DNA of 64,000 nucleotides from Amycolatopsis albispora (GTDB lineage Bacteria; Actinomycetota; Actinomycetes; Mycobacteriales; Pseudonocardiaceae), in assembly GCF_003312875.1 (NCBI RefSeq), contig NZ_CP015163.1:434001-498000 (forward strand), read 5' to 3'. Positions within the stretch are counted from its first letter, which is position 1. Each line of letters opens with the position of its first letter. Position numbers and translations under genes: made by a program. The notes below the pieces were generated by a model, which was not told where the DNA came from, made no database searches, and saw nothing but the letters and a program-made list of their open reading frames with translations. Of this stretch, positions 1-64,000 are shown piece by piece.

Positions 1-2571
1 GTCGACCTGGCTCTGATCCTGCACCCGGACGGCGACGCGCTCGGCGGCATCATGTTGTACTCGGCCGACCTGTTCGACCGGGGCACCGCGCTCCGATCCG
101 CAGGTGTCCTCGAGCATCTGCTGGCCGCGGCCGCCGAGCGGCCGGACGCGCGAGCGTTCGAGCTGCCGCTGCTGTCGCAGGCAGAGCGGGAGCGCGTGCT
201 GCACGGGCTCAACCGGGACGTCCGGCCGGACATCGCGTACCGCACGCTGGCGCAGCCGTTCGAGGAGCAGGTCCGGCGCGCCCCGGACGCGATCGCGGTG
301 CGCGGTGCCGAGGGCCGGTTCAGCTACGCCGAGTTGAACGCCCGGGCCAACCGGCTGGCGTGGTTCCTGCGCGACACCGGGGTCGGTCCGGGAAACGTCG
401 TGGCGCTGTGCCTTTCCCCCGGGGTTGACCAGACGGTCGCGCTACTAGCCGCGGCCAAGGCCGGCGCCCCGTACGTAACGCTCGATCCGGAGGAGGGCCG
501 GCTCGGGGCGATGCTGGACGGTGCCGCCCCGGCAGCGGTGATCGTTGACGGGTCGACGGCGGGCCGCGTGCCGGCAGGACCGTGGCAGGTGCACTCGTTT
601 GCGGAGTCCGGCCGGTGGGCCGGGGTGCCCGCCGACGACCTGCCGGTCGAGGCAACTGGGTACGACCTGCTGTGCCTGCGCTACGCGGCGCACGCCACCG
701 ACCGGCCGGCCGCGATCGCCTACCCGGTCGAGGGGGCGCTGGCCGAGTTGGCGCAACTTCAGCACGACCATCCCCTCGGTGCCGGCGACGTAGCGCTCCT
801 GGCGACGCCCGAGGACTGCTTCTGGCCGCTGTCGCAGGGCGCGACGGTCGCCTTGGCGCCGCCAGCGGTGCACCAGGACCCGCGGCGGCTGGCGGACCAT
901 GCGGAGGCGTACGGCGTCACGACGCTGTCGGTCGTGCCGTCGATGGTGCCGGACGTGGCCGGGTTCCCGGGCGACCTCGTCGCCGGCTACGGGCCGGCCG
1001 AGACCGGGCGGGTCACCGACCAAGGCCGGCCAGCCGGCCACCGTGCCCTCTACGTACTGGACGAGGCGCTGGCGCCGGTGCCGATCGGCGTGGTCGGTGA
1101 GCTCTACGTCGGCTGCGAGATCGGCCTCGCTCGCGGATACCACCGGCGGCCGGCGCTGACCGCGCACCGGTTCGTGGCTGACCCGTTCGCTGCCCCCGGC
1201 GCCCGCATGTTCCGCACCGGCGAGCTCTGCCGGCACCGGGAGGACGGCGTGCTGGAGCATCTTGGCCCGATCGACCGGCAGGTCCGGATCCACGGCCTGC
1301 GCGTCGAGCCGGCCGAGATCGAGGCGGCCTTCGCCGAGCAGGACGGCGTGCGGCGCGCCGTCGTGACCGCGGCGCCGGACGGCGGCCTCGCCGCCTTCGT
1401 GGTGCCGGACGGGGAACGTGAGCTGTCCGGGAGAAGGCTCGTCGACGGCGCCGCCGCGCGGCTGCCGGAGTACCTGATGCCGGCAACCGTCACGGTAGTG
1501 GAGGAGATCCCCCGGAGGGGCAGCGGCGAGATCGACGTGGCCGCGCTGCTCGACCTCCGGGACCGCGACACGGAAGCTGACCGCACCGACGCACCCGAGA
1601 CCGAGCTGGAGGCGCGGCTGGCCGGGATTTTCTGCCGGGTCCTGCGCCGGGACTCGGTCTCGGTCACCGAGAGCTTCTTCACCATGGGTGGCCACTCGCT
1701 GCTGGTCTTCAAGCTGATCGAGGATTGCGCGAGCGAGTTCGGGCTGAAGCCGAGCGTCCTGGACGTGTTCACCGGCCCGACGGTCCGCGCGCTGGCGGCG
1801 ACGCTGGGCGCGATGCGACCTGCAGGGGGCGTGGACCCGCTGGTGAGCCTGGTCGAGCACCCGGGCGCGCCGCTGGTGGTCTTCGTGCACGCCGCGAGCG
1901 GTTCGGTGCTGCCGTTCTACCAGGTGGCCAAGCGGCTCGGGCGGGAGTTCGCGGTGTACGCGCTTCAGTCGCCGCCGGAGGTTCCGCCGGCGTCGATCGA
2001 GGAGATCGCGGCCCGCTACGTGGAAGAGGTCGACGCGGTGCGCGGCGTCGCCCCGGTCGTGGTCGCCGGCTGGTCGATGGGCGGCGCCGTGGCGCTGGAG
2101 ATGGCCCGCCGCTGGCTGCATCGCAACGAGCGGGTCGCCGCGACCCTCCTGCTGGACACCTGGGCGCCGCCCGCGTTCATGTCCGCGGCGGCGGACGCGG
2201 CCCGGGTCCGGGCTTCGGTCCTGGCGCTGGACGTGCTGCGCCTGGAGGGGGCCGACGCCACCCCGGCGACGCAGGCCGAGCTGGCCGAGACCGTCGAACG
2301 CAACCGCGCGGCGTTCCTCGACTACCGGCCGGAGTACTACCCGGCCGAGGTGGACCTCCTGCGCGCGAGCGACCCGCTGCCCGCCGACGCGCCGCCGTTC
2401 CCGGCGGGCTACCTGGACGGCGACCGCGGCTGGTCCGCCGTCGCCGCCGAGGTGACGACCGCCGAGATCAAGGGAAACCACCTGAGCCTCTTCGACCAGG
2501 AGCACGCCGACCAACTGGCGGCGGCGATCAGCGCCGCGATCGCCCGGCGGATGGGCTACGAGGAAATCTGA
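1..2571 (+). CDS. NRPS termination module C(partial)-A(degenerate)-T-TE
   Basis: The reading frame is open from base 1, so the 5' part lies outside the window. The first ~60 residues read as the end of a condensation domain. An adenylation-like domain follows (residues ~80-500), then a carrier domain (GGHSLL, Ser near residue 566) and a type I thioesterase (GWSMGG, Ser near 691). The A domain keeps the YGPAE and ARGYH cores but has lost the P-loop (YAAHATDRPAA replaces the SGTTG-x-PK motif). It also lacks the FDxS core, has RTGE for RTGD, GPID for GRxD, and no lysine in the final NGK-type motif (RGSGEID). It is therefore probably unable to make aminoacyl-AMP, and the carrier would need loading by another protein. 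The TE implies release of the finished peptide. Domain calls are firm; inactivity of A is inference from motif loss. Confidence 0.9.
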   Translation, partial: VDLALILHPDGDALGGIMLYSADLFDRGTALRSAGVLEHLLAAAAERPDARAFELPLLSQAERERVLHGLNRDVRPDIAYRTLAQPFEEQVRRAPDAIAVRGAEGRFSYAELNARANRLAWFLRDTGVGPGNVVALCLSPGVDQTVALLAAAKAGAPYVTLDPEEGRLGAMLDGAAPAAVIVDGSTAGRVPAGPWQVHSFAESGRWAGVPADDLPVEATGYDLLCLRYAAHATDRPAAIAYPVEGALAELAQLQHDHPLGAGDVALLATPEDCFWPLSQGATVALAPPAVHQDPRRLADHAEAYGVTTLSVVPSMVPDVAGFPGDLVAGYGPAETGRVTDQGRPAGHRALYVLDEALAPVPIGVVGELYVGCEIGLARGYHRRPALTAHRFVADPFAAPGARMFRTGELCRHREDGVLEHLGPIDRQVRIHGLRVEPAEIEAAFAEQDGVRRAVVTAAPDGGLAAFVVPDGERELSGRRLVDGAAARLPEYLMPATVTVVEEIPRRGSGEIDVAALLDLRDRDTEADRTDAPETELEARLAGIFCRVLRRDSVSVTESFFTMGGHSLLVFKLIEDCASEFGLKPSVLDVFTGPTVRALAATLGAMRPAGGVDPLVSLVEHPGAPLVVFVHAASGSVLPFYQVAKRLGREFAVYALQSPPEVPPASIEEIAARYVEEVDAVRGVAPVVVAGWSMGGAVALEMARRWLHRNERVAATLLLDTWAPPAFMSAAADAARVRASVLALDVLRLEGADATPATQAELAETVERNRAAFLDYRPEYYPAEVDLLRASDPLPADAPPFPAGYLDGDRGWSAVAAEVTTAEIKGNHLSLFDQEHADQLAAAISAAIARRMGYEEI

Positions 2572-2586
2572 GCGCGCCCGGACGCG

Positions 2587-2793
2587 TTGGCCGCTCCACG
2601 CGAGGACCTGGCCACCCTGGAGGCCGAGCGACACGGCGCCCCGCTGACCTTCGTCCTGGCCGAGGCAGTCATCGAGTTCGCCGCCGACTTGCGCCGGGGA
2701 CGTAAGCCCCGCACCGGATACGCCCGGACCACGGACGGTCTATCCGCGGCCGAGCTGACCGCCGAGCTGGTGGCGCACGACTTCCGCGGATGA
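2587..2793 (+). CDS. possible small acidic protein, unknown
   Basis: This is a 68-residue frame from a TTG codon, 15 bases after the NRPS stop, with GC-rich third positions. It has no recognisable domain, membrane segment or signal. It may be a remnant of a longer gene lost when the neighbouring duplicated halogenase fragment arrived. I would not rely on it as a functional gene. Confidence 0.25.
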   Translation: MAAPREDLATLEAERHGAPLTFVLAEAVIEFAADLRRGRKPRTGYARTTDGLSAAELTAELVAHDFRG

Positions 2794-2823
2794 GCCTCAT
2801 CGGCGATGCCGGCGTGCTGTTCA

Positions 2824-2923
2824 TTCATCAGCACGATGATCATGTTGAGCGAGCTGATGCCGCCCATGGGTTGGGTCGCGCGAGGATCTCGGCGAACCTC
2901 TGCCGGTAGTCGTCAGTGGCCAT
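2824..2923 (-). pseudogene. decayed copy of the halogenase-linked carrier protein gene
   Basis: This is the start of a second copy of the carrier-protein gene found intact at 15809-16090. The first ~15 residues (MATDDYRQRFAEILA) match, then 49 bases are missing relative to the intact copy, which shifts the frame. The phosphopantetheine-site segment (GISSLNMIIVL) survives in another frame just before the homology ends at about 2824. Everything downstream of that site is absent. It cannot encode a working carrier protein. Confidence 0.85.
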
Positions 2924-3809
2924 CGGACTCGACCTTCGGGAAGGGGAAGCCGTTGAGGTTCTCCCGGTACATCCGGTTATGCCCGTACTTGTCTTCGCCG
3001 GACACCATGACGCATCCGTGGTAGTCGAGGTCGATCGCGTCGCCGAACCCGCTGAGACGGTTGATGTGCTCGTAGACCCGCACGGACGGCGGGATGTAGC
3101 GGGACACCAACCCGACGCGCTTGTCGGCACTGACGTTCGGGTGCGAGCCGTGGACGCACTTGTCCAGGAAGATGACGAACTGGCCGGGCTTCAACTCCAT
3201 GTCGACGATCTCGTGACTGTTCGGATCCCAGTCCTTGTCGAGCTTGAGCTCCGCGTAGTCGTAGCCGTTGTGGGACTTGTTCTCCACGTTGTAGGACTGC
3301 TTGTGGCTGCCGGGCAGGAAGCGCAGGCAGCCGTGCGCCTTGTCCGTCTCGGAGAAGGCCGTCCAGACGAACAGCTCCCGCGTGGCGGCCGTGGACTCCT
3401 CGGTGTAGCGCAGCGAGGGATACGAGCGGGTTTCCGACTCGTTGTACACAGTGAATGCCTCGACCTGGTGCCAGCCCGTTCCCGAGTCGCCGGGCTCTTT
3501 CTCGAAGATGTGCGTCTTCCAGCACATGATGTCGTTATCCATGAGGCTGCGAAGCTTGTGGACGATCGCCGGGTGGGCGATATGCCGGGACAGCGCTTCA
3601 CAGTCGAGATGGCGGTCGTAGTTGATGATGGTCGAGTCGTGCGGCTTGTTCTCGGACGTGACCATATCGATCATGGCTTGGCTCCAGACCAGCGGAGCCT
3701 CGTCCTCGGCATAGAGGTCGAACGGCCCGAGGAACCCGTTCTCGTTGAAGGACTCCACCTGTTCGGCCGTCAGCCCTCGGATCGCCGGGTCGCTCGTGCT
3801 TTCCGCCAC
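2913..3809 (-). CDS. SyrB2-type Fe/2-oxoglutarate halogenase-like protein, shortened copy
   Basis: This 298-residue protein is a close paralogue of the one at 16080-17009. It keeps the iron-site motif WHQV (Val where halogenases have Ala/Gly and hydroxylases Asp), the distal His (VHGSHPN) and the downstream Arg pair for 2-oxoglutarate. Compared with the paralogue it lacks nine residues after SHKQ and two more before GYDY, in the stretch that in SyrB2 follows the core beta-strands near the substrate site. I chose the GTG at 3809, which aligns with the paralogue's start and has AAGGGG upstream; an ATG at 3827 is possible. Its own carrier-protein partner is destroyed, so it would depend on the distant intact carrier or be non-functional. 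Both family and paralogy are clear; activity is unknown. Confidence 0.85.
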   Translation of the reverse strand: MAESTSDPAIRGLTAEQVESFNENGFLGPFDLYAEDEAPLVWSQAMIDMVTSENKPHDSTIINYDRHLDCEALSRHIAHPAIVHKLRSLMDNDIMCWKTHIFEKEPGDSGTGWHQVEAFTVYNESETRSYPSLRYTEESTAATRELFVWTAFSETDKAHGCLRFLPGSHKQSYNVENKSHNGYDYAELKLDKDWDPNSHEIVDMELKPGQFVIFLDKCVHGSHPNVSADKRVGLVSRYIPPSVRVYEHINRLSGFGDAIDLDYHGCVMVSGEDKYGHNRMYRENLNGFPFPKVESDGH

Positions 3810-3970
3810 CTTGACCCCTTCATTCAATGAGGTACCTGCCAGCCGGACATGCCTGGAACGAGGAATGCGGGGCGGCCGCTGCCGATGGAGGCTACTGACA
3901 CGCCAGTCGCGCCAACCGTAGGCGGCGCGGACGGACGGGTCTAGTCACTGAAACGGGCGTCTGCATCGGT

Positions 3971-4771
3971 GCGGGACGGATACGGGAGGCTGTCCAGATG
4001 ACTGCTGAGTACACCCAAGGTGACCAGTTCCGTGGTGCCCGCATCCATCTGTGCGACCTCTCCGGCCTGGAGGTTCGTGATTGTGACGTCACCGGTTTGA
4101 AGATCGTGGACTGCTATGGGGGTGAGGTTTCCCTTGGTGGCGGTTTTGAGCGTGTTGTTGTCAATGACGTTGATGTGACCGCCTATGTTGAGGCTGAGCT
4201 GGATCGGTTGCATCCGAACCGGGTGCTGGCCCGTGAGGCCACGTCTGCCGCTGAATTCCGGGTTGCTTGGGATGCGATCGAGAGGCAGTGGGGGGAGACG
4301 ATCGACCGTGCTGGGCGCTTACCGGAGGTGAAGCTGCATGAGCGGGTCGATGGTGAGTGGTCGTTTGTTGAGACGCAGCGGCATCTGCTGATGGCTGGTG
4401 ATGCTTGGATCGGTAACGCTGTGCTGGAGGAGGATGCGCCGTATCATCCGTTGGGGCTTCCTGGTGGCGGGATGCCGGCTGAGGCATCGGCGAAGCTTCT
4501 CGGGCTCACTCTTGATGTGGTCCCGACGCTGGAGGAGGTGCTCGTGCCGCGGCTTGCTCGCATGGCCGCGGTGCGTCGGGTTGTCGACGAGCTCACCGAG
4601 GCTGAGTTGAATCGGGTGTGTGGTCGCAAGCCGGCCGATTCGTATCCGGACAAGGACTACGTCGTGCGCCGTTGCCTCAGCGTCGTGCTCAGGGAAGAGG
4701 CCGAGCATCACCGGTACGCGGTGCGCGACCTCACCGTGCTCGAGGCCGATACCCGAACCGAGTGAAAGCGC
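3971..4771 (+). repeat. 801-bp direct repeat, left copy (DinB-like gene)
   Basis: Bases 3971-4771 match 37651-38451 with no insertions or deletions and roughly 20 substitutions counted by eye, in the same orientation, offset exactly 33,680. The repeat starts 27 bases before the DinB-like ATG (at GCGGGACGGA) and ends just after the stop (GTGAAAGCGC). The two copies bracket most of the NRPS cluster. Confidence 0.95.
3998..4765 (+). CDS. pentapeptide-like / DinB-fold protein, left copy
   Basis: This 255-residue protein has a short N-terminal stretch rich in pentapeptide-like steps (residues ~10-45, e.g. GARIHLCDLSGLEVRDC), followed by a DinB-like helical bundle. His residues in HLLMAGDAWI and EEAEHHRYAVRDL are plausible metal ligands. 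DinB-fold proteins in actinomycetes are often thiol-dependent transferases, but the substrate here cannot be read from sequence. Codon use is visibly less GC-biased at third positions than in the neighbours (GTTGTTGTCAATGACGTTGAT), which suggests transfer from another source. It is almost identical to the protein at 37678-38445. Its role in the cluster, such as resistance or detoxification, is speculation. Confidence 0.8.
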   Translation: MTAEYTQGDQFRGARIHLCDLSGLEVRDCDVTGLKIVDCYGGEVSLGGGFERVVVNDVDVTAYVEAELDRLHPNRVLAREATSAAEFRVAWDAIERQWGETIDRAGRLPEVKLHERVDGEWSFVETQRHLLMAGDAWIGNAVLEEDAPYHPLGLPGGGMPAEASAKLLGLTLDVVPTLEEVLVPRLARMAAVRRVVDELTEAELNRVCGRKPADSYPDKDYVVRRCLSVVLREEAEHHRYAVRDLTVLEADTRTE

Positions 4772-4968
4772 CCACCGAGCAGGAGCGCTGACCGGTCGGG
4801 CGACTTCCAGCCGCAATGCTGCTGCTACTCCCGGCCGCCAGATTCTGGTCGTCTGCCACAGCGAACCACATCCCATCGAACGCTGCCTGGAGTGGGTCAG
4901 CCGGTTCCGTCGGCTGGCCCGCCGCTTCCCACCACCGGATTCCTGCGCCTGGCATCCGCTCTGCCCGG

Positions 4969-5652
4969 TCAGAAGGGGCAGGCGGACACGGTGTCGTCCG
5001 GCGATCCGGCGGAGCCGCCCATCCCGGCCTCCCGCATCAGCCGGGCGATCGGCCAGCCGGCGCCGCTGGGATCCGCCTCGTAGCGGCGGATCACCGACTC
5101 CTGCACGTCCGCCGGCTGCTCCTGGCTGAGTTTGAACAGCGCCTCCGCCGACTCGATCGTCAGTCGGAAGGCACCGACTCCGTGCACGATCCGGCGGAAG
5201 TAGTCGACCGAGGAGGTCTGGTCCCAGCCCGCGCCGAAGCGATCCTCCAGGCGAGCGGCCGTCCACCGGACGACCTCGAGTGTCTCCTCCCGCCCGCGGA
5301 TCAACCGTAGGCGGCCGCAGACGTGCACAGCCGCGAAGTTCCACGTCGGCGCGGACGGGTCGCCGGGGTAGACGGCCGGGGTGACGAAGCCGCCCGGCCC
5401 GTCGAACATCAGCCGGGCGTACGTGCCGTCCGTGAGCGCCTTCCAGTGCGGGTTGGCGCGGTTGAGGTGGCCGAGGATCTCGGTGCCGGCCAGCGGGCCG
5501 GACTCGGGTTCACCCGGCGCGACCAGGGCCGGCAGGCGGGTGGCCAGGGGAGCGGTCGTCCCGTTCGTGGTGAGCGTCGCGAGGGGGTGGCCGTCGATGA
5601 TCCGGCGGTGCCAGTCCTCGTCCTTGATCCGGTAGTGGCTCGGTACGAACAT
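4969..5652 (-). CDS. PaiB-like FMN-binding regulator-family protein
   Basis: This 227-residue protein starts with MFVPSHY and continues with the PaiB (FMN-binding negative transcriptional regulator) pattern: LATLTTNG, LGHLNRANPHWK and SAPTWNFAAVHVCGRL, ending near SAGSPDDTVSACPF. The fold is a flavin-reductase-like split barrel. PaiB proteins are annotated as regulators from Bacillus work, but many may be flavin-dependent enzymes. It starts two bases from the stop of the upstream gamma-glutamyltransferase-like gene and so is the last gene of the alkylproline operon. Whether it acts in biosynthesis or control is unknown. Confidence 0.8.
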   Translation of the reverse strand: MFVPSHYRIKDEDWHRRIIDGHPLATLTTNGTTAPLATRLPALVAPGEPESGPLAGTEILGHLNRANPHWKALTDGTYARLMFDGPGGFVTPAVYPGDPSAPTWNFAAVHVCGRLRLIRGREETLEVVRWTAARLEDRFGAGWDQTSSVDYFRRIVHGVGAFRLTIESAEALFKLSQEQPADVQESVIRRYEADPSGAGWPIARLMREAGMGGSAGSPDDTVSACPF

Positions 5653-5654
5653 GG

Positions 5655-7460
5655 CTACCGGCACACTCCGTAGGCCTGGCGGCCGCGCGGGCCGGTCGCG
5701 GCCCGAAGGAAGCCGGTATCCGGGTCGACACCGGCGGCGCAGACCTTGCCGAGGGTGGACGCCGGCACCACGTCGAGCCGGTGGCCCTTCCGCTCCAGGC
5801 CGGCGAGCACGTCGGGTCCGAGCGAGCGTTCCGCGACCAGCACGCCCGGCCGGGAGGCGCGCGGCGCGAACGACTGCGCGAAGTGGTCGATGTTGACGGC
5901 GGGGAGCTCGGTCGCGGCCTGCGGTTCCATCCCGAACTCCGCGATCGCGAGGAACACCTGGAGCGTCCACTGGTCCTGCTGGTCACCGCCCGGCGTGCCG
6001 AACGCCAGGAACGGCTCGCCGTCGCGCAGCACGATACTGGGGCTCAGCGTCGTGCGCGGACGCCGGCCGGGCGCCAGCGAGTTCGGGTGGCCGTCGACGA
6101 GCCAGGCGGTCTGGCCGCGGGTGCCGAGCGGGAAGCCGAGATCGGGGATCACCGGTGAGCTCTTGAGCCAGCCGCCGCTGGGCACGGCCACGGCCAGGTT
6201 TCCCCACCGGTCCGCGACCGCGACGGTGCAGGTGTTCCCGGCGCCGGCCTGCGGCGCCCCGGCGGTCACGGTGGGTATGCCGCTGCGCAGCTGGGTCATC
6301 CAGTCCGGCTCGTCGGCGCCCGGCTGCTCCGGTTTGGCCTGCGGGATCCAGGGCTGGCCGGGGCCGACCCGGCCGGGCTGGGGGTCGAGGGCCGCACGGT
6401 CGCCGATGGCCGAGCGCCGCCGCGCGGTGTACTCCGGCGCCAGGAGCTCGGCCATCGGCACCGGTGTGTGCGCCGGGTCCCCGTACCAGGCCTCGCGGTC
6501 GGCGAACGCGAGCTTAGCCGCCTCCGCGAGGGTGTGGACGTAGTCGACGGAGCCGAGCCCCATGCCGCGCAGGTCGCAGCCGGACAGGATCGCCAGCTGC
6601 TGGAGGAAGACCGGGCCCTGCGACCACGGCCCCGGCTTGTAGACGGTGAAGTCGCCGTACGGCAGCGCGCACGGTTCCTCGACGGCAGGCCGCCAGGCCG
6701 CCAGGTCGTCGCCGGTGAGCAGGCCACGGTGCCGGCCGCCGGTGGAGTCGAGCACCTCGGTGGTACGCGCGAAGCCGTCGATCGCGTCGGCGACGAAGCC
6801 CTCGTAGAAGGCCGCCCGGGCCGCCTCGAGCTGGGCCTCCCGGTCGGTCGACGCGGCCCGCGCCTCGCGCAGCAGCCGCTCGTAGGTGTCGGCCAGCGCG
6901 GCGTTGCGCATCCGGGCGCCGGCCGCCGGTACCGCGTCGTCGGGCAGGTAGGTGCGCGCGGACGCGGTCCACTCCGTCCGGAACAGCGGAGCCATCGCCG
7001 CGACCGTCGCCGCGGCGGCGGGCAGCAGCGGGTAGCCGCCGGAGGCGTACCCGATCGCCGGTTCCAGGACGGTGGCCAGTGGCATCGTGCCGAACTCGGC
7101 GAGCAGGCGCATCCAGGCGCCGAACGCGCCCGGCACGGTCGCGGGGAGCAGGCCCGCCGCGGGCATCTGCTCGATGCCGAGCGCCCCGAACCGCTCGATG
7201 GTCGTCGCCTGCGGCATCGGGCCCTGTCCGCAGATGATGCGCACCGTGCCGGCCGAGCGCGGGTAGACCGAGATCACGACGTCGCCGCCGGGCCCGTTCG
7301 AGTGCGGCTCGACCACCTGGAGGGCGAAGCCGGCGGCCGCCGCCGCGTCGAAGGCGTTGCCACCCCGGTCGAGGATGCCCATGCCGACGGCGGACGCTGA
7401 CCAGTGCGTCGAGGCCACGGCGCCGAAGGTACCGGTGAGCTGGGGTCGCAGGACGGTCAT
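5655..7460 (-). CDS. gamma-glutamyltransferase-family protein (LmbA-like)
   Basis: This 601-residue protein has the whole gamma-glutamyltranspeptidase fold: an N-terminal DRGGNAFDAAAAAGFALQVVEP segment in pieces, the GPGGD loop, and the small-subunit start GNTCTVAV with the expected nucleophilic Thr, then LSPSIVLRDG and GTPGGDQQDQW. There is no signal peptide, unlike secreted nutritional GGTs. In lincomycin, hormaomycin and pyrrolobenzodiazepine clusters a cytoplasmic homologue (LmbA and relatives) cleaves a C-C bond during 4-alkyl-L-proline formation. The neighbours here are the tyrosine hydroxylase, DOPA dioxygenase and methyltransferase of that pathway, so this is the likely role. Its ATG overlaps the stop of the cupin gene (ATGA). 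Confidence 0.88.
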   Translation of the reverse strand: MTVLRPQLTGTFGAVASTHWSASAVGMGILDRGGNAFDAAAAAGFALQVVEPHSNGPGGDVVISVYPRSAGTVRIICGQGPMPQATTIERFGALGIEQMPAAGLLPATVPGAFGAWMRLLAEFGTMPLATVLEPAIGYASGGYPLLPAAAATVAAMAPLFRTEWTASARTYLPDDAVPAAGARMRNAALADTYERLLREARAASTDREAQLEAARAAFYEGFVADAIDGFARTTEVLDSTGGRHRGLLTGDDLAAWRPAVEEPCALPYGDFTVYKPGPWSQGPVFLQQLAILSGCDLRGMGLGSVDYVHTLAEAAKLAFADREAWYGDPAHTPVPMAELLAPEYTARRRSAIGDRAALDPQPGRVGPGQPWIPQAKPEQPGADEPDWMTQLRSGIPTVTAGAPQAGAGNTCTVAVADRWGNLAVAVPSGGWLKSSPVIPDLGFPLGTRGQTAWLVDGHPNSLAPGRRPRTTLSPSIVLRDGEPFLAFGTPGGDQQDQWTLQVFLAIAEFGMEPQAATELPAVNIDHFAQSFAPRASRPGVLVAERSLGPDVLAGLERKGHRLDVVPASTLGKVCAAGVDPDTGFLRAATGPRGRQAYGVCR

Positions 7461-7867
7461 CGTTGGGTTGACCCGGTGAGCAGCAGGCCAAGGCAATACG
7501 TGCCCGGTTCGGCCTTGCGGGTGACGAAGTGGTGCACCGTGCCGGCCGGGATGAAGAATGTCGCCGGCGAGGTCAGCGTGTGGTGGCGTCCGTCGGCGAC
7601 CACCTCGATCACGCCACCGCCCGGATTCGGGGACAGCAGCAGATAGATCTCGGGACACTCGTGGGTATGCGGATCGGCCACCGGCTTTCCCACCTTGTCG
7701 CTGAGCTCGCCGCCGGCCAGCTCCAAGCACAGCCCGCCGTACATGTCGTCGGTCAGGTAGAACGGTGTGGGTGCGTGATGTCCGGGAATCTCGCGGAACA
7801 GCGGAAGATCCATTCGGGCGGCCGGGGCGGCGGCCGCGACCGCGGCGCTTGCGGAAGGGGCGTCCAT
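7457..7867 (-). CDS. small cupin protein
   Basis: This 136-residue single-domain cupin carries HTHECPEIY (first cupin motif, with metal-ligand His, His and Glu) and a second motif around PAGTVHHFV. A low-complexity Ala-rich N-terminus precedes it. It lies inside the alkylproline operon between the C-methyltransferase and the LmbA-like gene, and overlaps the latter by four bases, which implies co-translation. I know of no cupin assigned in the standard alkylproline pathway, so it may be an isomerase, a metal-dependent oxygenase or a tailoring enzyme special to this cluster. Confidence 0.75.
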   Translation of the reverse strand: MDAPSASAAVAAAAPAARMDLPLFREIPGHHAPTPFYLTDDMYGGLCLELAGGELSDKVGKPVADPHTHECPEIYLLLSPNPGGGVIEVVADGRHHTLTSPATFFIPAGTVHHFVTRKAEPGTYCLGLLLTGSTQR

Positions 7868-7913
7868 GGGGTGTTCCTCCGGGTGCGGCCGCGCCGGCCG
7901 CGTCGAAGACGGA

Positions 7914-8930
7914 TCAGGCTGGGGTCAGGTGGAAGATGAAGCTGAACGCGGGAAGTTCGATGAGCCGCTGATCAGCGAGACGCCAGCCGCTCTCATCGAG
8001 CACCGAGTACCACTCGTCGAGCGTGGGCAGGTACTGGTCCATGATCGCGTGCACGGTCTCGAAGCCGAGCGTGAACATCGGCAGGTCCGGGCCTTCCACG
8101 CCGACGGACCGACAGGTGTCGCCGAGGAGGAGGTTTCGTCCGTTGGGGAAGGTCTCTCGGAGCTTCTGCAGTGTCTTCACGCAGTTGTCCCGTGGCCAGA
8201 AGTCGTGCCCCATGAGGAAGCAGGTGACCAGTTCGGCGTCGGCGTACTCCGGCCTCGGCGACATGTTCAGCACATCATCCCGAAGCAGCGTGATCCGGTC
8301 CGTCAGGTTCGCATCGCGGACCGCCTCTCCCGCGACCGCCAACGCCCCCGGGGCGATATCGACCCCGATGGCCCGGATCGCGGGTCGCCGCTCGGCCAAC
8401 ATGATGATCCGGTCGCCGCTGCCACAGCCGAGATCGGCGACGGTCGTGTAGTCGATACCGTCGAGTAGATCCCGCAGCGGCGGGTCGAAGAAGTTGCGGG
8501 CGATGCTCCGGCAGGCCACGCTGATCGCCCGCGAATCGCGGCGCATCTGGCGGTCGGCGCGTTCATCGGTGCGAACCAGGGTGGTGAGATCGGTGAAGAG
8601 CTCACCACAGCCCCTGGTCAGCCAGTAGAAGAAGCCCCTGGTACGGAACGCCTCGTCGAATCCCGGTCCGCGCCGGGCCAGGTCCGGCCCGGCGTCGACG
8701 ACCACGATCCTGCGGCTGGACAGCGCGACAAGGATCCGGCGAACCGCCTCCGGGTGGGTGCGGGTGCGGGCGGTGAACTCGGGTACGTCGACAGCCTCCC
8801 GGTCGGCCAGCTCGTCCAACAAGCCGATGTCCCAGGCCGCACTGAGAGCGGCTGCGGCCACGGCACCGTTGAAGGTATCCGCACAGTATCGCGCTTCTTC
8901 CTTGGGCAGATGGGTTGTCGCGGCGGTCAT
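7914..8930 (-). CDS. SAM-dependent C-methyltransferase (MppJ/LmbW type)
   Basis: This 338-residue protein has a helical dimerisation region (1-150), then a Rossmann SAM domain with VADLGCGSGDR. From recall it resembles the mannopeptimycin phenylpyruvate beta-methyltransferase MppJ closely in its C-terminal half (LMGHDFWPRDNCVKTL, LGDTCRSVG, MFTLGFETVHAIM, YLPTLDEW). The two His residues that bind iron in MppJ appear conserved (in MGHDFW and ETVHAI). That implies methylation at a carbon next to a 2-oxo acid. The alkylproline pathway also needs a C-methyltransferase (LmbW), and the gene overlaps the tyrosine hydroxylase gene by ATGA, so I favour that role. Beta-methylation of an aromatic 2-oxo acid is the alternative. 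Confidence 0.82.
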   Translation of the reverse strand: MTAATTHLPKEEARYCADTFNGAVAAAALSAAWDIGLLDELADREAVDVPEFTARTRTHPEAVRRILVALSSRRIVVVDAGPDLARRGPGFDEAFRTRGFFYWLTRGCGELFTDLTTLVRTDERADRQMRRDSRAISVACRSIARNFFDPPLRDLLDGIDYTTVADLGCGSGDRIIMLAERRPAIRAIGVDIAPGALAVAGEAVRDANLTDRITLLRDDVLNMSPRPEYADAELVTCFLMGHDFWPRDNCVKTLQKLRETFPNGRNLLLGDTCRSVGVEGPDLPMFTLGFETVHAIMDQYLPTLDEWYSVLDESGWRLADQRLIELPAFSFIFHLTPA

Positions 8931-9931
8931 GTAGTCCTCAACTTTCGCATCGTGGAGCTGGTCCGGAGCGTTCTCGATGGGTGGGCCTGGGTGGCCGGCG
9001 CGCTGACGAAGCTCAGGATCTCCAGGACGCAGTCCGTCAGTCCCGCCTTGCGCCGCATCACCTCCGGGGTCCGCAGGCGGGGCGGTTCCTCATGCGCGCT
9101 CGGCGCGAAGGAGGGGTACAGGCCGTTCGCGGTGAGGTCGAGAAAGATGGCGTGCAGTCGGCGGACCAGCTGGCTGCCGACAGCGAGCTGGGACACGGTT
9201 GCCCGGCTGGTCAGGAAGATGCCGTCGTACAGCCACATCAAGGTGTCCCGGGGGATCTGCTGCCGGCCCTTCGGCTTGGGACTCCGCAGCAAGGACACCT
9301 CGCCCGAGGACAGGACCTTGTCCGCGATCCCCTCGTGAACCTGCTCGTTGAGTTCGCACTCGTGGCGCAGGGCTTCCGCCACGGTGCCGGAGCCGATCGT
9401 CACCTTGCCCCGGATCAGCGGCCGGACCGGTGGATAGTCGCGGGCCCAGGCGCCGGTGAGATTGACGTGCTGGCGGGCCATCGGCATCCGGATGACCGGT
9501 CCGTAGATGTGCCGGGGGGCGGAACTTCCGTACATCAGCATCAGCGAATAGCCGCGCACCAGCAATCGCGCCTGCGTGGCGAGCTCCTCGTGTTCGACCC
9601 GCGCGGCCTCGCTCTCCCGCAGGATGGCCCCGAGCAGCTGCCACAGCAGGAAGGTGGTCTGGTGGGCGGTGATCCACCGGAACCAGAACAGACGGTCGAT
9701 GTCCTCGGCACTGTCCGGACGGAGGTCGTGGACCGACGCGGGTGACGCGTGCACCAGCCGTTTCCGCAGTTCCTCGATCCGCATCGGGTCCACGGGCACT
9801 GTTCGGGGTACCCATCGGGAGGGCAGGGCCAGCGGCTCAAGCCCGTAGGGATGACCGCCGAACTCCCATTCCGCGCCGGACGGGAGGGTGGTGGTGACGG
9901 CCGGTACCTCAAGCGGATGCATCGGCGGCAT
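8927..9931 (-). CDS. heme-dependent L-tyrosine 3-hydroxylase family protein (LmbB2-like)
   Basis: This 334-residue protein has the features I associate with the LmbB2/Orf13/SibU/TomI tyrosine hydroxylases: RWITAHQTTFLLWQL, LLVRGYSLMLMYG, an MARQH segment followed by GAWARDYPPVR, and a VHEGIADK segment whose His near residue 205 is a candidate heme ligand. These enzymes convert L-Tyr to L-DOPA with hydrogen peroxide, the first step to 4-alkyl-L-prolines. The gene sits directly after a VOC dioxygenase, overlapping it by 23 bases, as expected for the next enzyme in the pathway. The C-terminal ~35 residues look unstructured. Starts at 9931 or 9922 are both possible. Family recall, not a search, supports the call. 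Confidence 0.82.
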   Translation of the reverse strand: MPPMHPLEVPAVTTTLPSGAEWEFGGHPYGLEPLALPSRWVPRTVPVDPMRIEELRKRLVHASPASVHDLRPDSAEDIDRLFWFRWITAHQTTFLLWQLLGAILRESEAARVEHEELATQARLLVRGYSLMLMYGSSAPRHIYGPVIRMPMARQHVNLTGAWARDYPPVRPLIRGKVTIGSGTVAEALRHECELNEQVHEGIADKVLSSGEVSLLRSPKPKGRQQIPRDTLMWLYDGIFLTSRATVSQLAVGSQLVRRLHAIFLDLTANGLYPSFAPSAHEEPPRLRTPEVMRRKAGLTDCVLEILSFVSAPATQAHPSRTLRTSSTMRKLRTT

Positions 9932-10454
9932 CCGTTCCCTCGGAGGTATCCGGAAGGTGGGTGAATTCGAGCTCCAGGCCGTTCACATCGTACGCGTAGA
10001 AGCTCTGCATGCCCTGACCGTCGATGTCGATCTCGGTGGCCGGCTCGGCGCGAGCGAAGGTGAAGCGGCCCGATTCGTACAGCTCCCGATACCGGCCGCG
10101 CCACAGTCGCAGCTGTTCCGGCGTGTCGACCCGGATGCACAGGTGCTGGAACTGGTTCACCTCGCCGGCCGGCGGCCCGTGCGTACCGCGGTCGCGGGTG
10201 AACAGGTGCAGGCGGATGTCGCCCACGGCCACCTCGACCACGCGGGTCAGGCCGGGGAGCCGCTGCCGGCTCAGGTCGGAGAAGCCGCCTCGCATGTCCC
10301 AGGAGACCGTGCAGCCGAGAAACTCCCGGTACCAGAGGACGGCGTTCTCCAGGTCCATCGTCTGGATGCCCACGTGGTCGATCGCCCCGGTCAGCGGAAC
10401 CGGGCGGGCAGCGGGCTTGCCCGGCGCGGCCACGTCAGATGTGCTTGGAGCCAA
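9909..10454 (-). CDS. VOC-family extradiol dioxygenase (L-DOPA 2,3-dioxygenase, LmbB1-like)
   Basis: This 181-residue protein contains one vicinal-oxygen-chelate domain: AIDHVGIQTMDLENAVLWYREF at the front, FQHLCIRV in the middle and ELEFTHLPD at the end. His in DHVG, His in FQHL and Glu in LEFTH are the likely iron ligands. Size and position match LmbB1-type enzymes, which cleave the DOPA ring so that it recloses to a pyrroline. I chose TTG at 10454 because AGGAGAG precedes it by five bases; longer frames upstream look non-coding. It is followed with overlap by the tyrosine hydroxylase. Confidence 0.82.
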   Translation of the reverse strand: MAPSTSDVAAPGKPAARPVPLTGAIDHVGIQTMDLENAVLWYREFLGCTVSWDMRGGFSDLSRQRLPGLTRVVEVAVGDIRLHLFTRDRGTHGPPAGEVNQFQHLCIRVDTPEQLRLWRGRYRELYESGRFTFARAEPATEIDIDGQGMQSFYAYDVNGLELEFTHLPDTSEGTDAADASA

Positions 10455-10513
10455 GGTTCTCTCCTGTCTTCGGAGGAGTTCCGCATTTCCCGGGCAGCCG
10501 GCGGCTCGCGTGG

Positions 10514-11377
10514 CTATGTGCAGGGGGACCGTTCGATGGTGAAGTAGCGACGCAGCTCCTCGATGTGCCGGAGGGCTTCGGTGTCCTCGCAAGCGCGCGC
10601 GATGTCAATCATCGTGCTCCACACGAAGTCGTCGCCACCGTCGTACCGGTAATGCTTTTTGATGACGATGCTGAATATCTCGTCGACCGTTTCCATTGTC
10701 ATGACGTCGGCGAGCCGCAATAGGCTGGCGCGGTCGGCATCGGTGACCGGTGGTCGTTTGACCATTCGGTCCTCCGGAATGCCGGCGTCGGCGCTGTGGC
10801 CCGGGATCGTGATCAACGGTTTCTCGGACGGCACGTTCACGAAGTCGAGCATGAGGTGGATCCGCGCCTCGGTGGAGAGCACCGCCAGCGAGTGGATCAC
10901 TGAGGCGTCGAGGAACCAGATCTCGCCCCGGCGCATCCGGTACACGGTGTTGCCCTCGCTGAACAAGCAGTTCTCGTTGGTGACGAGGGGGATGTGCGCC
11001 CGGTGGGCGTTGCGGGTGTCGTCCGGGATGTCGCTGAGCTCGAGCAGGTCCCGGTGCGGCATGGCCACGCTGTTCTGTACCTTCGCGAGCCGCACGAAGT
11101 TCAGCCGGTCCAGATCGACAACCGTGCTGATCAGCTCGCGGAGATAGGGAAGCTGGTTGCCGTACTCCGTGAACGCGCCGGGCTGGCGGTGATCGTATTT
11201 GGTGACCACCCCGTCGCCATCGGCTCCGCCCGGGGTCCAGAGCATGCAGCTCCTATAGGCGCCACGGGAAACGTAGTCGCTGTGCGCTTCGGACCACGGA
11301 AGTGAATCGCTGTGCTCGAGGTCTTTGGAGAGGCGGACGTCATCGAGTGACGTTTCCGCTACATAGTGGGTTCGCAT
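10514..11377 (-). CDS. Fe(II)/2-oxoglutarate dioxygenase, proline 3-hydroxylase-like
   Basis: This 287-residue protein resembles Streptomyces L-proline 3-hydroxylase: an N-terminal MRTHYVAETSLDDVRLSKDLE segment in pattern, the iron motif MPHRDLLEL (His-X-Asp), RMRRGEIWFLDASVIHS with the distal His, and RIHLMLDF with the Arg for 2-oxoglutarate. Unlike the halogenases of this cluster the carboxylate ligand is present, so hydroxylation is expected. Its place between the DOPA dioxygenase and the F420-type reductase suggests that a proline or alkylproline, free or carrier-bound, is hydroxylated. I start at ATG 11377 to match the family; a TTG at 11389 has a better purine-rich leader. Confidence 0.82.
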   Translation of the reverse strand: MRTHYVAETSLDDVRLSKDLEHSDSLPWSEAHSDYVSRGAYRSCMLWTPGGADGDGVVTKYDHRQPGAFTEYGNQLPYLRELISTVVDLDRLNFVRLAKVQNSVAMPHRDLLELSDIPDDTRNAHRAHIPLVTNENCLFSEGNTVYRMRRGEIWFLDASVIHSLAVLSTEARIHLMLDFVNVPSEKPLITIPGHSADAGIPEDRMVKRPPVTDADRASLLRLADVMTMETVDEIFSIVIKKHYRYDGGDDFVWSTMIDIARACEDTEALRHIEELRRYFTIERSPCT

Positions 11378-11451
11378 CGGATCACGCAATCCCTCTCAGC
11401 CGAATCCGGGCTCTTCCGATACGCTAGGCGACTCCCACTTTGGTACGCAGG

Positions 11452-12342
11452 TCACGTGTTCCGGTGACGATCCAGATCCTCGGCCACTTTCTCCAAGATC
11501 TCCACCTTTCCCGAATAGGGTTCGCTGCGCCGAGGCCACTGCACGACGGTATCCGTAATGCCGGCTTCGGCGAATCGGCCCGCTGCATCGAAGAACGCCG
11601 CCGGCGACTCGAGAACACCGCCCACGGACGGGCCGCAGACCAGCAACCGGGCCACCGTGGCCGGGTCACGGCCGACCTCCACGCAGGCCTTCTCGAGCGC
11701 CTCCACCTGCCGGCGGACGACGTGGAGCGCCTGTTCGTACGGCGCGCTCTCGACCCGGTTGGGCGCGCCCGTCGTCACCCAGTACGAGCCGTACTCGGCC
11801 GCCAAGCGCATGCCGCGGGCCCCGCCGGCGGCGACGGCGAACGGGACACGGGGCCGCTGCTGGCACAGCGGGTACGAATGAACCTCGTCGGCGACGTAGT
11901 AGCGGCCGTCGAAGGTGGTGACCGGCTGCCGCAGGAGCGAGTCGGTGAGCCGCACGTATTCCGCGAACCGCTCGGTCCGCTCCCGCCGGCTCCACGCGGT
12001 CCGGCGGGTCATGGTGGCGTCGAAGCCCTCGGCACCGGCGCCGAGACCGAGGATGAAGCGGCCGCCGGAGATGTCCTCGATGGCGGCGACTTCCTTGGCC
12101 AGGTACACCGGATGTCGCAGGTTGGGCGAGGCGACCAGGACGCCCAGCCCGATCCGTTCGGTCTCCACGGCCGCCGCGGTCAGCGTCGGGACGAGGGTGA
12201 ACCAGTCCTTCGCGCGGAACGACCGCCAGTTCAGGTGGTCATAGGTCCACGCGTGATCGAATCCCATTTGCTCGGCCCGGCGCCACTTCACGCGCGCCGT
12301 CTGCCAACGGTCCTCCGGGACGATCTGGATGCCGAATCTCAC
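11452..12342 (-). CDS. luciferase-like F420-dependent oxidoreductase (LmbY-like)
   Basis: This 296-residue TIM-barrel protein of the LLM class starts MRFGIQIVP, has SPNLRHPVYLAKEVAAIEDIS and RFILGLGAGAEGFDA (typical of F420 enzymes), and PFAVAAGGARGMRLAAEYG near the phosphate site. In alkylproline pathways the last reduction, of the pyrroline ring or side chain, is made by such an F420 enzyme (LmbY and relatives). The gene is the most upstream of the tightly grouped alkylproline genes. Cofactor choice between F420 and FMN cannot be proven by eye. Confidence 0.82.
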   Translation of the reverse strand: MRFGIQIVPEDRWQTARVKWRRAEQMGFDHAWTYDHLNWRSFRAKDWFTLVPTLTAAAVETERIGLGVLVASPNLRHPVYLAKEVAAIEDISGGRFILGLGAGAEGFDATMTRRTAWSRRERTERFAEYVRLTDSLLRQPVTTFDGRYYVADEVHSYPLCQQRPRVPFAVAAGGARGMRLAAEYGSYWVTTGAPNRVESAPYEQALHVVRRQVEALEKACVEVGRDPATVARLLVCGPSVGGVLESPAAFFDAAGRFAEAGITDTVVQWPRRSEPYSGKVEILEKVAEDLDRHRNT

Positions 12343-12435
12343 GTGTTTTCCTTCATCCCGGCCAATCTGGATCGATGGTGAAGCTTTACCGGAAAGGTTC
12401 TCCGATGAGATGCCGTTTGAGCGAGCTTCTCCGCG

Positions 12436-14826
12436 TCACCGGTCGTCAGCGTGTCCAGAACCGTCCTCCAGCTCTCGTCCAGCGGTTCCAGCGGTGACGG
12501 AAACCTTCGTCTCGGGTGGGCACCCTCCGTCGCGGATCGTCGCGGCCACGTCGCGCACTGTCCCGTCAAGGAGTTTCGTCAGGTCGGGCGCGGCTTGCAG
12601 GATCGCCTGGCACTCGTCGCGTAGCCGGAACGTGAGGATCGAGTGGCCGCCGAGCTCGACGAACGTGTCCAGGACGCTGATCGGCGACCGCCTCAGGACC
12701 CGCCGGTAGATCTCGACGAGGGTGGCTTCCAGCTCGTCGGCGGGGGGCACGACCGTACGCTCGGGCTCGGTCGACGCCTGCCAGATCCTGATCAGCTCGT
12801 TGTGGTCCAGCTTTCCGTTCACCGTCGCCGGAAGACGGTCCACGGGCACGACCTGCGCGGGCCGCATCTGGCGGGGCAATCCGGCCGCGAGTTCGAGGAG
12901 CGCCGCGGGGTCCAGGTCGGCGGTGGTGCACCCGCCGGCGGGGACGACGAAGGCGAGCAGGCTGGGCGGCGACCCGTGGGCGATCACCGCGCAGTCGCCG
13001 ACCGCGGGGTGAGCGGCCAGCACCGCCTCGACCTCACCGGGTTCGATCCGCAGGCCACGGATCTTGACCTGCCGGTCGATCCGGCCGAGGTGCTCCAGCG
13101 CGCCGTCCTCGCGAAGCCGGCAGAGGTCACCGGTGCGGTACATCCGCGACCCCGGCGGCCCGTGGGGATCCGCGACGAACCGCTCCGCGGTCCTGCCCGG
13201 CTGCCGCCAGTAGCCGTCCGCCAGGCCGACAACACCGCTGATGTACACCTCCCCGGGCGTGCCGACCGGGACAAGATCGAGTTTGGTGTTCAGGATGGTT
13301 GCCCGGAAGTTGTCCGCGGGACGGCCGACCGGAACGACGACGCCGTCCCAGCCGGGCTCGATGACGTTGTCGGTGACCGAACCGGCCTCGGTGGGACCGA
13401 AGGCGTTGACGAGGGTGCTGCCGGGCAGCGCGGCGTGGAAGGCCGCCGGGATCCGCGGGCTCATCGACTCGCCGCCGCACACCAGCCACCGCAGCGCGTG
13501 GGCCCCGACCCGGGACATCTCGTCCAGGAAAGCCGGCACCAGCGTCGTCACCAGGAAGATCATCGACACGTCGTGGTCCCGGATGAGCCGGGCGAGGTGC
13601 CGCGGATCGCGCTCGCCGCCGGGCCGGCAGATCATCAACCGCGCCCCGTGGTAGAGCGGCCAGAAGATCTCCCAGATGTGCACGTCGAACCCGGCGTAGG
13701 TCTTGTACAGGGCCGTATCGCCGAGATGGAACGGGTACTGGCGCTGCATCCAGAAGACGTTGGCCAGGGTGCCGGCCGTGCGGGAGGCCACGCCCTTGGG
13801 GCGGCCGGTCGTCCCCGACGTGTAGAGGATGTGGACCGGCTCGGAGACCACGCCACCCGGGCCGCCGTCGAGAACCGGATTCGTCGCGGGCCGGCGGGAC
13901 CATGTGCGCTCCGCGTGGACGTCGTGGATCTCCCACGCGCCGCCGGGCAGGCGAGCGCGGCAGGCCGGATCGGTCAGCACATGGCTTGGCGCCGAGTCCG
14001 CCAGCATCAGGGCGATGCGCTGGTCCGGCAGGTCGGCGTCCAGGGGAACGTAGGTGGCACCGGTCTTGACCGCGGCGTAGAACGCGACAACCTGGTGGAT
14101 GCCGCGCTGGAGGAAGACGCCTATCCGAGCACCCGGGCGGGCACCGCGCTCGCGCAGGTGGTGGGCCAGCCGGTTCGCGCGCTCGTTCAGCTCCCGGTAG
14201 CTGACCGTGTCCCCGTTCTCGTCCTGCAACGCGACCGAATCCGGGGTTCGCTCCGCCTGCTCCTGGAACGGTTCGGCCATCGTGCGGTATCGGAGCTGTG
14301 GGTTGAGGCCGTGCAGGATCAGCTCGCGGTCCTCGGCGCCGACCAGCGGATGGTCGAGCATCGGCCGATCGGGTTCGTTCGCCATGCTGGTCAGCAGTTG
14401 CAGGAAGGAGCGCGCCCAGGCCTGCGCGGTGGGGAGGTCGGACGAGTCCGTCATGGTCTCGACGTACAGCTGCCGGCCGGCCTGGCCGAACAGGATCGTC
14501 ACGGCGACCGGTTCGTCGTCGCCCCCCGGTCCGGGCACGGTGGTGCCCCGCGGCCGGGGGGCCTGCCGGAGCGCCTCGCGGAAGTTCAGGGACAGGTCCG
14601 GGGCGCCGGTCGCCCCAACGATCGCTTCGACCGGCCCCAGGGTGACCCGGATGCGGCAATGGGTGCCGGGGCGTGGCAGCCGCTCGGCCAGTACACCGGC
14701 GCAGAGGAACAGCGGGTCGAAGTCGTCCACGCCGGCCGCCCGGGCGAGCGAGTGCAGGGATTCCGGCACGCCGTCCGGTAGGGCGATCGGTCCGACGCAA
14801 TCCGTTGTGGACAGATACCCGCTCAC
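12436..14826 (-). CDS. NRPS half-condensation-A-T protein
   Basis: This 796-residue protein starts at a GTG that overlaps the stop of the KAS III-like gene (GTGA). Residues 1-190 match only the C-terminal lobe of a condensation domain (SLNFREALRQA, QLYVETMTDSSD); the lobe with HHxxxDG is missing, so it should not condense. The A domain (~195-690) is intact: ILYTSGTTGRPKG near 335, FGPTEAG, YRTGDL, GRIDRQVKIRGLRIE and NGKLD. The carrier follows (GGHSIL, Ser near 729). Pocket residues by alignment to PheA are roughly D-V-W-F-V-G-A-S-V, which I cannot match to one amino acid. It likely loads the substrate for the neighbouring halogenase/carrier module, as CmaA or SyrB1 do. Confidence 0.88.
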   Translation of the reverse strand: MSGYLSTTDCVGPIALPDGVPESLHSLARAAGVDDFDPLFLCAGVLAERLPRPGTHCRIRVTLGPVEAIVGATGAPDLSLNFREALRQAPRPRGTTVPGPGGDDEPVAVTILFGQAGRQLYVETMTDSSDLPTAQAWARSFLQLLTSMANEPDRPMLDHPLVGAEDRELILHGLNPQLRYRTMAEPFQEQAERTPDSVALQDENGDTVSYRELNERANRLAHHLRERGARPGARIGVFLQRGIHQVVAFYAAVKTGATYVPLDADLPDQRIALMLADSAPSHVLTDPACRARLPGGAWEIHDVHAERTWSRRPATNPVLDGGPGGVVSEPVHILYTSGTTGRPKGVASRTAGTLANVFWMQRQYPFHLGDTALYKTYAGFDVHIWEIFWPLYHGARLMICRPGGERDPRHLARLIRDHDVSMIFLVTTLVPAFLDEMSRVGAHALRWLVCGGESMSPRIPAAFHAALPGSTLVNAFGPTEAGSVTDNVIEPGWDGVVVPVGRPADNFRATILNTKLDLVPVGTPGEVYISGVVGLADGYWRQPGRTAERFVADPHGPPGSRMYRTGDLCRLREDGALEHLGRIDRQVKIRGLRIEPGEVEAVLAAHPAVGDCAVIAHGSPPSLLAFVVPAGGCTTADLDPAALLELAAGLPRQMRPAQVVPVDRLPATVNGKLDHNELIRIWQASTEPERTVVPPADELEATLVEIYRRVLRRSPISVLDTFVELGGHSILTFRLRDECQAILQAAPDLTKLLDGTVRDVAATIRDGGCPPETKVSVTAGTAGRELEDGSGHADDR

Positions 14827-15752
14827 TGCGCGCTTCCTTCGAGGAGTCCGCAGGCGTAGAACCCCGGCGCCAGGGACTGCGCCATATACGTCTGTCCGGG
14901 CTGAATGCCGAACCGCTCGTGGTAATCGGCCAGGTTGATCACCCAATCGACGTTTCCACAGTGTCCGTAGGTGGCGAGCGTGTCGGCGAAGTGCAGGGTG
15001 TCCGGGCGCAGACCGACGGATGTCGCGTTGAACAGCGTCAGCGGTTTGTGCAGGTTGGCCGCGAACACCTTGGATATCTGTGCCTGCTGCCGGCCACCGG
15101 CCCGGAGCGCCGCGGACAGCGTCCGTTCGGCGACATCCTTGCGCGAGACGAACGTGTCGAGGCCGCGCAATCCCTCCGGGTCGATCTTTATCGCGGACGA
15201 GACCAGCCGCACGAGTCCCGGCCGGCGGGCCAGCAGGCAACTCGCGGCCGCGTCACCGAATATCGCGTAGGGGAGCACCCGGTCGCGGTCGTGCGACACG
15301 AAGTCCATGGCGACGACCACCACGTGGGTCGCCTCCGGATCGGCCAACAGCCGCTGGCCGTGCCGAAGCGCGGTCAGCGAGCTGCAGCACCGCTGATAGG
15401 AGATGACATGAGGGACGCAGTCGTCCATTCCCAAGGCGAGTAGCACTCGGCCCGCGAAGTCGGACGGCAACAGAGCCAAGGTCGGGTCGCTGGTCGCGAA
15501 CACAAGGTGGTCGATGTCCGCGGCGGCGACGCCGGCGTCCCGGAGGGTTCGGCGCACGGCGTCCACGACATAGTCTTCGACCGGCCCGGACATTTTCCGG
15601 TACGTCGTACATCCCATCTCATGGAAGTCGGTGCCGAACGACACGGACTCCCAGAGGGCGCCGAAATCAGGGATGTCCTCCGGCTTGCATTCCAGATCGC
15701 CGAAGGCGCACGCGAACGAGCCGATGCCGATGTCTTCGTGGTCCGAGATCAT
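14823..15752 (-). CDS. KAS III-like thiolase-fold enzyme
   Basis: This 309-residue protein has the ketoacyl-synthase III layout: DIDHLVFATSDP, an active-site region SYQRCCSSLTAL with adjacent Cys near residue 121, FGDAAASCLL, and GHCGNVDWVINL where the GN matches the catalytic Asn region. The usual HQAN motif is not evident: the matching segment reads VFAANLHKP. Cys without the decarboxylation His suggests acyl transfer rather than decarboxylative condensation. It lies between the carrier protein and the A-T gene, so it may shuttle an aminoacyl group between the two carriers, the task CmaE/SyrC do with another fold. Start ATG 15752 has GAAGGGA upstream. Confidence 0.82.
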   Translation of the reverse strand: MISDHEDIGIGSFACAFGDLECKPEDIPDFGALWESVSFGTDFHEMGCTTYRKMSGPVEDYVVDAVRRTLRDAGVAAADIDHLVFATSDPTLALLPSDFAGRVLLALGMDDCVPHVISYQRCCSSLTALRHGQRLLADPEATHVVVVAMDFVSHDRDRVLPYAIFGDAAASCLLARRPGLVRLVSSAIKIDPEGLRGLDTFVSRKDVAERTLSAALRAGGRQQAQISKVFAANLHKPLTLFNATSVGLRPDTLHFADTLATYGHCGNVDWVINLADYHERFGIQPGQTYMAQSLAPGFYACGLLEGSAQ

Positions 15753-15808
15753 GGTTCCCTTCGATCGGCCGAGGATCGGGAATTGCCGGGCCCGGCGAGG
15801 TGGCGACG

Positions 15809-16090
15809 TCAGGACCGAGCCGGTTCGACGCCGACCGCATCGATCTCGCGGAGGACGGAGACGATGCCGTCGATGTCGTTGAGCCGGGGGACCCATTCCG
15901 GGCGGACTGTGATGGTGCCGTCCGTGTACTTGTTGATGTAGTTCATCAGCACGATGATCATGTTGAGCGAGCTGATGCCCAGTTCCTGCCGCGACCGCGC
16001 CCGGGCGACCTGCTCGTAGGTGAGACCGTCGCCGAAAGGTTGAGTCGCGAGGATCTCGGCGAACCTCTGCCGGTAGTCGTCAGTGGCCAT
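15809..16090 (-). CDS. free-standing acyl/peptidyl carrier protein
   Basis: This 93-residue carrier protein has the phosphopantetheine attachment segment LGISSLNMIIVL (second Ser of ISSL is the attachment residue). Its ATG lies inside the end of the halogenase gene (overlap of 11 bases), so the two are co-translated. SyrB2-type halogenases act only on amino acids tethered to a carrier protein; this is the obvious partner. A broken duplicate is at 2824-2923. Confidence 0.9.
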   Translation of the reverse strand: MATDDYRQRFAEILATQPFGDGLTYEQVARARSRQELGISSLNMIIVLMNYINKYTDGTITVRPEWVPRLNDIDGIVSVLREIDAVGVEPARS

Positions 16091-17009
16091 CGGACTCGAC
16101 CTTCGGGAAGGGGAAGCCGTTGAGGTTCTCCCGGTACATCCGGTTATGCCCGTACTTGTCCTCGCCGGACACCATGACGCATCCGTGGTAGTCGAGGTCG
16201 ATCGCGTCGCCGAACCCGCTGAGACGGTTGATGTGCTCGTAGACCCGCACGGACGGCGATACATAACGCGACGCCAACCCCACGCGCCTGGTGGCACTCG
16301 TGTTGGGGTGCGAGCCGTGGACGCACTTGGCCAGGAAGATGACGAACTGGCCGGGCTTCAACTCCATGTCGACGATCTCGTGACTGTTCGGATCCCAGTC
16401 CTTGTCGAGCTTGAGCTCCGCGTAGTCGTAGCCGAAGAAGTCGTGGGCCTTGTTCTCGACGTTGTATGTCATCGGCTTCGACTCGTCGTAGTACCACTGT
16501 TTGTGGCTGCCGGGCAGGAAGCGCAGGCAACCGTGCGCCTTGTCCGCTTCGGAGAAGGCCGTCCAGACGGTGAGCTCCTGCGTGGCGGCCGTGGACTCCT
16601 CGGTGTAGTGCAGCGAGGGATACGAGCGGGTTTCCGACTCGTTGTACACAGTGAATGCCTCGACCTGGTGCCAGCCCGTTCCCGAGTCGCCGGGCTCTTT
16701 CTCGAAGATGTGCGTCTTCCAGCACATGATGTCGTTATCCATGAGGCTGCGAAGCTTGTGGACGATCGCCGGGTGGGCGATATGCCGGGACAGCGCTTCA
16801 CAGTCGAGATGGCGGTCGTAGTTGATGATGGTCGAGTCGTGCGGCTTGTTCTCGGACGTGACCATATCGATCATGGCCTGGCTCCAGACCAGCGGAGCCT
16901 CTTCCTCGGAGTAGAGGTCGAAGGGGCCGATGAACCCGTTCTCCGTGAAGAACTGGACTTGTTCGGCCGTCAGACCCTGGGTCACCTTTTGGACAACGCT
17001 TTCAGCCAC
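15942..17009 (-). repeat. halogenase/carrier duplication, complete copy
   Basis: This is the complete counterpart of the block at 2824-3809. The stretch 16610-16877 is identical to 3410-3677. This copy holds the full halogenase and the site-carrying half of the carrier gene and is embedded in an intact operon, so it is the likely parent. Confidence 0.85.
16080..17009 (-). CDS. SyrB2-type non-heme iron halogenase with His-Gln-Val iron motif
   Basis: This 309-residue phytanoyl-dioxygenase-fold protein is recognisably SyrB2/CytC3-like: ENGFIGPFDLYSEEEA, GDSGTGWHQVEAF, LTVWTAFSEADKAHGCLRF, FFGYDYAELKLD, PGQFVIFLAKCVHGSHPN and a YGHNR segment near the end. His114 and His231 are the likely iron ligands, with Arg near 242-248 binding 2-oxoglutarate. 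The residue two after His114 is Val116, where halogenases have Ala or Gly and hydroxylases Asp/Glu. With no carboxylate ligand a halide could bind iron, so a carrier-bound substrate is probably chlorinated, or a different radical outcome follows. Start is GTG 17009 after GAGGAGG. It heads an operon with its carrier, the KAS III-like enzyme and the A-T protein. Confidence 0.85.
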   Translation of the reverse strand: MAESVVQKVTQGLTAEQVQFFTENGFIGPFDLYSEEEAPLVWSQAMIDMVTSENKPHDSTIINYDRHLDCEALSRHIAHPAIVHKLRSLMDNDIMCWKTHIFEKEPGDSGTGWHQVEAFTVYNESETRSYPSLHYTEESTAATQELTVWTAFSEADKAHGCLRFLPGSHKQWYYDESKPMTYNVENKAHDFFGYDYAELKLDKDWDPNSHEIVDMELKPGQFVIFLAKCVHGSHPNTSATRRVGLASRYVSPSVRVYEHINRLSGFGDAIDLDYHGCVMVSGEDKYGHNRMYRENLNGFPFPKVESDGH

Positions 17010-17174
17010 CGTGATTCCCTCCTCGTAATGACCGTGATCGCTGGTCGGACGTGTCTGACGTCAGCCGCCCCGTTGAGCACACCGTGGGGTTCCGCCCGGC
17101 TGGGGCGTCTTGTCACCGGAACCAGGGTCGGGCTGCCGCCCCGGGATGGATGCCGTGCGCGTCACCGGGCGGCG

Positions 17175-17822
17175 TCATGCAACCCCGATGAGCGACACGG
17201 TCTCCGATTGTTCGGGCGACCGGGTGTTTCGGCTCTCGGCGGCAGGTTGGCCGAGCAGCGCGGCCCGGGTGAGTTCCGCCTTGTTGCCACAGCCGAGCTT
17301 GGCCCGGATGCGCTTGACATAGGTGTCGACCGTATGCGGGCTGATGCCCAACCGGGTGGCGATCTGACCGTGGGTCAAGCCACGGGAGATGTACCGCAGC
17401 ACCTGCTCCTCGCGCATGGACAGTTGTTGGTAGCCCGATGTGTCGGCGTGCAGCGCGGTGGGCTCGGCCTGCCAGACGCGGCTTCCGGACGTCACCACCC
17501 GGATCGCGCCGACGATGCCCTCGCAGGACTCCAGTTTGCTCACCACCCTCAACGCTCCGGCCCGCAGGTACATCTCGGTCTCGATGCAGTCCGAGTTGCT
17601 GAGGACCAGGACCGCCGCGCTCTTGGCCACCTCGGTGACATGCGTCAGGTCGTCGGGTATCCGAAGCGCGTCAACGTCGATCACAGCTGCATCCGCGAGG
17701 CAGGACGCGTCCACTGTGGGCGAGGTTCGCATGGCGACGACATCGATGCCTGCCATGGTCAGCGTGTGGGTCAGGCCGACGAGGAAGATGGGTGAATTGA
17801 CGAGAATATCGGTTCGGATCAT
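17175..17822 (-). CDS. LuxR-type response-regulator-like transcription factor
   Basis: This 215-residue protein has a receiver-like N-terminal domain (1-125) and a C-terminal LuxR helix-turn-helix (LSMREEQVLRYISRGLTHGQIA, VDTYVKRIRAKLG). The usual phospho-acceptor region reads AAVIDVDALR, and the switch Lys is plausible in LRVVSKLES, so phosphorylation is uncertain. It lies just upstream of the halogenase operon on the same strand and diverges from the aminotransferase gene, so it is a candidate pathway regulator. Confidence 0.85.
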   Translation of the reverse strand: MIRTDILVNSPIFLVGLTHTLTMAGIDVVAMRTSPTVDASCLADAAVIDVDALRIPDDLTHVTEVAKSAAVLVLSNSDCIETEMYLRAGALRVVSKLESCEGIVGAIRVVTSGSRVWQAEPTALHADTSGYQQLSMREEQVLRYISRGLTHGQIATRLGISPHTVDTYVKRIRAKLGCGNKAELTRAALLGQPAAESRNTRSPEQSETVSLIGVA

Positions 17823-18035
17823 TTTTCCCCCAGTCTCGCATTCTGTCCTTATTCGGCGACTGTACCTCTGCGCCGGCCGCTGCCGTCACCACCGCCGGTA
17901 GCCGTCGCCTTGATCCGTCAGCAAGTCCTTATTCCGTCGTCCACGGCGGCCCCCGAACCGGAGAATGCAGTCACAATTGCAGGTGTGATTTGTCCACTTA
18001 GCTTGCTTCTTGTTGGAAAGTTCCGTTGTGATTAG

Positions 18036-18065
18036 TTGACCAAAGAGACGCACCGACGCTAGCAT
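18036..18065 (+). promoter_or_regulatory. candidate sigma-70-like promoter for the aminotransferase gene
   Basis: TTGACC (18036-18041) and TAGCAT (18060-18065) are separated by 18 bases in an unusually AT-rich part of the gap between the LuxR-type gene and the aminotransferase. The start codon is about 65 bases downstream of the -10 box. Confidence 0.45.
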
Positions 18066-18129
18066 TGGGAATCAGCCGAACGCTTGTCACTGCTTCCGGG
18101 GACCAGTCAAAGCGAAAGCGCATGCCTGA

Positions 18130-19218
18130 ATGAACGGTAGCCTTGAGTTCGAAACTCGACAGAACGCCACCCCCGTCGCCGTGGCCGAACGGGAGGCGCT
18201 GCTGGCGAACCTGGGGTTCGGGCGGACCTTCACCGACCACATGGTGTCGATCAGCTATTCCGACGGCAAGGGCTGGTACGATGCCCGACTCGAGCCCTAT
18301 GCCCCGCTGCGGATGGACCCGGCCACTGCGGTGCTGCACTACGCCCAGTCAATCTTCGAGGGGCTGAAGGCCTACCGTGCGCCCGACGGCGGGGTCGTGA
18401 TGTTCCGGCCCGACGCCAACGCCGCGCGGTTCGTCAGGTCCGCCGAGCGCATGGCGATGCCGCCGCTGCCGCCGGAGCTGTTCCTTCATTCCCTGCGGGT
18501 GCTCATCGAGCAGGACCGGGATTGGGTTCCGGGCAGCGGGGAGTCCAGCCTCTACCTGCGGCCGATCCAGTACGCCTCCGAGGTGTACCTGGGGGTGCGG
18601 CCGGCGTTGCAGTACCAGTTCCTGGTGCTGGCCTCGCCGGTCGGGGCGATCTTCGCCGGTGGGGCAAAGCCGTGCTCGATCTGGCTGGAGCGGGAGAACA
18701 ACCGGTCGGGCCCCGGCGGCACTGGTGCAGCCAAATGCGGGGGCAACTACGCCTCCAGTCTGCTGGCCCAGGCCGAGGCCATGCGGCACGGCTGCGAGCA
18801 GGTGGTCTTCCTCGACGCCACGGAGCACCGGCACTTCGAGGAGCTCGGCGGCATGAATGTCTTCTTCGTGCTCGGGGACACGCTGGTCACCCCGCCGCTG
18901 ACCGACACGATCCTGCCGGGTATCACCCGAGACTCGGTCATCACCCTGGCCCGGCACCGCGGGCTCACCGTCGAGGAGCGGTCGTACTCGATCGACGAGT
19001 TCCGGTCCGATGCCGCGAGCGATGCGCTGACGGAGATGTTCGCCTGCGGCACGGCGGCGGTGATCACGCCGATCGCCCGGCTGCTGTCCGCTGATGGCGA
19101 GATCGTCGTGGGTGACGGTGGGTCGGGGCGGGTGACGACGTCGCTGCGCTCCGCCCTGCTGGACATCCAGTACGGCCGTGCCGAGGACGAGTTCGGCTGG
19201 GTCCAGCGCATCGTCTGA
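18130..19218 (+). CDS. ilvE: branched-chain amino acid aminotransferase
   Basis: This 362-residue class IV aminotransferase has AQSIFEGLKAYR, YLRPIQYASE, the PLP lysine in GAAKCGGNYASS, LGGMNVFFVL and ILPGITRDSVI. It interconverts 2-oxo acids with Val, Leu and Ile. A copy inside an NRPS cluster usually supplies an unusual branched or methylated amino acid from its 2-oxo acid. Here the C-methyltransferase of the MppJ type would also yield a 2-oxo acid needing transamination, which fits. No strong ribosome-binding site precedes ATG 18130. Confidence 0.9.
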   Translation: MNGSLEFETRQNATPVAVAEREALLANLGFGRTFTDHMVSISYSDGKGWYDARLEPYAPLRMDPATAVLHYAQSIFEGLKAYRAPDGGVVMFRPDANAARFVRSAERMAMPPLPPELFLHSLRVLIEQDRDWVPGSGESSLYLRPIQYASEVYLGVRPALQYQFLVLASPVGAIFAGGAKPCSIWLERENNRSGPGGTGAAKCGGNYASSLLAQAEAMRHGCEQVVFLDATEHRHFEELGGMNVFFVLGDTLVTPPLTDTILPGITRDSVITLARHRGLTVEERSYSIDEFRSDAASDALTEMFACGTAAVITPIARLLSADGEIVVGDGGSGRVTTSLRSALLDIQYGRAEDEFGWVQRIV

Positions 19219-19238
19219 CCCCACGCCGCCGGCGACGG

Positions 19239-19484
19239 TCAGGTGGGGAGTTTCCGGGCAGCCAGATGGGGTTGCCGACGATGGCGCCGGCTCCGTCGCG
19301 CACCACCGGCCGCCTCGTCGGTGACGCCAATGAGCTCGCCAACCGCTGCCAGCAGCTCGGCCAGGCCTTCCGGCAGGTCTCCGACGGGTGCGGCAAACAG
19401 CAGTTTGTAGTCCCCGGCATCGGCGGCAAGCTCGATCGGCGTGGCACCCCCGGCCGGGTAGACCACGACCACTGGGCTGGTCAT
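19239..19484 (-). pseudogene. short stub, possible ATP-grasp N-terminal remnant
   Basis: This 81-residue frame overlaps the stop of the desaturase gene by ATGA. Its first 60 residues (PVVVVYPAGG, LFAAPVGDLPEGLAELLAAVG, ELIGVTDEAAGG) resemble the N-terminal domain of ATP-grasp ligases, then it runs into basic low-quality sequence and stops. It may be the relic of a truncated amide-forming ligase. The resemblance is weak. Confidence 0.35.
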
Positions 19485-20512
19485 GTGCGGGGGAGCGCGG
19501 GACCGGTGTGGTCCCGCCGCGGGGGCAGCGATCGGTAGATCTGTTCCAGGCCACCCAGGGCGCCGCCGAGCCGGGGCAGGGCCGCGTACACCGGGTCGCG
19601 GCGCAGGATCGCGTCGACCTCGCGCAGCCGCCACATCGGCGTCCGGGGGTACAGGTGGTGGACCAGGTGGAAGCCTTCGCCGTCCTTCTCACCCAGCAGG
19701 AACCGGGTGCCCAGTCCGTAGACCCGGTTCCAGGACATGTAGATGTCGATCCGGGGGGACGTCTCGATGAGCGGAAAGTGCTCCATCAGCTCCGCCAACG
19801 CGCCGATCCACACCTGCGTGGTGACGAGCGGCACGAACCAGAGCAGCAGCAACCACGGCCACCAGCCGCCCAGGACGGCCCAGGCGAGCACCGCCGCCAG
19901 CAGGATCACCCGGAGCACCCGCTCGGCCGGGCGCTCGCCGGCTGTCATGATGCGGTGCCGCAGCAGGTAGAGCACGTACGAGGCGGTCGCCCGAGGCGTT
20001 ATGACGCGCCACAGGTACCGGCGCAGCGCCCGGCGGCTCAGGTCGTCCCCGCACAGCCCGTTGTCCCGGTACTGACGGTAGTCCGGGTCCCGCTCCGGGT
20101 CACCCAGTCGGCCGTGGTGCTCGCCGAGATGTGAGGCCCGGTAGCCGGTGTAGCTCTGCAGCACGGGGTATCCGCCGAGGACCGCCCCGATCACGCTGCC
20201 GACCCGATGGTTGGCCATGAACGCCCGGTGCGTGGCCATGTGCAGCATGCCGGCGATGCCCCGCTGCCGGCCGCCGATGAAGAATATCGCCACGATGTAC
20301 ACCGGCACCCCCAGCCACCAGGGGGTGTGCCGCCACGCCAGCACCGACGCCGCGCACCAGACAGCGATCCAGGTCCAATGCTCGACGGCCTCGAGCGGGC
20401 CGTGCCAGTTGTCCGGTCGGGACGCCGCCCGGACCGCGGCGAGGATGTCCGGCGCGAAGCGGTACCGCTCGGCGAGATCCGAATCGGCCACGGTCCTTCC
20501 TCCTTCGCTCAT
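19481..20512 (-). CDS. membrane fatty-acid-desaturase-family enzyme
   Basis: This 343-residue integral membrane protein has three His boxes, HMATHR, HLGEHHGR and HLVHHLYP, and hydrophobic segments near residues 50-85 and 205-240. The family uses a di-iron centre to desaturate or hydroxylate lipids or, in some clusters, carrier- or membrane-bound intermediates. It overlaps the type II thioesterase start/stop by ATGA, so it belongs to the cluster operon. The substrate may be an acyl chain or a prenyl-like or carotenoid-like compound; it cannot be read from sequence. Confidence 0.85.
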   Translation of the reverse strand: MSEGGRTVADSDLAERYRFAPDILAAVRAASRPDNWHGPLEAVEHWTWIAVWCAASVLAWRHTPWWLGVPVYIVAIFFIGGRQRGIAGMLHMATHRAFMANHRVGSVIGAVLGGYPVLQSYTGYRASHLGEHHGRLGDPERDPDYRQYRDNGLCGDDLSRRALRRYLWRVITPRATASYVLYLLRHRIMTAGERPAERVLRVILLAAVLAWAVLGGWWPWLLLLWFVPLVTTQVWIGALAELMEHFPLIETSPRIDIYMSWNRVYGLGTRFLLGEKDGEGFHLVHHLYPRTPMWRLREVDAILRRDPVYAALPRLGGALGGLEQIYRSLPPRRDHTGPALPRT

Positions 20513-21300
20513 AGGTGTCCAACTGAGACGTTTCCCCAGTTAGACATCCGGGTCAGGATGTCGGCAACCAACTCGGCCTCCCGGGGCTGGAGGTAGAAGT
20601 GATCGCCGTCGAAGCGCCGCCAGGCGGCCGGGCCGGAGGTCAGCTCGCCCCAGGAGGCCAGCTGGGCCGGCACGTCGGCGGGACCGTCGCTGCCCGCGTA
20701 GGCGACGATCGGGCAACGCAGCCGCGCCGGATCGCGGCGGCGGTAGGACAGCACCGCCCGGACGTCGGCCAGCAGCGCCGGCAGCACGAGCTCGCGCAGC
20801 TCCGGGTGCTCGAACACCATCGGATCGGTCCAGCCGGCCGCCCGGGTCTCCGCCTCGATGATCGCGTTGTCGAGCACCTCCCGGGGCGGCAGGAACCGGT
20901 GCGGGGCGAGCGTGCCGGAGACGAACAGGCCCGCCGGACCCGGCCCGGCGCCGGCCTCCAGCCGGGCCGCGACCTCGTAGGCGACCAGGCCGCCCATGCT
21001 GTGCCCGAACAGGTACAGCGGCCGGTCGGCGTAGGCGGCCAGCGCCGCAACGAGCGCGTCGGCGATCTCCTGGACGGACCGCGCGCAGGGCTCGGCCAGC
21101 CGGTCCTGCCGGCCGGGGTACTGGACGGCGATCAGCTCGATCCGGGCCGGCAGCCGGGCGGCCCAGGAAGCGTACTCGCTGGCGGTGCCGCCGGCGTGCG
21201 GCAGACAGACCAGCCGGGTCGCCGGGTCGTGGCAGGGACGCGGCCGGCGCAGCCACCGCGCCGATGCGTCGAAGGAGCTCTCTGTCGAGGGTGCGGTCAT
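20509..21300 (-). CDS. type II thioesterase
   Basis: This 263-residue alpha/beta hydrolase has LVCLPHAGGTASEY, the nucleophile motif FGHSMGG, and GDHFYLQPR with the catalytic His. It is the standard external thioesterase that clears misloaded carrier domains in NRPS and PKS lines. It overlaps the downstream desaturase gene and diverges from the aminoacyl-tRNA transferase homologue, whose start lies 81 bases away. Start ATG 21300 fits the family length. Confidence 0.92.
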   Translation of the reverse strand: MTAPSTESSFDASARWLRRPRPCHDPATRLVCLPHAGGTASEYASWAARLPARIELIAVQYPGRQDRLAEPCARSVQEIADALVAALAAYADRPLYLFGHSMGGLVAYEVAARLEAGAGPGPAGLFVSGTLAPHRFLPPREVLDNAIIEAETRAAGWTDPMVFEHPELRELVLPALLADVRAVLSYRRRDPARLRCPIVAYAGSDGPADVPAQLASWGELTSGPAAWRRFDGDHFYLQPREAELVADILTRMSNWGNVSVGHL

Positions 21301-21381
21301 GAGGGGTCCCGTTGGTCGGTGGTCGGAGGCCAGAATCGACAGGTGTTTCGCTGCGAGGGATGCGTGTGGGACGGTCTTGCG

Positions 21382-22137
21382 ATGGATAGTGCCCCGGGCG
21401 ACGCGCCGGCCGCGATCGGTGGCCGCCTCGACCCGGCGACTGTCCTCGCCGGCTACCGGCACGGCGCCTTCCCGATGCCGGCGGTATCCGCGGCCGAGGC
21501 CGAGGTGAACCACTTCCTGTACGAGGATTCGGTGGCGGCCGGGACGACCGCGGTGCTCGACTCGCCGCTCCCCGATCCGTTCGCGTTGACCTGGTGGTCA
21601 CCGGACCCGCGCCCGGTCATCCCGTACGGGCGGCTCACCAAGCCGCGCAGCCTGATGAAGCTGTTGCGCAACCGGCTGCGCTGGACCACCACCGCGAACC
21701 AGAGCTTCGACCGGGTGCTCGCCGAGTGCCGCGTGAACCGCATCCCCGAGTGGCTCACCGACGAGCTGTGTGAGTGCATGGGGGAGCTGCACAAGCTGGG
21801 TTGGGCCCACAGCGTCGAGGTCTGGGACGGCGAGGAGCTGGTAGGGGGCGCCGTCGGTATCGGCGTCGGCACGGTATTCACCCTGGACACCTGCTTCCAC
21901 CGGCAGACCAACGCCTCGAAGGTGGCGCTGCTCGACATGGAGTGCCGGCTGGCCGGCACCGGCGTGACGCTGCTGGACGTCGAGTGGGACAGCGAGCAGA
22001 GCCGGCGGCTCAATGCCGGGCCAGTGCCGCGCCGGGAGTTCCTTGCCGCCCTGTCTCGCGGCGGCGATCCGGTCCCGCTGGCCGGCGGCGTGGAGGAGGT
22101 ACGCCGCCTGGGCTTCCTGCGCACGCCCGTCGAGTGA
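21382..22137 (+). CDS. aat: leucyl/phenylalanyl-tRNA-protein transferase homologue
   Basis: This 251-residue protein follows the whole Aat pattern: GYRHGAFPMP, TWWSPDPRPVI, a GWAHSVEVWDGEELVGG block in family order, TNASKVALL and PVPRREFL. E. coli Aat uses Leu/Phe-tRNA to aminoacylate protein N-termini. The loop that reads GES in E. coli is LDT here and the DCQ motif reads DVE, so the acceptor or donor may differ. It could be the housekeeping N-degron enzyme. Its position between a type II thioesterase and a StrR-like regulator suggests that it may instead make a tRNA-dependent amide bond on the peptide product. Confidence 0.85.
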   Translation: MDSAPGDAPAAIGGRLDPATVLAGYRHGAFPMPAVSAAEAEVNHFLYEDSVAAGTTAVLDSPLPDPFALTWWSPDPRPVIPYGRLTKPRSLMKLLRNRLRWTTTANQSFDRVLAECRVNRIPEWLTDELCECMGELHKLGWAHSVEVWDGEELVGGAVGIGVGTVFTLDTCFHRQTNASKVALLDMECRLAGTGVTLLDVEWDSEQSRRLNAGPVPRREFLAALSRGGDPVPLAGGVEEVRRLGFLRTPVE

Positions 22138-22220
22138 GTCGTTGACCCCAAAATAGGTGAATCCCGTATGTCCGGCCGCAGGGTCAGGATGAGTGAAGGC
22201 CGTGTCTTCGCTCGACGGCC

Positions 22221-23285
22221 GTGGCCGTGGCCGTGACAAAGAACGGGGGCTCCCCAGTGTCGGTCGACACCTCTCGATCCCCAGTCGAACCCCGATCGTC
22301 CACCGATGGCCAGCGGTCCGCCGAGCCGGTCCCGGCCCGGGACAACGCCGTCGTACGGCTGCCGATCTCCGCGGTCCGCGACGCCGACTCGCCGCGCTCC
22401 GCGGGCGTGGACCTGGCTCACGCGAGATCGCTGGCGCAGACGGAGGCGAACCTGCCACCGATCGTGGTGCACCGCAGGACGATGCGGGTGATCGACGGGG
22501 CGCACCGGCTCACCGCCGCCCGGCTGCGCGGCGAGCGGGAGATCTCCGCGAAGCTGTTCGACGGCGACGACAACGAGGCGTTCCTGCTCGCCGTCCGGCT
22601 CAACGTGTCACACGGCATGCCGCTCTCGACGGCCGATCGGCGTGCAGCGGCCGTCCGGATCATCCGCGCCCAGCCGCGGATGTCGGACCGGGCCATCGCC
22701 CTCACCGCTGGTCTGGCGGCGAAGACCATCGGATCGCTGCGCCGCGAGATCGACGGCCCGCCGGTACTGGCGCGGATCGGCCGGGACGGCCGGGTCCGGC
22801 CGATCAACGGCGCGGCCGGGCGGGGGGTCGCGGCCGAGCTGATCGCCAGCCACCCGGACGCGACCCTGCGCCAGATCGCGAAGGACGCCGGCATCTCCGT
22901 GGAGACCGCGCGGAGCGTCCGAGCGCGCCTGCGGGCCGGCGAGGACCCGGTACTGGACCGGCGGACCCGGCCGGACCGCGCCGACCGGGCGGAGGACCGG
23001 CAGATGACCGTGAAGCTTCCGGAGGCGGACCCCTCCGACGAGCTGCGGTCGCTGCTCAAGACCATGCAGCGCGATCCGTCGCTGCGCTACACCGAGTCCG
23101 GCCGGATGCTGCTGCGCTGGCTCGGTCCGCAGGTGCTGCTGACCGACGAGATCCCGCTCCCGCTGCGCCACCTCCCGCCGCACTCCCGGGTCAACCTCGG
23201 CGCGCTGGCGAGAGCCTGTGCGGCGGCCTGGATCCAGCTCGCCATGGGGCTCGAGGACGACCAGGCGAGCGGTCAGCACGGCTGA
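22221..23285 (+). CDS. ParB-like N-terminal domain regulator (StrR/NovG type)
   Basis: This 354-residue protein has a ParB/Spo0J-like core (LPPIVVHRRTMRVIDGAHRL, FLLAVRLNVSHG) and then helix-turn-helix segments (MSDRAIALTAGLAAKTIG and LRQIAKDAGISVETARSV). The pattern matches the StrR family of pathway-specific activators of aminoglycoside, glycopeptide, aminocoumarin and hormaomycin clusters, rather than a chromosome-partition ParB. It probably activates NRPS cluster promoters. GTG 22221 is the longest start; GTG 22257 is an alternative. Confidence 0.82.
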   Translation: MAVAVTKNGGSPVSVDTSRSPVEPRSSTDGQRSAEPVPARDNAVVRLPISAVRDADSPRSAGVDLAHARSLAQTEANLPPIVVHRRTMRVIDGAHRLTAARLRGEREISAKLFDGDDNEAFLLAVRLNVSHGMPLSTADRRAAAVRIIRAQPRMSDRAIALTAGLAAKTIGSLRREIDGPPVLARIGRDGRVRPINGAAGRGVAAELIASHPDATLRQIAKDAGISVETARSVRARLRAGEDPVLDRRTRPDRADRAEDRQMTVKLPEADPSDELRSLLKTMQRDPSLRYTESGRMLLRWLGPQVLLTDEIPLPLRHLPPHSRVNLGALARACAAAWIQLAMGLEDDQASGQHG

Positions 23286-23496
23286 TCACGTCCATCGCCA
23301 GTGCCCGGTGTCCGGTGGGACCCAGCCGGTCAGCGGGACCGCGTGCCGCTCGAGACCGGGATGCCCGACTCCGGAATGGTGCCAGACCCCGTCTTCGGGT
23401 CGAAGCGGGTCGACGACTTCGGCCGGTTCTCGACGTCGAACGAGTCCACGCGGAACCGCCGAACCGGGTAAGCCCGGCATGGCCGGCGCGAGCCGC

Positions 23497-26400
23497 TCAT
23501 CGCTCTTCGGCGTCGCTCAGGCGGCTGGCGAGGGCGGCCACCGTCGGCGCCTCGAAGAGGGCACGCAGGGCGACCGTGCGCCCGACAACCTCGCTGAGCC
23601 GGGTGACGACGGTGACCGCCAGCAGCGAATGCCCGCCCAGTTCGAAGAAGTTGTCGCGCCGGCCGACCCGGGGCACGGCTAGCACCTCGGCCCAGATCGC
23701 GGCGATGCGCTCCTCCATCGGCGTGCTCGGCGACTCGTACTGGGCCGCCCCGGCCCACTCCGGCCCGTCGTACAGCTGCGGCAGCGACCGCCGGCTCAGC
23801 TTCCCGCTGGGCGTACGCGGCAGCTCGGTCACCGGCTGGTAGGCAGCCGGCACCAGGTAGTCGGGCAGGCGGTCGGCGAGGAAGGCGCGGAGCTCGGCGG
23901 CGGTCGGCGGGGCGTCCGAGTCCGGCACGACATAGGCGACCAGGCGGACGTCGCCGGCGCCGTGGCGGTGGGCGGAGACGGCGCACTCCCGCACGCCCGG
24001 GCAGCCGGTGAGGACCGCCTCGATCTCGGCGACCTCCACCCGGAACCCGCGGATCTTCACCTGGTCGTCGAAGCGGCCGATGAACTCCAGTTGGCCGACG
24101 GCGTTCCAGCGGACTCGGTCACCGGTGCGGTACATCCGGGCCCCAGTGCCGAACGGGTCGGGCAGGAACCGCTCCGCCGTCATCTCCGGGCGACCGAGGT
24201 AGCCGCGGGCCAGCGCGAGGCCGCCGACGAACAGCTCGCCGGCCACGCCGGGCGGCACCGGCCGCAGTTCGGCGTCGAGCACGTACGCTCGCACGTTGTC
24301 GAAGGGCCTGCCGATGGGTGGCAGCTCCGCCCACGTCGTCGGATCGGGGTCGAGCTGGTGGGAGGTGGCCAGGTGCACCTCGATGGGTCCGTACTGGTTG
24401 TACAGGGTGCAGGCGGGCATCTGTTCGAAGAAGGCTCGAATCGCCGGGGTGGCCTGGAGCTGCTCGCCCGCCGTGAGCACCGCACGCAGCGACCGCGGGA
24501 TCCGGCCCAGGCGCACGGCCAGCTCGGCCAGCCCGCGCAGGGCCACGAACGGCATGAATATCCGCTCGATCCGCTGCTCGGAAATCACGTCGAGCAGCCG
24601 TTCGAAGTCGTGCCGGACCTCCTCGCTGACCAGGACGAGCGTGTCGCCGACCGACAGCGTGGTCACCATCTCCTGGTAGAAGATGTCGAAGCTGAGCGCG
24701 GCCCACTGCAGCGTGCGTCCGCGTCCGCCGGGGCCCTGGCGCCGCTGCCACTGCGCCTGGTTGTGCAGGGCGCGGTGTGACATGGCCACGCCCTTGGGCG
24801 TGCCGGTGGACCCCGAGGTGTAGAGCACCCAGGCGATGTTGGCCGGGTCGGCCAGGTTGGGCGGTCCGGTCGCGTCGCACGGTGTGCCGAACACGTCGAG
24901 CGCCAGCACCCGCTCCGGCTCGGCGGCCCTGTCCGGTCCGTCCCGATCGCGGATCAGCAGTCGCAGGGCCGCGTCCTCGGCGATCAGCTGCTGGCGGGCC
25001 ATCGGGTAGGTCGGGTCGATCGGCACACAGGCTCCGCCGGCCTTGAGCACCGCCAGGTTGGCGACCACCATGTCCAAGGATCGGTGCAGCGCGATGCCGA
25101 CCCGTTCGTCGGGGCCGACGCCCAGCTCGCGCAGGTGCCGGGCCAGGGCGTTCGCTCGGTGGTCCAACTCGCGGTAGGTCAGCGCCCGGCCCTCGAACAC
25201 CACCGCGGTGGCGTCCGGCGCGGCGGTGGCCTGCCGCTCGATCACCTGGTGCAGGCAGCTGCCGTCGTCGAACCGGTTGGCGGTGTCGTTCCAGACCTCG
25301 AGGACCTCGTGCCGCTGCGCGGCGGACATCAGAGGCAGGTCGTCGATCGACACGTCGGGTGCGGCGGCGACCGCGGTGAGGAGGTTGATCAGGTAGCCGG
25401 CCAGGCGCTGCATGGTGGAGCGATCGAACAGCGCGGTCCGGTACGCCATGCCGACGTGCATGTCCCCCGCCTCGGTCTCCGAGACCGAGAGCGTGAGGTC
25501 GAACATCGCGTTCGGCTCGCCCGGCTCGATCGGCATGACGGTCAGCCCGTCGAGGAGGTCGAACGGCTCTGCCGCCAGGTAGGTGAACAGCACCTGGAAA
25601 AGCGGATGTACCGTCAGGTCCCGCTGCGGCCGGAGCTCGGCCACCAGCCGGTCGAACGGCACGTGCCGGTGCTCCAGGGCCTCGACCAGCCGAGGCCGGA
25701 GGTGGCCGAGCAGCCCGGCGAAGGTCGGCTGCCCGGCCAGGTCGGCCCGCAGCACCACCGGGTTGACGAAGTGGCCGATGTTGGCGGCGACGTCGGGGTG
25801 TGCCCGCCCGTCGACGATCATCCCGATGCTGACGTCGGTCTGCCCGCTCCACCGGTACAGCAGCGTGTGAAACGCTGCGAGCAGCACCATGAACAGCGTG
25901 GTGTCCTCGCGCCCGGCCAGTCGGCGCAGCCCGTCGGCCACCTCGGCGGGCACCGGCACCTCGACCATGCCACCGGCGAGGTCGGCGACCGCCGTCCGGG
26001 GCCGGTCCGTCGGCAGGTCGAAGACGTGCGGCGCGTCGGCCAGCCGCTCCTTCCAGTAGTCCAGGTGCCGCTTCGCCACGGCACCATCCCGGCCGTGCTG
26101 CCACAGTGCGTAGTCGGCGTACTGCATGGTCAGCTCGGGCAGCGGGGACGGGATCCCGGTCCGGTACGCCGCGTAGAGCGTGCGCAGCTCGTGGAAGAGG
26201 TGAGCGTACGAAGACCCGTCGATCACCAGGTGATAGGAGCGGAAAACCAGCACGTGCTCGGCCGGGCCGAAGCGGATCAGCTCGGTGCGGAAGTTGCGCG
26301 CCACGGAGATGTCGAACCGGTGCTCCGCGTACCTCCGCCTTCGGTCGTCCCACCACCGGTCCTGCTCGGCGACGGACAGGCCGGACACGTCCAGGAAGGT

Positions 26401-26823
26401 GAAGCGGGGGTCGCCGGCCGGCTCCACCACCTGTACCCCGATCCCGTCGCGCGCGGGGAACGCGGTCCGCAGGATCTCGTGTCGCCGCATGATCTCCGTG
26501 ATCGCCGAACGCAGGGCCGCCACGTCCAGCTCACCAGCGATGCGGTGCAGGGACGTCTGGTTGTACGCCGGCCCCAGCAGGCCCAGCTGATCGAGGAACC
26601 ACATGCCCTGCTGGTGCTCGGACAGCGGTATGCTGTCCGGCCGAGCCGCCGGCGCCGCGTCGGCGCGTATCGCGGAGATCAGCTCGTCGCGCCGCTCACG
26701 GAGCACCGCCAACCGCTCGCCGTCCAGTGCGCCGGCCGGCCGGTATCGCAGCCTGCCGTCCTGCAGCCACAGCTGGATGCCGGCCGAGCGCAGTTCCTCC
26801 AGGAGATCGGAAATCGCGAGCAC
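23497..26823 (-). CDS. NRPS docking-C-A-T module with proline-like pocket
   Basis: This 1108-residue protein begins with a TubC-like docking domain (1-50, [16 protein letters not shown]). The condensation domain (~65-490) has YHLVIDGSS, with the catalytic second His kept and the first replaced by Tyr. The A domain (~510-1010) has SGSTGTPKG and YRTGD, and the carrier site GGHSLL is near 1066. Pocket residues by eye are D-I-Q-F-L-A-Q-L-A, close to the proline pattern D-V-Q-x-I-A-H-V-V, and FDIFYQEM and FMPFVAL are hallmarks of proline-type domains. It should activate proline or, given the nearby pathway, a 4-alkylproline. There is no thioesterase, so a partner protein must follow. Confidence 0.9.
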
Positions 26824-26860
26824 GGGCTGTCCCTTTCTCTGCGGGCGGCGCGGAGTCCGC

Positions 26861-27052
26861 TCAGCGCACGCTCAGCGGACGCAGGTCGGTCCAGTGCTGC
26901 TCGACGTAGTCCAGACACGCCTGCCGGCTGTCCTCGCCGTACACGATCCGCCAGCCGGCGGGTACCGCCCGGCGGCTCGGCCACAGCGAGTGCTGCTCCT
27001 CGTCGTTGACGAGCACCAGGAAGCGGCCCTCCGGGTCGTCGAACGGGTTCAT
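26861..27052 (-). CDS. mbtH: MbtH-like protein
   Basis: This 63-residue protein has the MbtH signature: [27 protein letters not shown] and [11 protein letters not shown]. MbtH proteins bind A domains and are needed for their solubility and activity. ATG 27052 has GAGGAGG at good spacing; a longer form from ATG 27085 would overlap the antiporter stop (ATGA). It directly precedes the docking-C-A-T gene. Confidence 0.95.
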
Positions 27053-27081
27053 CACATCGACCTCCTCCGCAACGGACGGAT

Positions 27082-28383
27082 TCATGGCATCGACTCCCTT
27101 TCCAGCAGTGGTGTGACTGCCCGGGACTCGTGCTTCCGTGTCGCCCGCTTCGGGTAGACGAAGGACAGCAGGAGGCCCGGCATCAACGTGGTGACCAACG
27201 CCATGACGACCATCAGCGAGTACAGCCGCTGGTCGAGCAGGCCGATCTGAAGGCCGACCGCCAGCACGATCAGCTCCGTGAGCCCGCGAGTGTTGATCAG
27301 CAGGGCGAGCCCGGCGCTGTGCCGGACGGACACCCGGCACAGCCGAGCGGCCCCGAAGACGCCGGCCATCTTGCCGCCGATGGCGACCAGCAGGATCAAC
27401 AGCAGCAGGCCCACCGCCCGCCAGTCCATCCCGGACAGGTTGACCGCGAAACCGGCGACCACGAAGAACAGGGGCAGCAACACCACTCGGTTGACGCGCT
27501 CGGTCCACGGCAGCACGGACGCGCGCAAGGTAGCCGCGCCCGTCCGGGGCATGACCGCACCGAGCAGGAAGGCACCGAAGACCTCGTGCAGCCCCATCCA
27601 CGAGGTCGCCGCGCACGACAGCACCAGGGCCGCGGCGACCGCGATCGCCAGTCCGGCATCGAGGCTCACCCTGGCCCCCCGGCTCCGTACCCGGGTCCGG
27701 GGTGGGCGCTCCGCCAGCTTGGCCAGCAGCGGTCGCACCACCCCGACGAGGATCGCCACGAAGGGCAGGACCAGCAGCACCTGCCATGGCAGCGTGCTTC
27801 CGTGGGAGAGGGCGACCAGGACCGAGAGCATCGACCAGGCGAGGACGTCACCGACCGCGGCCGTAGCGAGCGCCAACCCGCCGACGGGAGTGTCGATCAG
27901 GTCGCGGTCGGTCAGGATCCGGGCCAGGACGGGGAACGCGGTGATCGACATCGCCGTACCGACGAAGAGGCAGAAGAGAACCGCGGCCCGGCCGGACCGG
28001 TCGCCGACGATGCCGATCGCGAACAGGGTGCCGAGCACGAACGGCACGACCATCGAGCCGAGCGAAAGCGCGACGGCGAGCTGGCCCTTCCCGCGCAGGC
28101 CGCCGTCGGCCAGGTGCAGCCCCACGAAGAAGATGAAGACGCAGATCCCGACGGTGGACAGCATCTCGAGCGCCGGGCGGATGTCGGTCGGGAACAGCTC
28201 ACGGGTGATCGCGCCGTGGAACACGGTCGGACCGAGCAGGATGCCACCGACGATCTCGCCGGTCACCTCCGGCTGCCCGAACCGCCGGCACAGGAGCCCG
28301 AGTAGCCGGGCCAGCACCATGATCACGAGAATCGCGCGGACGAGCGTCGCGAGCGTACCGATGTCCACGCGTCCGGCTCCCAT
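27082..28383 (-). CDS. CPA2-family cation/proton antiporter
   Basis: This 433-residue polytopic membrane protein of the monovalent cation:proton antiporter-2 (KefB-like) family has about 12 hydrophobic segments, with [14 protein letters not shown] near the N-terminus, [12 protein letters not shown] in the middle and [14 protein letters not shown] near the end. No TrkA nucleotide-binding tail is present. Such antiporters recur in antibiotic clusters (glycopeptides, for example) and are assumed to export product or adjust ion balance, though this is rarely proven. It heads the operon with MbtH and the NRPS module. Confidence 0.9.
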
Positions 28384-28518
28384 TCGCCCTCGGTTTGAGC
28401 TGGATCGTAGGCCGCGCCACCCGGGGCATCGCAGTCACGTGAACCGGCGACGGGACAGCCCCAGGCCGCCGACGGCATCCTTCCTCCGTTGGGAGGGACA
28501 CATGGTTGGGAGGCACGA

Positions 28519-30339
28519 ATGACCGGCACGGATGTGGGCCAGGGCGAGGGCTTCGTCTGGCGCGCTCGGGAGCTTGACGGGCACCTGCCGTCCGTCTCGT
28601 ACGGGGTGACGCTGGTGGGTAAGGCCACGGTCACCAACCCGTCGGGTGCGGGCCTCGCGCGTCACATCGCGGACGTGGCTGCCTACGGCGACTACGCGTT
28701 CCTCACGGTATACCGGCATCCGACGTGTGTACGGACCGGCGCCTACGTCATGAACATCAGTGAACCGAAAGCGCCCTTCGAGGTCGAGAGCGCGTTCATC
28801 GAGACCACGAATGGCAACTACGTCGGCGAGGGTCCGTGCGTGATCGAGATCGACAACGAGTACTTCAGTGGTGCGCTGTTCATCCACCCCAACGAGCACT
28901 ACATCCTGGCTGATGCGCCCGATCCGTCCGGGCCGCGCCAGCGGGGTGGCATCAACATCTGGGACGTTTCCGACCCAGAGAATGCCCAGCTCCTCGCCGC
29001 CCACGCCGGCGACTACACGGATTCGCACAACGAGCCGGCGGATCAGGCCCTGGCGGCGTACTACACCTGCGCCTGGACAGACAGCTCCACCAGCCGCACC
29101 TACGTCGGTTTCGTCACCGACAAGCCCACCACCGACATCGTGATCATGGAGATCACTGATCCCCGTAACCCGGTGATGGTCAACGCCCTTGACCTGAGGA
29201 TGGCACCGTTCCAGGTGACCGGAGACCCTTCGAGGGGCCTCATCTCGGTGTTCGGGCACGCCGTCGACGTACGCCGGGTCGGCGACCGGTACGTCATGAC
29301 CGCGACGTACTGGGACGGCGGGTACGTGCTGCTCGACGTCACCGACCCGACGCCGGGCAACGTCTCGCTGATCGCGGGGACCGAGTACGCCGAATTCGAC
29401 GAGGAGCGTGCCAAGCGCGGGCAACAGATCTGGCCGGAGGGCAACGCCAACCATTGCGACCTCTCGCCCGACGCCGAGTATCTGGTGGGCGCCGACGAGA
29501 ACATCGAAGCCTATCGCCTTTTCGGCACGATCACATCGGGCCCGCACGCCGGCACCGAGTACGTCGCGGCTTGGAGCTCGGGTTCGGCACCGGTCAATGC
29601 CGACCACCCCATCTCTGGTATGCCCACCTTTGTCGGCTCCGGCTGCCCGGGCACCGTGCCGCCCGGGCGCGGGATCGCGCTCATCGAGCGTGACGCCTCG
29701 ATCCTGACCGGCGGGTCGGCCCCGGGGTGCGCGTTCCAGGAGAAGCTGGATGCCATCACCGCGGCCGGCTACAGCGCTGGCATCATCTTCAACCACCAGG
29801 GACCGGACGCTATGCAGCAGTTCCCCACGGCGGCCAGGGGAACGATCCCGCTGATGTTCGTCAACCGCCTGACGGGTCTGCGGCTTCTCGGTGTGCCTGG
29901 CGTAACCGCGGAGACCGCCGGCACCACCCCGACACCGGCCAATCCGGTGGCCTGCGCGACCGATGTCAAGTCGGAGTTCGTGGGCTGGGGCTGCCTCCGG
30001 CTGTTCAAGACGGACATCCCTGGCAGCGCTGGCGCCGGTTCGGCCACTCAGGTTGACACGTACGCCATCCCCGAGTCACAGGACCCGAGGTACGGCACCG
30101 GCTTCGGCGACTTCTCGGCGTCGCACGTGGCGATCGACCCCGATCGCCGGCTGGTGTACGCGACCTTCTTCGCCGGTGGCCTCCGGGTGCTGAGCTACGG
30201 CAGCGACGGTCTGCGGGAGGTCGGCGCCTTCCGCGAGCCCGGCATCGACTTCTGGGGCGTCAAAATCCACAAGATCGGTGAGAAGAACTACGTCCTGGTT
30301 TCCGACCGGAACTTCGGCCTCTACATCTTCGACATCTGA
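28519..30339 (+). CDS. LVIVD-repeat beta-propeller protein with PA-like insert
   Basis: This 606-residue protein has repeated LVIVD-type propeller blades (INIWDVSDPENAQLL, IVIMEITDPRNPVMV, YVLLDVTDPTPGNV, LRVLSYGSDGLREV, and FGLYIFDI at the end). A protease-associated-like domain is inserted at about residues 365-480 (ITAAGYSAGIIFNH, IPLMFVNRLTGLRLL). No signal peptide is visible, although most relatives are secreted. Start ATG 28519 follows GGGAGG. Neither catalytic motif nor known role in NRPS biosynthesis can be assigned; binding or scaffolding is a guess. It diverges from the antiporter gene and precedes the flavoenzyme gene. Confidence 0.72.
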   Translation: MTGTDVGQGEGFVWRARELDGHLPSVSYGVTLVGKATVTNPSGAGLARHIADVAAYGDYAFLTVYRHPTCVRTGAYVMNISEPKAPFEVESAFIETTNGNYVGEGPCVIEIDNEYFSGALFIHPNEHYILADAPDPSGPRQRGGINIWDVSDPENAQLLAAHAGDYTDSHNEPADQALAAYYTCAWTDSSTSRTYVGFVTDKPTTDIVIMEITDPRNPVMVNALDLRMAPFQVTGDPSRGLISVFGHAVDVRRVGDRYVMTATYWDGGYVLLDVTDPTPGNVSLIAGTEYAEFDEERAKRGQQIWPEGNANHCDLSPDAEYLVGADENIEAYRLFGTITSGPHAGTEYVAAWSSGSAPVNADHPISGMPTFVGSGCPGTVPPGRGIALIERDASILTGGSAPGCAFQEKLDAITAAGYSAGIIFNHQGPDAMQQFPTAARGTIPLMFVNRLTGLRLLGVPGVTAETAGTTPTPANPVACATDVKSEFVGWGCLRLFKTDIPGSAGAGSATQVDTYAIPESQDPRYGTGFGDFSASHVAIDPDRRLVYATFFAGGLRVLSYGSDGLREVGAFREPGIDFWGVKIHKIGEKNYVLVSDRNFGLYIFDI

Positions 30340-30381
30340 TCACGCGCTGAGAGGCATCAGCCAAAATCTGAGGAGCCCGGG

Positions 30382-31920
30382 GTGTCCAATCCGACCATGA
30401 AGTCCGACCTCGTATTCGCCGCTGGCACCAAGAGACCGGCCAAGGCCAATGTGGTGATCATCGGCAACGGCGCGCTCGGCCTGTTTCTTGCTGACGAGTT
30501 GATCGAGCGCCAGGTCGGATCAGTGGTGGTAGTGGGTCCGAGCCATCGCGACACGGGCGCCAGCCAGGCGGCCGGTGCGATGCTCGGCTGTTTCGGTGAG
30601 ACCACGACCGAAACGCTGCGGACCGACGCCGCGCGGACGAGGTTCGAGCTCGGCCTGTCCGCCCATGACAAATGGCCCGAGACGCTGCGGCGGCTCGATG
30701 AGTTCGCGCCATCCGACCGGCCGCTGCAGACAACGACGGAATCGCACATCATCTTGAACTCCGTCGGAGCCGAATTGGACACGGTGAACTTCGCCGCGAT
30801 AATCGACGCCCTCGACCAGTACGAAAGGCCATGGAAGGAGGTCGACCCGGCCGACATTCCCGGCTACCACCCCCGGACGGAGTCGCGCGCATTGCGTGCC
30901 CTTCATCTGCCGACGGAGGGAGCCGTGGATGCTCGCGGGGTGCTGGCGTCGCTGGAACGCAGACTGCGGCATGGCGGAGCGATCCTTCTCGATCAGACAG
31001 TACGGAGGCTGGTCGGCAGCGACGAGGAGGTGACCGCGGTCGAGCTGGACGACGGCCATCTCATCGAAGCCGGCACTGTCGTCGTGGCCGCCGGCATCCA
31101 CAGTGAGTCGCTGGTGCGAACCGTGTTCGACGTGCCCGATCTGATGCCGACCTTTCCGGGGCTCGGCTTCGCGATGATCGCCAAGCGGACCGGGGGTGAA
31201 CCGTTCACCAGCGTGGTTCGGACGCCGAATCGCGGTTTCGCCTGCGGACTGCACGTGGTGCCGCAAGGCGGCGGGCTGGAGTACTACGGCGCGACCAACC
31301 GCTTGGTGCACACTGTCTCCAGTGTCACCTGGATGGCCGACGTCCGCTTCCTGGCCCAGTACTCAATGCAACAGCTCGACGAGCGGGCAGCCACCCACGA
31401 GGTCACGAAATGGTGCACCGGCAACCGCCCCGTCACGCTCGACGGATTCCCGTTGGTCGGCTGGATGCCACTCTCGGGCCTGTATCTGATGACGGGCACC
31501 TACCGTGACGGCTTCCACTGTGCGCCCCTGCTGGCCGAGCACGTCGCCAATGAACTGCAAGGAAAGTCCGGAATCATCGACTCGATTTTCCAGCCGATGC
31601 GCAAGCCAGTGGCGACCAGGACCGTCGAATGGTCGATCGATGAATATGTCACACACAGCCTTGCCGCCTGGTTCGAGACCGGCGCACAGGCCGCACCACA
31701 GATGACGACCTCGCAGCTCACCGACTACTACCGGAACTTGGCCGTGCAGACCTATGAGCAACTCGGCGTCGATTACGCCCTGGGCCCCGACATTCTCTGG
31801 TACGCACAGGGGAACCTGCATGGTGCACGTCGTGTCGCGCGCTATCTGCGCGCCTTCAAGGGCGATGGTGACGTGGCCGAACCGACTGGGGCCACCACCG
31901 GCACCGGGGGAACGCGGTAG
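30382..31920 (+). CDS. FAD-dependent amine/amino-acid oxidase-family protein
   Basis: This 512-residue protein has the FAD-binding VVIIGNGALGLFLADEL at residues ~24-40, a DAO-family body (TEGAVDARGVLASLE, VVVAAGIHSESLV) and TLDGFPLVGWMPLSGLYLMTGTYRDGFHCAPLLAEHVA near residue 370 in segments. About 100 extra C-terminal residues follow, beyond the usual glycine/sarcosine oxidase length. It ends two bases before a free carrier protein, so a carrier-bound amino acid is a likely substrate, perhaps oxidised to an imine or dehydro form. Start GTG 30382 follows GAGGAGC. Confidence 0.8.
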   Translation: MSNPTMKSDLVFAAGTKRPAKANVVIIGNGALGLFLADELIERQVGSVVVVGPSHRDTGASQAAGAMLGCFGETTTETLRTDAARTRFELGLSAHDKWPETLRRLDEFAPSDRPLQTTTESHIILNSVGAELDTVNFAAIIDALDQYERPWKEVDPADIPGYHPRTESRALRALHLPTEGAVDARGVLASLERRLRHGGAILLDQTVRRLVGSDEEVTAVELDDGHLIEAGTVVVAAGIHSESLVRTVFDVPDLMPTFPGLGFAMIAKRTGGEPFTSVVRTPNRGFACGLHVVPQGGGLEYYGATNRLVHTVSSVTWMADVRFLAQYSMQQLDERAATHEVTKWCTGNRPVTLDGFPLVGWMPLSGLYLMTGTYRDGFHCAPLLAEHVANELQGKSGIIDSIFQPMRKPVATRTVEWSIDEYVTHSLAAWFETGAQAAPQMTTSQLTDYYRNLAVQTYEQLGVDYALGPDILWYAQGNLHGARRVARYLRAFKGDGDVAEPTGATTGTGGTR

Positions 31921-31922
31921 CA

Positions 31923-32180
31923 ATGCCCGCTTATCAACCATCTGTCGCGGACACCATTCGCAGCCTCGTGACGAAGCAGCTCAACCTGAATGGGTACAGC
32001 CAGAATCTTCGCCCTGACGACAACCTCTGGCGCTTGGGCATGACCTCCTTGACCTGCCTGGGTCTGATGTTGTCCATCGAGGACACGTTCGAGATCGAGC
32101 TGCCGGAGGAGGCGCTCAAGGAGTCGACCTTCCGCAGCATCAACACGATATCCGCGGCGGTGGAGAGTTCTCGCAAATAG
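31923..32180 (+). CDS. free-standing carrier protein
   Basis: This 85-residue acidic carrier protein has the phosphopantetheine site in WRLGMTSLTCLGLML, with the attachment Ser in TSL. It is packed between the flavoenzyme (two bases upstream) and the C-A-T-esterase NRPS (20 bases downstream), so the three are probably one functional cassette. The partner A domain could be the stand-alone one at 36066-37688. Confidence 0.88.
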   Translation: MPAYQPSVADTIRSLVTKQLNLNGYSQNLRPDDNLWRLGMTSLTCLGLMLSIEDTFEIELPEEALKESTFRSINTISAAVESSRK

Positions 32181-32200
32181 GTAGGAGTGTGGGGGTAGCA

Positions 32201-35200
32201 ATGCCGACACGCGAGTCGCGCCCGAGAAACCCGCTCCCACCGTTTCGCGACGGCACGGCGAGCGAATTCCCGTTGTCGGCGGGACAGGAGCGACTGTGGT
32301 GGCTGCGCCAGCTGGACTCGTCGCACGACCAGTACCACATCAGCTGTGGCTGGCGGTTTCCGGCGGAGGCGAGCCGCGAGGCATTGCTCGCCGCCCTCGA
32401 CGCCCTGGTGCGGCGCCACGAGATCCTGCGGACGAAGTTCCTCATGTCGCCGGACGGCGCGGTGAGCCAGGAGATCGTCGACCATGTCGAGATCCCGCTC
32501 GTCTGGGCCGGCCGCGACTGGCAGGAAGCCGTCGAACAGGCCGCCGTGCGGCCCTTCGACCTGGCGCGGCCCCCGCTGTTTCGAGCGGTGGCCGCGGAGT
32601 TGGTCGACGGGCCCGGCCTGTTGGTGACGATGCACCACATCATCACCGACCGGTGGTCGATGGACGTCTTCGCCAGGGATCTGTTCGAGCTGTACGAGGC
32701 GGCCTTGAAGGCCAGGACACCGCGCCTTCCGAGGCTGGCCGTCCAGTACGGCGACTACGCCAGGTGGCAGCGCGACTTCCTGACCGACGACCTGCTCCGA
32801 TCCCAGCTGAACTACTGGACCGAGGCGCTGGCCGGCTGCGAACCGTTGGAACTGCCCCTGGATCGGCCTCGGCCCACGGCGATCGACGCGATCGGCGAGA
32901 CGGTCGTCCTCGAGCTGCCGAGGGAGGCCACGGCGGCCATGACCGCCCTGGCCTGGCGTACGCGCGCGAGCCCGGCGATGGTGGTCACTGCCGCGTTCGT
33001 CGCGACGCTCCGGGCCTTCTGCGGCCAGTCCGACGTCGTCATCGGTGCCATCGTGTCCGACCGGACACACCCGGACCTGCGAGATCTGATCGGGTTCTTC
33101 ATCAACACCATGATCCTGCGGGTCGACCTGACCACGACGGAGCTGACCTTTCGCGAGGCGATCACCCGAACCCGGGACGCCTGGATGGCCGCGGACGCGC
33201 ACCAGGACGCGCGGCTCGAGCAGATCGTGGGTGCGCTCAACGCCGGGTCGGAGGCGCACCGGAATCCGATCTTCGACGTCGTGGTGAACCACGCCGGCGA
33301 CCGGGAGGACCTGGCCGAGGATCCAGACGCGCCGATGTGGTGGGAACCCGACCTGCCGGTGACCGCCAGGTTCGACCTCTCGCTCACCACCCGGATCGTC
33401 GAGGGGCGGCTGCGGGCGACCTTCGTGTACCCGACCGCGCTGTTCAACCGGGCCACGATCGCCACCCTCGCGGACCGCTACATCCGCACGCTCGAACAGG
33501 GCGTGGCGACGCCGGACGCGCCGATGCGCGACTTCGACCTGCTCACCCGGGCCGACCGCACGCTGCTGCGGCGCGGCAACGATCGGACTCCGGCGTCCGG
33601 GACCACCGTCGTCGAACGTCTGCAGACCCGGGCCGCCCGCACGCCGGACGCGCCGGCGGTCGTCGGCCACGGCGGCCCGCTGTCCTACGGGCAGTTGAAC
33701 GAACGCGCGAACCGGCTGGCCCGACACCTGCTGACCCTGGGCGCCGGACCGGAGCAGGTGGTCGGCGTCTGCCTGGAACGCACCGTCGAACGATTCGTGG
33801 TGCTGCTCGCGCTGGCCAAATGTGGCGCAGCGTACCTACCGGTCGACCCCGACTTCCCAGCCGATCGGATCCGCCTCCTGATGTCGGATGCCGCCGCGGT
33901 CTTGATGATCGTCGGCTCACCGCTGCTGGCCCGCCTGCCCTCGATGGAGACGCCGGTTGTCACCATCGGTGACGGCAGCCCGGACCTGACCGGATACGCC
34001 ACCGGCAATCTTCCGGCTCTCCCGGCTCCGGACAGTCTGGCCTACCTGATATCGACATCCGGATCGACCGGAAACCCCAAGTCGGTGGCGATCTCACATC
34101 GAGCCCTGAGCCGACTGGTGGAAGGCGCACCGCACTATCTCGAGGTAGGCCCGGGATCGGTGTTTCTCCAGACCGGTCCGCTGACCTTCGATGTCGCCGT
34201 GCTCGAATGGGCACCGTTGGCCCACGGCGGCCGGGTGGTGATCGCCGAAACCGGGTCCCTTCTCGACGGTCTGCGGGATGTCCTGTGCGAACACCAGGTC
34301 ACCACGCTCAAGCTGGTCTCTCCGCAGCTCGACATCCTCGTCGAGCAGGATCCGCATATCCTGTCCGGGCTGCGCCAGCTCGTCGTCGGCGGCGACGTTG
34401 TCAACCCGAGGAGCTTCGCCCTGGTGGACGGACTCCTACCCGGCTGCCGGGTCGTGGCGTCGTACGGTCCGACCGAGTGCACGGTGCTGGCCACCGTGTT
34501 CGAAGGCGAGCCGTGGTCGGGCAGAGTTCCGATCGGCCGCCCCATCCCGCACACGAGTGCCTACCTCCTCGACGAGGACCTCCAGCCGGTCTCGGTCGGC
34601 ATGCGCGGCGAGATCTTCCTCGCTGGCGACGGATTGGCCAGGGGGTACCATTCCCGCCCCGGCCTGACCGCAGCGTCGTTTCTTCCCGATCCGTTCGGGC
34701 CGCCCGGGTCGCGCATGTACCGCACCGGAGACCTGGGCCGCTACCTGCCGAACGGAGCCATCGACTTCCTCGGCCGCACCGACCACCAGGTCAAGATCCG
34801 TGGTTTCCGGATCGAGACCAGCGAGGTCGAACACGCCCTGCTGCGCCATCCCGACATCACTGCGGCGGCGGTCGTCCGGGCCACCCTGGCGACCGGCCCC
34901 GCGCTGGTCGCCTACATCGTGGCGGCCAGGTCGGTGGACGTGGGGGCGCTGCGCGACATGCTCCGCGAAACACTGCCCGCGTACCTGCGCCCGGACCACT
35001 TCGTCACGATCCCCCGATTCCCCCTGACCGCGAACAACAAGCTCGACCGCGCCGCGCTGCCACCGGTCACCACCGCCACCACGCGCGCCGGAGTGGACCT
35101 GCCGCCCGCGACCGGGCTCGAAGCACGGGTCGTCGCGGCGTGGTCCGCCGCGCTCGGCAGGCCGCTGTCGGCCTCCGACGACTTCTTCGACCAGGGCGGG

Positions 35201-36058
35201 CACTCCCTGATGGTGCCGCGCGCGACCGCGACGGTCCGCCGCGAACTCGGCCGCGAGGTGCCGTTGCAGCTGATGCTGGAACATCGGACGCCTGCGAGCT
35301 ACGCGGCCGCGATCCTGCGCGAGAGCCTGCCCGACCTCAGCGCGGCCTCGCGTGAGGACCGGCTCGTCCAGCGAACCTGGCGCGGCGAGAAGCTCGCCGG
35401 CTGCCGACGCGTGGATCTGTTCATCTCCACCGAGAACCCGCTCCGGAAGAATGCCGACCTCCCGTTGCTGATCGTCCTCGACGGCTCCGAGTTCGTGGAG
35501 ATCATGCGCCTGCCGGCGATTCTGGACCGGCTCTCCCGCCAGGATCGGATCCCCACCACCGCGGCGATATTCCTGAGTCCGAGCGAGTGGCCGACCCGCC
35601 GCGGCGAGCTCCTCGACGACGGGATCGTCGACGCGCTCGCCGACGAGCTGATCCCCTACCTGCGCACCTGGCTCGGGAACCGGCCGGTCGGCCGCGCCGT
35701 CGCGGTGGGCGCGAGTCTGGGGGCGGTCACGGCGATCCGCTCCGCGCTGCGCCGGCCGGATCGCTTCCACGGCGCCGTGGCCCTCTCCGGCCCGGTGAGC
35801 GAACATCGGCTCGGCCCGGCGAGGCCCGGCCGGTCGAGAGGCGGGTCGCGGTTCTTCCTGTCCGCGAGCCGGGAGGAGAAGGACATCATCCTCGACGACG
35901 GACTCAGCTTGGTGGAAGCGACCGAACGCACAGCCGACGAGCTCGCGGCCGACGGACACGTCGTACGAAGCGCGATCGGGGAAGGCGGCCACACCTACGC
36001 GGCGTGGGAGTCGATGCTCCCCGATGCGATCCGCTGGTCGCTGGGCGACCGACCATAG
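32201..36058 (+). CDS. NRPS C-A-T with C-terminal Fes-like esterase domain
   Basis: This 1285-residue protein has a condensation domain (20-440) with TMHHIITDRWS (HHxxxD kept, Gly replaced by Arg), then an A domain (465-960) with STSGSTGNPK, YGPTECT, YRTGDL and NNKLD. The carrier site GGHSLM is near residue 1000. A C-terminal domain (~1070-1285) resembles enterobactin esterase Fes/IroE rather than an NRPS thioesterase: LIVLDGSEF, GASLGAVTAIRSALRRPDRF with Ser near 1171, and GGHTYAAWESMLPDAI with the His. Pocket residues by eye are D-V-L-K-V-G-S-V-L; Lys in the pocket recalls Asp/Asn codes. The esterase may release or hydrolyse the chain. ATG 32201 is used; GTG 32189 is possible. Confidence 0.88.
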   Translation: MPTRESRPRNPLPPFRDGTASEFPLSAGQERLWWLRQLDSSHDQYHISCGWRFPAEASREALLAALDALVRRHEILRTKFLMSPDGAVSQEIVDHVEIPLVWAGRDWQEAVEQAAVRPFDLARPPLFRAVAAELVDGPGLLVTMHHIITDRWSMDVFARDLFELYEAALKARTPRLPRLAVQYGDYARWQRDFLTDDLLRSQLNYWTEALAGCEPLELPLDRPRPTAIDAIGETVVLELPREATAAMTALAWRTRASPAMVVTAAFVATLRAFCGQSDVVIGAIVSDRTHPDLRDLIGFFINTMILRVDLTTTELTFREAITRTRDAWMAADAHQDARLEQIVGALNAGSEAHRNPIFDVVVNHAGDREDLAEDPDAPMWWEPDLPVTARFDLSLTTRIVEGRLRATFVYPTALFNRATIATLADRYIRTLEQGVATPDAPMRDFDLLTRADRTLLRRGNDRTPASGTTVVERLQTRAARTPDAPAVVGHGGPLSYGQLNERANRLARHLLTLGAGPEQVVGVCLERTVERFVVLLALAKCGAAYLPVDPDFPADRIRLLMSDAAAVLMIVGSPLLARLPSMETPVVTIGDGSPDLTGYATGNLPALPAPDSLAYLISTSGSTGNPKSVAISHRALSRLVEGAPHYLEVGPGSVFLQTGPLTFDVAVLEWAPLAHGGRVVIAETGSLLDGLRDVLCEHQVTTLKLVSPQLDILVEQDPHILSGLRQLVVGGDVVNPRSFALVDGLLPGCRVVASYGPTECTVLATVFEGEPWSGRVPIGRPIPHTSAYLLDEDLQPVSVGMRGEIFLAGDGLARGYHSRPGLTAASFLPDPFGPPGSRMYRTGDLGRYLPNGAIDFLGRTDHQVKIRGFRIETSEVEHALLRHPDITAAAVVRATLATGPALVAYIVAARSVDVGALRDMLRETLPAYLRPDHFVTIPRFPLTANNKLDRAALPPVTTATTRAGVDLPPATGLEARVVAAWSAALGRPLSASDDFFDQGGHSLMVPRATATVRRELGREVPLQLMLEHRTPASYAAAILRESLPDLSAASREDRLVQRTWRGEKLAGCRRVDLFISTENPLRKNADLPLLIVLDGSEFVEIMRLPAILDRLSRQDRIPTTAAIFLSPSEWPTRRGELLDDGIVDALADELIPYLRTWLGNRPVGRAVAVGASLGAVTAIRSALRRPDRFHGAVALSGPVSEHRLGPARPGRSRGGSRFFLSASREEKDIILDDGLSLVEATERTADELAADGHVVRSAIGEGGHTYAAWESMLPDAIRWSLGDRP

Positions 36059-36065
36059 TCGATAG

Positions 36066-37688
36066 GTGGTGCTTGCGGTGCAGGATTCTCGACGGTCAGC
36101 CCAGACCGCGGGTGCGCGGACCCTGGTCGATCTCCTGGAGCGCCGGTTTCGCGACCGGCCGGCGGCCACGGCCATCCGGACCTCGGCCCGCTCGTGGAGC
36201 TATGCCGAGCTCGATCGGCAGTCGGCGCGACTCGCGCGGCGGCTGGTGGCCGGCGACGCCGGACCGATCGTCGGTCTCGTCGCGCGGCACTGCCCGGCCG
36301 CGTTGATCGGCATCGTCGCCATCCTGCGAAGCGGCGCGGCGTGCCTGCCGATGAGCCCCGACGATCCGCCGCTGCGCAATCGCGGGGTGCTCGACGACGT
36401 CGGCTGCCGACGCGTCCTTGCTACCGCGCCGGTCGACTGGCTGCCCGACGCCCAGCTCATTGACGTAACCGGCCCGCAGACGGGCGCCGACAGTCCCGAC
36501 AGCCCCGCCGCCACGGAGCTCCCCTCGCCGAGGCCGCTCGACCTGGCATACGCGCTCACCACGTCGGGCTCGACCGGGCGACCCAAGATCGTCGGTGTGC
36601 CGCACGAAGGCCTCCTGAACCTGATCATCGCCTCGTTCGAGGACATCGACCTGATCAGGACCGACGACGTGATGCTGTGGACGACCGCGCTCACCGTGGA
36701 CAGCACCATGCACGACTGCCTGATGCCGCTCTGCTTCGGCGCCTGCGTCGCCATCGCCGACGGCGGCGACCTGCCCGCCAACCGCATCCTGCGCACCGTC
36801 CGCGCGCTCGGCGTGACCGCGCTGGAAGTCCCGGCCGCGGTGCTCGGGCCGTACGGGACGTCCCTGCTTCCCCGGCTGGCCGCGGCCGGCGTGCGCCTGG
36901 TCATCACCGGCGGGTCCCAACTCGACGGGCCGGACCTGGGCAGCAACGACTCGCTGGTCGTCCACAACGGCTACGGCCCGACCGAGGCTTCGGTGGCCGC
37001 GACGTGGTATCCCTGCGACGCCTCGACCCCGCAGTGGGTCCCCATCGGGCGCCCGATCCGCAACGTGCGAACCTATGTCCTCGACGAGGAGCTGAACCCC
37101 GTCCCGGCCGGCGACACCGGCCAGATGTACCTGGCCGGCGCCGGTCTTGCCAGAGGCTATCTCGGCCATCCCGGCCGCACGGCGGCCTCGTTCCTCCCGG
37201 ATCCGTTCGCCGAGAGGCCCGGCGAGCGCATGTACGCCACCGGGGACAACGTTCGGCTTCAGCCGGACGGGAACTACGTGTACGCCGGCCGAATCGACGA
37301 CCAGATCAAGATCAGTGGGTACCGGGTCGAGATCGGCGAGGTGGAGCACAACCTGCGGGCATGCCGAGGCGTGGTCGACGCGGCGGCACTGTTGCGCGAG
37401 GACACCCCGGGCGGCGCGGCCATCGTCGCCTATCTGGTCGGCGAACGGCGACCCGACGAGCTGCTCACGAGCCAACTGGGTCGTTGGCTACCCGCGCCGA
37501 TGATTCCACGCGTCTACGTCTGGCTGGACGAGATGCCTCTCAACCGCGCGGGCAAGATCGATCGTCGAGCGCTCGCCAAGATGCTCGATCCCGCACTTCC
37601 TCACCCGGACGCAACACGCAACCCTCACGTTGTGCCATTCACTTCCGGGGGCGGGACGGATACGGGAGGCTGTCCAGATGACTGCTGA
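36066..37688 (+). CDS. stand-alone adenylation domain, 3' end altered by repeat
   Basis: This 540-residue protein has all A-domain cores: ALTTSGSTGRPK, GYGPTEAS, YATGDN (Tyr-Ala for Tyr-Arg), GRIDDQIKISGYRVEIGEVEH in pattern, and NRAGKIDRRALAK. Pocket residues by eye are D-S-H-E-I-G-G-V-A, with no match I know. No carrier follows. The last ~12 residues are read out of the 801-bp DinB repeat that begins at 37651, so the natural C-terminus, possibly with a carrier domain, was lost when the repeat inserted. The enzyme core remains complete, so it could still load the free carrier at 31923-32180. Confidence 0.85.
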   Translation: MVLAVQDSRRSAQTAGARTLVDLLERRFRDRPAATAIRTSARSWSYAELDRQSARLARRLVAGDAGPIVGLVARHCPAALIGIVAILRSGAACLPMSPDDPPLRNRGVLDDVGCRRVLATAPVDWLPDAQLIDVTGPQTGADSPDSPAATELPSPRPLDLAYALTTSGSTGRPKIVGVPHEGLLNLIIASFEDIDLIRTDDVMLWTTALTVDSTMHDCLMPLCFGACVAIADGGDLPANRILRTVRALGVTALEVPAAVLGPYGTSLLPRLAAAGVRLVITGGSQLDGPDLGSNDSLVVHNGYGPTEASVAATWYPCDASTPQWVPIGRPIRNVRTYVLDEELNPVPAGDTGQMYLAGAGLARGYLGHPGRTAASFLPDPFAERPGERMYATGDNVRLQPDGNYVYAGRIDDQIKISGYRVEIGEVEHNLRACRGVVDAAALLREDTPGGAAIVAYLVGERRPDELLTSQLGRWLPAPMIPRVYVWLDEMPLNRAGKIDRRALAKMLDPALPHPDATRNPHVVPFTSGGGTDTGGCPDDC

Positions 37689-38451
37689 GTACACCCAAGG
37701 TGACCAGTTCCGTGGTGCCCGCATCCATCTGTGCGACCTCTCCGGCCTCGAGATTCGTGATTGTGACGTCACCGGCCTGAAGATTGTGGACTGCTATGGG
37801 GGTGAGGTTTCCCTTGGTGGCGGTTTTGAGCGTGTTGTTGTCAATGACGTCGATGTGACCGCCTATGTCGAGGCTGAGCTCGATCGGTTGCATCCGAACC
37901 GGGTGCTGGCCCGTGAGGCCACGTCTGCCGCTGAATACCGGGCTGCTTGGGATGCGATCGAGAGGCAGTGGGGGGAGACGATCGACCGTGCCGGGCGCTT
38001 ACCGGAGGTGAAGCTGCATGAGCGGGTCGATGGTGAGTGGTCGTTTGTTGAGACGCAGCGGCATCTGCTGATGGCCGGTGATGCTTGGATCGGTAACGCT
38101 GTGCTGGAGGAGGATGCGCCGTATCATCCGTTGGGCTTTCCTGGTGGCGGGATGTCGGCTGAGGCATCGGCGAAGCTTCTCGGGCTCACTCTTGATGCGG
38201 TCCCGACGCTGGAGGAGGTGCTCGTGCCGCGGCTTGCTCGCATGGCCGCGGTGCGTCGGGTTGTCGACGAGCTCACCGAGGCTGAGTTGGATCGGGTGTG
38301 TGGTCGCAAGCCGGCCGATTCGTATCCGGACAAGGACTACGTCGTGCGGCGTTGCCTCAGCGTCGTGTTCAAGGAAGAGGCCGAGCATCACCGGTACGCG
38401 GTGCGCGACCTCACCGTGCTCGAGGCCGGTACCCGAACCGAGTGAAAGCGC
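37651..38451 (+). repeat. 801-bp direct repeat, right copy (DinB-like gene)
   Basis: This is the right-hand partner of 3971-4771, same orientation, collinear without gaps. Its left edge lies inside the A-domain reading frame and its right edge falls just after the DinB-like stop codon. Confidence 0.95.
37678..38445 (+). CDS. pentapeptide-like / DinB-fold protein, right copy
   Basis: This 255-residue protein differs from the left copy at about ten residues (for example LEIRDC for LEVRDC, GFPGGGMSAEAS for GLPGGGMPAEAS). Most differences between the genes are silent, so both copies look to be under selection or recently exchanged. It overlaps the end of the A-domain gene by 11 bases in another frame. 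As with the left copy, a thiol-dependent or resistance role is possible but not shown. Confidence 0.8.
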   Translation: MTAEYTQGDQFRGARIHLCDLSGLEIRDCDVTGLKIVDCYGGEVSLGGGFERVVVNDVDVTAYVEAELDRLHPNRVLAREATSAAEYRAAWDAIERQWGETIDRAGRLPEVKLHERVDGEWSFVETQRHLLMAGDAWIGNAVLEEDAPYHPLGFPGGGMSAEASAKLLGLTLDAVPTLEEVLVPRLARMAAVRRVVDELTEAELDRVCGRKPADSYPDKDYVVRRCLSVVFKEEAEHHRYAVRDLTVLEAGTRTE

Positions 38452-38876
38452 GTCCCGGCAATGGACGGCGATCTCGCGATCCTGCGCTTGACCAGCCCAA
38501 GGGCGCGGTGCCGACCGGCGAGGTAGTCACGACGGGCTACGGAAAGACCAGCAATGCGGGCTTCCCCAACGAACGACGCGAGGTCTTCCTCGATGTCACG
38601 CCGCGGTGGACCCGCGAAGGCAGCTACCAGTTCGTGAAGCCGATTACGCCCGGAATGAACTGCACCCGCAAATCCGGCCAGACGGCCGGAGCATGCGGCA
38701 CTGGGTGATGTCGTCATCGGAATCGTTTTCTCAGCACCGAACCTGGATAAGCGGTAACGTGGGGAGGTAGCCGGCGGTTCATCCACCTGCCTTCAGTCGG
38801 CGCGGCCCCGCCAACCCCGGAGACTCTGATGTGCTGATGTCCTACCCGGCGGGCAGGATGGGCTCGGGAGGTACAG
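38452..38876 (+). other. gap with possible coding remnant
   Basis: No convincing gene lies here. One plus-strand frame up to 38708 (segments GEVVTTGYGKTSNAGFPNE and REVFLDVTPRWTREGSYQ) has a peptide-like composition but no start of its own and no known domain. It looks like a relic joined to the right end of the DinB repeat. Confidence 0.4.
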
Positions 38877-39368
38877 ATGAGCGACATCGCGGACGTGCCA
38901 CCCGCCGTTGTGGGCCGGCTCCGGGTGATCTGCGGGGAACTGCCCGAGGCGTACGAGGAGCCGGCGTGGATCGGCCTGCGGTGGCGGATTCGCCGGCGGA
39001 CGTTCCTGCACGTCTACACCACCGACGGGAGGGGGTCGGCGTACATCGATGTGGACGATCCGGCCATCCTGATGACCTTCCGGGCGCCGCCCTGGGAGTT
39101 GGCCGCGCTGGCGCATGCCGGCCCTCCGTTCTTCCGGGCCGACTGGGGTGCGAATGTCGTGGGAATGGTGCTGGACGACGAGACGGACTGGGTCGAGGTT
39201 GCCGAGCTGGTGACGGACAGCTATCGCGTGCAGGCGCCCCGCCGCCTCTGCGATGGCCTCGCCGGTGAGCAGCAGTGGGATGTCCTGCTCGAAGCTGGCG
39301 ACTTTCGGGCCGATGGTGATCAGTCGGCCGCTGGCGTGTGGGTGGGGGATGAGGTGTGGCGCCAGTAG
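38877..39368 (+). CDS. MmcQ/YjbR-family protein with replaced C-terminus
   Basis: This 163-residue protein has the YjbR pattern over residues 1-118: LRVICGELPEAYEEPAWIGLRWRIRRRTF in pieces, LAALAHAGPPFF, ADWGANVVGMVLDDETDW and LVTDSYRVQAPRRL. Normal relatives end soon after APKKL; here ~40 unrelated residues follow, so the end probably runs into foreign sequence that leads to the IS3 element. The family binds DNA in some structures, but its role is obscure. Start ATG 38877 follows GGGAGG. Confidence 0.7.
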   Translation: MSDIADVPPAVVGRLRVICGELPEAYEEPAWIGLRWRIRRRTFLHVYTTDGRGSAYIDVDDPAILMTFRAPPWELAALAHAGPPFFRADWGANVVGMVLDDETDWVEVAELVTDSYRVQAPRRLCDGLAGEQQWDVLLEAGDFRADGDQSAAGVWVGDEVWRQ

Positions 39369-39429
39369 TCCGGCGCGGTGCCGACGATCACCGTCCGGTC
39401 GACGAGGGCCTCCAGGGAGACCGAGTCCT

Positions 39430-39752
39430 GTTGGGCCAGGGGGCACCACGGAAGCACCCGGAGGAGTCGCGGGAGCGGACGACGCGGCTGGCGGTTGAGG
39501 CCAGGCGGGGTCCTGTGTCGGCTGGTGGGGCGATCAAGCGGATCGCCGACCAGTTCGGTGCACCCGGAAGCGTTGCGGATGTGGGTGAAGCAGGCCGAGA
39601 CCGACGAGGGGGTCAGGCCGGGCACGACGTCGACCGAGGCGGCCAGGGTCGCCGCGCTGGAACGTGAGGTGCGTGAGCTGCGCCGGGCGAACCAGATCCT
39701 GAAGTCCGCGGCGTCTTTCTTCGCAGCGGAGCTGGACCGTCCGTCGCGATGA
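39430..39752 (+). pseudogene. IS3-family orfA, frameshifted
   Basis: The N-terminal half (HPEESRERTTRLAVEARR, then AIKRIADQFG) reads in one frame. The C-terminal half (HPEALRMWVKQAETDEG, VRELRRANQILKSAASFFA) continues in the next frame from about 39560. The junction TTCGGTGCACCCG looks like loss of two bases from a GGTGTGCAC-type sequence. A conventional ATG/GTG start is also missing at the expected place. The helix-turn-helix half and leucine-zipper half are thus separated. Confidence 0.75.
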
Positions 39753-40669
39753 GGGTCGAGTTCGTCGATTCCCAGCGGAAGGAGCACGGTGTCCAGCCGG
39801 TCCTGCGGGTGCTGCAGGGCACGCCCGCCGAGATCGCACCGTCGACCTACTACGCCGCCAAGACTCGTCCCGAGTCCGCCCGCGTGGCATCCGACCGGGT
39901 GCTGGCCGAGAAGGTCGAGCGGGTGCACGAGGACAACTACAGCGTATACGGGACCCGCAAGGTCTGGGCCGAGCTGAACCGGCACGGCACCGATGTGGCC
40001 CGGTGCACGGTCGAGCGGCTCATGCGCGAGACCGGGCTGCGCGGGCTGCTCCGGGACAAGTCCCCGCGCACCACCAAGCCCGCCGCCGAGACCGGGCGGC
40101 CGGGTGATCTGGTTGAACGCGACTTCACCGCCACCGGGCCGAACCAGTTGTGGGTCGCGGACCTGACCTACGTCCGCACCGCCGACGGCTGGGTCTACGC
40201 GACGTTCATCCTGGACGTGTTCTCCCGCCTGATCGTCGGCTGGCAGGTCGCCACCAGCCTCTACACCGACCTCGCCCTGGACGCCCTGCAGATGGCGCTC
40301 TGGCGCCGCCAGGCCGGCCGCGCCGACCTGGCCGGGCTGGTCCATCACAGCGATCGCGGAGTGCAGTACCGGGCGATCCGCTACACCCAGCGCCTCGCCG
40401 AGGCGGGCGCGGTCGCCTCGGTCGGGTCCACCGGCGACTCCTACGACAACGCGATGGCCGAGGCATTCAACTCGCTCTATAAGGCCGAACTCGTCCGCAA
40501 CAAGGGTCCCTGGCGCGGCCTGGACGACCTGGAAATCGCAACCGTCGAGTACATCGACTGGTACAAAAACCGGCGCCTGCACGGCGAACTCGGACACGTG
40601 CCGCCCGCCGAGTACGAAGCACTACACGCGATGACCCATCCGGTCACCACAACCCTGGAAACCAACTAA
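39749..40669 (+). CDS. IS3-family transposase OrfB (DDE integrase)
   Basis: This 306-residue protein has an N-terminal HTH_21-like region (YSVYGTRKVWAELNR) and an rve integrase core. The DDE residues are visible in WVADLTYVRT, VHHSDRGVQYRAIRY and DNAMAEAFNSLYKAELV. OrfB normally depends on a programmed frameshift from orfA to make the active OrfAB; since orfA here is broken, transposition is unlikely without a helper copy. It overlaps the orfA stop by ATGA. Confidence 0.9.
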   Translation: MRVEFVDSQRKEHGVQPVLRVLQGTPAEIAPSTYYAAKTRPESARVASDRVLAEKVERVHEDNYSVYGTRKVWAELNRHGTDVARCTVERLMRETGLRGLLRDKSPRTTKPAAETGRPGDLVERDFTATGPNQLWVADLTYVRTADGWVYATFILDVFSRLIVGWQVATSLYTDLALDALQMALWRRQAGRADLAGLVHHSDRGVQYRAIRYTQRLAEAGAVASVGSTGDSYDNAMAEAFNSLYKAELVRNKGPWRGLDDLEIATVEYIDWYKNRRLHGELGHVPPAEYEALHAMTHPVTTTLETN

Positions 40670-40769
40670 CCCAGTCTCCATCAAACCCTGGGCTTGACAA
40701 TCGTGGCCGCCCTGTCAGGCCAGGAAGCGCAGCCGCCGTCGGACGCCGGCGGGCCGAAGGTCGTGCCAC

Positions 40770-41000
40770 GCGACTCGACCTGACAAGGTCGACGGGCTGG
40801 CCGCGATCCGCGCACTCGGCAGCATGATCGCCTGGCTGCCGCTGATTCCGTCCTTTGTGGACTCGCTGTGGCGGCTGGCGTTCGGTGTGGTGCCCACGTT
40901 CTGGCCCGCCGAGGCGTTCCTCGCCGTGAGCGAGGGCGCTACCTGGTGGCCGTACCTGGCCGGTGGGGTGGTTTACCACGCTGCGCAGGCCAGAGTTCCC
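40770..41000 (+). pseudogene. fragment of ABC-2 type transporter permease
   Basis: A plus-strand frame reads DKVDGLAAIRALGSMIAWLP and then VVPTFWPAEAFLAVSEGATWW plus PYLAGGVVYHAAQARVPAR, which matches the C-terminal part of an ABC-2 permease of the fluoroquinolone-export type. No N-terminal membrane domain or ATPase is present and the natural end is replaced by unrelated sequence. It is a scar between the IS element and the hexuronate operon. The rest of 40700-41104 shows nothing else. Confidence 0.6.
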
Positions 41001-41104
41001 GCGAGGCGTCACGGAAATCCCTCTGGAGGTGGGCGTCGTGATCTGGTTGGGTGGCGAGGGCCGTGTTGGCGCTCCGCTCGGGTCGTCCACGGCGGGGTGG
41101 CGGC

Positions 41105-41812
41105 TCAGTCCCAGACGACTACGTTGCGGCGCACCGGTGTGGTGGCGTCGTTCGAGGCGAACAGCTCGGGTTTGCGTTCCCGGATGCGTTCGATGTCCGC
41201 GAAAACCTCGCGCAGGTGGGTCCGCATGGTCCGCCGGGCGAGCGGCAGGTCGTGCGCGGTCACCGCGCGCAGGATGTCCACGTGCTGCCCGGCGAACAGC
41301 TCCGGGGTGTTGGCCTCGTGCAATCCCAGCCGCCGGGCGCGGTCGAGGTGCCCCTTCGCCGACACGACCGTCGGCCATGCCGAGCTGTGCCCGCTGAGCG
41401 CGAGCAGGCCGCGGTGGAACATTTCGTCGAGTTCGAAGAAGTCCTCGAGCGCGATGCCGGGCTCCTGCTGGCGCGCCAGGTTGTCTTCCAGTTCCTTGAC
41501 GATCTCGGGGTCCAGCGTCTCCGGCAGGTCGTCCAGCGCGGCGAGTTCGACCGCCTCCCGCAGGAACTGCGCGTCGGCCACCCGCTGCGGGTCCACCCGT
41601 GAGACGAACGAGCCGACCTTCGGGAACACCTGCACGAGGCCTTCCTCGGCGAGCAGGATCAGGCTTTCCCTGACCGGGGTGCGGCTCACGCCCAATGCCG
41701 CGGCCAGCTCGTTCTCCGACAGGGGGGAGCCGGGGGGCAGGTCCAGCGTCAGCATCCGCCGCCGGAGGGTCTCGTAGACGCGTCGGCGGTTCGTGCGCCC
41801 TCGGTCGGTCAC
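41105..41812 (-). CDS. GntR/FadR-family transcriptional regulator of hexuronate operon
   Basis: This 235-residue protein has an N-terminal winged helix (VYETLRRRMLTLDLPPGSPL, SENELAAALGVSRTPVRESL) and a C-terminal FCD all-helical ligand domain (ELDEMFHRGLLALSGH, QHVDILRAVTAHDL, AHDLPLARRTMRTHL). FadR-type regulators of this kind control hexuronate genes (UxuR, ExuR) and respond to a sugar acid. It is divergent from the mannonate dehydratase gene, with a perfect palindrome in between. Confidence 0.9.
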   Translation of the reverse strand: MTDRGRTNRRRVYETLRRRMLTLDLPPGSPLSENELAAALGVSRTPVRESLILLAEEGLVQVFPKVGSFVSRVDPQRVADAQFLREAVELAALDDLPETLDPEIVKELEDNLARQQEPGIALEDFFELDEMFHRGLLALSGHSSAWPTVVSAKGHLDRARRLGLHEANTPELFAGQHVDILRAVTAHDLPLARRTMRTHLREVFADIERIRERKPELFASNDATTPVRRNVVVWD

Positions 41813-41846
41813 CAGCCAACCCTAGCCGACACCCCGGTCCCACCGG

Positions 41847-41875
41847 TTGACGTACTACCCGACTGATGCTTGTAT
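41847..41875 (+). promoter_or_regulatory. candidate promoter of the hexuronate operon
   Basis: TTGACG (41847-41852) and TTGTAT (41870-41875) are 17 bases apart, upstream of the TTG start at 41906. The -10 box lies within the palindrome that probably binds the GntR regulator. Confidence 0.55.
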
Positions 41876-41880
41876 ACAAG
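41869..41880. promoter_or_regulatory. palindromic operator for the GntR-type regulator
   Basis: CTTGTATACAAG is a perfect 12-base palindrome in the gap between the divergent regulator and operon. FadR-subfamily operators have this form (TTGTnnACAA). Overlap with the -10 box implies repression. Confidence 0.7.
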
Positions 41881-41905
41881 TACTGAAACACAGGAGGTTC
41901 CCGGT

Positions 41906-43114
41906 TTGAGCACGATCGAGCGGGCCGAGGTGCTGGTGGCTTCACCTGGCCGCAACTTCGTCACCCTGCGGCTGACCATCTCCGACGGGGTGACCGGCCT
42001 CGGCGACGCGACGCTGAACGGCCGCGAGCTGGCGGTGGCGAGCTACCTGCGCGACCACGTCGTGCCGCTGCTCACCGGCCGCGACCCGGCGCGCATCGAG
42101 GACACCTGGCAGTACCTGTACCGCGGGGCCTACTGGCGGCGTGGCCCGGTGACGATGACCGCGATCGCCGCGGTGGACACCGCGCTGTGGGACATCAAGG
42201 GCAAGGTCGCCGGACTGCCGGTGTACCAGCTGCTCGGCGGCCGGTCTCGCGACGGCGTGCTGGTCTACTCGCACGCCAGCGGCACCGACGTCCCGTCCCT
42301 GCTGGACGATGTCGCGCGGTTCCGCGATGAGGGCTACCGCGCGATCCGCGCGCAGGCGGCCGTGCCCGAGATCGGCGGCAGCTACGGCGTGCGCCGCGGC
42401 GCGGTGTACGAGCCTGCCGCCACCTCGCTCCCCGACGAGCAGCCCTGGTCCACCGAGGCCTACCTCGACTTCGCGCCGACCTATCTCGAGGCCGTGCGCG
42501 AAACCCACGGCTTCGGCTTCCACCTCCTGCACGACGTGCACCACCGGCTCACCCCGATCGAGGCGGCCCGCTTCGGCAAGCGGGTCGAAGACTGCCGCCT
42601 GTTCTGGATGGAGGACCCGACTCCGGCGGAGAACCAGGAAGCCTTCCGGCTGATCCGCCAGCACACCACCACACCGGTGGCGGTCGGGGAGAACCTTTCG
42701 TCCATCTGGGACGTCCAGCACCTGATCACCGAGCAGCTGATCGACTACGTGCGCACCACCGTGGTGCACGCGGGCGGCATCACGCACCTGCGCCGGATCT
42801 TCGACCTCGCCGCGCTGTACCAGGTGCGCACCGGTTCGCACGGCGCGACCGACCTCTCGCCGATCACCCTCGCCGCCGCCGTGCACCTCGACCTCGCCGT
42901 GCCGAACTTCGGCATCCAGGAGTACATGCCGCACGTGCCGGAGACCATGGAGGTCTTCCGCAGCGGGGTGTCCTTCGCCGACGGCATGCTGCACCCGTCC
43001 GAGGAACCGGGGCTCGGGGTGGACTACGACGACGAGGCGGCGGCGCGGTTCCCGTACGAACCCCGCTACCTGCCGGTGGCGCGCCGCCTCGACGGTTCGG
43101 TGCACGACTGGTGA
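41906..43114 (+). CDS. manD: D-mannonate dehydratase (ManD, enolase superfamily)
   Basis: This 402-residue enolase-superfamily protein of the ManD type carries [11 protein letters not shown] near the N-terminus, [13 protein letters not shown], the catalytic Arg/Tyr loop (AIRAQAA ... SYGVRR), LLHDVHHRL and [12 protein letters not shown] and VGENLSS with the three metal ligands (Asp, Glu, Glu) and catalytic His. It dehydrates D-mannonate to 2-keto-3-deoxy-D-gluconate. TTG 41906 with AGGAGG eight bases upstream is the start. It is first in a five-gene operon whose other enzymes fit the hexuronate route. Confidence 0.9.
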
Positions 43115-44514
43115 GCGCGCGCCTGTTCCTGTCCACACTGGACACTGTGGCCGAGTCGTGCCGTCCGCTCGTCCGGCCGGACGAACTCAGGCCGAAGGTG
43201 GTCCACTTCGGACTCGGTGCCTTCCACCGCGCCCACCAGGCGGTCTACACCGAAGCCGTGGCCGCGTCGGGGCAGCCGTGGGGGATCGCCGCCGTGGCAC
43301 CGCGTTCGCCGGAGCCGGTGGACGCCCTGCGTGCCCAGGACGGCCTGTTCTCGGTCACCGACGGCCGCACCCGCGTGGTCGGATCGGTGGTCGAGGCGCT
43401 GAAGATGGTGCCGGACGCCGCCCGCGTCGATGAGTTGCTGACCAGCCCCGATGTCACCGTGGTCACGCTGACCATCACCGAAAAGGGCTACTGCCGCGAC
43501 CCCCGCACGGGACGGCTCGACCTCTCGGCTCCCGAGGTGGCTGCCGATCTCGCCGGGCGGCCCCCGCGCAGCGTGCTCGGCAGGCTGGCGACCTCGCTGG
43601 CGAACCGGTCGCGGTCCAGTGGCGCCCCGGTCAACCTCGTTTCGTGCGACAACGCGGCGGGCAACGGGGTCGCGCTCAAGGCTGTGCTCACCGATTTTGT
43701 GGCTGCCTCGCCGTGGCCCGACCGCGACGCCGTGCTGTCCTGGATCGAGGAGTCGGTGGCGTTCCCGTCCACGGTCGTCGACCGGATCGTGCCCGCTGCC
43801 ACCGAGGCCGACCGGGACGCCGCCGAAGCCGCGCTCGGTGTGCGCGACGAGATGGCGGTCGTGGGGGAGCCGTACCGCCAGTGGGTCCTCGAGAACACCT
43901 TCGTGGCCGCACGGCCGCCGTGGGAACTCGATGGCGCGCTGGTCGTTCCCGATGCCACGCCCTACCAGCTGATGAAGCTGCGCCTGCTCAACGGCGCGCA
44001 TTCCGCGCTGGCGTACTGCGGGCTGGCCGCCGGCTGCCGGACGGTCTCCGACACCCTTGCCACCGCCTGGGGCGAGAAGCTGGTCCGCGGCCTCGCCGCG
44101 GAAGCCGCGCCCACGTTACCCGTCGCGGACCTCGACGTGCCCGGTTACGTCGACGCGCTGGTCGAGCGGTTCGCCAATCCGGCGATCGGGCACCGGCTGC
44201 GGCAGATCGGCTCGGACGGATCGCTGAAGATCGCCGAACGCTGGTTCCCCGTGCTGCGCGAGCGCGGCGGCGCCGGTCCGGCACTGGCCACGGCGCTGGC
44301 GGCGTGGGCCCACACGACCAGGGAAGACTTCGGCACCACCGACCCCGCCGCCGCGGACCTCGCCGCCTGCTGGGCGGACGAGCCCGGTGACGCGGTGGCG
44401 GTGGCCAGCCTGCTGAGGATCGCCGGTGGCGCCGGCCTGGCCGAAGACCGGGCACTGACCACCGCGGTCGCCGAACGCCTGCCCGCGGTCCGCGCCGGCC
44501 GCATCGACCTCTAG
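43111..44514 (+). CDS. uxuB: mannitol dehydrogenase family, fructuronate reductase (UxuB-like)
   Basis: This 467-residue polyol dehydrogenase of the long-chain mannitol dehydrogenase family has [17 protein letters not shown] (nucleotide fold), [20 protein letters not shown] and [16 protein letters not shown] with the catalytic Lys/Asn/His cluster. Next to mannonate dehydratase the likely reaction is D-fructuronate to D-mannonate. GTG 43111 overlaps the manD stop by four bases. Confidence 0.9.
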
Positions 44515-44540
44515 TCCCCCGTGGAGCAAAGGAGCACACG

Positions 44541-45908
44541 ATGACCGAGAGCACGCCGGTGGCGGAAGGCACCGCGGCCAGGACGACCAGGGACCTGAGC
44601 CGGGCGGCGGTGTCGGGCTGGCTCGGCACCGCTATGGAGTTCATGGACTTCCAGCTCTACTCACTGGCCGCGGCGATCGTGTTCAACAAGATCTTCTTCC
44701 CCGAGGTCAGCCCGGCCATCGGGCTGATCGCCGCGATGGCGACCTACGGCGTCGGCTACGTCGCCCGCCTCGCGGGCGCGGTCTACTTCGGACGGATGGG
44801 CGACCGGATCGGGCGCAAGAAGGTCCTGTTCATCACGATCGCGCTGATGGGGGTGTCCACCACGCTGATCGGCGCACTGCCCTCGTACGCGGTGATCGGC
44901 ATCGCCGCGCCGATCCTGCTCGTCGCGCTGCGGCTGATCCAGGGGTTCGGCGCGGGCGCGGAGATCGCCGGGGCGACGGTGATGCTGGCCGAATACGCGC
45001 CCGCCCGGCGCCGCGGGCTGATCTCGTCACTGGTGTCGCTCGGCACGAACTCGGGCACGCTCGCCGCGTCCGGGCTGTGGGCTCTGCTGCTGGCGGTGCT
45101 GTCCGAGGAGCAGCTGCTGAGCTGGGGCTGGCGGCTGCCGTTCCTGCTGAGCTTCGTCGTGCTGCTGTTCGGGGTGTGGGTCCGCGCCAACCTCAAGGAA
45201 AGCCCGGTGTTCGAGGAACGGCCGGACGTCGTCGACGGCGTCGCGCTGTCCCGCAAGGAGATCGAGGAGTCCGGGGCGAGTGCGCTCGAGGAGGGCCTCA
45301 AGCAGCGCAAGGGCAAGGCCTTCCTGCTGGCGCTGGGACTGCGCTTCGGGCAGGCGGGCAACTCCGGCCTGGTGCAGACGTTCCTGGTCGGCTACATCGC
45401 CACCGAGCTGGCGGTGAACAAGTCCGTGCCGACCGCCGCGATCGTCTACGGCTCGCTGCTCGGGTTCGTCACCATCCCGGTGGTGGGCATGCTCGGGGAC
45501 CGGTTCGGCCGTCGTCCGGTCTACTTGGGACTGTCCGTGCTGACCGTGGTGATCGCGGTGCCGATGATGCTGACCATCGCCTCCGGCGGCACGGCCGCGC
45601 TGACCGTGGCGATGATCGTCGGCCTCAACGTCGGGGTGCTGGGCCTGTTCTCGCTGGAGAGCGTGACGATGGCGGAGTTGTTCGGCTCGCGCACCCGGTT
45701 CACCCAGCTCGCCGTGGCCAAGGAGATCGGCGGCATTCTCGCCACCGCGATCGGCCCGGTGCTGGCCGCGTCGCTGACCGCGGTCACCGGGCACTGGTGG
45801 CCCGTGGCGGCGATGCTCGCCGCCTACTCGCTCATCACGTTCGTCTCCGCTTACCTCGCGCCGGAGACCCGCGGGCGTGATCTGGTCCGCCTGGAGGACG
45901 CCGCATGA
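44541..45908 (+). CDS. MFS transporter, metabolite:H+ symporter type
   Basis: This 455-residue protein has 12 predicted membrane segments and the MHS-subfamily motifs: AVSGWLGTAMEFMDFQLYS near the N-terminus, the loop GRMGDRIGRKKVL after helix 2, RLIQGFGAGAEIAGA in helix 4 and GMLGDRFGRRPVYL in the second half. It probably imports the hexuronate or aldonate consumed by the operon. A short ribosome-binding site (AAAGGAG) precedes ATG 44541. Confidence 0.88.
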   Translation: MTESTPVAEGTAARTTRDLSRAAVSGWLGTAMEFMDFQLYSLAAAIVFNKIFFPEVSPAIGLIAAMATYGVGYVARLAGAVYFGRMGDRIGRKKVLFITIALMGVSTTLIGALPSYAVIGIAAPILLVALRLIQGFGAGAEIAGATVMLAEYAPARRRGLISSLVSLGTNSGTLAASGLWALLLAVLSEEQLLSWGWRLPFLLSFVVLLFGVWVRANLKESPVFEERPDVVDGVALSRKEIEESGASALEEGLKQRKGKAFLLALGLRFGQAGNSGLVQTFLVGYIATELAVNKSVPTAAIVYGSLLGFVTIPVVGMLGDRFGRRPVYLGLSVLTVVIAVPMMLTIASGGTAALTVAMIVGLNVGVLGLFSLESVTMAELFGSRTRFTQLAVAKEIGGILATAIGPVLAASLTAVTGHWWPVAAMLAAYSLITFVSAYLAPETRGRDLVRLEDAA

Positions 45909-46939
45909 AAGCAGCCGTGGTGCACGGGCCGGGTGATCTGCGCATCGACACCCTGCCGGATCCGGAGCCCGGTGCCGGTGAGGTGCTGGTCGCGATGGAA
46001 TGGGGCGGCATCTGCGGTTCTGACCTGGCGTACTGGCGGCACGGCGCTTCCGGCACCGCGGTTCTCGAACACCCGCTGGTGCTCGGGCACGAGGTCGCCG
46101 GGCGGGTGGCCGGGGTCGGTCCCGGGGTGAGCGTCGAGGTGGGCCTGCCGGTCACCGTCCACCCCGCCGAACCCGTCGGCGACACGACCTTGCCGGAACG
46201 GATCGCCGGGCGCACCAATCTGCTGCCGCGCGTGCGCTACTTCGGCTCGGCGGCCCTGCACCCGCATACCGACGGCGGGTTCAGCGAACTGAGAGTCGTG
46301 CGCGCCGGGCAGCTGCGGCCACTGCCGGAAGGGGTGAGCACCCGGCAGGGCGCACTCGCCGAACCGCTGGCCGTGGCCATGCACGCGGTCCACCGCGCCG
46401 GGGCGGTCAGCGGCCGCACGGTGCTGGTCAACGGCGCCGGCCCGATCGGCTGCCTGCTCGTCGCGGCGGCGAAGTTCGCCGGTGCCGCCACGGTGATCGT
46501 GGCCGATCTCGCGCCATCGGCGCTGGCGATCGCACGACGGCTCGGCGCCGACCACGTTGTCGACCTCGGTTCCGGTGACGCCCTGCCTGATGACGTCGAG
46601 CTGGTCTTCGAGGCGTCGGGCGCTCCCGGCGCCCTCGGTGGTGTGCTGCACGCGACCGCGCGCGGCGGCACGCTGGTCCAGGTCGGCAACCTGCCGGGGA
46701 AACCGGCGACGGCCGTGCTCGGCGACCTGATCACCAGGGAGATCACCTGGGTCGGCTCCTACCGGTTCGTCGACGAAATCACCGACGCGGTGCGCGCGCT
46801 GGGCGAGGGGCTGGACGTCTCGCCGCTGATCACGCACACCTTCGACCTCGATCGCGCCGGCGAGGCGCTGGCCGTCGCGGCCGATCGGACGAGCGGGAGC
46901 GGCAAGGTCCTTCTGCGACTGGGAGAGGAGCGGCGATGA
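45905..46939 (+). CDS. zinc-dependent alcohol dehydrogenase, L-idonate 5-dehydrogenase-like
   Basis: This 344-residue MDR protein has the catalytic zinc set GGICGSDLAYWRHG (Cys) and LVLGHEVAGRV (His-Glu), then a Rossmann domain VLVNGAGPIGCLLVAAAKFAGA. The structural-zinc Cys cluster typical of many ADHs is absent in the loop after the GHE motif. It resembles L-idonate/sorbitol-type dehydrogenases and would feed a further sugar acid into the operon. It overlaps the transporter stop by ATGA. Confidence 0.85.
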   Translation: MKAAVVHGPGDLRIDTLPDPEPGAGEVLVAMEWGGICGSDLAYWRHGASGTAVLEHPLVLGHEVAGRVAGVGPGVSVEVGLPVTVHPAEPVGDTTLPERIAGRTNLLPRVRYFGSAALHPHTDGGFSELRVVRAGQLRPLPEGVSTRQGALAEPLAVAMHAVHRAGAVSGRTVLVNGAGPIGCLLVAAAKFAGAATVIVADLAPSALAIARRLGADHVVDLGSGDALPDDVELVFEASGAPGALGGVLHATARGGTLVQVGNLPGKPATAVLGDLITREITWVGSYRFVDEITDAVRALGEGLDVSPLITHTFDLDRAGEALAVAADRTSGSGKVLLRLGEERR

Positions 46940-47895
46940 CCGTGGTGACACTGGGCGAGACGATGGCACTGCTGTCCACTCCGCCCTGGGGCCGGGTGAC
47001 CGGCGGCTCGGCCCTGCCGGTGGGCATCGGGGGCGCGGAGTCCAACGTGGCCATCGGGCTGGCACGGCTCGGCGTGCCTGCCACCTGGATCAGCCGCGTC
47101 GGCGAGGACGCGCTGGGCGAACTGGTCACCAGGGAAATCCGCGCGGAAGGCGTGGAGGTGCTCGCCAAGACCGACGCCGAGGCGCCGACCGGGTTGATGC
47201 TCAAGGAACTGCGTGACGGCAAACCACGGCGGGTGCGCTACTACCGCCGCGGCAGTGCCGCCTCCCGACTGTCGCGTTCGGACATCGACCCCAGCGTGAT
47301 CCAGCGGGCCGACGTGGTGCACCTGACCGGGATCACCGCCGCACTCGGTCCAGGACCACGCGACGTTCTCCACCACGTCATCGAACTGGCCCATGACGCC
47401 GGGACACTGGTGTCCTTCGACGTCAACCACCGTGCGACCCTGTGGACCGGCGAGCAGGCGAGGCCGGTGCTCGCCGGCCTGGCCGCCGCCGCGGACCTCG
47501 TGTTCGCCGGGCCGGAGGAAGCGGCGCTCGTCCTCGGCCGTGAACAACCCGGCGAACCCACCTTCGCCCTCGGTGAGCAGTTGGCGCGCGAGCTGGCGGA
47601 CACCGGGCGGGGAACCGTCGTGATCAAGCTCGGTGAACTCGGATCCCTGGCCCTGGGCCAAGGCGAGGTGTACCGAGCCGACGCGGTTCCGGTGACCGTG
47701 CTCGACCCGGTCGGCGCCGGGGACGCCTTTGTCGCCGGATACCTCAGCCGCCTGGTCGCCGGGGCACCGGTGTCGGAATGCCTGCGCACCGGCAACGCCG
47801 CGGGCGCGGCGGTGTGCCGGGTCCCCGGCGACTGGGAAGGCCTGCCCTCACGCGAAGACCTACGCGGTCAAACGGCGGCAGAAGTCGTTCGATGA
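46936..47895 (+). CDS. kdgK: 2-keto-3-deoxygluconate kinase (PfkB family)
   Basis: This 319-residue ribokinase-family protein has VTLGETMALL, GGAESNVAIGLARLG, VSFDVNHRATLW, and the PfkB signature DPVGAGDAFVAGYLS with the catalytic Asp. It phosphorylates KDG to KDPG, which completes the route fructuronate-mannonate-KDG-KDPG encoded by this operon. It overlaps the dehydrogenase stop by ATGA. No aldolase gene follows in the window. Confidence 0.9.
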   Translation: MTVVTLGETMALLSTPPWGRVTGGSALPVGIGGAESNVAIGLARLGVPATWISRVGEDALGELVTREIRAEGVEVLAKTDAEAPTGLMLKELRDGKPRRVRYYRRGSAASRLSRSDIDPSVIQRADVVHLTGITAALGPGPRDVLHHVIELAHDAGTLVSFDVNHRATLWTGEQARPVLAGLAAAADLVFAGPEEAALVLGREQPGEPTFALGEQLARELADTGRGTVVIKLGELGSLALGQGEVYRADAVPVTVLDPVGAGDAFVAGYLSRLVAGAPVSECLRTGNAAGAAVCRVPGDWEGLPSREDLRGQTAAEVVR

Positions 47896-48042
47896 GCTCA
47901 CGCGGTCCGGTGAGAGCAGGCAGACGGCCGGGCCATGGCCGGCTGACAAGCGGTGTGGCGGGGTCGGGTGTCCTGTGGGCGCGACTCGTGCCGAAAGCAC
48001 GCGGATACCGGGTCAGCTCAGATAGAGCCGTCGTCTCAGGTG

Positions 48043-48549
48043 TTATTGCTTGTCCGGGACGGGAACGGGTAGCGGCCGCCGTGGCACCGGTTCGGACACG
48101 ACGATGGAGGTGGTGGTCTGGCCGAACATGAGGAACCGGTCGAGCACCTCCTCGAGCTGCTCGATCGACGGCCCGTGCAGCTTGAGCAGGAAGCAGTCCT
48201 CGCCGGTGATCCGGAAGCACTCGACCACCTGCGGCGTGTCCCGTGCCGCTGCCACGATCTTGGGGAGTTGGCCGGGTCCGGGCCGGATGCGCACCAACGC
48301 GGTCACGGGCATGCCGAGGGCGGCCGGGTCGACCTCCATCCGGAAGCCGGTGATCACGCCGGTCCGTTCCAGGCGCTGCACCCGCTCGGTGACCGCGGGC
48401 GCCGACATGCCGACGCGGCGGGCGAGTTCGGACATGGACAGCCGCGGATCGTCGTGCAGCTCGTTCAGCAGCCGCAGGTTCACCTCGTCCAGCAGCCGCG
48501 ATCGCGCGATGAAGGAATTTTGGCCGTTCGGCCTTGATTTTCCAGACAA
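48043..48549 (-). CDS. Lrp/AsnC-family regulator
   Basis: This ~168-residue protein has LLDEVNLRLLNELHDDPRLS in pieces, SELARRVGMSAPAVTERVQRL (winged helix) and the RAM effector domain (ITGFRMEVDPAALGMPVTA, RITGEDCFLLKLHG). The start is uncertain: no ATG is available, and I use the TTG at 48549. It diverges from the EamA exporter, which it probably controls. An imperfect inverted repeat GGCCG-TT-CGGCC lies within the first codons. Confidence 0.85.
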   Translation of the reverse strand: MSGKSRPNGQNSFIARSRLLDEVNLRLLNELHDDPRLSMSELARRVGMSAPAVTERVQRLERTGVITGFRMEVDPAALGMPVTALVRIRPGPGQLPKIVAAARDTPQVVECFRITGEDCFLLKLHGPSIEQLEEVLDRFLMFGQTTTSIVVSEPVPRRPLPVPVPDKQ

Positions 48550-48612
48550 CTCACACCATCTTCCTGGATAGTGCCATTCCGATTGCGGGTACTGCTTTGG
48601 AAGATACTCCGC

Positions 48613-49506
48613 ATGACGACACCGTCCGGGATCGAGTCGCGGCGACCGGCGTCCGCAGTCACCGAGCGGGTGCCCGCACCGGCCTACTTCGGCGTCAGCG
48701 CGATCTTCCACTACCTCGGGCCGGCCTTCGCCGTGTTGCTGTTCGCCAGCGTGGACGTGCTCGGCGTGGCCTGGCTGCGGATCGCCAGCGCCGCGGTGGT
48801 GTTCGCGGTGTGGCGCAGGCCGTGGCGGCTGGTCCGGCGCCTCGATCCGGGGCAGCGGTGGGTGCTGCTCGGGCTCGGTGTGGTGCTCGCGGCCATGAAC
48901 GCGACGTTCTACCTCGCTATCGACCAGGTGCCACTGGCCACCGTCGGAGCGATCGAGTTCCTCGGCACGATCGTGCTCGCCACGATCGGTGTCCGCAACG
49001 TCCGCAATGCGCTCGCCCTCGTGCTCGCCGTGGGTGGAGTGGTCGCGTTGACCGACCTCCAGCTCGCCGGTGCGTGGTTCGGGTTCGCCTTCGCGTTCGC
49101 CAACTGTGCGTTGTTCGTGCTCTACGTGGTCCTCAGCCACCGGATCGCCAACACCGGCGCTGGGATCGATCAGCTCGGCGCCGCGATGCTGATCGCCGCG
49201 GTGGTCGCGACGCCGTTCTGCCTCGGCGCCGCAGCCCCGGTCTTCACCAGCCCGGCGGCGCTGCTGGCCGGCGTAGGTGTGGGCATCTGCTCGTCGGTCA
49301 TCCCCTACGTGACCGACCAACTCGCGATGGCCCGGCTACCGCGGGAGACCTTTGCGCTGATGCTGAGCATCCTGCCCGCGGTCGCGACGGTGATCGGGAT
49401 CGTGGTGCTCACCCAGGTCCCCACCATCGGCGAGCTGACCGGCATCGCGCTGATCGCCGCAGGTGTCGCGGTCCACCAGGAACCACCGGAAAACAAGGAG
49501 AACTGA
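48613..49506 (+). CDS. EamA/DMT-family exporter
   Basis: This 297-residue protein has ten hydrophobic segments arranged as two EamA repeats (LRIASAAVVFAVWRRPW, ATFYLAIDQVPLATVGAIEFLG in pieces, and ICSSVIPYVTDQLAMARLP in the second half). Members export amino acids and similar small metabolites; RhtA is the model. Pairing with a divergent Lrp regulator supports amino-acid efflux. ATG 48613 is preceded by GGAAGA; GTG 48571 would add 14 residues. Confidence 0.85.
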   Translation: MTTPSGIESRRPASAVTERVPAPAYFGVSAIFHYLGPAFAVLLFASVDVLGVAWLRIASAAVVFAVWRRPWRLVRRLDPGQRWVLLGLGVVLAAMNATFYLAIDQVPLATVGAIEFLGTIVLATIGVRNVRNALALVLAVGGVVALTDLQLAGAWFGFAFAFANCALFVLYVVLSHRIANTGAGIDQLGAAMLIAAVVATPFCLGAAAPVFTSPAALLAGVGVGICSSVIPYVTDQLAMARLPRETFALMLSILPAVATVIGIVVLTQVPTIGELTGIALIAAGVAVHQEPPENKEN

Positions 49507-50486
49507 TGGAACACATCCGGCTGGGCACCTCCGGCCTCACCGTGTCCCGAATCTGCCTCGGCATGATGAGCTACGGCAGTCCCAGCACAAAGGACTGGAT
49601 GCTCGGCGAGGACGCCGCGGAGCCGATCGTCCGGCAGGCCGTCGAGTCGGGAGTGACTTTCTTCGACACCGCGGACATGTACTCCGACGGGGGCAGCGAG
49701 CTGATCACCGGGCGGTTGCTCGCCAAGCTGTTCCCCCGCCGCGACGACTACGTGCTGGCCACCAAGGTCTACTTCCCGATGGGAACCGGCCCGAACAACA
49801 AGGGCTTGTCCCGCAAGCACATCATGGCCGCCATCGACGCCTCGCTCGACCGGCTGGGCGTAGACCACGTCGACCTGTACCAGATACACCGCTGGGACCA
49901 GGAGACACCGATCGAGGAGACCATGAACGCGCTCAACGACGTGGTCTTGGCCGGCAAGGCCAGGTACATCGGCGCGTCGAGCATGTTCGCCTGGCAGTTC
50001 GCCAAGGCACAACACACCGCCGAGACACACGGCTGGACGAGGTTCATCTCGATGCAAAACCACTACAACCTCGTCTACCGCGAGGAGGAACGGGAGATGA
50101 TCCCACTCTGCCTCGACCAGGGCGTCGGCATCATTCCGTGGAGCCCACTGGCACGCGGCCTGCTGACCGGCTCCCGCGAACGCGGCGGTGCGCAGACCAC
50201 CGTCCGATCCGGCTCCGACCCCATCGCCGACACCATGTACACCGACGACGACTTCGACGTGGTCGACGCGGTACGCGCGATCGCCGCCAAGCGTGGCCTG
50301 CCGCCGGCGCAGATCGCGCTGGCCTGGCTGCTCGACCGACCCGGCGTCACCGCACCGATCATCGGAGCGACCAGAACACGGCACCTGCAGGACGCGGTCG
50401 CCGCAGTACACATACGACTGAGCGAGGACGAGGTGACCACCCTGCAGGCACCGTACCGACCACACGCCGTGCTCGGCCACCACTGA
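49506..50486 (+). CDS. aldo/keto reductase
   Basis: This 326-residue TIM-barrel reductase has RLGTSGLTVSRICLGMM, the catalytic set DTADMY (Asp, Tyr), ATKVYF (Lys) and YQIHRWD (His), and IIPWSPLARGLLTG and PIIGATRTRHL for NADPH binding. It matches the YajO/IolS-type AKR11/12 groups. Its ATG shares a base with the exporter stop (TGATG), so it is the second gene of that operon. The substrate is unknown. Confidence 0.9.
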   Translation: MEHIRLGTSGLTVSRICLGMMSYGSPSTKDWMLGEDAAEPIVRQAVESGVTFFDTADMYSDGGSELITGRLLAKLFPRRDDYVLATKVYFPMGTGPNNKGLSRKHIMAAIDASLDRLGVDHVDLYQIHRWDQETPIEETMNALNDVVLAGKARYIGASSMFAWQFAKAQHTAETHGWTRFISMQNHYNLVYREEEREMIPLCLDQGVGIIPWSPLARGLLTGSRERGGAQTTVRSGSDPIADTMYTDDDFDVVDAVRAIAAKRGLPPAQIALAWLLDRPGVTAPIIGATRTRHLQDAVAAVHIRLSEDEVTTLQAPYRPHAVLGHH

Positions 50487-50809
50487 AAACTGGACGTGGG
50501 ACCTACACGTTATTGCGTCTGATGCAGCATTGGCCGCGCCCTGATATTCCCCGTTGCTGTTCAGGGCGTTTCCGGTGACGGTCGTGGCATGTCGTTGACC
50601 TGGACCGTCCGATGTGGATGCGGGCTTCCTCGCCGCCGCCGGGCCATGGATCACGGCGTCGTACTGGACGCGGCCGACAGGGAGCACAGCGCCAAGCGGC
50701 CCTCGGCACAGGCCGGTTTCCGATCCTCGCGACGCTGGCGAAGATCGTGCGTCGACCCGACGGATATGCTCCTCCCATTGCTGTGAGGCTGTCCCGGATC
50801 GGAGGCCAC
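50487..50809. other. 323-bp gap, nothing recognised
   Basis: No gene, clear hairpin or repeat is visible between the aldo/keto reductase and the glycosidase. Short frames here have no family resemblance. A GGAGG at 50801 serves the glycosidase start. Confidence 0.5.
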
Positions 50810-51736
50810 ATGCCGCGCTCGTTCTCGTCCGTGACGCTCGGAGCGGGGATCAACCTGGGCAACGCCCTGGACACCGCCGACGAGCACGCGCTTGGGTTGC
50901 CGCGGCGGTATTTCGACGAGATCAAGGCCGCCGGGTTCGACACGATCCGGTTGCCGGTGGCGTGGTCGGCGCACGCCGAACAGGCCGCTCCCTACACCAT
51001 CAGAGAGGACTTCTTCCAACGCGTCGACCAAGCGGTCGATCAGGCACTGGCACGGGATCTGAACGTCGTGCTCAACGTGCACCACTATCACGAACTCAAC
51101 CACGTGCCCGACGCGCAGACGGACCGGTTTCTGGCATTGTGGCGGCAGATCGCTCCACGCTACGTCGATCGTCCAGAGCTCCTTCATTTCGAGTTGCTCA
51201 ACGAGCCTCGTGCCGCCATGACCGCGCAGCGGTGGAACGCCCTGCTATCCCAGGCCTTGGCCGCCGTACGGGAATCAAGTCCAGAACGCGCGGTGCTCAT
51301 CGGGCCGGCGGAGATGAACGACATCAGCGCTCTTTCGAAGCTCGAACTGCCCGACGACGACCACTTGGTGGCGACGGTCCACTACTACGCCCCGTTCGAG
51401 TTCACCCACCAGGGCGCGCCCTGGGTCGAGAACTCCGCCCCGTGGCTCGGCACGACGTGGGGTGGTGAAGCCGACCGGAAGACCGTGAGCGAGGACCTTG
51501 CCGTAGCGGCGGCCTGGGCGGACGCTCACGCGGTTCCGCTGTTCATCGGCGAGTTCGGCGCATACGAGCGGGCGGATATGGATTCCCGTGTCCGCTGGAC
51601 CGCCTGGGTACGGGCGGAAGCAGAGCGTCTGCGGATCGGCTGGGCCTATTGGGAGTTCGGCACCGACTTCGGTGCCTATGCCCGCGAGACCGATACCTGG
51701 CGGGAGCCCCTGCGGCGAGCTTTGATCGCCGAGTAG
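50810..51736 (+). CDS. glycoside hydrolase family 5 (cellulase-like)
   Basis: This 308-residue TIM barrel has LGAGINLGNALD, GFDTIRLPVAWS, VVLNVHHYHELN, HFELLNEPRA with the acid/base Glu, HYYAPFEFTHQG and LFIGEFGAYERA with the nucleophile Glu. It is the shape of a GH5 endoglucanase or glucosidase. No signal peptide is present, so it would act inside the cell on imported oligosaccharides unless it is exported by a non-classical path. GGAGG precedes ATG 50810 by five bases. Confidence 0.88.
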   Translation: MPRSFSSVTLGAGINLGNALDTADEHALGLPRRYFDEIKAAGFDTIRLPVAWSAHAEQAAPYTIREDFFQRVDQAVDQALARDLNVVLNVHHYHELNHVPDAQTDRFLALWRQIAPRYVDRPELLHFELLNEPRAAMTAQRWNALLSQALAAVRESSPERAVLIGPAEMNDISALSKLELPDDDHLVATVHYYAPFEFTHQGAPWVENSAPWLGTTWGGEADRKTVSEDLAVAAAWADAHAVPLFIGEFGAYERADMDSRVRWTAWVRAEAERLRIGWAYWEFGTDFGAYARETDTWREPLRRALIAE

Positions 51737-51959
51737 CGATCACAGCTGAAGATGGCCTCGGTGGTCGCACGCAAGATCGAGCGGACAGCGCCTGGCTTTG
51801 CTGTGCCAGCCGTGGCGTGAGTCAGGTCACGGTCCGCTGTCGTGCGCGCTTTGTTCGGCCACCGACGCGGCGAGCATGACCACGGCTCGCTGACCCACAG
51901 CGCGCCGGCGATGGAGCTGAGTATGTTTCTGATGATCAATTCCGAATGCAGGAGGAACC

Positions 51960-52256
51960 GTGGCCAAGGGTTACTGGGTCAGCGTCTACCCCACCATCAC
52001 CGACCCTGAAGGACTCGATGTCTACAACGAACTGGCCGGTGTGGCTGTCAAGGCCGCGGGCGGGCGGTTGCTCGCCGGCATCGGCAGCCGGGTCGTCGCA
52101 CACGAAGCCGGAATCGCGGAGCGCGTTGTCCTGATCGAGTTCGACAGCTTCGAACAGGCCGTCGCCGCATATGAGAGTGCGGCATACCAGAAGGCGCTGG
52201 CCGAACTCCCCGACGGCTTCGAGCGCGACTTCCGCATCATCGAAGGCCTCGACTGA
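51960..52256 (+). CDS. DUF1330-family small protein
   Basis: This 98-residue protein has a single ferredoxin-like dimeric alpha/beta barrel fold typical of DUF1330: KGYWVSVYPTITDPEGLDVY in part, ERVVLIEFDSFEQAVAAYES and a terminal FRIIEGLD. Function is unknown in the family. GTG 51960 follows AGGAGG. Confidence 0.82.
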   Translation: MAKGYWVSVYPTITDPEGLDVYNELAGVAVKAAGGRLLAGIGSRVVAHEAGIAERVVLIEFDSFEQAVAAYESAAYQKALAELPDGFERDFRIIEGLD

Positions 52257-52509
52257 CGATCGAGGCTGCGCCGGCGACGAACACCAAGCCGACTGCCCCA
52301 GGATCACCCCCGCTCGTCCGCGCGCCGCACCGTCGCGAACAGCGCTCGGCCAGTGGCATCGGCCTCGACGTCGGCGAGGGTGCGTTCGAGGTTCCAGCGG
52401 CCGATGTGGGTCCCGTCAAGACCCTGACAGCGGATCGTGCTCACCAGGCACGGTCAAGTTCGAAGCCCCGACATGTCCCGGACGCCGTGGGTGAGCACGG
52501 CTCACCTGC

Positions 52510-52797
52510 GTGTCGTGGCCGGTGCGTGCTGAGGACCTGCGGCCCCTGACCGGGCGCTACCCGCTGCGCCCGCCGCTGCTGCTGGTCTGGCTGGTGGCCG
52601 CGGTGCTGCACATCGCGATGGGCTCGCTGGGGGTGCCGGTGGTGCTGATCGCGCTCGCCGCCTGCTCCGGGGCGCTGTTCCTGCCGCACGTCAGCAGCAA
52701 CTTCTTCTGGATGTTCCAGTCGCTGCACACGGTGGCCATGACGCTGGCCTCGGTGATCTCACGGCCGATCGTGCTGCTGCTCGACGTCGTGCGCTGA
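52510..52797 (+). CDS. small hypothetical membrane protein
   Basis: This 95-residue frame has GC-rich third positions and three hydrophobic stretches (LLLVWLVAAVLHIAMGSL, VVLIALAACSGALFL, and VAMTLASVISRPIVLLL). I know no family for it. It may be a short membrane protein or the end of a larger lost gene. Confidence 0.4.
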   Translation: MSWPVRAEDLRPLTGRYPLRPPLLLVWLVAAVLHIAMGSLGVPVVLIALAACSGALFLPHVSSNFFWMFQSLHTVAMTLASVISRPIVLLLDVVR

Positions 52798-52813
52798 GGA
52801 CGGGCCGGGCGGG

Positions 52814-53122
52814 TTAGTAGAGCGCGGTTTCCCACGCTTGGAATGGTGGTTCGCCTTCGGGCAGGTGGCCGGTCATGTACTGGTAGATGTAGGCGGCTGC
52901 CCGGCGTTCGGCGTGCTTGGCGTTCACCGGTTCACCGTCATCGTCGATTTCCAGAACGTTCGCGAAGATCGCGAAGGTCATTTCCAGATAACTCGGGGAT
53001 TCCCGCAGAGCGTCCCAGTAGTCGATGTCGTCGAGTAGCGGGTGGCCGACCGTGCCGTTGGCGACCCAGAACGCGAAGGTGCGTAGCGCCCCGGAGGTTC
53101 CGTGCGACAGTTTCGACGTCAT
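52814..53122 (-). CDS. small hypothetical protein
   Basis: This 102-residue acidic soluble protein (TFAFWVANGTVGHPLLDD, YLEMTFAIFANVLEIDDD, RAAAYIYQYMTG) has a plausible composition and an ATG start at 53122. I do not recognise the family for certain; small acidic proteins of this type sometimes accompany toxin systems but no toxin gene is nearby. Confidence 0.6.
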   Translation of the reverse strand: MTSKLSHGTSGALRTFAFWVANGTVGHPLLDDIDYWDALRESPSYLEMTFAIFANVLEIDDDGEPVNAKHAERRAAAYIYQYMTGHLPEGEPPFQAWETALY

Positions 53123-53564
53123 GGGCGAATCCTAGGTGGCAGGCCGAGTTCGAGCAGCCAGGGGACGAAGCCGGAATCGACGCACCGGATTGGGAACCCG
53201 CCGGCGCGGCCTGGGAACGGAGCGCGGCACCGCCACCATCGCACCAGCGGCAGACAGGTCGGAGTGGACGGTCCTGCTCGGGGAAGTAGTAGAGGAGCAG
53301 GAACGGCCGTCGCTGAGATGCCTCAAGTCGAACCGGGTGTGGGTGCGGTGGAAGGAAAGCGCCTCAGGCGGCAGATTCTCACCACTGCGGACTCAGGTGC
53401 GCGGGGGCGTCTTGCGCGACCGCCGCCGGTGTGGCGATCCCGAGCGCGACGGTCGCGGTGCGGAGGGGTTCGCGCAGCGAGTGGTCGTACGTGGCGCATA
53501 GCCGGTCGGCCGTCGCGGTGCGCCGGGCGAGGCGGAAGGCACGTTTGAGTCGGCGGTTTCCGCT
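53123..53564. other. gap, no gene recognised
   Basis: Frames on both strands here are Arg/Pro-rich and lack any family pattern. The sequence leads into the amidohydrolase fragment and probably consists of degraded coding sequence. Confidence 0.4.
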
Positions 53565-53783
53565 GTTCCTCGCGCAGGGCTGCAGGCTTCGCCGGGACGA
53601 GGAATCGAGCTGGCACTGGACACCGCCACCCGCGGCGCTGCGGCTGGCTGGATACGGCCTGGCCGCGGGCTGTGCCTGGTGGAAGCCCTCGTGCCCGCGG
53701 AGGCGGTCGCCGTCCGCCCACCGCGTCGGCGGGTGGTCAAGGACGGCGTGGTGGTGGTGCGGAACGGTCGGGTGGCCGGCTGA
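53565..53783 (+). pseudogene. 3' fragment of an amidohydrolase (cytosine deaminase-like) gene
   Basis: One frame ends with LVEALVPAEAVAVRPPRR, RRVVKDGVVVVRNGRVAG and a stop at 53781-53783, preceded by ELALDTATRGAAAG. This is the usual C-terminus of cytosine-deaminase-type amidohydrolases, in which the final beta-domain follows the catalytic barrel. The barrel and all metal ligands are absent. It overlaps the end of the convergent UDP-glucose dehydrogenase gene. Confidence 0.5.
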
Positions 53784-55137
53784 GCACCGGTCCGCGGAAC
53801 CGGCCGACTGCCTTCGCCCGGACGGTGCGGTCGGGACGGCCCAGCGCCCGCACCGTCCATCCGGCCGCGCGCCAGCGCTGGTCGTCGAGGGTGTTGCGAC
53901 CGTCGACGAGGCGGCGCCGGGTCGTCACCGCGCCCACGAGTGCTGGGTCCAGCTCCTGGAACTCCGGCCAGTCGGTCAGGTGCAGCACCACGTCCGCGCC
54001 GGTCGCCGCTTCGAGTGCCGAGTCCGCGTAGCCCAGCTCCGGGAAGTGCCTGTGGGCGTTGTCCACCGCCTTCGGGTCGTACACGGTGACCTCGGCGCCC
54101 TGCAGCTGGATCGACGCGGCAACGCTCAGCGCCGGCGAGTCGCGGACGTCGTCCGACCCCGGCTTGAACGCGGCTCCCCAGGCCGCCACGCGCTTGCCCC
54201 GGAACGAACCACCGCACTGCTCGCGGGTGAGGTCCACCATCCGCGCCCGGCGCCGCAGGTTGATCGCGTCGACTTCGCGGAGGAAGGTCAGTGTCCGTTC
54301 GACGCCGAGTTCGTTCCCCCTGGCCAGGAACGCGCGGATGTCCTTGGGCAGGCAGCCGCCGCCGAAACCGAGGCCGGGCCGCAGGTACTGCCCGCCGATG
54401 CGCGGGTCGTGGGACAGCGCCTGCGCGAGCTGGGTCACGTCGGCCCCGGTGGCTTCGCAGACCTCGGCCATCGCGTTGATGAAGGAGATCTTGGTGGAGA
54501 GGAAGGCGTTCGCGGAGACCTTGACCAGTTCCGCGGTGGCGAGATCGGTCACCACCAGTGGTACGCCACGGGTGAGCGCGCCGCGGTAGACCTGTCGTAG
54601 CAGGCGTTCGGCCCGCGCGGTGCGCACACCGAAGACCAGCCGGGCCGGTGCGAGCGTGTCGCCGATGGCGAATCCTTCGCGCAGGAACTCGGGATTCCAG
54701 GCCAGTTCGGCGCGCGCCCCGATGCGGGCCGCCAGCCGCTCCGCCGTGCCCACCGGCACCGTGGACTTGCCGACGACCAGGCCGGATGCCGTCAGCTGGG
54801 GGATCAGGTCGTCGAGCGCCCTTTCGACGAAGCGGAGATCGGCCGAATCGGCGCCCGGTCTTTGCGGTGTTCCGACGCACAGGAAATGCACGGCCGGCGC
54901 ACCGGCGGTGAAGGCGCGGATGTCCAGGTATGAGTCGGTGAACCGCAGCCTGCCGGAATTGACCTGCCGTCGGAGCAGATCGGCAAGGCCCGGTTCGTAG
55001 AATGGGGGCAGACCTGCCGAAAGCGCGGCCACCTTTTCCGAATCGGTGTCCATGCCGAGCACTTCGAAACCCAGCTCGGCCATGCAGGCCGCGTGCGTGG
55101 CGCCGAGGTAACCGGTGCCGATAACGGTGATTCGCAT
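53737..55137 (-). CDS. UDP-glucose 6-dehydrogenase
   Basis: This 466-residue protein has the NAD fold MRITVIGTGYLGATHAACMA, GKSTVPVGTAE, AWNPEFLREG, ELVKVSANAFLSTKISFINA in part, the catalytic Cys in GFGGGCLPKDI, and AWGAAFKPGSDDVRDSPAL. It oxidises UDP-glucose to UDP-glucuronate, or the matching GDP/UDP-ManNAc sugar. It is divergent from the SerC-like gene that heads the region-4 operon, with ~140 bases between, so a common regulatory gap is likely. Start ATG 55137 follows GAGGAG. Confidence 0.9.
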   Translation of the reverse strand: MRITVIGTGYLGATHAACMAELGFEVLGMDTDSEKVAALSAGLPPFYEPGLADLLRRQVNSGRLRFTDSYLDIRAFTAGAPAVHFLCVGTPQRPGADSADLRFVERALDDLIPQLTASGLVVGKSTVPVGTAERLAARIGARAELAWNPEFLREGFAIGDTLAPARLVFGVRTARAERLLRQVYRGALTRGVPLVVTDLATAELVKVSANAFLSTKISFINAMAEVCEATGADVTQLAQALSHDPRIGGQYLRPGLGFGGGCLPKDIRAFLARGNELGVERTLTFLREVDAINLRRRARMVDLTREQCGGSFRGKRVAAWGAAFKPGSDDVRDSPALSVAASIQLQGAEVTVYDPKAVDNAHRHFPELGYADSALEAATGADVVLHLTDWPEFQELDPALVGAVTTRRRLVDGRNTLDDQRWRAAGWTVRALGRPDRTVRAKAVGRFRGPVLSRPPDRSAPPPRRP

Positions 55138-55275
55138 GGTCGACTTCTCCTCGATGGCCCGGGTAGCCACCCTTTCCGGTTCGTCCACAGCAGGCCCACA
55201 GGCGTCCTACAAATGCTCCACAGCGGCCGCGCGCGAGCGAGAATTCCGGGAGGACAACACCTACCGTCCGGTGGT

Positions 55276-56445
55276 GTGGTCGTCACCGGCGAAAGTGAAT
55301 TCAGCATCCCGGACGCGTTGCTGCCCGCCGATGGGCGATTCGGGTGCGGCCCCGCCAAAGTCCGCCCGGAACAGGTGAGCGCCCTGGCTCGCCGTGCCGC
55401 GGACTTCCTCGGCACCTCCTGCCGCCGGGGTGCGGTACGCGGGCTGGTCGGCCGGATTCGCACCGGGCTGGCGGAACTGTTCGCCCTGCCGGAGGGGTAC
55501 CAGGTCGTGCTGGGCAACGGCGGTGCCACGGCGTTCTGGAACATCGCGACGTACGGGCTGATCCGGGAGCGGGCGCAGCACCTGTCCTTCGGCGAGTTCT
55601 CCGCCCGGTTCGCCTCGGTTGACCGCCACACGCCGTGGCTGGCCGAGCCGTCGGTGCTCGAGTGCGCGGCGGGCCGCTACCCGGAGCCTCGTGCGGAACG
55701 CGGTGTCGACGCGTATGCCTTGACCCACAACGAAACCTCCACGGGCGTGGTGATGCCGGTCCGCCGTGTCCCCGGCGCCGACGACGATGCGCTCGTCCTC
55801 GTCGACGGGACCAGCGCGGCCGGCGGGCTGCCCGTGGTACCGGAGGAATTCGACGTCTACTACTTCGCGCCGCAGAAGTGCTTCGGTGCCGACGGCGGAC
55901 TGTGGGTCGCGTTGATGTCGCCTGCCGCGGTGGCCCGCGCCGAGCGGCTGGTGGCCGACGGGCGCTACGTACCGGAGTTCTTCAGCCTTCCGGTCGCCAT
56001 CGAGCACTCCGCGCGCGACCTCGTCTTCAACACCCCTTCGGTTTCCGGGCTTTTCCTGTTCGCCGAGCAGATCGAATGGCTGCTCGGGATCGGCGGGCTC
56101 GACGCCGCCGCGTCCCGGGCGCGGAAATCGGCTTCGGTGCTGTACGGCTGGGCCGAGGCAGCGCGCTGGGCGGCACCGTTCGTGGCCGAGCCCGGCTGCC
56201 GGTCGCCACTGGTGGCCACGATCGAGTTCGCCCCGCACATCGACGCCGCTCGCCTGGTCGCCGGGCTGCGAGCACACGGGATCGTCGATCTGGAGCCACA
56301 CCGGAAGTTCGGCCACAACCAGGTGCGCGTGGGCTTGTTCCCGGCGATCGAGACCGCCGACGTCGAGGCGCTGGTGGCCTGCGTCGAGCACGCCGTCGAA
56401 CAGCTCGGCCGGGCGGCCGGGCGGGGAAGGAGGTCCGATGTCTGA
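55276..56445 (+). CDS. SerC-like phosphoserine aminotransferase-family protein
   Basis: This ~389-residue class V aminotransferase has FGCGPAKVRPEQV, GNGGATAFWNIATYGLI in part, THNETSTGVVMPV, and the PLP lysine in YYFAPQKCFGADGG. It follows the actinobacterial SerC pattern. A second SerC beside an oxidase, aldolase and HAD protein more likely serves a dedicated pathway (a 2-oxo or 3-oxo phosphate intermediate) than serine supply. GTG 55276 is a likely start, with GGGAGG about 22 bases upstream; the exact start is uncertain. Confidence 0.85.
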   Translation: MVVTGESEFSIPDALLPADGRFGCGPAKVRPEQVSALARRAADFLGTSCRRGAVRGLVGRIRTGLAELFALPEGYQVVLGNGGATAFWNIATYGLIRERAQHLSFGEFSARFASVDRHTPWLAEPSVLECAAGRYPEPRAERGVDAYALTHNETSTGVVMPVRRVPGADDDALVLVDGTSAAGGLPVVPEEFDVYYFAPQKCFGADGGLWVALMSPAAVARAERLVADGRYVPEFFSLPVAIEHSARDLVFNTPSVSGLFLFAEQIEWLLGIGGLDAAASRARKSASVLYGWAEAARWAAPFVAEPGCRSPLVATIEFAPHIDAARLVAGLRAHGIVDLEPHRKFGHNQVRVGLFPAIETADVEALVACVEHAVEQLGRAAGRGRRSDV

Positions 56446-57592
56446 CGCACCCACGGCGGTGGTGGTCGGTGCCGGGATCGTCGGCGCGTCCATCGCGCAC
56501 GAGCTGGTCCACCGCGGGTGGACGGTCACCATCGTCGAGCAGTACGCGCCGGCGCACGTGCGGGCATCCAGCCACGACAGCTCCCGGGTGCTCCGGCTGT
56601 CCTACGGCGGCGGCCGGGAGATCGACGTCTGGTACACGCGCCGGGCCTGGCGGGCCAGGCAGTTGTGGCAGGAAATCGGTGAAGACGAAGGAACCGAGCT
56701 GTTCCACAGCGTTGGTGTGGTCTGGTTCGCCAGGGGCACCGCCGAGTTCGAGGAGCGCAGCGCGCGCAGTCTGGAGGCGCTGGACCTGCCGGTTGAGCGC
56801 CTGCCGCCGGAGGCGGCCCGCGAGTTCTTCCCCGACGTGCGGTGTGACGACCTCGAATTCGTGGTGCACGAACCGAGGAGCGGAGTGCTGCGGGCGCGAC
56901 CCGCCGTGCTGGCGCTGGTGCGTCGTGCGCTGCGGAAAGGCGCCCGGTTGCGGATCGCCACGGCGAGGCCGGACGAGCGCGGGCGGGCGGTCGCGGACGG
57001 CGGGCCGCTGCCCGCCGACCGGACCGTGTGGGCCGGTGGGCCGTGGCTTGGCCGCTGGTTCCCCCACCTGCTGGAGATCGAAGCCGTCCGGCAGAACGTC
57101 TTCTACTACGGGGTGGAACCGCACTGGCGCACGCCCGGCCTCCCGGTGTGGGTGGACGGCGGTGCCTACGGCGTCGGCGACCTCGACGACAGCGGGTTCA
57201 AGGTGGGCGGCGCGCTCGGCGAGGCACCCGTGATCGACCCCGACCTCGCCGACCGGCGTCCCGATCCGGACGCCGAGCAGATCGCCAGGAGCGTACTGGC
57301 CAACCGGTTTCCCGCACTGGCCGGTGCACCGCTGGTGTCGCGCCACGTCTGCCAGTACGAACTCACCACCGACCAGCACTTCGTGCTCACGCCGGTCCCC
57401 GGTGGCGGTGGTGGCTGGCTGGCCGGGGGTGGCGGGCACGCGTTCAAGTTCGGGCCCGCACTCGGCGAATACGTGGCCGACCTGCTCGAAGGACGGGAAC
57501 AACCGTTGCCTGCCTTCGGATTGGGGCCACGGGAGAAGTTCGAAAGCCAGGAGAGCGCCACCCCGGGACAGCTCGCCCGCCAGCACCGCTGA
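56438..57592 (+). CDS. sarcosine oxidase-like FAD amine oxidase
   Basis: This 384-residue flavoenzyme has AVVVGAGIVGASIAHELVHRG (FAD), SSHDSSRVLRLSYGGG as in monomeric sarcosine/N-methyltryptophan oxidases, ELFHSVGVVWFARG and CQYELTTDQHFVL near the end. The Cys that holds FAD covalently in sarcosine oxidase may be the one in SRHVCQYELT. It should oxidise a secondary or primary amine of a pathway intermediate. It overlaps the SerC-like gene by eight bases. Confidence 0.85.
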   Translation: MSDAPTAVVVGAGIVGASIAHELVHRGWTVTIVEQYAPAHVRASSHDSSRVLRLSYGGGREIDVWYTRRAWRARQLWQEIGEDEGTELFHSVGVVWFARGTAEFEERSARSLEALDLPVERLPPEAAREFFPDVRCDDLEFVVHEPRSGVLRARPAVLALVRRALRKGARLRIATARPDERGRAVADGGPLPADRTVWAGGPWLGRWFPHLLEIEAVRQNVFYYGVEPHWRTPGLPVWVDGGAYGVGDLDDSGFKVGGALGEAPVIDPDLADRRPDPDAEQIARSVLANRFPALAGAPLVSRHVCQYELTTDQHFVLTPVPGGGGGWLAGGGGHAFKFGPALGEYVADLLEGREQPLPAFGLGPREKFESQESATPGQLARQHR

Positions 57593-57626
57593 GGCGTGGC
57601 ACATCCCGCGACAAAACGGAGGAGAA

Positions 57627-58394
57627 ATGCGGTACGAAGCCGAACGGCAACTGCTCGTCGAGACCATCGGGGACATGGCCCGCTGGGGCCTGATCGAAAC
57701 CACCGGCGGCGGGCTGAGCGTGCGTGCGGACAACGGCGACATCATCGTCACCGCCACCGGCTCGGCCTTCGCGCGCTGGAAGGTCAGCCCGCGCGACATG
57801 ACGGTCATCTCGGCCACCGGCGAACTGCGGGAGCGCACCGGGGGAGTCGCTCCGGTGGGTGCGCTGATCCACATGGCCGCCTACGAGATGTTCCCCGACT
57901 GCCGCGCCATCGTGCACGCGCACAACGCCTACGTGCTGGCTTTCGCCTCACTGGGCATGGGCGTTCCGTCCTGTGTCAACCAGCTCGACACGCTCGGGGA
58001 GGTGCCCTGCTTGGTCGCCGATGACACCGCGGTCAAGGGCGGGGTGCTCAGCGGGGAATCCGACCGGCCGCCGGTGGAGTTGCCCGACGGGATCGCCCAG
58101 CGGCCGGAGATCGCCGCGGTCGACACCTACCAGCTGATCCCCCAGCTGAAGGAGAAGCTGGGCCCGCGAGCGGGAGAACTCAAGCGGCACGGCCTGGCGT
58201 GCGTGCTCTACCGGCACGGTGCGTTCGTGTTCGCGCGCGGCCTGACCGAGGCGGTCGAAAACCTGGCGCGGGTGGAAATGAGCGCGCGCACCGCGGTGTT
58301 CCAGGCGATCCTGCGTGGCGGACTGGCCGGGGTCGAGCCGAACCTGCTGTTCCCGGAAGCCGCGGCGAGCACCAAGCAGTTCGCGGATGCCTGA
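57627..58394 (+). CDS. class II aldolase/adducin-fold protein, paralogue 1
   Basis: This 255-residue protein has the class II aldolase fold: GGGLSVRADNGDIIVT, FPDCRAIVHAHNAYVLAFASLG with the zinc His-X-His, and LYRHGAFVFARGL with the third His. In fuculose-phosphate aldolase a catalytic Glu lies in SSEWPMH; here that segment reads PVGALIH, with Gly at the Glu position, so normal aldol chemistry is doubtful. It could be a decarboxylase, dehydratase or non-catalytic partner. AACGGAGGAG precedes ATG 57627. A paralogue lies at the right edge of the window. Confidence 0.85.
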   Translation: MRYEAERQLLVETIGDMARWGLIETTGGGLSVRADNGDIIVTATGSAFARWKVSPRDMTVISATGELRERTGGVAPVGALIHMAAYEMFPDCRAIVHAHNAYVLAFASLGMGVPSCVNQLDTLGEVPCLVADDTAVKGGVLSGESDRPPVELPDGIAQRPEIAAVDTYQLIPQLKEKLGPRAGELKRHGLACVLYRHGAFVFARGLTEAVENLARVEMSARTAVFQAILRGGLAGVEPNLLFPEAAASTKQFADA

Positions 58395-58902
58395 TCCGGC
58401 CGCCGAAAGCGCGTACTACGCGCAACTCGCCCGCACCCGCGGGGCCGCCGGTGCCGTGCAGCTCGACGAAGCCGACCGGGTGCTGCTGGTCCGGCCGGGG
58501 AACAAGCCGGTCTGGGACCTGCCGGGTGGCGTGGTCGAGGCAGCGGAGTCGCCGATGGCCGCCTGCGTGCGGGAAGTGCGCGAGGAACTCGGCATCACCC
58601 CGGTCCTCGAGCGCCTGGTCGGGGTGGTGTGGTTCCCGCCGTGGCCACACCGCCCGCCGTCGAACCTGTTCGTGTTCGCCGGGCGGCTGCCGGGACCGGC
58701 GCGGGTGGCCATCCGGCCGGCACCGGACGAGATCGCCGACTTCGGCTTCTTCCCGGTGTCCGCACTGCCCGCGGTGGAACCGCACACCGAGCGCCGGGTG
58801 CGGGAATGCGTCCGCGGTTTTCTCGGTGGTGGCACGGTCTACTTCGAGGAGCCGACCAAGCCCGTCTGGTACGCGGACACCGTAGTGAGCGATCCGCCGT
58901 GA
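58387..58902 (+). CDS. Nudix hydrolase-family protein, paralogue 1
   Basis: This 171-residue protein has a complete Nudix box (GGVVEAAESPMAACVREVREELGI) read in order, which gives Mg-dependent cleavage of a nucleoside diphosphate linked to another group. It overlaps the aldolase-like gene by eight bases. The pairing of aldolase fold and Nudix is repeated at 62783-64000, so the two proteins probably act together, perhaps on a nucleotide-linked intermediate. Confidence 0.88.
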   Translation: MPDPAAESAYYAQLARTRGAAGAVQLDEADRVLLVRPGNKPVWDLPGGVVEAAESPMAACVREVREELGITPVLERLVGVVWFPPWPHRPPSNLFVFAGRLPGPARVAIRPAPDEIADFGFFPVSALPAVEPHTERRVRECVRGFLGGGTVYFEEPTKPVWYADTVVSDPP

Positions 58903-59603
58903 TCGCCAGGCCACCGGTGGAAGCCGTGTTGCTGGACGCGGGCGGGGTGCTCATCATGCCCGCCTCCGAAGCCGTGCTCTCGATCCTGCGCGCGGCGGGA
59001 GCGCGGGCCGACGAACGCCTCCTCGACCGCGTGCACTACCTGGCCACAGCGGTGAACGACGCCTGCCCACCCCGCGACCGCGGGCGGTACCTGCGGGCGT
59101 TCGCACGCGGATGCGGGATCGGCGACGACCGGCTCAACGGGGTCGTTGCCGAACTCGGCGCTGCGATCAACGGGCCGAACTGGACACGCGGCGTGCCCGG
59201 GGCGGTCGAGGCGGTGCGGAAGCTGGGCGCGCTCCCGGTTTCGGTGGGCGTGGTGTCGAACTCCGTCGGCGTGGTCGCCGGGCAACTGCGGCGGGCCGGC
59301 ATCTGCCAGGTGGGTCCCGGTCCGGGCACGCCGGTGGCGGTGGTGATCGATTCGGCACTGGTCGGGATCGCCAAGCCGGATCCGGCGATCTTCCGCCTGG
59401 CACTCCGGCAGCTGCGCGCTTCGCCGGAGCGGGCGGTCTACGTCGGCGACACCGCCCGCATCGACGTGGACGGCGCGCTGGCGGCGGGCCTCCGGCCGCT
59501 GCACCTCGACCCGCACGGTGACTGTCCCGACCCGCCGGGGCGGCACGAACACCTGCGATGCCTGGACGACCTCGCCGCCTGGGTCAGCGCGCATGGCCGG
59601 TGA
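58899..59603 (+). CDS. HAD-superfamily hydrolase
   Basis: This 234-residue HAD protein begins with the motif I VLLDAGGVLIMP (nucleophile Asp, with Gly at the general-acid position), and has VVSNSVGVV (motif II), GIAKPDPAIFRLAL (motif III Lys) and YVGDTARIDVDGALAAGL (motif IV). The DxG form is common among HAD proteins of unclear substrate and may mean weak or no phosphatase activity. GTG 58899 overlaps the Nudix stop (GTGA). It could remove phosphate from the product of the SerC-like step. Confidence 0.85.
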   Translation: MIARPPVEAVLLDAGGVLIMPASEAVLSILRAAGARADERLLDRVHYLATAVNDACPPRDRGRYLRAFARGCGIGDDRLNGVVAELGAAINGPNWTRGVPGAVEAVRKLGALPVSVGVVSNSVGVVAGQLRRAGICQVGPGPGTPVAVVIDSALVGIAKPDPAIFRLALRQLRASPERAVYVGDTARIDVDGALAAGLRPLHLDPHGDCPDPPGRHEHLRCLDDLAAWVSAHGR

Positions 59604-60846
59604 CGCCGCGCCGAACCGCTGGGTACTGCTCGCGGTCAGCCTGGTCGCGTGGGCGGCCGGGGCCACCGCGGTGTTCCAGCTTTCACTGGTGCTGCCCGCA
59701 TTGCGCGCGGAGACCGGGATGTCGCTGGCGCTGGCGGGGGCGCTGGTCGGCACCGCCAACGGCGGGCTCACCGTGGCCCTGCTGGGCTGGGGTGTGTTCG
59801 CCGATCGCTTCGGGGACCGGCGTGCCATGGCCACCGGCCTCGTCCTCTGCGCGGGGTGCCTGTGCGCGGCGGCGGGCACCCGTTCCGTTCCGGTGCTCTT
59901 CGGTGCTTTCGCCCTCGCCGGGGTGACCGCGGCCGCGGTGTACGCGCCGAGCGGACGGTCGGTGGTGCGCGGCTTTCCCGCCCGGCAGCGGGCACTCGCC
60001 CTCGGCCTGACCCAGACTTCGACACCGCTCAGCTCGGCGCTGGCGGCCGCGGTGGTGCCGGGGGTCGCGGCACGGCAGGGCCTGCCCGCGCTGTGGCTGG
60101 GCGTGGCCGGGCTCTGCGTCCTGGCGGCGGCACTGGTGCTGGTGTTCGGCGGACAGCCACGCGCGGAGAGCGACCGGTCCGGTCCGGCGGGCGAACCGGC
60201 TGCTCCCGCGGTCATGGCCCGGATGTACGGGGCCTGTGCCTTGCTGGTGCTGCCGCAGTCGGCACTACTCACCTTCACCGTCAGCTACCTGGTCGATGAT
60301 CGGGGCTGGACCCCGGCGGGGGCTGGGTGGCTGCTCAGCGGCGGGCTGCTGCTCACCGTGCTCACCCGGCCGGTGCTCGGCCACCTGTCCGACCGCGGCG
60401 GCTCCCGGCTGGGGTTGATGCGGGCTTTCGCCGTCGGCAACGCCGTGGTGCTGGCCCTGCTGGTGGCCGGCGTGCTGAGCGGTACCGGATGGGCTCCGGC
60501 CGCGTTGCTGATCGCCTGCGTGTCCACGGTGACCGGCTACGGCCTGGCGTCCACGGCGGTGGCCGGATTCGCCGCGCACGCCAGGCTCGGCCGGGCACTG
60601 GGAATCCAGCACACCGTCCAGAGCCTGGTGGCGACCGCGGGTCCGGTGCTGCTGGGCGGGCTCATCGGTACCGCCGGATACGCCGCGGCGTTCGCCGCCG
60701 TCGCGGTCGCCCCGGTGGCCGGTGGCGCGCTGTTGCCGGTGGGCGCCGAACGCCGGCGACAGCATCCTCACCCGCGCCAGCAGTGCTCCAGGAGCTCCGC
60801 GGACGGGGTGCCGGTGAGCATGGCCTGGTGGACCCGTCGCAGGTAG
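59593..60846 (+). CDS. MFS efflux transporter
   Basis: This 417-residue protein has 12 hydrophobic segments and MFS loops (GVFADRFGDRRAMATGLVL after helix 2, GHLSDRGGSRLGLMRAFAV in the second half). As the last gene of the overlapping operon from 55276 it is the likely exporter of the region-4 product. The final ~79 bases run over the end of the convergent SARP gene, so its last ~25 Arg/Ser-rich residues are unusual. Confidence 0.85.
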   Translation: MAGDAAPNRWVLLAVSLVAWAAGATAVFQLSLVLPALRAETGMSLALAGALVGTANGGLTVALLGWGVFADRFGDRRAMATGLVLCAGCLCAAAGTRSVPVLFGAFALAGVTAAAVYAPSGRSVVRGFPARQRALALGLTQTSTPLSSALAAAVVPGVAARQGLPALWLGVAGLCVLAAALVLVFGGQPRAESDRSGPAGEPAAPAVMARMYGACALLVLPQSALLTFTVSYLVDDRGWTPAGAGWLLSGGLLLTVLTRPVLGHLSDRGGSRLGLMRAFAVGNAVVLALLVAGVLSGTGWAPAALLIACVSTVTGYGLASTAVAGFAAHARLGRALGIQHTVQSLVATAGPVLLGGLIGTAGYAAAFAAVAVAPVAGGALLPVGAERRRQHPHPRQQCSRSSADGVPVSMAWWTRRR

Positions 60847-61550
60847 GCCGAGGGTTCGACCCCGGCCTGCGAGATCATTGTCCGGCGCGCGTCCAGGAAC
60901 GCCCCGAGCGCTTCGGCCTTGCGGCCGGACCGGTACAGCGCGAACATGAACTGGGACCAGGTGAGCTCCGACAACGGCGCGAGCGCGATGAGCTCCCGCA
61001 GGTCGCCGACCACTTCCTTGTGCTGGCCCAGCCGGAGCCGGGCCTGGATGAGGTCGTTCAGCACGTCGATCCGGCGCCCTTCGAGCGCGGTGATCGGAGC
61101 CATCAGCGCCGAGGTGACGCGCACGTCTTCGAGCGGCCGGCCCCGCCACACCGCGAGCGCGCGGCCAAGGCAGTCGGCGGCCAGTTCCAGCTCCGACCGG
61201 CGCAGCGCGGCCTGCCCGCGGTGCGCCAGCTGGTCGAAAACGGACAGGTCGAGTTCCCCGCTGCGCACGCGCAGCACGTACCCCGGCATCCGGGTGATCA
61301 GCCGATCGCGGCCTGCTTCGCCCGCGCCGTCGAGCAGCCTGCGCACCCCGGCGACGTAGCTGTAGACGTTGGCCATGGCCGAGCGCGGCGGCCGGCCGTC
61401 CCACAGGACGGTGGTGAGCTGGTCCACCGACACGATGTGATTGGCGTTGAGCAGGAGCGCGCTCAGCACCGTGCGTTGTTTCGGGGTGCCGAGTCCGTGC
61501 TCCCTGCGCACCGGTCCCACCTCGACCGGGCCGAGAACGCGGAAATCCAT
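60768..61550 (-). CDS. SARP-family pathway activator
   Basis: This 260-residue protein has the OmpR-like DNA-binding domain at the N-terminus (MDFRVLGPVEVG, LGTPKQRTVLSALLLNANHI, VYSYVAGVRRLL) and the bacterial transcriptional activation domain (DLSVFDQLAHRGQAAL, LNDLIQARLRLGQHKEV, LTWSQFMFALYRSGRKAEAL). No ATPase or TPR extension is present, so it is a small SARP. These activate biosynthetic genes, which supports reading region 4 as a specialised-metabolite locus. It is convergent and overlapping with the MFS gene. Confidence 0.92.
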   Translation of the reverse strand: MDFRVLGPVEVGPVRREHGLGTPKQRTVLSALLLNANHIVSVDQLTTVLWDGRPPRSAMANVYSYVAGVRRLLDGAGEAGRDRLITRMPGYVLRVRSGELDLSVFDQLAHRGQAALRRSELELAADCLGRALAVWRGRPLEDVRVTSALMAPITALEGRRIDVLNDLIQARLRLGQHKEVVGDLRELIALAPLSELTWSQFMFALYRSGRKAEALGAFLDARRTMISQAGVEPSAYLRRVHQAMLTGTPSAELLEHCWRG

Positions 61551-61769
61551 CTCTCAAGCCCCCAATAGAGCTGGTCATCCCTCGACGAACAGAATTGCTC
61601 AGATCAACTTCGGCCGTGCGGTATCGGCAAAACGCGTTGATGAGCAGAAAGTGCAGTGCAACTCAGATTGTCACAAGATCTTGGTTCATGCAACGTGAGG
61701 CGGTGCTGGGTTGACGGCGGAGCCGTAGAATGGAGTCGCATCCCGGGGATCACGGGGAAGGGGCGTGCG

Positions 61770-62840
61770 ATGTGCCTAACCGACGAGGAATTGATCGACA
61801 TCCCGCCCGAACGCATGGCAGCGGCCTATATGGAATACCGGCGCTCCGGATACGAGTTCATCCGCCGGGCCGCGGTCGACTGCGGCGTGCTCGACGCGCT
61901 GCGGGAACCGGCCACGGTCGCCGAGTTCGCCGCTCGGTACCAAGTTGTGCCCGGCAAGCTCGCGGTGGCGGAGCTCCTGCTCGGCGCGCTGAACCGATGC
62001 GGTGCGGTGTACCGTGCTGGCCCGCGGTTCGCCGCGGCGGCCGAGCACGCGCCGCGGCCGGTGGATGACGAATTGATCCGGCTGGCCACCGGGAAATCCA
62101 GCTACCGGGAACTCGGTTACAGCGGGAGCTTCGGCCGCGTGGTGGCCTCGCTGACCCAAGGGGAAAAGCCCGCACTGTCCGGCTTCGATGCGTCGAACGT
62201 CGAGCTGTGGGACCAGGGAATGCAGCTTCCCTATTACCGTTACGGACGGCTCCAAGCGGTACGTGCACTGGTTTCCGAGGGCAACGCGCTACTCGATCTC
62301 GCTTCCGGCACCGGGCTGGGACTGCTCGAACTCGCGCGGTACGCGGGACACGGCAAGGACACGGATCTGGTTGGTGTGGAGATCAGCCCCGATTTCCTCA
62401 GCGCCGCCGCGCAACGCACTTCCGGCGATCCGCGGATACGGATGGTCGCGGGCGATCTGGAACGGCCGCTGGAACTCGACGGCGAGAATTGCTTCGACGG
62501 CGCGATGCTGGTCGGGGCCTACCACTACCTGCGCGATCCGGTGCCGCTTTGGCAAAGCCTGGCGAGCTTGCTGCGGGCCGGCGGTGTGGTGTGCCTGGCG
62601 ATGACCTTTTCCCGTACCGGCAGCTACGACCAGGAACTGGTCGATCTTCGCTACGCCCAGCGGAGCCCGGCGGCCGTGCCGCGCACGCCGGCCGCGGTGG
62701 CCGCGGCCGCGGCCACCGCGGGATTCCGGCTGGAACGGGATTTCTGGTTCGGGTGTTTCGGCTGGCTCGCCTTCCGCAAGGATCACCGCGAACCGGCGGT
62801 CCGGCCGGACGGCAGGACGTCGCGGCCGAACTCGAGGTAA
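61770..62840 (+). CDS. SAM-dependent methyltransferase
   Basis: This 356-residue protein has an N-terminal winged-helix dimerisation region (GYEFIRRAAVDCGVLDAL, LLGALNRCGAVY) and a SAM domain with LLDLASGTGLGLLELA (motif I), VGVEISPDFL and GAYHYLRDPVPLW. This is the layout of small-molecule O- or C-methyltransferases. It starts after GGGGAAGGGG at 61770 and is divergent from the SARP gene. Its last ~20 codons overlap the convergent Nudix gene. Confidence 0.85.
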   Translation: MCLTDEELIDIPPERMAAAYMEYRRSGYEFIRRAAVDCGVLDALREPATVAEFAARYQVVPGKLAVAELLLGALNRCGAVYRAGPRFAAAAEHAPRPVDDELIRLATGKSSYRELGYSGSFGRVVASLTQGEKPALSGFDASNVELWDQGMQLPYYRYGRLQAVRALVSEGNALLDLASGTGLGLLELARYAGHGKDTDLVGVEISPDFLSAAAQRTSGDPRIRMVAGDLERPLELDGENCFDGAMLVGAYHYLRDPVPLWQSLASLLRAGGVVCLAMTFSRTGSYDQELVDLRYAQRSPAAVPRTPAAVAAAAATAGFRLERDFWFGCFGWLAFRKDHREPAVRPDGRTSRPNSR

Positions 62841-63226
62841 GCGACACGTCCGGCACGGCGGGCGGCGAGGCAGGCCGCCATCCGGCGGACGATGTGCACC
62901 GCCAGCAACTCGTCGAGCCGCGCTGGGTCGGCGAACAAGTGCGCCGACAGTTCCTCCGGCGGAAGCCGGATCCGGTGCACCAGAGCGTCCGGGATCCGGC
63001 CCGCGAACACGAAGATGGTGGCGGCGCCGCGGTCCAGGCGGGCCGGGATCCAGTCGACACCGGCGAGGCCATCGAGCGCGGGCTCGATGCCGAGTTCTTC
63101 GCGCAGTTCCCGGCGGCAAGCGGCGAGGGGGGACTCGTCGGCCTCGATCACCCCGCCCGGCAGGCCCCAGCCGAACTTGTAGGTGGGGTTCACCACGAGC
63201 AGGCGTCCGACGGTGTCGACGAGCAT
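62783..63226 (-). CDS. Nudix hydrolase-family protein, paralogue 2
   Basis: This protein of at least 147 residues has LLVVNPTYKFGWGLPGGVIE in part and a complete Nudix box (GGVIEADESPLAACRRELREELGI in order). It resembles the Nudix protein at 58387-58902 through most of its length. ATG 63226 is the first clear start; alignment to the paralogue suggests that translation might begin ~25 residues upstream, within the end of the aldolase-like gene, at a non-ATG codon. Confidence 0.8.
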   Translation of the reverse strand: MLVDTVGRLLVVNPTYKFGWGLPGGVIEADESPLAACRRELREELGIEPALDGLAGVDWIPARLDRGAATIFVFAGRIPDALVHRIRLPPEELSAHLFADPARLDELLAVHIVRRMAACLAARRAGRVAYLEFGRDVLPSGRTAGSR

Positions 63227-63270
63227 GCCCGCCGCGGCGCCGCGGGTACCGTCCTGGCAGCTTCGCGACC

Positions 63271-64000
63271 TCAGCGGCTGTTCCCCGAGTAGAGGCTCTC
63301 CGACCAGGTGGCACCGGGGCGGTGCAACACGTCCGGCTTGATCCCGCTGATCCCGCCGTGCAGAGTGGCCTGGAACAGAGCGGTCCGGGCGCTGACTTCG
63401 ATCCTGGTCAGGTTCTCCACGGCCTCGTCGAGGTGGCGGGCGAACACGAACACCCCGTGCCGGTAGACCACAAAACCGAGGCCGTGCCTGCCGAGTTCGC
63501 CTGCCCGCGGGGTGAAGTGCTCCAACACCTGGGGGTTGACCGTGAGCAGGTAGCCGGCGATCACATCGGGCCGGGAGCCTAGACACTCGGGGACCTCGAT
63601 CTCGACGCGCCCGGCGAGCACGTCCTCCTTGACCGCCGGGTCGTCGGAGGTGAAGCACGGCACTTCGCCGAGCGTGTCGAGCTTGTTCGTGCACGACGGT
63701 ACCCCGAGGCCGAGCGAAGCGAACGCCAGGCTGTACGGCGCGTGGGAGTGCACGATCGCGTTGCAGCCGGGGAACTCGCGGTAGATCGCCAGGTGGAGCG
63801 GGGCGTCCGGAGGCGCCAGGTCGGTTGCCCGTTCGACGATGGCACCGTCGGGTCCGTACACCATGAGGTTGCGAGCGGTGATGTCCCACCGGACGAAGGC
63901 CGAGCTCGAGGTGGTGCTGACCACGTTCCCGGAACCGGCCCGGACGCTGACCGAACCCCCGGCCGGATCGAGCGTTCCCCAGCGCGTCATGTCGCTGACC
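63271..64000 (-). CDS. class II aldolase/adducin-fold protein, paralogue 2 (5' end outside window)
   Basis: The visible ~240 residues match paralogue 1 (57627-58394) throughout: SVRAGSGNVV, FPGCNAIVHSHAPYSLAFASLGLG with the zinc His pair, TNKLDTLGEVPCF, VVYRHGVFVFARHLDEAVENL. At the catalytic Glu position of fuculose-phosphate aldolase it has Asp (PPDAPLH). The reading frame remains open at the right edge (SDMTRWG corresponds to GDMARWG in paralogue 1), so ~15 N-terminal residues are probably missing. It is followed by its own Nudix gene, mirroring paralogue 1. Confidence 0.85.
   Translation of the reverse strand, partial: VSDMTRWGTLDPAGGSVSVRAGSGNVVSTTSSSAFVRWDITARNLMVYGPDGAIVERATDLAPPDAPLHLAIYREFPGCNAIVHSHAPYSLAFASLGLGVPSCTNKLDTLGEVPCFTSDDPAVKEDVLAGRVEIEVPECLGSRPDVIAGYLLTVNPQVLEHFTPRAGELGRHGLGFVVYRHGVFVFARHLDEAVENLTRIEVSARTALFQATLHGGISGIKPDVLHRPGATWSESLYSGNSR

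Follow-up and report, generated by a model that had tools for sequence, protein, structure and literature searches.

What does a SyrB2-family Fe(II)/2OG enzyme do when valine takes the place of the alanine at its halide slot? The question is raised by hal1, a gene in a 64,000-nucleotide stretch of Amycolatopsis albispora DNA that was analysed as a whole (the window; Table 1). What decides between halogen and hydroxyl rebound is usually studied by mutating single enzymes; two sister clades of one family, told apart by Ala and Val in the halide slot and by a few linked changes, form a natural comparison through which the role of the slot becomes testable. A published mining tool uses HXG/A as its halogenase signature and lets users view matches that lack it (available text of PMC12871659), and a filter of this kind may therefore pass over the Val type. 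In a mostly open-access literature we found no report of Val-type halogenases or of their chemistry, and the accessible portions of work on the halide site and the HXA motif and on chloroproline and alkylproline, including PMC4019311, PMC4227530, PMC6218459 and PMC5350257, make no mention of them.

Table 1. Features of the window around hal1 and its copy
Feature	Position	Strand	Basis or remark
hal1, Val-type Fe(II)/2OG enzyme, SyrB2 family	16080..17009	-	309 aa; TIGR01762 and SyrB2/CytC3 matches
WHQV, hal1 residues 113-116	16662..16673	-	slot of SyrB2 WHQA
H231, second iron histidine of hal1 (SyrB2 His235)	16317..16319	-	alignment
C229, two residues ahead of H231 in hal1	16323..16325	-	alignment
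CP1, small putative carrier, 93 aa	15809..16090	-	start overlaps hal1 end by 11 bases
KASIII-like protein, possible acyl shuttle	14823..15752	-	weak FabH/PqsC/CorB matches
NRPS A-T protein, code DVWFVGASVK	12436..14826	-	first 186 residues without Pfam domain
F420-type LLM oxidoreductase	11452..12342	-	profile matches
Proline-hydroxylase-like Fe/2OG enzyme	10514..11377	-	1e5r E 4.3e-32; 4p7w E 8.7e-30
L-DOPA extradiol dioxygenase homologue, VOC fold	9909..10592	-	6on1 E 2.8e-51
Haem-dependent L-tyrosine hydroxylase homologue	8927..9931	-	7kqr E 9.5e-51
Methyltransferase	7914..8930	-	profile match
Gamma-glutamyltransferase (GGT) homologue	5655..7730	-	PF01019 365 bits; TIGR00066 233 bits, below cut-off 358
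hal2, duplicate of hal1, WHQV kept	2913..3809	-	loop deletion; Phe 147; Asp 227
CP1 duplicate remnant	2800..2919	-	frame broken
NRPS C-A-T, code DIQFLAQLAK	23497..26823	-	domain and code reading

The iron site of hal1 and its damaged copy

The original prediction placed hal1 among the SyrB2-type enzymes, and sequence comparison bears this out. The open reading frame starts with GTG, and its translation includes GDSGTGWHQVEAF. Residues 12-301 align with SyrB2 (2fct; E 1.5e-64) and residues 13-301 with CytC3 (3gja; E 5.5e-63), with WHQV lying on WHQA in both phmmer alignments. The protein scores 291.8 bits against the chlorinating-enzyme model TIGR01762, above the NCBI cut-off of 226.3, and also matches PF05721. 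The iron-site residues of SyrB2 are Ala118, His116 and His235 in the available text of PMC2767507. As had been proposed, the alignments put Val116 of hal1 (codon GTC, 16662-16664, minus strand) on Ala118, and hal1 reads HQV at the place of the HXA/G halogenase signature. Both histidine ligands and the 2OG arginine are present. The carboxylate of the HXD/E facial triad of Fe/2OG hydroxylases is absent from the HxD slot, again as anticipated, and Asp or Glu occurs in that column in none of the 93 rows of the final alignment described below. It had also been suggested that the glutamate after the valine (HQVE) might reach the metal. In the phmmer alignments the residue after the motif is Asp in SyrB2 (HQAD) and Ala in CytC3 (HQAA), and among the 28 Val-type rows it is Glu in 25 and Arg in three; this residue was therefore dropped as a new iron ligand.

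In a six-frame scan WHQV occurs twice in the window, in hal1 and in hal2, which are also the two family members found in the host genome (9.12 Mb, single contig). The earlier statement that both proteins read WHQV is correct as a count, but hal2 is a damaged duplicate, 91% identical to hal1, and not independent evidence. The segment WYYDESKPM and the FF pair are missing from it, and Phe147 stands where SyrB2 has Thr143. The carrier copy beside it has its frame broken at the identical place in the window and in locus L007. These three lesions argue against two working copies. The hal2 changes are shared with copies in L007 and L011, the three forming one clade, and the hal2 of L011 is itself broken. 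In our reading hal2 is a partial duplicate that has decayed. The dN/dS values are 0.22-0.37 for hal1 against its counterparts in L003, L004, L005 and L006 and 0.37-0.74 for the hal2 copies among themselves, so dN/dS alone does not separate hal1 cleanly from hal2. This poor separation, together with the decay of hal2, would suit the idea that hal1 is also a decaying, inactive paralogue; the low values of hal1 itself and a gene order kept in several genera speak against it, and we consider such a fate very improbable.

The Val-type branch and its linked changes

When one genome was scanned for each species, with HQV in one of the search patterns, 11 loci emerged, all HQV, from Actinomadura, Catellatospora, Dactylosporangium, Actinoplanes, Phytohabitans, Streptomyces, a metagenome bin and Pseudoalteromonas, the member from Pseudoalteromonas luteoviolacea being 45% identical. 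Because of the HQV in that pattern, a family model free of this bias was used next. At E 1e-30 it matched one of 396 genomes of the host's phylum, the host genome itself, and we therefore used family-level surveys and plasmid records. In the family of genome G023, 37 of 394 genomes gave 41 matches (32 Ala and 9 Val), and in the host's own family 31 of 390 gave 36 (27 Ala/Ser, 8 Val and the outlier L104). TIGR01762 scores in these two surveys are bimodal, with HQA/HQS rows at 401-475 bits and HQV rows at 285-312; hal2 scores 254, and L104, which reads HQS, 128. Twelve of 43 plasmid loci were fetched, eight with Ala and four with Val, the latter from Nonomuraea, Nostoc, Burkholderia stagnalis and Streptomyces. 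Removal of repeats and broken rows left 93 distinct rows in the final alignment (28 HQV, 63 HQA and 2 HQS).

Valine is found in all 28 rows of one clade and in none of the 65 of the other. A tree built without column 116 has a single branch dividing Val from Ala/Ser (SH-aLRT 99), and a tree of 60 rows without columns 116, 117, 227, 229, 232 and 236 gives the same split (bootstrap 100, SH-aLRT 98), which is present in 200 of 200 bootstrap trees. Since the tree is unrooted, it does not give the order of the two states. The valine is encoded by GTC, GTG and GTT, is kept down to 33% identity and ranges over actinomycetes, Nostoc, Burkholderia and Pseudoalteromonas; its fixation across the clade and the use of three codons make it more than chance. 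Sequence thus shows that hal1 belongs to a separate and conserved branch, the Val type, within the family of carrier-protein-dependent Fe(II)/2OG halogenases, and the WHQV observation is confirmed as correct, a family-wide trait and not the quirk of a single gene. By the same comparisons the Val type is a real family-wide variant of these enzymes, which is not to be counted as a proven halogenase.

Further residues around the iron site differ along with the valine. The position of SyrB2 Ser231 (hal1 227) is Ala in 24 of 28 Val-type rows, Glu in the enzymes at L018:15001, L101:3488 and L102:9482, and Asp in hal2; the HQS outlier L104 (9112-10032) also has Asp there. SyrB2 Leu233 (hal1 229) is replaced by Cys in 27 of 28, with Thr in L010, and is Leu or Met in all 65 Ala/Ser-type rows. 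SyrB2 Ala236 (hal1 232) is Gly in 27 of 28, with Ser in L011. In the MAFFT alignment Asn123 becomes Val, Ile, Met or Tyr, at a place where phmmer sets its gaps differently, and this column varies within the Ala/Ser set too (Asn in 48 of 65). The Thr143 column holds Thr or Ser in Val-type enzymes except for the Phe of the three hal2 copies. We take Ser231, Asn123 and Thr143 to surround the halide in SyrB2. Both histidines and the equivalents of Thr113, Trp145, Ser237, Arg248 and Arg254 are kept in all 28 rows; Ser237 and Thr113 serve 2OG in SyrB2 (available text of PMC2871039). Because near-fixed changes flank the second iron histidine, the site looks repacked and not merely crowded, and since all of them lie on a single branch, they would represent one event.

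The original prediction had expected the bulk of valine to crowd the halide site. The valine comes together with smaller residues beside the second histidine, and the four residues 116, 227, 229 and 232 have a lower total volume in the Val set (mean 404.6 cubic angstroms, range 397-447) than in the Ala/Ser set (mean 430.9, range 404-433), with overlapping ranges and on the assumption that all four line the site. Rough as they are, these sums speak against simple crowding. A structure predicted with AlphaFold from alignment A1 (11 rows) reached a pLDDT of 32 and was discarded, and viral contigs scanned to deepen the alignment held no relative.

Another side chain might also act as the third iron ligand, either the Cys229 thiolate or an acidic residue at 227 where there is one. 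Cys229 is confined to the Val type (27 of 28 rows against 0 of 65), and the Glu or Asp that replaces Ser231 close to the second iron histidine in L018, L101, L102, hal2 and L104 is possibly a relocated carboxylate ligand. Nevertheless, hal1 has Ala227, and L010, which belongs to a halogenase-carrier-KASIII gene group, has Thr at 229, for which Cys229 was marked down as an essential thiolate. We regard a protein ligand in the third site as improbable.

Gene neighbourhoods of Val-type enzymes

As the original prediction held, a putative small carrier, CP1, adjoins hal1. Its homologues share the motif LGISSL, LGITSL or LGIGSL, with LGISWL as an exception in the hal2-side copy of L011, but CP1 has no Pfam carrier match and a weak profile match to carriers (P 0.058), so we call it a putative carrier. 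In the adjoining KASIII-like protein, Cys122, Cys123 and GHCGN are invariant in 14 sequences (window included), and by eye the position of the usual KASIII histidine, presumably in an HQAN motif, is H, Y or F in these sequences. Four Ala-type loci have an alpha/beta hydrolase annotated beside or near the halogenase, which makes a shuttle role plausible for the KASIII-like protein.

Homologues of the Tyr hydroxylase, the DOPA dioxygenase and GGT lie together by hal1, with GGT below the TIGR00066 cut-off, and a gene set of this type makes 4-alkylprolines. From context we take the F420-type enzyme to be LmbY-like, the methyltransferase LmbW-like and GGT LmbA-like; the C-A-T code is proline-like, which fits an alkylproline. 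Several genera keep this gene order: hal1, CP1, KASIII-like protein, A-T protein, F420-type enzyme, proline-hydroxylase homologue, DOPA dioxygenase, Tyr hydroxylase, (methyltransferase) and GGT. Flanks were compared for nine loci of the one-genome-per-species scan, with the hal2 copies left out. Tyr hydroxylase, DOPA dioxygenase and GGT are all present in five of them (L003, L004, L005, L008 and L013), L006 is a contig of only 6 kb, L009 shows the F420-type enzyme and the hydroxylase only, and the flanks of L010 and L012 contain none of the three. No gene for an anion supplier stood out among the genes scanned. This counts a little against a natural role with another anion (azide, nitrite or cyanate) or a different halide preference, which the changed pocket residues would allow and for which we see very little likelihood.

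Several other genes of these loci were recorded. The contig of L006/L103 is labelled Melainabacteria and has four genes 76-84% identical to those of the window; it is probably a misassigned bin. A Na+/H+ antiporter gene (27082-28383) has counterparts near Val-type genes in L090, L092, L095, L096 and L100 and near Ala-type halogenase genes in L020, L027 and L028. The genes at 3998-4765 and 37630-38445, the latter matching DinB_2, have similar starts by eye and bracket much of the cluster. Within the NRPS cluster, 21400-22137 resembles leucyl/phenylalanyl-tRNA-protein transferases (129.7 bits, cut-off 143.6), and its product is perhaps a tRNA-dependent amide-forming enzyme. The 19481-20512 product has a desaturase fold and, among NCBIfam models, comes closest to the arginine gamma-hydroxylase GntB (223 bits, cut-off 380).

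Other Val-type genes have different partners. In the Pseudoalteromonas group (L012, L098, L099, L100 and L092), the protein ahead of the Val-type enzyme carries a proline code (DVQFVAHLVK or DVQFIAHLIK) and is A-T-TE in both loci scanned, L012 and L098. A proline-hydroxylase homologue is found in L012, L098, L100 and L092 and was not called in L099; BesC-like cluster members are found in L098, L099, L100 and L092. The BesC-like protein of L098, the one tested, scores 33.9 bits where the BesC cut-off is 500, and its sole PDB match at E 0.01 is a weak one to 4-chloro-allylglycine synthase (E 5.3e-8). In Nostoc the preceding protein has two A domains with a Thr code (DFWNIGMVHK), for which reason proline was dropped as a universal Val-type substrate. 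A DIRHFGQDVK domain occurs with an isopropylmalate synthase and a valine-pyruvate type aminotransferase in L022/L095 and L096 (L095 tested), and in L010, L018, L089, L090, L101 and L102 the KASIII-like partner stays and an acyl-ligase-like protein replaces A-T (L010 tested). A Thr code thus lies beside one enzyme of each type, the Val-type enzyme of Nostoc (L019) and the Ala-type enzyme of L023. As the adjoining adenylation codes differ (Thr, Pro and others), the valine seems tied to the iron chemistry and not to one substrate.

Possible chemistry and comparison with known systems

The reaction outcome was left wide by the original prediction, and rightly so. We give an about even chance to hal1 being a carrier-dependent radical halogenase whose halide pocket has been rebuilt. 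Its substrate would probably be an acyl or aminoacyl group attached to CP1, with the ferryl abstracting hydrogen as in SyrB2; both steps are suggested by the kept iron and 2OG residues and by the adjoining putative carrier. The halide would serve as the third iron ligand, with Val116, Ala227, Cys229 and Gly232 shaping its pocket, and the product would be a chlorinated unit, possibly dechlorinated later. The KASIII-like protein may then move the unit from CP1 to the NRPS, which may also take up 4-alkylproline. The halide is favoured because halogenation is the background of the family and because loss of the carboxylate killed P4H (D414A and D414G) and TauD, neither of which became a halogenase (available text of PMC2767507). 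Also in its favour are the TIGR01762 score, the lack of Asp and Glu in the HxD column, the single-branch split with neighbouring changes that leave the total volume no larger, the varied adenylation codes, the overlapping putative carrier and, weakly, the BesC-like protein of L098. Against halogenation stand the HQV motif in place of HXA/G, the replacement of Asn123 and the change of Ser231 to Ala, Glu or Asp.

These replacements would also be expected if Val-type enzymes bind no halide. The valine itself could fill the halide site, the iron would keep water or hydroxide at the third site or stay five-coordinate, and the radical would proceed to hydroxylation, desaturation or ring closure. By eye, Gly232 and Asn236 are common to the Val type and L104, and they resemble an HGS motif that we associate with PhyH hydroxylases; the second shell of the Val type may therefore be an older one that was kept. 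L104 also has the conserved Arg residues by eye, which are therefore not specific to halogenases. The loss of activity in the carboxylate variants of P4H and TauD (available text of PMC2767507) counts weakly against a site without halide, as these variants were not halogenases either. We hold halide-free chemistry to be the main rival and a serious possibility, though one we would not expect to prevail. Somewhat doubtful, in our estimate, is that the Val type forms a separate, non-halogenating catalytic class with a rebuilt two-His site (Val116, Cys229 and Ala/Glu227), which might close a ring, desaturate the substrate or transfer some other ligand. Such a class would be easily missed, since searches target HXA/G.

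Compared with SyrB2 and CytC3, hal1 is alignable over residues 12-301 and shares both histidines and the 2OG residues, and its neighbour CP1 is a putative carrier. It differs from SyrB2 by Val for Ala118 and by Ala, Cys and Gly for Ser231, Leu233 and Ala236; in addition, the Val type has Val, Ile, Met or Tyr for Asn123, and in the clade of hal1 the Glu of SyrB2 CWRTEFF, which we take to be Glu102, gives way to Asn or His. BesD/WelO5-type halogenases (HXG, free substrates), which presumably use no carrier, lack the carboxylate as hal1 does and are distant in sequence. BesD is 7% identical to SyrB2 (available text of PMC13244439). With ectoine hydroxylase and other PhyH-fold enzymes (HXD), hal1 has in common the PF05721 match and HGS after the second histidine, whereas its HxD slot contains neither Asp nor Glu. 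Lastly, we know of no SyrB2-type step in the 4-alkyl-L-proline pathways of lincomycin, hormaomycin and the pyrrolobenzodiazepines, with which the window shares the Tyr hydroxylase, DOPA dioxygenase, GGT, methyltransferase and F420-type enzyme.
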